A DNA stretch of 23,218 nucleotides from a virus: positions 1 through 23,218 of the IMG/VR virus record IMGVR_UViG_3300002835_013749. One strand, written 5' to 3'. Numbering within the stretch: position 1 is the stretch's first letter; each line of letters begins with the position of its first letter. The notes under the pieces were generated by a model, which was not told where the DNA came from, did not search any database, and worked only from the letters and a program-made list of their open reading frames with translations. Below are positions 1-23,218 of the stretch, one piece after another. Made by a program: the position numbers and the translations under genes.

Positions 1-1188
1 GAAACCCCAGTAGGTAAAGAAACATTACTTAAGAAACTAGCAGAATTAGAGTCTATTAGAAATAAAGGTTCAAGAGTTATCTTCCTAGGTACTCCCCATT
101 ATCAGGACTCTGTTTATAATGTTCTTAAAGAATCCTACCCTATGATTAAGTATCCAGCCGAGATGCCAGACATCTCCGTACCCCATGAGGTCGAGGATGT
201 GGCTCCTTGGGTCCTAGGATTGGATATAAAGCCAGGGGACGCTACACAGCCAGAGAGATTCGACCGAGAGGAGCTTGCCTCCAGATCGGCTAAAATCGGC
301 CCTAGTCACTATGCTTTACAATACAAGCTTATTACCAGCTTAGCGGACCAAGATAGATATCCTCTTAAGTTACGGGACCTAGTGGTATTAGATGTAGATC
401 CAGAGGTAGGTCCAGATAAAATTGTATGGCAAGGTCAGAACCCAATGCCAGGAATTCCTGTGTTTGGAATCGCAGGAGATATAGTTCCAGTTCCTATGCA
501 TGTGTCTAATAACTACCTTAAGTATCAACACATGCATCTCTGTATTGACCCAAGTGGACGAGGTACAGACGAAACAGGACTTTGTGTAGCATCTGTCCTA
601 AGTGGAACTATTTTTATACACGAACTAATAGGCATTAGTGGTGGCTATGATGATGGAACTTTAATGAAAATTGCTAAATTAGTTAATGAATATCAGATTC
701 CCCTAGTTAGGGTAGAGTCTAACTTTGGTGATGGTTTGTTTACTAAAGTACTTACACCATTCCTAATCCAACATTGTGGTAGGGTTGGTATAGAAGAATA
801 TAGAGTTACAGGCCAAAAAGAATTAAGAATTATATCTACTCTTGAGCCTGTAATGGCAATGCATAGATTGGTTATATCTAGAAAAGCAATTAAAGATCAA
901 AACAATCAAATGCAAATTACAAGACTACACAGGGGCCGAGGAGCCTTAAAGCATGATGATCGGGTGGATGTGTTATCTGCTGCTGTGGAGTTTTATAAAT
1001 CGCATATGTCTTTAGATACAAGCAAGGCATCCGAAGATATTAAACAAAAAGAATGGGAAAAAAGAGTTAAAGACTGGGCTAATAATTTTAGAGCCAGTGA
1101 TTATGTTCCTTGCTCTGGAGCAACCCGAGTGGTTGCAACAAATCAAAAAAAGAAATCAAAAAACTCTAATAAACAATGGGGTTGGTAA
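1..1188 (+). CDS. Terminase large subunit, T7 gp19-like (5' partial)
   Basis: This is the DNA-packaging motor ATPase and nuclease, which docks on the portal, pumps phage DNA into the procapsid and cuts the concatemer. The reading frame is open from base 1, so 395 C-terminal residues are present and the Walker A and B region lies upstream of the window; T7 gp19 is about 586 aa. The segment RVIFLGTPHYQDS (bases 76-114) matches the ATPase coupling motif. The RNase H-like nuclease is clear: IDPSGRGTDETG (Asp at 547-549), VESNFGDGLF (Glu at 715-717) and HDDRVDV (Asp residues at 955-969), with STLEPVMAMHRLVI between them, as in T7 gp19. The Met at 142 is internal and is not the start. The C-terminal tail is Lys-rich and ends in Trp-Gly-Trp. 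Bases about 170-600 are much richer in GC than the rest of the gene. Identification is firm; the true start is not visible. Confidence 0.95.
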   Translation, partial: ETPVGKETLLKKLAELESIRNKGSRVIFLGTPHYQDSVYNVLKESYPMIKYPAEMPDISVPHEVEDVAPWVLGLDIKPGDATQPERFDREELASRSAKIGPSHYALQYKLITSLADQDRYPLKLRDLVVLDVDPEVGPDKIVWQGQNPMPGIPVFGIAGDIVPVPMHVSNNYLKYQHMHLCIDPSGRGTDETGLCVASVLSGTIFIHELIGISGGYDDGTLMKIAKLVNEYQIPLVRVESNFGDGLFTKVLTPFLIQHCGRVGIEEYRVTGQKELRIISTLEPVMAMHRLVISRKAIKDQNNQMQITRLHRGRGALKHDDRVDVLSAAVEFYKSHMSLDTSKASEDIKQKEWEKRVKDWANNFRASDYVPCSGATRVVATNQKKKSKNSNKQWGW

Positions 1189-1199
1189 GGAGATAACAC

Positions 1200-1997
1200 A
1201 TGGAACCAATGACAATGTTAGCTATTGGTGGAGCTGTTGCTGGTGGTCTTAGTTCAATCTTTGGAGGCAAAGCACAAGGTGCTGCTATACGAGCTCAAAA
1301 CGAACAAGCTATGCGTAACTGGATTGCTAGTAACTCTCAAAAAACATTTGCAAATGCAAGAGAACAATTCCAATCTACTTATGCTTTTACTCAACAACTA
1401 AAGCGTAACTCAGCTATTGCTCAAAATGCCTATGCTTACCAGTATGATGCAATGAATGTTTTAGACGCTAATCGAACAATAGCTCAAACTGAAATGGCTA
1501 ACTCTTTAAGTTCACAAAGAGCAGCTTTAACAAATGCTTTAATGAATAAAGGTATCTCTTCTTCGAGTGGCGCTTATGCTATGTTAGCTACAAGCCAAGC
1601 TTTAGATGCAATTGATAAATCAGGACAAGCCAATGCTGCTATTGAACAACAAAAAAACGAAATTAATAAACAATTTAATGCCATGATGTCCCAACAAACC
1701 GAAAATATATTTATGCCTAATATTCAACTTTATGATGAAGCTCCAACACTAGGTGATGCAAGTGCAGCTGAAGCTGGTGGTATGATTTCTGGTTTAGTGC
1801 AAATTGGTGGAGCTGTGGCTGGTGCTGCTGTGGGAGCTATGGATAAAATGGGTTCTACGACTACAGCCAGTACTCCTAAAGTAAATAAATTTGGAACTGA
1901 TGTAAGTAGAGCACCCACAGGTTATAACGTTACATCTACAGCTTCTGGCTCTACACTAAGTAGACAACCACAAATGTTTAGTCTTTATAGGAGATAA
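1200..1997 (+). CDS. Internal virion (DNA ejection) protein, T7 gp14-like
   Basis: Probable small internal core protein, ejected from the capsid to help form the channel across the host outer membrane. The 265-aa product starts with a hydrophobic Gly/Ala-rich segment (residues about 5-22, including AIGGAVAGG and FGGKAQG). A long Gln/Asn/Ala-rich helical region (about 25-165) follows, then a second Gly/Ala-rich hydrophobic stretch (about 193-213), then a Ser/Thr-rich tail. This layout, and its place directly before a long gp15-like gene, fit the gp14 family; T7 gp14 is 196 aa. The start ATG at 1200 is set by the site AAGGAGA at 1187-1193, which overlaps the terminase stop, so the two genes are probably translationally coupled. 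No enzyme motif was seen. Function is inferred from composition and gene order more than from residue-level similarity. Confidence 0.7.
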   Translation: MEPMTMLAIGGAVAGGLSSIFGGKAQGAAIRAQNEQAMRNWIASNSQKTFANAREQFQSTYAFTQQLKRNSAIAQNAYAYQYDAMNVLDANRTIAQTEMANSLSSQRAALTNALMNKGISSSSGAYAMLATSQALDAIDKSGQANAAIEQQKNEINKQFNAMMSQQTENIFMPNIQLYDEAPTLGDASAAEAGGMISGLVQIGGAVAGAAVGAMDKMGSTTTASTPKVNKFGTDVSRAPTGYNVTSTASGSTLSRQPQMFSLYRR

Positions 1998-1999
1998 TT

Positions 2000-4900
2000 A
2001 TGTCAAGAGGAAATATTGAACAATTATTAAATGTCGGAGAAAATATCCCCTTACAACAAGTGTCTCCTGGAACTCCTCAGTTTAGACAAAGCTCATTTCA
2101 AGGTGGACAGGTTCAATTAGGTGCTCCTACTCAACAAGTTGGACCTACTAGTGAAGAAGCTATGTATTCTTCTTTGGCAGAAATTGCACAAGGTACTCAA
2201 CAAGGACTTGATAACTTTGGTCAAGTATTGGGACAAATTGAAAAAAGAAAAATAGAAGCAGCTAGAGAACGTTTTAATCAAATCTTTGCTAGTGATTATG
2301 CTGAAAGTGTTGACGATAAAACCACAAAGACAAAAAAATACCTAAATCCCGAAGAAAAATTAGATGAGTGGAATAACTATATAAAAGAAGTATGGACTCC
2401 TTTATCTGGTTCAACGTGGATTGATGAAATAAATACTAAAGCCTATGCTTCTTTTGGTAGTCGTGAAGCTCAAGATTCTTTTGAAGCTGGTAGATATGAA
2501 AGAGAAGCTTCTTTGTTTTTTGCAGATCCAAAAAATAGCCGTAGATTAAATCAAAATTCTCCTACTGCTAAAATGGAATTTGATGCTTATTATTCTTCAA
2601 AATATCCAGCAGCTACTAGTAATTACTGGTTTAAAGCCCAACAACAAGAAAACCTTTCACAATATCAATTACAAGAAGATAGCACAGCAAAGCAAGCATT
2701 AGAAGAATCACTTAGTGAAATCCTTCAACTACCTCCTTTAGAGATTGCTAAAACCATTGCTCAAAGTAATTCAGATGAATCTGCTGAATTAAGAGATCGT
2801 TATGCAGTTTTGTATAAGGATATTCTTCCTAGTATTCCTGCTGGGTCAAATCAAAGAGAAGTTGCTAGTAGGTTAATTAATTTTTACAATAAACAACTAA
2901 TAGAAAATAATCCAAATCAGTACCAGCCTCATACTCTTTTAGAACTACAAAGAGCAATTCCAAAAATTGCTATGCAACATGCGGAACACGTTTTAAATAT
3001 TAGGTCTATAACCCATATTGAAGAAAGAAGAAATGCTGCTTCTCAGTCATTAAACTTAGCAAACACTAGAATGATGGACCCCGTTTTATGGGATTCTTCT
3101 AAAACAAACTTCTTTAAATCTGTAATTAGTTTTACTCCTTACTCTGGAGTATCAAACGTAGAGCAAACTAATGCAGTAGCGGCAGCAGCTGGTTCTATTT
3201 GGAAACAAGGATACGATACATCTACACAAGCTTTAAAAACTAAAGTAACTAGGAATGGTGGAGGAATTCCTTTAAATTCAGTTTTATATGAAGAATTCCC
3301 TACTTTAGATAACTTTAAACATGGTGAATCAACATATCTAGGTAACATGTCTCCAAACAAACAAATCGAAACAATTGCTGGTTTTGTTTTAGAAGAGGCT
3401 TTAACTGATCCTGCTACAGCCAATAATTTAATGCGACTATATGGAGTAGATAATATTCCAGACGTAATTAAAAGATATCGAAGTTCTGTTAATGCTTATA
3501 TAGCTTCTTCTAAAGAAATTCAAGAAGCAAATAAAACTTACTACACAGAACAAGACCAACAAACAAATAGAGTTATGGCTGTAATGGAACAACATGGTGA
3601 TCTTCGTCGTATTGAACAAATTACTACTGATGCTATACAAACTAGAGCTGAAAGAAATAATCTTCCTTTAGATTTATTTAGATCTATTTATGTTACTGCT
3701 TTAGAATCTGGGGAAGATTTTAAAGGTGATTTTAATCTAGACATGTGGTATATGGGATTGTCTCCAGCAGATAAACAAAGAGTTGATGCTGCTGCTATTA
3801 TGTATGGGTCAAATAGACAACAATTAGAAACATCTGCTAAACAAGCTTTTGCTTTAGAATTAAAAGCTATTGATATAGGTAGATCATTAACTGAACAATT
3901 AAATGTAGCTCAGGAAAAACAACAAGAGGCATTAGATAAAAACATTAAAGAGAGAAATGAACATGCCTCAAAACTAAATAATAAATTAAAAACCTTTAAT
4001 ATAGACATTACTGATCCAGTTAGCGGCAGTGAAACAGGTGGGGATTTGGTTTTATCATTTATTGAAGGTCGGTCTATTTTTGCTGAAGATCCAACTACTA
4101 GAGAAATTAAAGAGTTATTAGTACCGATTTATGAGGCGTTTCAAAACACAGAATCACTTCCAAAAAACGCAGATGGAACTATTAATTATGAAGAATTAAA
4201 TCCTGTTCAAAAAGCTCAAGTTGATTTATTAGGTAAGCTTAATGAATGGCAAAAGAGTGAAATTCCATCTGAAAAAGAACTAGCCGAAAGACTTATGAGT
4301 GGAGTTTATGGTTTGCAAGTAGCTATGAGTGAAGCTAGAATTATGATGGAATCACAGTGGATTGGTTTACAAGAATCTCAGCATAAATTAAATAAACCAA
4401 ACGAAGAGTTTGATACTGAAAAAGCAAGAGCAGATTTTAATGGAACTTTTAAAAATTATGAAAAATCTGTTTTAACTGGTGGTTTTAGTTTTAATGGACA
4501 GTTTAGTAACGAAAAGGCTTTAAATCCTGATGGTACTTTATCGCAATATAGTTTTAATTGGCTTGCATCGGCTTACACTTTTGCTTATAGATCTGGACGT
4601 GCTGATGATCAACGAGTAACTGGAGTTCAACATAACGAACAAATAAGAACTACAACTGAATCATTGATAAACGCTATTAGTGTTAATAATAATCCAGATG
4701 ATTTTATAAAAAATCCTTCTAGTGTCTTACCGTATTTGGGTTTTGTTATGTTTGGTAAGGGTTTAAATAGAGCGATTCAAGAACGAGGTATTTTACCAGC
4801 TTCGAGTGGAGCTGGTTGGTTTGTAGATCGTATTGCTATGATTGCTAATGGAAGTAGTGGAATTAATATGCAAGAAGCTATAGAGTATTTTAGTAGTCCT

Positions 4901-6388
4901 GACTTTAGAGCACAAGCATCCTATATTCAAGCTTTACCGTTTGTTTTTTCTTCGTGGTCACGAGATAGTTCAAATCCAGCTCAAAGTATATTTGTTAGAA
5001 CAGCTGCAACTCAAGATCAATTTAACCAAGCAAATGCAGTTAGATTTACTCCAATACTCTTTGCCCGAGCTGCAATAACTCAACCTAGTTTAGAATCTTT
5101 AGGTATTTCAGACCCAAATGAAATAAATATTAATGATATAAAAAATACTCCTGAAGATTTAAATATACAACTTAATACAATTATTGATGGCAAAACTTTA
5201 TCACCAAAAGATCCAGAATGGAATCCAAATTTAGCTTTTGTACTGTTTCAAAAATCTGGACTTGTTCCAGAAAACATGACTAAAGAAGTATTTGCAATGG
5301 AGTTACAAACCCGTTTTCTTGAAGGATCTATAGATTTAACTAATCAAAACCTTGACTCAGATCAGTTAATTAGATTAGCTTTTATAGCTTTAGAACGATT
5401 TGAATTAGAGCAAGATAGGGGATTTAGTAATGCAGTTAGCATGGCAACAAATCCAAATATTGGAATTGATTCGTCAAGTTTTCCATTATCTGAAGGTAAA
5501 AACAAAACCTCAGAATTTTTAGGATTCTTGGGTGGTTTAATGGGAATTCACGCAGGATATGAAACAGCAGCAATTGATCAAGGTAACTATACTATTGGTT
5601 ATAATGATACATATGCAAATAAAACTTTAGTTCAAGATAGTCCTTCTTCTATGACTACAATGTTTTCTGTTACTAGAGGAACAGCTGATACTAGTTACAG
5701 TGTTGTTAATTTAACAAATTATTTAAACCAACATGGAAAAGATCCACTTAATCCCAATGGATATATATGGGAAGCTAATTCAAGATTTAAACCTACTTTC
5801 GAAATTATAGAAGATAAGCCAGTTAGTAAAAACGGTGTTCCTTATAAAATGGGTACTATATTATTAGAAAGCAAACCAGACTCAAATCACTTAAGTACAA
5901 TGTTATCGCCTTACATTCAACACTTACAGTTTACCGATCCACAAGATACACCAGATTTAATGTTTAGAGTTAACACAGCAATACAAACTGGATTAGAACA
6001 ACCCACCATGTTTGATGCATTAGTAGAAATTAATAGAGCACTAGAAGACGATGGTTTACCTGGTTTTATAAGACCAAACAACCTATACACAAGAAATCCA
6101 GATAACACGTTTAATACAAGTAACCTAACTAAAGGATCTTCTGAAATAGTTCAACAAAAGTCTGTAGGTAGGGTTAATTCTATGGGATTTACGTTTTCGT
6201 GGATAAATGAAAACTTTAATGGAACACCAATGTTACATATTCCTAATAGAATTTGGAATAAACCACTTGAGTTTACATCAAATCCTAAACTAGAAGAGTT
6301 TAAAGAAAAAGAAAAACGGAAAAAAGAGTTAACAGATTTCCAACTTGAATTGGAAAAAGAATTAACTTTTAGTAAAGGACTAAAGTAA
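2000..6388 (+). CDS. Internal virion protein, gp15-like, very long (1462 aa)
   Basis: Probable second ejection-core protein, filling the T7 gp15 slot between the gp14-like gene and the vRNAP-related genes. The N-terminus is Gln-rich and low complexity (about 1-50). A helical segment ending in charged heptads (LGQIEKRKIEAARERF, about 78-93) follows, which resembles the start of T7 gp15. The rest is long, mostly helical and polar with no catalytic motif I recognise. The C-terminus is a Lys/Glu-rich helix (about 1430-1462). It is about twice the length of T7 gp15 (747 aa). The start ATG at 2000 lies three bases after the previous stop; the site AGGAG at 1989-1993 overlaps the end of the upstream gene, which indicates coupling. 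No signal peptide or transmembrane helix is obvious. The gp15 assignment rests on order, style and ends; the central thousand residues are unassigned. Confidence 0.6.
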   Translation: MSRGNIEQLLNVGENIPLQQVSPGTPQFRQSSFQGGQVQLGAPTQQVGPTSEEAMYSSLAEIAQGTQQGLDNFGQVLGQIEKRKIEAARERFNQIFASDYAESVDDKTTKTKKYLNPEEKLDEWNNYIKEVWTPLSGSTWIDEINTKAYASFGSREAQDSFEAGRYEREASLFFADPKNSRRLNQNSPTAKMEFDAYYSSKYPAATSNYWFKAQQQENLSQYQLQEDSTAKQALEESLSEILQLPPLEIAKTIAQSNSDESAELRDRYAVLYKDILPSIPAGSNQREVASRLINFYNKQLIENNPNQYQPHTLLELQRAIPKIAMQHAEHVLNIRSITHIEERRNAASQSLNLANTRMMDPVLWDSSKTNFFKSVISFTPYSGVSNVEQTNAVAAAAGSIWKQGYDTSTQALKTKVTRNGGGIPLNSVLYEEFPTLDNFKHGESTYLGNMSPNKQIETIAGFVLEEALTDPATANNLMRLYGVDNIPDVIKRYRSSVNAYIASSKEIQEANKTYYTEQDQQTNRVMAVMEQHGDLRRIEQITTDAIQTRAERNNLPLDLFRSIYVTALESGEDFKGDFNLDMWYMGLSPADKQRVDAAAIMYGSNRQQLETSAKQAFALELKAIDIGRSLTEQLNVAQEKQQEALDKNIKERNEHASKLNNKLKTFNIDITDPVSGSETGGDLVLSFIEGRSIFAEDPTTREIKELLVPIYEAFQNTESLPKNADGTINYEELNPVQKAQVDLLGKLNEWQKSEIPSEKELAERLMSGVYGLQVAMSEARIMMESQWIGLQESQHKLNKPNEEFDTEKARADFNGTFKNYEKSVLTGGFSFNGQFSNEKALNPDGTLSQYSFNWLASAYTFAYRSGRADDQRVTGVQHNEQIRTTTESLINAISVNNNPDDFIKNPSSVLPYLGFVMFGKGLNRAIQERGILPASSGAGWFVDRIAMIANGSSGINMQEAIEYFSSPDFRAQASYIQALPFVFSSWSRDSSNPAQSIFVRTAATQDQFNQANAVRFTPILFARAAITQPSLESLGISDPNEININDIKNTPEDLNIQLNTIIDGKTLSPKDPEWNPNLAFVLFQKSGLVPENMTKEVFAMELQTRFLEGSIDLTNQNLDSDQLIRLAFIALERFELEQDRGFSNAVSMATNPNIGIDSSSFPLSEGKNKTSEFLGFLGGLMGIHAGYETAAIDQGNYTIGYNDTYANKTLVQDSPSSMTTMFSVTRGTADTSYSVVNLTNYLNQHGKDPLNPNGYIWEANSRFKPTFEIIEDKPVSKNGVPYKMGTILLESKPDSNHLSTMLSPYIQHLQFTDPQDTPDLMFRVNTAIQTGLEQPTMFDALVEINRALEDDGLPGFIRPNNLYTRNPDNTFNTSNLTKGSSEIVQQKSVGRVNSMGFTFSWINENFNGTPMLHIPNRIWNKPLEFTSNPKLEEFKEKEKRKKELTDFQLELEKELTFSKGLK

Positions 6389-6390
6389 AC

Positions 6391-9300
6391 ATGTCAAGAT
6401 TTCCATCAACAGGTTTTCAATATCAAAGTTTTAACCCTTCTTTAACGGTTGATAAAGATAATTTACTTCAGTTAAATTATCCACAAGATCAGCAACAACA
6501 AGAAGCAATGATTCAACAATCTTTATTTAAAATTCAAACACCGCAAAGCACCATAATGAATGCAATGCGTAATGAACTTAAATCAGAAGATGATTTAAAC
6601 AAAGATCTTACTGATCAGTTTGAAGCATTTGCTCAACAACAGCAAATACCATATAGGTATTCTTCAGATATTTTAAAAGAACAAATAAAAAATAAAGCAG
6701 AACTTGTAGACCGCCATTCTAAATTTTTACAAAAACAACAAGGTTTAGAAGATGACCAATTAAAAACATGGGAAGCTTATCAAGCAATTCAACTAGAAGG
6801 AAATCTTAATAACAGCGTTTTAACCGTTGCTTTAGGACTTGGAGATGTAACCCAAGTAGACCCAGAAAAAGCAAGTAATAGTTCATTAAGTTACTTTTGG
6901 AATGTTACAGCAGCTCGTGGTTCTCTTTATGGTAAGATTCAAGATGTTAATGCTACAGCTCCACAGGTAAGCGAACTTATAGGTACTAATGCTCAAACTT
7001 TATTTTATATGGCAACTCGTTGGCGTGGTGGTAAAAAAGGTAAACTTTGGGAAGAGGCTACAGAAAATAGTTCTAAATTAAAAGAATGGTTTAAAGAAGA
7101 TCCAACTACTAAACAATTCTTAGATTACGCAACTAATATAAGTCCTACTTTATTTTCTATAAGTGCATCTACTGATATTGGTTGGGCTGGTAAAAGTATA
7201 TATGATTATCTGAGAGAAGCAGACAAACCAGAAGATTGGAATCCAAAAGAAGCAGTAGAGTTAATTAAACAAAATGCTCCACAACTTGCTTATGTTCTTT
7301 TTGATCAAATGCAGTTAACCGAAGAGCAATTAACCAGTGAAGAAGTAGCTTATAATCCTCAGATGTTTAAATATTTTATTGCAGATGCAATTGATGGATA
7401 TGCTACAGCTATTATTAGTAAAACTTATAATGATAATTCAAATGCTTTTTCAAGAGTAACTTTTGATTTAGTAGCACCTATTTTTAGAGATTCTTTAAAC
7501 TCTAACGATACAGTAGCAGAAATAAGTTTAACTGCGTTAGGTTTTGGTTTAACTGCTTTAGGTGGTGCAGCAGCTGGTCCAACAGTGGGTCTTTCTTTGG
7601 GTGCATCGGCTGCTGGTGTTGCAGCTACAACAACTGGTCTTGCGAGTTTAACAGCTAGGGTTACTAGAACAACCAGAGCAGTTGCTAGAACCGCAGCATT
7701 CTTAGACTCATATAATGCAGCTCGTTATATTAATAGAGTAGGTTTAGCCACAAAAAAACTTGGTAAAACATCAAATATAGGTTTAAAAACTATAGCTAGG
7801 ATTTCTTCTGTAGCTGGTCATGTTAATAAATTTGCTCCACATAATCTTGGTGAAAGTTTATTACAACTTACAAAAAAAACTAAAGTTGGTAAGTATTTAT
7901 ATGTAGCTAAAGAAACACCATTTGATCAATTATACAAATCGGGTTGGAAAACCCTTGCTGAAACTGGTCTAAAATATTCAGCTAGATCTATAATTAATGG
8001 ATCAATTCAAGGAGCAGCAGAAGATGGTATTCGACAGTGGCAAGTTTTATCAGCTGGTTTTGATAATTCATTTTCATGGTCTGCTTTAGGTCAAAACATG
8101 GTTGAAGAGGGTATTGGCGAAATTTTATTGGGTGGTGCTTTAAACGTTGGTTCAAATTGGACTAATGCTACAAGAGCAGTAACCCAACGAGAATTAAAAG
8201 CTTTAGATATGTTTGATGTAAAACTAACACAAAAGTTAGGTAATTTTGGAAAACAAAAAGCAGTCGCTGTATTTAATAACCTACCTAAAGATATTAGACG
8301 AAGATTAGAAACATCTGTTGGTGTTTTATCTGGGTTAAACGCAGAAACTTTAGAGGGTATGACACTAGAACAAAGAGTTGATTTTAGGGTAGCAGCTATT
8401 GATTTAGCTTACAGATTAGATGACTTTGGAACTTCAACTGGTTTAGGTAACTTTATGTTTCAAAGAGGATCAAACCAATTTGTTGAAGATATTTTAACTA
8501 GTATGGCAGATGGTAATGAATCTCAAGTTTCTTCCGATATGAGAAGAAATCTTACCAAATCTTTGTTAGGTATGCATGAAAGAACAAAAGACCCAAAAAC
8601 AGGTAACTCTACAATTAATCCTGATGAGTGGAAAACACTTACTTATTTAGCAGCTAGAGATTCTATTATGAGTAATGATTCGATTAAAGAAGAAGATAAA
8701 GATGTTCTTCTTAAACGTTTAAATGCTGTACTTTTTCGTAATACTGCAAAAGAAATGTTTGCACCTTCTACCCAACCTAATGGTGTAGAACAATCTTTTG
8801 ATTTAACAAATACTACACTTGAACAGCAAGAAGAATTTGCTCAAAAACTTAAAGAACGCGAAGATGCTGTTAAAGTTAAAGTCTTTGGTTCTATGTCTGA
8901 TGAAGAACGAAAAGCAGCAATGGAAGGAACTTTTATTTCTGAAGAAGATCAAAAATTCTTATCGGATTTAGCTACTAAATTTAAAGAACAAACGAATACA
9001 CCAGCGACTAGGTTAAAAGGTGTGGGTTTAGGAGTAAGCGGTATTTCTATTAAACCAACTGTAGAAACAAAACCAGAATCAAGTATTAAAACTAAAGACG
9101 AAGACACGGATAACGAAGGGTCTCTTACAGACGCTGATCAAGAAGAAGAGTATCTTTTTAAAACTTTAGAACAGAATCCTAGAACTGGGTTTGTATTTGA
9201 TCAAGTACAAAAAGCTCTTAAAACTAACCAATCAGGTAAAGATTTTTTTGGTAGTGGTATGGATTTTGAATTTGAAGTAATGAGTGAAGGTTTAAAGGCT

Positions 9301-9777
9301 TTTACAGATAGTGAGACAAATCAAATAATTTGGATTATTGATGAAGCTAGAAAACTAGGGCTTGATCCAGATACTCTTACAGCAAAAGCATTTTTTATTC
9401 TTGCAAAACAAGCAAGAGCAAAGTTTAAATCAGCTCCTACTGTTACTCCTGAGGCTACTCCTAAAGCTACTCCTGAGGTTACTCCTGGGGCTCCTGAGGC
9501 TACTCCTGAGGTTACTCCTGGGGCTCCTGAGGCTACTCCTAAGGTTACTCCTTCGGCTACTCCTGTGACTCCTGAGGCTACTCCTGTGACTCCTGAGGCT
9601 ACTCCCGAAACTCCTAAAATTAGTGAAAGCATTAGTTCTGTTTCTACAACAACAGAAATTTCTGCATTGGCTTTGTCCGAAAGACTAAAAGTAGAAAGTG
9701 ATACTGTAGCCTCTATTGATATAAAACCAGAAGATTTATCAGATATGGAAGCTTTCTTAAGAGATTCTTGTTCATAA
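6391..9777 (+). CDS. Putative injection protein resembling the N4 vRNAP N-terminal domain
   Basis: 1128-aa product, probably a capsid-packaged ejection protein. Residues 1-120 are Gln-rich and polar. Residues about 378-424 form a long Gly/Ala-rich hydrophobic stretch (including LGGAAAGPTVGLSLG), followed by a basic helical region rich in Arg/Lys (about 425-470). Residues about 531-590 contain SIQGAAEDGIRQW and MVEEGIGEILLGGALN. This alternation of Gly/Ala-rich hydrophobic and basic helices, and the EEG-type segment, look like the N-terminal ~1000 residues of phage N4 virion RNA polymerase, which serve DNA injection. Near the C-terminus (1015-1075) is a Pro/Thr tandem-repeat linker. The stop TAA at 9775-9777 is in frame with the next gene, and only five sense codons separate it from that start. 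The start at 6391 has only a weak site (AAAGGA, 6374-6379) and probably depends on coupling to the gene upstream. The N4 similarity is judged by eye. Confidence 0.55.
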   Translation: MSRFPSTGFQYQSFNPSLTVDKDNLLQLNYPQDQQQQEAMIQQSLFKIQTPQSTIMNAMRNELKSEDDLNKDLTDQFEAFAQQQQIPYRYSSDILKEQIKNKAELVDRHSKFLQKQQGLEDDQLKTWEAYQAIQLEGNLNNSVLTVALGLGDVTQVDPEKASNSSLSYFWNVTAARGSLYGKIQDVNATAPQVSELIGTNAQTLFYMATRWRGGKKGKLWEEATENSSKLKEWFKEDPTTKQFLDYATNISPTLFSISASTDIGWAGKSIYDYLREADKPEDWNPKEAVELIKQNAPQLAYVLFDQMQLTEEQLTSEEVAYNPQMFKYFIADAIDGYATAIISKTYNDNSNAFSRVTFDLVAPIFRDSLNSNDTVAEISLTALGFGLTALGGAAAGPTVGLSLGASAAGVAATTTGLASLTARVTRTTRAVARTAAFLDSYNAARYINRVGLATKKLGKTSNIGLKTIARISSVAGHVNKFAPHNLGESLLQLTKKTKVGKYLYVAKETPFDQLYKSGWKTLAETGLKYSARSIINGSIQGAAEDGIRQWQVLSAGFDNSFSWSALGQNMVEEGIGEILLGGALNVGSNWTNATRAVTQRELKALDMFDVKLTQKLGNFGKQKAVAVFNNLPKDIRRRLETSVGVLSGLNAETLEGMTLEQRVDFRVAAIDLAYRLDDFGTSTGLGNFMFQRGSNQFVEDILTSMADGNESQVSSDMRRNLTKSLLGMHERTKDPKTGNSTINPDEWKTLTYLAARDSIMSNDSIKEEDKDVLLKRLNAVLFRNTAKEMFAPSTQPNGVEQSFDLTNTTLEQQEEFAQKLKEREDAVKVKVFGSMSDEERKAAMEGTFISEEDQKFLSDLATKFKEQTNTPATRLKGVGLGVSGISIKPTVETKPESSIKTKDEDTDNEGSLTDADQEEEYLFKTLEQNPRTGFVFDQVQKALKTNQSGKDFFGSGMDFEFEVMSEGLKAFTDSETNQIIWIIDEARKLGLDPDTLTAKAFFILAKQARAKFKSAPTVTPEATPKATPEVTPGAPEATPEVTPGAPEATPKVTPSATPVTPEATPVTPEATPETPKISESISSVSTTTEISALALSERLKVESDTVASIDIKPEDLSDMEAFLRDSCS
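9433..9615 (+). repeat. Pro/Thr-rich tandem repeat inside the 1128-aa gene
   Basis: Imperfect tandem repeats encode a PEATP/PEVTP-type linker (residues about 1015-1075). They include a perfect 33-base unit present twice in tandem (9475-9507 and 9508-9540) and a perfect 21-base unit present twice in tandem (9559-9579 and 9580-9600). All unit lengths are multiples of three, so copy number can change without breaking the frame. Codon choice (CCT, ACT, GAG) is uniform and more GC-rich than the surrounding gene, which fits recent expansion. It probably encodes a flexible, extended spacer. Confidence 0.9.
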
Positions 9778-9792
9778 AAAAGGATTAAAAAT

Positions 9793-12700
9793 ATGAGTCA
9801 AATTAAATGTGCACTAAGTTTAGAAAAATTAGAACAACTTGAAAAAATGATTAATACTAAAGTAGAGGGCATTACCGATCCTAAGGTTCGACAAGATACT
9901 ATTATTTCTATTTTAAAAACCTTAGAAAAAACCTATTCTGGTATAGTTAATCAGTTTCAATCTTATTTAGACGAAAAAACAGCAAACCTTAAACTTAGTC
10001 CAGATGAAGCTACAGAGTTAAATGTACTATTAGACAAAGCTTTAAAACCTGGTAAAAATACCTATCAAAATTTAGATTCAACCGAACGATCTAGACTTTT
10101 TGTACTTGCTGAAAAAGCTCAAAATAGTTTAGGTGGTGGTAATAGAGTTCTTATTGAAAGAGCTAAAATGTTTGTTAGTATGGCAACTTCAGAAAAATCA
10201 GAAGTAACTGTAGAAGCTATAACTGTATTAGAACACCAACGAGATGTTGCTCAACGAAACGGCGATACAAAAACAGTAGAACGAATTGACAAACTAATTA
10301 AATCTTTACATAAATCTGCAAAGATAGCTAGTAATCTAAAGATTGATTGGAATGCAATTGAAAAACATCAAAATAAAAGAGATAGAATCTTTGCTGAATT
10401 ATCTTTATTAGAAGCTTTAAAGGCTACTGGAGATGGAAGTTATAATAAACAAGTTAAAAAGTTTGAAGCTGAGTTAACAAGACTACGAAAAGAATTAGTA
10501 AATATTCGTGACGCTAAACAACAAGTATCAAACTCAGATGACGATCAAGCATCTAAAAATGAACAAATAGAAGAATTAGATGTACAAGCAGCGGAAATTC
10601 GTGATAGATTACAGAAACTAAATGCTAAAATGTTAAATGGTTTAGATCGTAAATCTAAAGAAAGACTTGCTAGTATTGACGCAAAGATTAAACAATTACA
10701 TTTAGAGTTAAAAAAACTAGATGCTGAAAATACAGACTTAGATTACGTTCAGAGTTTAATATACAGTGCAACTCCAAGTCAAGACTGGTATTTAGCCAGT
10801 GCTCGTGATTTGTTACAAAAAACAAAAACAGTCCGTAATAACATTAACTTTGTAAAAACTACAATAGAAAAAACAGCTGATGATTATCAATTTACTAGGC
10901 AGGAAGTTGAAACTTTGTTTGGTAAAGAAGCGGCTATTATTTCAGCCGTAAGAGCTGAGTTTACAGAATCTATGAAAGATCCTGAAACTAAAGAACCAAA
11001 TAAAAAAACTAAAGAAACTATTTCTAAAGAAGAAGTTTTAAGAATTTTTGATATTTGGCAAAAGCTACAAGAAGAGTCTATCTATGATACAAGCTATCAA
11101 TCAGAAGAAGGTAGAATTATTTCTGACATGGTTAAGCACACTGATCGTCAATTAATTACAGACGTATCTCCTGACGACCCTCAACCAGTTACTAGAACTA
11201 GAGAAGAAGCTTTAACACAACAACCAGGATATGCTTATGATGGAAATAAAAAAGAAGATAGGGTTAAACTAGTCTCTGATCTACAAAGAACAATTGGAAG
11301 ATTAAATACACTTAGTAAACTTCCAAAGTTTAATGGATTAATTCCTGAATGGGCTTTAGTTTCTGCTTTAGGAACAGATGCTCAAAGTTTATTTAGTTTG
11401 TTTGAAGGTGCTTTATACGATCCACAAGCAGTTCTTTATGACGATGAGTTTACTTTTGAAAATGACCATCAACGAAGAATGGCCTTAAGAGAAATGCTCT
11501 TAAATTATGGTTTTGATGAAAATACATTCCAACGAATTCCAGAAAATAGAGAAGACTTTAAAAGTGATTTTAGAAACTTAATTGGTTTGTCATTTATTAC
11601 AAATGCAGATGGTAAAATTATTGGCATTTCTAAAACAGTTAGAGTACAGTCTGAAACCAAAACCATTACAGAAACCCATGAATTTATTGAATCAAGTGAG
11701 GGTCCTGGTAAACCACTTACCCAAGAAGAAGCAAAACAGTTTCTTTCTATGGTTGAAGAAGATATGAATAATGGTTTTAAAGTTGTAACTCACGGTGCTT
11801 TACAACCAGATGGTAATCTAGAAGCTTTAATCCTACAAGCTAAAGATTCTAAACTTGGTTTACGAATTGGTTTAAGACTACATGACACAGCTATGCTAGG
11901 TTTTAAAGGCGCTATTACAACAGGATTCTCAAGGTATAATCCTCCAGCTTTAGATCGAATGTCAATGGCTTATAAATCTTCAAGTAAACCTTTGCCTAGT
12001 GAGGTTGAAACAGCTAATGCAGTTGCCGATGGAAATAGAACTTTATATGTTGAACATGCTGAACTTAATAGTGCAGCCCCTATTATGCTTTTGTTAGCAA
12101 TTCAAGTAAAAGCAAATGAAACAGTAATGGTTGAAAATAGTTCTAATGTTGAAAGTGAAGTTTATATAGAAGAAGCAACTCCACTTTGGATGGATGGAAA
12201 AACAAACCAAAACCCAGGTAAAACAAATTCTAGTTATAATGGTGTTTCATCTTTATTTGATATTCAAGTACTTTCTAATTTAAGAGAATATAGAGGACAT
12301 GGCGCTAATAGAGAAAGTATGTATGATTTATCTAAAGTTCAATCTATTGCTTCTAATCTTATGTTTACTGCAATGGAAGAGTTAAACCCAAATGAGTTAA
12401 ATAATATTTTAACTGGTTTAGTGGCTACTCCAAATCAAAGAGATCGTAGTTATGAACTTTCTATGAAATTATCTCAACGTAATCATGCTGCTTATTTAAA
12501 AGTTAAACAACAACAACGCGAAGCTAATGGCGGACTTTTTATTATTAAACAATCTCAAGATGTAACTGGAGAGGTTACTCCGTTGCTTAACGCCGATTCG
12601 CAAGTTTATGTTAGAGAAGCTATTAAGGAAGTGTTTGAAACCTTACGAGCGTATAAACGTAAACCAGAAAAAGTTATTGCTCAGTTTGCTTTAGATATTG

Positions 12701-15700
12701 GATTTAGAAAGCAAGAAGCAGGAGAAAAAACTGGTATTTATGTTCGTAAATTGTTTGAGTTTGCAAACAAAACGTTTAATGGTCAAGAATATTCTTTTGT
12801 AGATTTTGGAAATGGTAAGTTTGATTATATATCATCAACTCAATTGGGTAGAGGATTTGCTCAAGTAATGCTTGGGTTTGTGCGAGAAGGTAATACTTTA
12901 ACTCAAAATATTGACTTTCCATTAACAACAGCTGCTTTACTAAAAGAAGAAAAAGCTACGGATTCACAAGAATTAGATATCTTAGATATTGAAAATAACA
13001 TCGAAGAAAGACAATACTTGCCACTTACCCGTCAAAATGTTTCATTCTTTGCTCCACTCAGTATGTATGAGCAAGAAAGAACCTATAGTGACTGGGCCCT
13101 AAGACAACGATATCAACACATTCTTACTAAAGATTTGAGTGATAAAGATAGAACTCGATTTATGGAGTTCATTAAAACAAATAGAATTGTCGAATTTAAG
13201 AATAAAATATTAGAACTTAAAAATGAAATTGAAAAGAATAAAGACAATCCAACTAAACTAAAAGAAATTGAACAAGAACTTTTTACGGTTAAAGAAGAGT
13301 TTTCAAAGTATATGGAAACTTTGGATGATCGAAGACTTGAGCAAGGTCGTGTTCAATTGTTTAATTTAATTAATCCAGTAAATAACAAAGATCTTTTTAC
13401 TTCTATTCCTACTATGGAAGAATCTATCCAAATGTCTTTGGAAGTTGCTGCGGAATTGCCACAGCTTATTGCAACATACGTTCACGATTCGCGTAATTAC
13501 ATTCCAGGTTCTAATACCCAACTAGAGAACAATACTTATATGGTTGATCCTGGTAAGTCTGCTGGTGGTTCTGGAGCCCAGGCTACATGGTCTGGCATCC
13601 ATCCACTATTGGGCTTTATGGTGATGTATCCTCAGAAATTTAGACCAACAGAAGCACAACTACAAGAATATCTACGAGAAGCCAAAGCTTCTGGTAATAA
13701 AGAACTTGTTAAGCGATATGAGGATATGATTTCTGGTAAGGATAAATATGGCATTGTAGACATTACTCCAGAGATTCTAAAACAAGCTTTAGAAGAAGGG
13801 GCTAAAGCACGAAGAGAGGGTGTTAATTATTCTAAATCTTCTTACTTTGATGATAAGTTTAGCGGTATTCACCACCTTGTAGCAGCACAAGAAGCCTTTT
13901 TTCCAAGCACAAGAAAACGCAGTCTTTTAAATGAGTTATTTACTTTACTAAATAATGGAATGACTGTAACTGAAGATCAGTTAGTAGATTATTATTCAAA
14001 AACTTTTGATGAAACTTTATCTAATGCTGAATTACTAAAAGATAAAATTAGAAATAATAAAGATTCATCACAACAAAAGACTAAAAAACTACAGCAATTA
14101 GATAAAGTCTTAGCTATTCTTAGTAAAAATCAATTATCTACAGGAGATGGCCCAAACTCAGACGCTAGAACTTTCTTTAAGGGTGTTGTAATTCCTATTA
14201 TTTACTCTGGTGGTTTTAGTGCAGTTGCAAAGGATTTAAAAAATAGACGTAAAAAAGCAAATAAAACAGGAGATGTTAATAATCCTGATATTGGAGATTT
14301 AAGTGATTCTGATATTGAGCTTTTAGCTTGGTTACTTACTTCCGCAGCTGGAAAACAAAATGGTCGTTTAATTGATCAAATATTAGATTTAGATGCAAGT
14401 AAATCTCAAGAGCTTGTTAAGCTAATGACTGGAGATACTGAAGAATTAGTTAGTAAATATAAACTAGATATGACTAATTTAAGTAAGTTACATCCTGAAA
14501 TGACTAATGCCATGATTACACAAAATGTACTTCATGGTGCTATTAGAGCACGAATTGAATATGTTGCTCGTTTATCTATACAACCATCAGACATTCAATT
14601 AAGATTAGAAAACAAAACACTAGAAGAAACTGGACTAACAAAAGAACAAGTAACTGAACAACTAGTAAAAGAAAAAACAGATCAATTACTTAAAAAATGG
14701 AAGACAAGAATTGATAAAGCAATTGCAAGATTAGAAGAATATAACCAATCTCAAGGAAAACCAAAAGAAGCTCCGTATAAACTTGGGTCTGAAATTGACA
14801 ATGAAATTAACATTATCCTAGCGGGTGGACAAAAGCAATATGCTGCTCAAGCTACGTTGCTTTTCTTAAATAAAGTTCAAAATTCGGGTTATAGCTTAAA
14901 TACAACTAACCAGGCTTTATTAGGTCATCAGGTTCAAACAGGTAGATATATTGCACAAGACGATCTTATGTTCCAAAACTATGTAGTCTTTATGTCTGCT
15001 GGCATAGGTACAACAACTGGACGTATGTATTATCCTGGTAACTACTTAACTAACCTACATGGAACAGATCTATCTAAAGGTTTAAGATTAGTTTATAATG
15101 ATGATGGTTCTTTGGATATGGGAGATACTACATTAGGTAGCATGTGGACACTTACTGAGAATCCACTTGGTGCTATGTCTAGAGAAGATGCTCTCAAAAA
15201 AGCACAAGACTTAGCTATTAGACAATATAGTTTAATGTTAGCTACAGACTATGATCCTGAGTTTCTAGGTTATAACGCTTCTGAAACAGAAAGTAGAGAA
15301 AACTTTTTTAAGGCGTGGGAAAGTAGATCACAAGAAGAACGTACTTTTAGCCATAGAGTTAAACGTGGTGGTGATTTACGAGAGGCATATAAAAAAGTTT
15401 ATCAAGATCAACAAAGAATGGTCTATAAAAACTCAACTAAAGCAGATGGATCTAAGTATACCGAAGAAGAAATTGAGCGTTTTGTTGTAGATATCAGTGA
15501 AAAAGATATTGATGATGCGATTGAAAGCAATTCGGTTCCTTTCCATAAACGCGAAACACTAAGAGTTTTAGCTCCAGATGTCTTATTACGCGAAGAAGGT
15601 GTAATGATGACTATGAAAGACGCTAAAGGTTTGGGTGGATTTATCCCAAGAATTGCTGACCATGATTTTAACGATGCTATTGTACATGGTCTATATTCAA

Positions 15701-18700
15701 TACACCACCAATCTAGACAAATGAGAACAAAAGCTGGAAGAAATCTATTTAATATTAGAAAAGTTCAACAAGAAAAACCATCTCTCAGTCAAGTTCTTAA
15801 TGAAAAAGCTTCTACTTCTAGTATTTATGATCCTGATCAGGTTGCTTATATCCCAGTTACAGCCGATTCATTACCAGAAATGATGTTAGACCATGAACCA
15901 ACAATGTTGGTTAAAACTGCTAATATGCAAAATACATTAGATATGTTTGCAATTGAGTATGGTTATGATCAACTTATGAAAGATAGAGATTATGCTAGAT
16001 TGTATTTAATCTACCAAATTCATAATAAACTCCGTAAACTTACAAGAAGATTACATAGTTTTGTTTTAGATTCCGTACAAGAAAAAGCTTTACGAATGGA
16101 ACATAGAAATCTTGTTTTAGATTTGTTTAAACTTACTAAGTTCCAACGTGATGCTAAGGGGTCTGAACGAAGTATTCTTAGTTTCCAAAAAGCAATAGCA
16201 GTTGATCCAACTAAGTTTAAAACTAAATCTGGTAAAAACATGTTATACTTAGATGCTATGCGTGTTTTAGCTCAATTAGGTATTACTGAATTACATACAT
16301 TAAAGTTTGGTATATCGCCTACACAATTGCAAGTACTTGGAGATCAGTCTGTAGATGTACTTAAAGATGCAGAAACTATTGTTAAACCTTACTATGTTCA
16401 AGGACACGATGTTGCATTACTTATTATGGAAGTACTTGCTAATGATGTTGTTAAAAGACGAGCAACTGAAATTGCAAAGGATTACGTTAAAAAGGGTAAG
16501 ATAACTAGTATTTCAACAGATCCACAAGGTTTTGTTATCCTCAGTGATTTAAATCCAGAGCTTAATGCTGAAATTTTACAGGCAGTATTAAAAGATGATG
16601 CTTTATTAGACTCAGCCGCAAACAATTTAAATCTATACGTTACATTAGAATGGGGATCTAACGTTACAAAGACTAACCCAGATGGAAGCCCTAGAGTTAA
16701 AATTACAGCACATAATCCTTCTACTACTGCTATGGTTATGACTCGTAGAGGAGTTGGGGATGTTATTGTAAATCGTACTCGCCAAGGACCACAACAAGCT
16801 CATTTCATGTTAACAGCCGAAGATTTAAAACGAATCTTGGTTAGTTCTGAAAATAATGGCTTATGGACAAAAGTAGAATTGGCTGTTCAAACTAATAAGT
16901 ATTTAGGCTCAAGAACTAATGTTGATACTTTAAGATCACAATCGTTTATTGATTTTGCTCAAACACTAAAGCAAGATGTAGCAGAAGAAGTTGAAATACT
17001 ACAACGACTACAGAATCCTGATAAGCCATTACGTCTTTTAGTAACAACTGGACAATCAGAATTACGAGATGAACATGGATTAACCCTTAATCCCTTTGAC
17101 TCTGAATACTACTTTTATGAAACTGGTGAAGAAACAGAAACAACCCCAGCTAATCCTAAATATAAAAACCTCAATCCATTTAAAGCAGCTATATCTTCTA
17201 GAATTAATAAGGCTATAAAGTTAGGTCAAAGATATGTTACTTTAAAAAAAGAAACACAAATTCTTGAAGAGTTTTACAACGGATTAACTCCTAATTTTGT
17301 ACCTGTTTCTTATTTAATTTTTTTAAAGTCTAATGCTAAAGATTTAGGTATGAGTGCGTATAAAGTTTTAGTTGAAGAAGTAATGGGCGTTGATACCCTA
17401 AGTCAAGAAGACTTTGAAAAGATTTATTACGAAGCAGAAAAGTTACTTGACATCATTGAAAAAATTGAGTTTTCACCAACTAAAGGTAAAAATCCATATT
17501 TATCTGTGGCTTTAAAAACCTTAGAGCAAAAAGAAGGTGTTGGAGTTAGAGATATTCCAACTATTAGTAATCCATCTTATACAGTCAAACCAGGACGACA
17601 TTTTAGAACTGTTCGTAGTATGGGAACTACACCTAGTAGTTATTCAACAGATGTTGATTTTGAATTAAAAGCTTTGGCTATTGAAGAAGCTAAATCATTA
17701 TTACGTCGCCAAAAAGCTTTTGAAGTTCCAGCATATCCAGCACTTAGTCACCAAGACATTATTACTGGGGCATATTATCCAGAACATTACGATACAGTTA
17801 TTCCTGGTGATGATGGAAATGTTATTCTTAATCAAATTGATAACTTAGTTGCTAGTAAAACTATTAGTGAAGAAACTGCGGTTTTTTACCGTTACATGGT
17901 TGCTAGTATTTTTAAATCTAACCCAAACCTTGTACCTTTGCTTTCTATTACAGCAATAGACACATCCTCTAATATTGCAGGATCGGCTATTAAACAAGAA
18001 GATAAATTTGTAATTAGACTTAATACTAATATTCTTAAGAATATGGGTACAGTAGATCAAGTTCGTGTTTTTGCTCACGAAGTGGCTCATATTGCTAGAA
18101 TGGCTTTTATTCGTGATAATAGTTCAGAATGGAATCGTATTATTTCTATCTTTAATTCTAAGAGTGGAAAAGCAACCATTGAAACAATGTTGTTAGCTAT
18201 GAATAATGGCAAAAAATACATTGGATTTGATGATGATGTTCAACATTACCTTAGCCATCCTGAAGAATTTGCAGCTCAATGGGGTGCTTGGGTATTAGTA
18301 CAAAAAACATTTAACAATACTGAACTCATGAAGTTTTTACAATCAAGAAATCGTGGATCAGTAGAAGCTAATAATAAATGGAAAGCTGCTTTGTTTGCTG
18401 TTCAAGATGAACTTATTGGTATTGGAGTTGGCTTAAGTGAATTAGACGAAAAACTTAGAAATGATTTATTTGAGGTTGTAGATAGTATGTTTGGTTTTAC
18501 AGCTACTGAAGCTAGACAAATATACGTTAATAACAAGAATCAAGAGTTGTTTATGGTATCTAACTTATTAGAACCTTTATCTAGTACAGAAGAAACTGAA
18601 TTAAGTACTTTGTCAGCAATGGGTGTTCGTACTAAACCAGATGAAGATAGATTCCTTGAATTACAAAGACGTAATGAGGCATATGGCGTAACTTTAGATA

Positions 18701-21700
18701 AAAGTACATATACTACATTACGAAATAATAGAATGTCTGCTCCTGATTTTAGACCAACTACTACTAATGAAGAACTAGAAATTATTCAAACTGTTGTTAA
18801 CAGAGGTTTAGAAAGAGCATCTGTAAACGCAAGAGCTGATCATACTATAGGTGGTTTAACCAGAAACATGGCTGAAAAGATTTTTGGTGTTGAGACAGCA
18901 AACAAAATTGTTTCTGCTAGAAGAGCTATGGTATGGGGAACTCAAGCTGGATCTACTTATGATAACTCAGATCCTATTATTGCTACACTAATGAATATTA
19001 TTTCAGACACTATGAGTATGCATTCTTATCAATTTCAGTATACTGAAGGTTCTCAATCTATTGTTCCAAATAGATTGTATACTCGTCGTATGGTTGAACG
19101 TGTAAGCTATGAAACGGATCAATTACACCTTGAATCTCGTAATACAGCTGAATTCCTTGCTTTAAGAGAATGGGCTGCAAAAGAAGCTTTAGGTGTTTCT
19201 CAACCAACCCCTAGGGTTTCTGATCCAAAGGTTTTAACGGCTGCTAGAAACCTTGCATTAGCTATGAATACTAGTTCAACAGAACTAAGAGATTTTATTC
19301 AGGGTTCGTATGGTAGGTTTAATGAAACAATACCAATGCAGTGGGAAACTGATTTATTAGGAACAGGATCTAAAAAAACATTGAGTGGTGCAAGTAGTTC
19401 AACTGCAAAACAAAATCAAGCAAGAGATCGACAATTAGTTCAGGCCGAACTTAGTCAAATGATTCGTAATAGATTATTAAAAGGCGAAGGAATTGACAGT
19501 ACAGTTATTTACACTATGGGTCTTTTACCTAAAGTAGTAACTCGGGATTCAATCCTTGAACTAAGCAATCGCCATCCTAGTATTGTATTTGCTTTTAAAA
19601 ATATCATTAAAGACGAATTAGCAGCATCTGGTTCATATACAATAGCACAAGCTCAAATTATTGTAGATGCTATGTTTGATCCTTTAAATAACTTTACAGC
19701 TCCTCCTGGAATTGGTATTACTACTGAAGATTTTGTTCGTGTGTTTGCAGACATTACTAAACAAGCCTATGGCAGAGCAGCTATCGGTAAATTACAAGGT
19801 TCACAATTTGGTAAAATACACGATGAAATAGCTAAAGTTGTTATTAGTACTATTGATACAGATGTTGCTACATTAGGTGAATTAACAACATCAGAAAAAC
19901 AACAAGATGTACCTCCTTCTGTGTTAAGAATTCAAGAAGTTAGTGCATTCTCTGGTGTTACTTTAAGTGGTAAGCCTTCAGATGTGTTAGCTAAATTATT
20001 TATGGGTCATGTTGGCAATAGTGCTAAATATATGTCTAAGTCTGGTTTTATGAATATGAAACTAATTCTTGAGAATCCTAAGATTTCTAAGTTTGTTGAT
20101 ACATCTGTTAATAAAGGAATGTATCAAATTGAACGAACTCAAGGATACATGAAAACATCAGAAAGATCTATTGAAAGAATTACTGGTGTTGAGAATGTAA
20201 ATATTGCTAAGCTTATAAGCTTAATTAGAAAAAACATTAATAGTATTAAGACAGATGATAAGCCTGGGTTATTACGAGTACTTAGTGTTCTTGAAGAAAA
20301 GATTAAGATTGACCAAGGATTAGGTATTAAAGAAATTGGTGCACATCCTGTATTTGAATTTATTGCAAAATGGGGTCCAGATATCACAAGAGTTGCACAT
20401 GGTAATAATCTTAATACAGCTTCATTGTTGGTTGAAGGCGGTATAGGATTTGTAATTAATAGTATGTATGGCGGTAATCCACTTAGATTTGCTAATACTA
20501 TATTTGGAACTATGTGGGATAGTTACTGGGGCCGTGGTATTCTTAAACGAGGTATGACTCAAGTTGAACAAAGGGGTGCGGCTGTAAACTTACTACTTGG
20601 CGTAGAACGTATGATTCAAGATGCTAGAGAAGTTGTACATATTGCAGATACTAGGTTTGATAAAAATGCTAGTAAGATTCAAAAAATCAGAGATTGGATT
20701 AGACAATCAAACAATAGAGGTTTAACCAGTGTTCAAGTAGGTTTATCTGAACAAGCACAATGGATTGTTAAGAAAAATCTTTTAAATGGTAATCTACTAA
20801 AGTTAAAAGATATTGTAGAAAATGGTTATGGTCCAACTAAGAAAAAAGTAACTAACATGACTGAATTAAAAGAAGCTCTTAGTCAAGCAGGAGTAGCTAG
20901 ATTTGGTACAAATGCTTTAAACTCACACATGGCATGGATTATAATTCAATCTGGTTTATTAAATACTAAAGTATTAGATGCATACCGATATATGAATACT
21001 GTGGTTGATAATACAAACACTGAAAAATGGGGTTTAGATTTACAAGCGGCTGGTCGTTGGATTGATAGAACTACATGGAAGTCTGGAGAATATATTACTG
21101 GTACTGGTCAAAAGATTGATAATAGAGCTGCTAAAAAAGCGATTGAAAGTATTTACTTTATTAATAAAGAATATACAAACATAGTAACTGTAGATCCAAA
21201 TTCATTTGATTCGGCTACTTCAACAAATGCTTTAGAAACCATGTTCTTCTTTTATCGCCAATATCCAAACTTATTCTTAGCTCAAAAGGTATTTAGATTA
21301 GCTGGTAGAATGGATAAAAGTACTTGGTTAGCCTTAATGGTAAGTTCTTCAATATTAGATATGATTTACAATATGTTATTATTGGTAGCAGCTGGTGCTT
21401 TACCTTTAACAGCTTTAGCACCTTGGAGTGATGAGTTTATATTTAAAAAACAACCATATTCTGTAATTAAAACATTATTTACTAGAAATCCAATCTTTAG
21501 TCCTGTAGGTAATCTTGTGGCTGAATCCGTGTACTCTGCGGTTAATGCAGCTGAAAAAACTAAGATTAATAAATATCAAAATAGATATACACAAACTCAA
21601 AAAGGATTCCAAGCGTTCTATCAAGAACTAATGCCTGACTTTGTGCCACTTAGTGCGGCTGAGACATTACTTGGTGGTATGGTTCCTTCAGCGGTTTTAG

Positions 21701-22053
21701 GAGCTAATTCTATTCTTGATGTTTTATTCTTAGATGGTGTAGGTGGTGAACTTAATACTCAAGAAAGATGGGATAGAAATAATGCATTAATTCGGGTTGG
21801 GGCTAGGTTAACACCTGGCGTTGAACTTTGGATGCGAGCTTTACTTCCAACTTTAGGAGAAGAGTTAATGGGTAAACGTCCTGTTAGACTTCCTGTTGCT
21901 CCTGTTGGTTCATCTCCATTTGCTCAACCAGGTAAACCACTTAGTGGATTACAACCAACAACACCTAAGCAATCACCTAATGCTGCTGTAATTCAAAAGA
22001 AAACTTTAGAAAGTTCACTTAAGCCAATACCAGTTCCAAAGGGATTAAGATAA
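9793..22053 (+). CDS. Giant virion RNA polymerase-like protein with zincin domain (N4 vRNAP type, 4086 aa)
   Basis: Probable capsid-packaged, single-subunit RNA polymerase that enters the host with the DNA and transcribes early genes. Layout by eye: coiled coils (1-310); unassigned region (about 310-930); polymerase module (about 935-1790); zincin-like domain with HEVAH at 2762-2766 and a possible third ligand in HPEEFAAQW (2822-2830); helical region; C-terminal FFFYRQYPNLF (3818-3828), a hydrophobic segment (about 3845-3875) and a Pro-rich basic tail. Polymerase motifs: A, YFDDKFSGIHH with Asp1353; B, RTFFKGVVIPIIYSGG with Arg1459, Lys1463 and Tyr1471, matching the R-x3-K-x7-Y pattern of T7 and N4; C, best candidate LVYNDDGS with Asp1770/1771. 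The A-to-B gap is 106 residues, against about 107 in N4. The usual D/TxxGR motif is degenerate (DSRNY, 1232-1236). N4 vRNAP is about 3500 aa. Start ATG 9793 has AAGGA at 9780-9784. Motif A and B assignment is strong, C moderate. Confidence 0.75.
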   Translation: MSQIKCALSLEKLEQLEKMINTKVEGITDPKVRQDTIISILKTLEKTYSGIVNQFQSYLDEKTANLKLSPDEATELNVLLDKALKPGKNTYQNLDSTERSRLFVLAEKAQNSLGGGNRVLIERAKMFVSMATSEKSEVTVEAITVLEHQRDVAQRNGDTKTVERIDKLIKSLHKSAKIASNLKIDWNAIEKHQNKRDRIFAELSLLEALKATGDGSYNKQVKKFEAELTRLRKELVNIRDAKQQVSNSDDDQASKNEQIEELDVQAAEIRDRLQKLNAKMLNGLDRKSKERLASIDAKIKQLHLELKKLDAENTDLDYVQSLIYSATPSQDWYLASARDLLQKTKTVRNNINFVKTTIEKTADDYQFTRQEVETLFGKEAAIISAVRAEFTESMKDPETKEPNKKTKETISKEEVLRIFDIWQKLQEESIYDTSYQSEEGRIISDMVKHTDRQLITDVSPDDPQPVTRTREEALTQQPGYAYDGNKKEDRVKLVSDLQRTIGRLNTLSKLPKFNGLIPEWALVSALGTDAQSLFSLFEGALYDPQAVLYDDEFTFENDHQRRMALREMLLNYGFDENTFQRIPENREDFKSDFRNLIGLSFITNADGKIIGISKTVRVQSETKTITETHEFIESSEGPGKPLTQEEAKQFLSMVEEDMNNGFKVVTHGALQPDGNLEALILQAKDSKLGLRIGLRLHDTAMLGFKGAITTGFSRYNPPALDRMSMAYKSSSKPLPSEVETANAVADGNRTLYVEHAELNSAAPIMLLLAIQVKANETVMVENSSNVESEVYIEEATPLWMDGKTNQNPGKTNSSYNGVSSLFDIQVLSNLREYRGHGANRESMYDLSKVQSIASNLMFTAMEELNPNELNNILTGLVATPNQRDRSYELSMKLSQRNHAAYLKVKQQQREANGGLFIIKQSQDVTGEVTPLLNADSQVYVREAIKEVFETLRAYKRKPEKVIAQFALDIGFRKQEAGEKTGIYVRKLFEFANKTFNGQEYSFVDFGNGKFDYISSTQLGRGFAQVMLGFVREGNTLTQNIDFPLTTAALLKEEKATDSQELDILDIENNIEERQYLPLTRQNVSFFAPLSMYEQERTYSDWALRQRYQHILTKDLSDKDRTRFMEFIKTNRIVEFKNKILELKNEIEKNKDNPTKLKEIEQELFTVKEEFSKYMETLDDRRLEQGRVQLFNLINPVNNKDLFTSIPTMEESIQMSLEVAAELPQLIATYVHDSRNYIPGSNTQLENNTYMVDPGKSAGGSGAQATWSGIHPLLGFMVMYPQKFRPTEAQLQEYLREAKASGNKELVKRYEDMISGKDKYGIVDITPEILKQALEEGAKARREGVNYSKSSYFDDKFSGIHHLVAAQEAFFPSTRKRSLLNELFTLLNNGMTVTEDQLVDYYSKTFDETLSNAELLKDKIRNNKDSSQQKTKKLQQLDKVLAILSKNQLSTGDGPNSDARTFFKGVVIPIIYSGGFSAVAKDLKNRRKKANKTGDVNNPDIGDLSDSDIELLAWLLTSAAGKQNGRLIDQILDLDASKSQELVKLMTGDTEELVSKYKLDMTNLSKLHPEMTNAMITQNVLHGAIRARIEYVARLSIQPSDIQLRLENKTLEETGLTKEQVTEQLVKEKTDQLLKKWKTRIDKAIARLEEYNQSQGKPKEAPYKLGSEIDNEINIILAGGQKQYAAQATLLFLNKVQNSGYSLNTTNQALLGHQVQTGRYIAQDDLMFQNYVVFMSAGIGTTTGRMYYPGNYLTNLHGTDLSKGLRLVYNDDGSLDMGDTTLGSMWTLTENPLGAMSREDALKKAQDLAIRQYSLMLATDYDPEFLGYNASETESRENFFKAWESRSQEERTFSHRVKRGGDLREAYKKVYQDQQRMVYKNSTKADGSKYTEEEIERFVVDISEKDIDDAIESNSVPFHKRETLRVLAPDVLLREEGVMMTMKDAKGLGGFIPRIADHDFNDAIVHGLYSIHHQSRQMRTKAGRNLFNIRKVQQEKPSLSQVLNEKASTSSIYDPDQVAYIPVTADSLPEMMLDHEPTMLVKTANMQNTLDMFAIEYGYDQLMKDRDYARLYLIYQIHNKLRKLTRRLHSFVLDSVQEKALRMEHRNLVLDLFKLTKFQRDAKGSERSILSFQKAIAVDPTKFKTKSGKNMLYLDAMRVLAQLGITELHTLKFGISPTQLQVLGDQSVDVLKDAETIVKPYYVQGHDVALLIMEVLANDVVKRRATEIAKDYVKKGKITSISTDPQGFVILSDLNPELNAEILQAVLKDDALLDSAANNLNLYVTLEWGSNVTKTNPDGSPRVKITAHNPSTTAMVMTRRGVGDVIVNRTRQGPQQAHFMLTAEDLKRILVSSENNGLWTKVELAVQTNKYLGSRTNVDTLRSQSFIDFAQTLKQDVAEEVEILQRLQNPDKPLRLLVTTGQSELRDEHGLTLNPFDSEYYFYETGEETETTPANPKYKNLNPFKAAISSRINKAIKLGQRYVTLKKETQILEEFYNGLTPNFVPVSYLIFLKSNAKDLGMSAYKVLVEEVMGVDTLSQEDFEKIYYEAEKLLDIIEKIEFSPTKGKNPYLSVALKTLEQKEGVGVRDIPTISNPSYTVKPGRHFRTVRSMGTTPSSYSTDVDFELKALAIEEAKSLLRRQKAFEVPAYPALSHQDIITGAYYPEHYDTVIPGDDGNVILNQIDNLVASKTISEETAVFYRYMVASIFKSNPNLVPLLSITAIDTSSNIAGSAIKQEDKFVIRLNTNILKNMGTVDQVRVFAHEVAHIARMAFIRDNSSEWNRIISIFNSKSGKATIETMLLAMNNGKKYIGFDDDVQHYLSHPEEFAAQWGAWVLVQKTFNNTELMKFLQSRNRGSVEANNKWKAALFAVQDELIGIGVGLSELDEKLRNDLFEVVDSMFGFTATEARQIYVNNKNQELFMVSNLLEPLSSTEETELSTLSAMGVRTKPDEDRFLELQRRNEAYGVTLDKSTYTTLRNNRMSAPDFRPTTTNEELEIIQTVVNRGLERASVNARADHTIGGLTRNMAEKIFGVETANKIVSARRAMVWGTQAGSTYDNSDPIIATLMNIISDTMSMHSYQFQYTEGSQSIVPNRLYTRRMVERVSYETDQLHLESRNTAEFLALREWAAKEALGVSQPTPRVSDPKVLTAARNLALAMNTSSTELRDFIQGSYGRFNETIPMQWETDLLGTGSKKTLSGASSSTAKQNQARDRQLVQAELSQMIRNRLLKGEGIDSTVIYTMGLLPKVVTRDSILELSNRHPSIVFAFKNIIKDELAASGSYTIAQAQIIVDAMFDPLNNFTAPPGIGITTEDFVRVFADITKQAYGRAAIGKLQGSQFGKIHDEIAKVVISTIDTDVATLGELTTSEKQQDVPPSVLRIQEVSAFSGVTLSGKPSDVLAKLFMGHVGNSAKYMSKSGFMNMKLILENPKISKFVDTSVNKGMYQIERTQGYMKTSERSIERITGVENVNIAKLISLIRKNINSIKTDDKPGLLRVLSVLEEKIKIDQGLGIKEIGAHPVFEFIAKWGPDITRVAHGNNLNTASLLVEGGIGFVINSMYGGNPLRFANTIFGTMWDSYWGRGILKRGMTQVEQRGAAVNLLLGVERMIQDAREVVHIADTRFDKNASKIQKIRDWIRQSNNRGLTSVQVGLSEQAQWIVKKNLLNGNLLKLKDIVENGYGPTKKKVTNMTELKEALSQAGVARFGTNALNSHMAWIIIQSGLLNTKVLDAYRYMNTVVDNTNTEKWGLDLQAAGRWIDRTTWKSGEYITGTGQKIDNRAAKKAIESIYFINKEYTNIVTVDPNSFDSATSTNALETMFFFYRQYPNLFLAQKVFRLAGRMDKSTWLALMVSSSILDMIYNMLLLVAAGALPLTALAPWSDEFIFKKQPYSVIKTLFTRNPIFSPVGNLVAESVYSAVNAAEKTKINKYQNRYTQTQKGFQAFYQELMPDFVPLSAAETLLGGMVPSAVLGANSILDVLFLDGVGGELNTQERWDRNNALIRVGARLTPGVELWMRALLPTLGEELMGKRPVRLPVAPVGSSPFAQPGKPLSGLQPTTPKQSPNAAVIQKKTLESSLKPIPVPKGLR
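12580..15162 (+). other. Putative N4/T7-type RNA polymerase module within the giant gene
   Basis: This covers codons about 930-1790 of the giant gene. It starts where the protein (IKEVFETLRAY onward) begins to run parallel to the start of the N4 mini-vRNAP as I remember it. The catalytic Asp codon of motif A is at 13849-13851. Motif B codons are Arg 14167-14169, Lys 14179-14181 and Tyr 14203-14205. The best motif C codons are 15100-15105 (Asp-Asp). A helix-like stretch (MEESIQMSLEVAAEL) before position 1232 and WSGIHPLLGFMVM after it also run parallel to N4. Boundaries are approximate and were not computed. Confidence 0.6.
18076..18270 (+). other. Zincin-like metallopeptidase motif region
   Basis: Codons 2762-2826 of the giant gene carry HEVAH in the helix-like context VFAHEVAHIARMAF. 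About 55 residues later comes HPEEFAAQWGAW, where a Glu could be the third zinc ligand. N4 vRNAP has a comparable HELVH followed by NEFMAWG after its polymerase module. A peptidase activity, for example self-processing inside the capsid or action on a host protein, is inference only. Confidence 0.6.
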
Positions 22054-22061
22054 ATCGGCTT

Positions 22062-22125
22062 AGGGGTCAGAAATTTTTGGGGGGCTATGGGATAGATATG
22101 AGATAGCCCAGCCCCCCGTACCCCT
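22062..22125 (+). terminator. GC-rich composite hairpin ending the late gene block
   Basis: Nine bases after the stop of the giant gene, AGGGGT (22062-22067) can pair with ACCCCT (22120-22125), and GGGGGGCT (22079-22086) with AGCCCCCC (22110-22117). An alternative inner pairing is GGGCTAT (22082-22088) with ATAGCCC (22103-22109). The stem is very stable and well placed to stop late transcription, but no T-run follows it. It may therefore be a terminator of a phage polymerase, an RNA-processing or stability element, or a DNA structure. Confidence 0.55.
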
Positions 22126-22176
22126 GGTCGTGTGACCTAGCGGTGGTCTGATGTCTTGTATACCCAAGGAGTCAGT

Positions 22177-22449
22177 ATGCTTGCTATTGTGTTCTTGTCC
22201 GCCGCGATGTTCTCGATTTTGGCAATCGGGTATGCGTCCAAAACGCGAGCGCTTCTGGATCGTATTGAGGTGTTAGAGGGGGAGAACGCCAACCTCTCGG
22301 AAGAACTTAACAACGAATGCTCGAACTACGAGCATTACGTCCAACATCAGAACGGTGAAATTGAGCGGCTCCGAGTGTTGGTTGAAAAACTAGAAGAAGA
22401 GGTTAAGCGCCACGAAGAAGCCTGGGATGGCTTCAATCCCAACACATAA
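22177..22449 (+). CDS. Small membrane-anchored coiled-coil protein
   Basis: 90-aa product with an N-terminal membrane segment (MLAIVFLSAAMFSILAIGYA) and then a charged coiled coil rich in Glu, Leu and Arg (about 25-85). The layout is that of a small inner-membrane protein with its helix facing the cytoplasm or periplasm. An inner-membrane spanin-like (Rz-type) or other lysis accessory role is possible but not shown, and its length is short for that family. I chose the ATG at 22177 because AAGGAG (22166-22171) lies five bases upstream; an in-frame TTG at 22156 would add seven polar residues before the membrane segment and has no such site. GC content is near 50%, clearly above that of the upstream genes. 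Family not recognised. Confidence 0.75.
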   Translation: MLAIVFLSAAMFSILAIGYASKTRALLDRIEVLEGENANLSEELNNECSNYEHYVQHQNGEIERLRVLVEKLEEEVKRHEEAWDGFNPNT

Positions 22450-22459
22450 GGAGTCAACA

Positions 22460-22552
22460 ATGCCGTTTGTGGATCTGATGTGCGAGTGTTCAATGCTGTT
22501 AATCGTAACAACAGCATTGTACTTTTTCACACGCAATAAAAAACAGAAGTAA
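22460..22552 (+). CDS. Tiny single-pass membrane protein (30 aa)
   Basis: A 30-codon frame starts at ATG 22460 and ends with TAA at 22550-22552. It has the site AAGGAGTCAACA directly upstream, nearly the same as that of the preceding gene (AAGGAGTCAGT), and lies ten bases after that gene's stop. The product has a short polar start, one hydrophobic segment (SMLLIVTTALYFF) and a basic tail (RNKKQK), which is typical of very small phage membrane proteins. Function is unknown. Support rests on the strong ribosome site, the spacing and the membrane-peptide composition; its shortness keeps confidence moderate. Confidence 0.6.
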   Translation: MPFVDLMCECSMLLIVTTALYFFTRNKKQK

Positions 22553-22566
22553 ACAGAGCTACCGTC

Positions 22567-22598
22567 GCTCTCTCCTAGGTAGGTCCCTAGGAGAGAGC
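22567..22598 (+). terminator. Perfect 13-bp hairpin after the 30-aa gene
   Basis: GCTCTCTCCTAGG (22567-22579) pairs perfectly with CCTAGGAGAGAGC (22586-22598) around a 6-base loop, followed by TTTCGG. It is a strong terminator-like or processing hairpin with only a three-base T-tract. A short upstream AGAGC (22555-22559) could pair with GCTCT (22567-22571) and compete with the main stem. Confidence 0.65.
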
Positions 22599-22627
22599 TT
22601 TCGGCTGCGCTGTTGCAGCATACTTCA

Positions 22628-22642
22628 TGCCACTTAGTGGCA
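22628..22642 (+). promoter_or_regulatory. 6-bp stem, 3-base loop hairpin before the 43-aa gene
   Basis: TGCCAC (22628-22633), loop TTA, GTGGCA (22637-22642) is a perfect short-loop palindrome 12 bases before the ATG at 22655. Its size (5-7 bp stem, 3-base loop) is that of the DNA hairpin promoters read by N4 virion RNA polymerase. The loop bases differ from the purine loops of the N4 promoters as I recall them, so promoter function is a hypothesis. It could instead affect translation, since the AGGG site follows at once. Confidence 0.3.
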
Positions 22643-22654
22643 AAAGGGTAAAGC

Positions 22655-22786
22655 ATGGACTGGTTGATTTGTATCGGTGGGGGATTGTTTCTCGGGCTGC
22701 TGTGTGCGGCCCCTTCTTTCTTTCGAGCGTTAGACACAACGCTCGACGAAATGGAGAATGTTGGCGCCCACAAGCGCCGCAAGTAA
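22655..22786 (+). CDS. Possible small membrane protein (43 aa)
   Basis: ATG at 22655, stop TAA at 22784-22786. The product begins MDWLICIGGGLFLGLLCAA, a plausible membrane segment or signal anchor, followed by a short acidic region (LDTTLDEME) and a basic end (HKRRK). The upstream site is modest (AAAAGGG, 22642-22648). The positive tail after a single hydrophobic segment is like that of the 30-aa gene upstream. Two perfect hairpins lie within the coding sequence (22723-22746 and 22763-22778), so the stretch may be kept for structure as well as, or instead of, protein. Family unknown. Confidence 0.5.
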   Translation: MDWLICIGGGLFLGLLCAAPSFFRALDTTLDEMENVGAHKRRK

Positions 22787-22805
22787 GAAAAAATGTGTAT
22801 GTTGT

Positions 22806-22838
22806 GGGATGCACGGGGGAAACCCTGTGCATCCCTTT
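22806..22838 (+). terminator. GC-rich hairpin after the 43-aa gene
   Basis: GGGATGCAC (22806-22814) pairs with GTGCATCCC (22827-22835). GGG and CCC extend the stem inward past one bulged T, around a GGAAA loop, and TTT follows. It is terminator-like with a short T-tract. The next bases (22840-22853, GCTTC/GAAGC) form a second small hairpin, and CCCATG/CATGGG (22861-22877) a third. Confidence 0.5.
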
Positions 22839-22912
22839 CGCTTCATGTGAAGCAACCGTGCCCATGCGGATCATGGGATGTTAGGATGCGGCAATAGTCG
22901 CAGGAGTATGGT

Positions 22913-23161
22913 ATGCATATTTATCTTGAACGTGATGACAACTCATATCGCTACCTTGGGAAAGGTGGGGCGCGAAAACTTCGGAAATACCTACGCGCTC
23001 TTGGTAATCACGATGCTGTGGTAGTTGGATACCACAACAACAATCCTGTTGTGAAGGGCTATACGTTTTCGTGGCCAACTGAAAAGTTGGTTCCAATTGA
23101 GGGTGGGTATTACATTTCTCGTGGCTGGCACACATGGACAAAGGTGGTGTATCTGAAATAA
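22913..23161 (+). CDS. Hypothetical protein (82 aa)
   Basis: 82-aa soluble-looking product with a basic segment near the start (KGGARKLRKYLRAL, about 17-30) and a Gly/Trp/Tyr-rich C-terminal half (including GYYISRGWHTWTKV). No signal peptide or membrane helix. I chose ATG 22913 because CAGGAG (22901-22906) lies six bases upstream; an ATG at 22908 is in another frame and too close to the site. No family recognised. It may be a small nucleic-acid-binding or host-takeover protein, but nothing in the sequence proves this. The coding region also contains several perfect small hairpins (22953-22966, 23018-23035, 23033-23053, 23075-23090), the last with a GAAA loop. Confidence 0.75.
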   Translation: MHIYLERDDNSYRYLGKGGARKLRKYLRALGNHDAVVVGYHNNNPVVKGYTFSWPTEKLVPIEGGYYISRGWHTWTKVVYLK

Positions 23162-23180
23162 ATAATTAAGTTGAGGAATC

Positions 23181-23213
23181 CACAGGCTACCCGTGTTGTT
23201 TGGGTAGCCTGTG
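23181..23213 (+). terminator. Perfect 12-bp hairpin after the 82-aa gene
   Basis: CACAGGCTACCC (23181-23192) pairs perfectly with GGGTAGCCTGTG (23202-23213) around a 9-base loop, 19 bases after the stop codon. The window ends five bases later, so a following T-tract cannot be fully judged; the visible bases are ATGAT. Probably a terminator. Confidence 0.6.
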
Positions 23214-23218
23214 ATGAT

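Follow-up and report, generated by a model that had tools for sequence, protein, structure and literature searches.

A probable single-subunit RNA polymerase core with rearranged motifs in a giant protein of uncultured T7-like phages

The giant gene, its neighbors, and its family

The window, the whole stretch of DNA analyzed here, is a 23-kb virus record (23,218 nt) whose 5′ end falls inside a gene for a T7-type large terminase (TerL). This gene is followed by three genes with products in the size range of internal virion proteins (265, 1462, and 1128 aa) and then by the giant gene (Table 1). The 4086-aa reading frame at 9793–22053 on which the earlier note was based is real and has no interruption. 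The order of genes for products of ~250 aa, ~1400 aa, ~1000–1200 aa, and the giant is kept in the relatives G001–G003 and G008, and it matches both the gp14-15-16 internal protein block of T7 and the site of N4 gp50 beside the ejection proteins. Family searches gave no match for the 1462-aa protein and no convincing match for the 1128-aa protein, and hhalign comparison of the giant and its neighbors with T7-type internal virion proteins gave no matches. A 97-aa open reading frame located 3′ of the giant gene (22156–22449) has weak holin/Rz-type matches.

Table 1. Features of the window, with residue numbers of the giant protein where applicable; fractions refer to the 22 members of the conservation set.
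Feature	Position	Strand	Remarks
Terminase large subunit, T7 type, cut by window start	1..1188	+	PF22530 E=7e-34, phrog_38 E=8e-51
265-aa protein, gp14-like in position and size	1200..1997	+	Weak T7_gp14 match, E=0.65; glycine-rich N-terminus
1462-aa protein, probable internal virion/ejection protein by position	2000..6388	+	Homologs in same order in G001–G003 and G008
1128-aa protein, probable internal virion/ejection protein by position	6391..9777	+	Same order in relatives
Giant gene, 4086 aa, putative second, probably virion RNA polymerase	9793..22053	+	One uninterrupted ORF
Polymerase region, residues 830–2029	12280..15879	+	Region taken for profiles and AlphaFold2
Motif C-like segment, residues 1215–1244, contains LPQLIATYVHDSRN	13435..13524	+	H1231-D1232 at 13483–13488, 22/22
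Motif A, residues 1350–1362, SYFDDKFSGIHHL	13840..13878	+	D1353, G1358 22/22; aligned with Asp and Gly of T7 motif A
D1399, counterpart of single-subunit RNAP D-x-Y between A and B	13987..13989	+	22/22; aligned with N4 DLY, T7 DIY
Motif B, residues 1459–1474, RTFFKGVVIPIIYSGG	14167..14214	+	K1463, Y1471 22/22; A–B P=2.5e-4 vs N4 type
Motif X, residues 1685–1705, AQATLLFLNKVQNSGYSLNTT	14845..14907	+	Matches T7 YKAINIAQNTAWKIN (~314–330)
T/DxxGR-like segment, residues 1730–1784, contains GTTTGRMYY	14980..15144	+	R1744 at 15022–15024, R in 20/22
Zincin-like HEVAH, residues 2762–2766	18076..18090	+	SprT-like E=0.002, below Pfam cut-off
Hydrophobic segment, residues ~3847–3879	21331..21429	+	Kyte-Doolittle scan; not family-wide

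Searches of the giant against Pfam, PHROGs, and PDB sequences gave no RNA polymerase (RNAP) match, the sub-threshold SprT-like (zincin) stretch being the sole hit. Two scans of genome contigs for the giant found none, and tblastn with the giant proteins of the window, G005, and G007 against 50,697 phage records gave two chance matches only (E=2). Relatives were obtained by a TerL search, which yielded 67 contigs, several of them 65–69 kb long, and a direct match to the giant is present in 10 of the 12 long contigs. The giants form a family of ~4,000–5,000-aa proteins in uncultured T7-like phages with genomes of up to ~69 kb. More distant members, which came from further scans, reach 5003 aa (L161:3918-18929) and 4715 aa (L160:3672-17819), and identity to the window giant falls in places to ~14–20%. 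Conservation was assessed in 22 members, that is, the window giant and 21 others.

An ordinary T7-type RNAP is present in six relatives (G001, G002, G003, G005, G007, and G008). The annotated relative G002 encodes this RNAP (PF00940, E=5e-82) together with primase-helicase, PolA, exonuclease, capsid, and tail proteins. G002 (L095) also has genes for ThyX, DUF932, and a B12-type ribonucleotide reductase, a gene content that is unusual among T7-like phages. Directly 3′ of its giant gene (L094:13917-15100) are direct repeats of >20 bases with hairpins (TGTTAGC...GCTAACA and CCTATG...CATAGG), which are possibly a terminal or regulatory region.

The zincin motif and hydrophobic segment that the earlier note had placed in the same order as in N4 both exist, but HExxH reads EExxH in one whole clade, so that a conserved protease activity is unsupported, and the hydrophobic segment is confined to part of the family. 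The N- and C-terminal parts of the giant have no significant match to the N4 virion RNAP (vRNAP) except for the short zincin stretch (residues 2755–2783; P=0.009).

Polymerase motifs and their order

The giant family was compared with three profiles of single-subunit RNAPs. The N4-type profile consists of N4 gp50 and 12 related vRNAPs taken from phage records, with their motifs checked; in N4 gp50, motif A has D1556, motif B has R1663-K1667-Y1675, the T/DxxGR segment has R1421, and motif C has D1948, and motif C reads HDA in three members of the profile. The first T7-type profile contains T7 RNAP and seven other T7-type RNAPs, and the second, disjoint from the first, contains nine further T7-type RNAPs. 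Profile–profile comparison, which the earlier note had proposed, reveals in the giant family a core of the single-subunit RNAP type (native order, P to 2.5e-5), with a layout different from that of N4. By hhalign, the A–B segment of the family matches the A–B segments of N4 (P=2.5e-4) and T7 (P=0.0013), and its X–T segment matches the N4-type profile (P=8.9e-4). The match of the core to the T7-type profiles is at least as good as that to the N4-type profile. Pfam RNA_pol, by comparison, matches the polymerase region of none of 21 members.

Within the full 4086-residue profile, the best places of the T7 segments are 1685–1721 for X, 1730–1784 for T, 1350–1533 for A–B, and 1215–1241 for C, and the disjoint profile of nine RNAPs chooses the same four places. 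At this length, both T7-type profiles give significant matches for motif X (P=0.0078 and 0.0016) and the T/DxxGR segment (P=0.0048 and 0.0017), whereas A–B (P=0.31) and C (P=0.10) are not significant alone. In 100 column shuffles, the observed score was never reached for C, X–T, or A–B against the T7 type, or for X–T or A–B against the N4 type, and control comparisons with two neighboring protein families and three other parts of the giant all gave P >= 0.09 (35 comparisons). When three clades were run separately, mostly the same places were found, with weaker signals, several of them not significant.

Nine residues are invariant in all 22 members (H1231, D1232, G1258, D1353, G1358, D1399, F1461, K1463, and Y1471), and position 1459 in motif B is R or K throughout; D1724 (21/22) and R1744 (20/22) fall just short of invariance. 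Motif A with Asp1353 (FDDKFSGIHH) and motif B (R1459-x3-K1463-x7-Y1471-SGG), both assigned in the earlier note, are therefore real, and the A-to-B spacing of 106 holds beside 107 in the N4 record (D1556 to R1663). Conservation in relatives, which that note named as a test, does not extend to Asp1770/1771, its choice for motif C: these residues lie in a gapped, unconserved loop of the family alignment and so are not motif C. The segments matching T7 ~314–345 and T/DxxGR, for which parallels had been claimed ahead of motif A, are located after motif B. Motif X (AxNxxQxTxWxIN) and T/DxxGR are both present downstream of B, with exact letters that vary among members.

The motif order in the giant is probably C-A-B-X-T, compared with X-T-A-B-C in the T7 and N4 polymerases, and departs from the superfamily order T-A-B-C. 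When X–T was moved directly before A–B, the score rose from 39.9 to 55.3 against the N4 type and from 31.9 to 54.4 against the T7 type, and in a further T7-type test from 56.5 to 67.1 (P=1.4e-6, up to 400 aligned columns). The position of X–T downstream of B is well supported by these sequence comparisons. The sole segment resembling motif C, VHDS, lies upstream of motif A. It matches T7-type motif C with P=0.0015 (first profile) and P=0.02 (disjoint profile, within residues 830–2029); against N4-type motif C, significance is lacking (P=0.14; the score is reached in 4 of 100 shuffles), although D1232 is still aligned with the catalytic Asp of N4. The local score of the reordered profile was no higher when C was included. 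A location of motif C before A, the weakest element of the assignment, is likely from the profile matches. C-A-B-X-T is no rotation of X-T-A-B-C, which would imply at least two rearrangements. The occurrence of one layout in members from different metagenomes speaks against an assembly error. Two other candidates for motif C, ADHDF (1955) and D1724, were rejected because they lack conservation or profile support. HD1232 as the counterpart of T/DxxGR (spacing 122, compared with ~135) was dropped after X–T had been located at 1685–1784.

A core with the order A-B-C-X-T, in which X–T is circularly moved, motif C is a residue such as D1724, and the upstream HD is something else, would need a single rearrangement, and D1724 is present in 21 of the 22 members. 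This arrangement is unlikely, as D1724 lies only 20 residues upstream of R1744, is Glu in G010, and is picked by no C-type profile, both T7-type C profiles choosing 1215–1244. The ownership of a T7-type RNAP by these phages, together with the degenerate zincin motif in one clade, would suit a remnant polymerase domain that has lost catalysis and now serves in a structural or DNA-holding ejection protein, but the catalytic-type residues are all invariant while the rest of the protein has diverged to ~20% identity, and a remnant is improbable.

Two AlphaFold2 runs (20–21 sequences) gave models with mean pLDDT of 62 and 64, consisting mostly of helices; the helical part preceding the motifs is confident, and most motif regions are below 50. 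No palm is visible in the two models of the polymerase region, where pLDDT is <50 at most motifs, and Foldseek, run twice with the models, found no structural match and no PDB match. The structural comparison that the earlier note had proposed thus yields neither support for a palm nor a confident non-palm fold. The helical models and the modest single P-values would be compatible with chance resemblance of motifs in an unrelated giant ejection protein, but the agreement of independent profiles on the same places, which the shuffles and the 35 control comparisons fall short of, leaves this explanation with little probability. A conventional collinear N4-type vRNAP, as first proposed, would account for the A-to-B spacing, the good A–B match, and the downstream HExxH, but is very improbable given that scans of the whole giant put the X–T profile segments downstream of B, that native order scores below orders with X–T before A–B, and that Asp1770/1771 is not conserved. 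The giant is probably a DNA-dependent RNAP of the single-subunit (T7/N4/mitochondrial) superfamily with a rearranged palm–fingers core within a ~450-kDa ejection protein.

A predicted role in early transcription

N4 vRNAP promoters are hairpins with a 6-bp stem and a 3-nt loop. In three of five relatives (L089:5916, L095:3428, and L111 near 7020), a hairpin of this geometry (TGTAGC-TAT-GCTACA or TATAGC-ATA-GCTATA, G008 having one paired change) is located 29–48 nt upstream of the T7-type RNAP gene and is a possible hairpin promoter; with tens of such hairpins in each genome, the promoter reading is only a lead. The ordinary RNAPs of G001, G003, G005, and G008 are 78–86% identical to that of G002, whereas the giants are often only ~20% identical, which suggests that the giant evolves very fast or swaps between phages.

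Packaging of the giant in the virion is suggested by its gene position and by analogy. N4 gp50 is ejected along with two further proteins and comprises an N-terminal membrane part, an RNAP domain (1007–2101), and a C-terminal part that carries HExxH (PMC12633501). In phage P23-45, the gene for a second RNAP, which is not part of the virion, is transcribed by the virion RNAP (PMC10770324). By these analogies, the giant is probably a second, injected polymerase of a T7-like phage. What we infer for it, including the identity of motif C, the fold, catalytic activity, packaging, injection, and promoter choice, is as follows. D1232 and D1353 would bind the two catalytic metals, and K1463, Y1471, and R1744 would correspond in function to T7 K631, Y639, and R425. 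The giant would be packaged together with the neighboring internal proteins, be injected with the phage DNA, and transcribe early genes, among them the gene for the ordinary T7-type RNAP that the phage itself encodes and that would then take over. In its complete form, this reading has about an even chance of being correct: large T7-like phages would have a new class of virion RNAP, a single-subunit, DNA-dependent enzyme whose palm blocks are rearranged (C-A-B-X-T) beyond a simple circular permutation, and this injected RNAP would act early, ahead of the normal T7-type RNAP.

The textbook view of T7-like phages is that host RNAP is needed for the synthesis of their own polymerase. If true, a second RNAP that is probably injected would alter this view for a whole uncultured lineage. 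The shuffled order, if true, would show that the palm of this superfamily, too, can be rearranged, as has been described until now for RNA-dependent polymerases of viruses. Such enzymes would then escape searches with collinear profiles, as in Pfam and PHROGs. A literature search for permuted single-subunit RNAPs or virion RNAPs in Autographiviridae, with subscription journals largely outside its scope, found no precedent.

Comparison with known polymerases

N4 gp50 (Schitoviridae) resembles the giant in its very large size, in the central place of its single-subunit RNAP core, in the location of its gene beside ejection-protein genes, and in its A–B spacing, D-x-Y, motif B, and downstream HExxH. 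The giant differs in motif order, its core departing from the collinear N4 arrangement with C after B, and in the distance from motif B to HExxH (~1,300 residues compared with ~560 in N4), a motif that is degenerate in one giant clade. The genomic context is also unlike that of Schitoviridae, with a T7-type TerL in the window and a gp1-type RNAP, primase-helicase, and T7-type tail proteins in the relatives. Judged from sequence, the giant is probably a single-subunit virion RNAP of a new, rearranged kind. From the earlier interpretation, the single-subunit core, the probable virion location, and a lineage other than N4 are retained, whereas the N4-type label is wrong in architecture: the T7-type match is at least as good, the motif order is different, and motif C had been misassigned.

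The gp1-type RNAP of T7 (Autographiviridae) occurs in the same type of phage and shares with the giant motifs X, T/DxxGR, A, D-x-Y, and B as well as, probably, an HDS-type motif C. Unlike gp1, the giant has a rearranged order and ~4,000 residues, is encoded among late internal-protein genes, and is carried in addition to a normal gp1.

In permuted RNA-dependent RNA polymerases (RdRps), the palm is rearranged with C ahead of A (C-A-B), as is likely in the giant, but these enzymes are RNA-dependent, belong to another family, and have no moved T/DxxGR block. Permutation is documented for the RdRps of permutotetraviruses and birnaviruses (PMC4666646; IPNV VP1, PMC3121795). In P23-45, too, a very large virion protein is fused to an RNAP and the phage has a second, non-virion RNAP, but unlike the giant the P23-45 virion RNAP is a homolog of cellular RNAP and is part of the tape measure protein of a long-tailed phage (PMC10770324).
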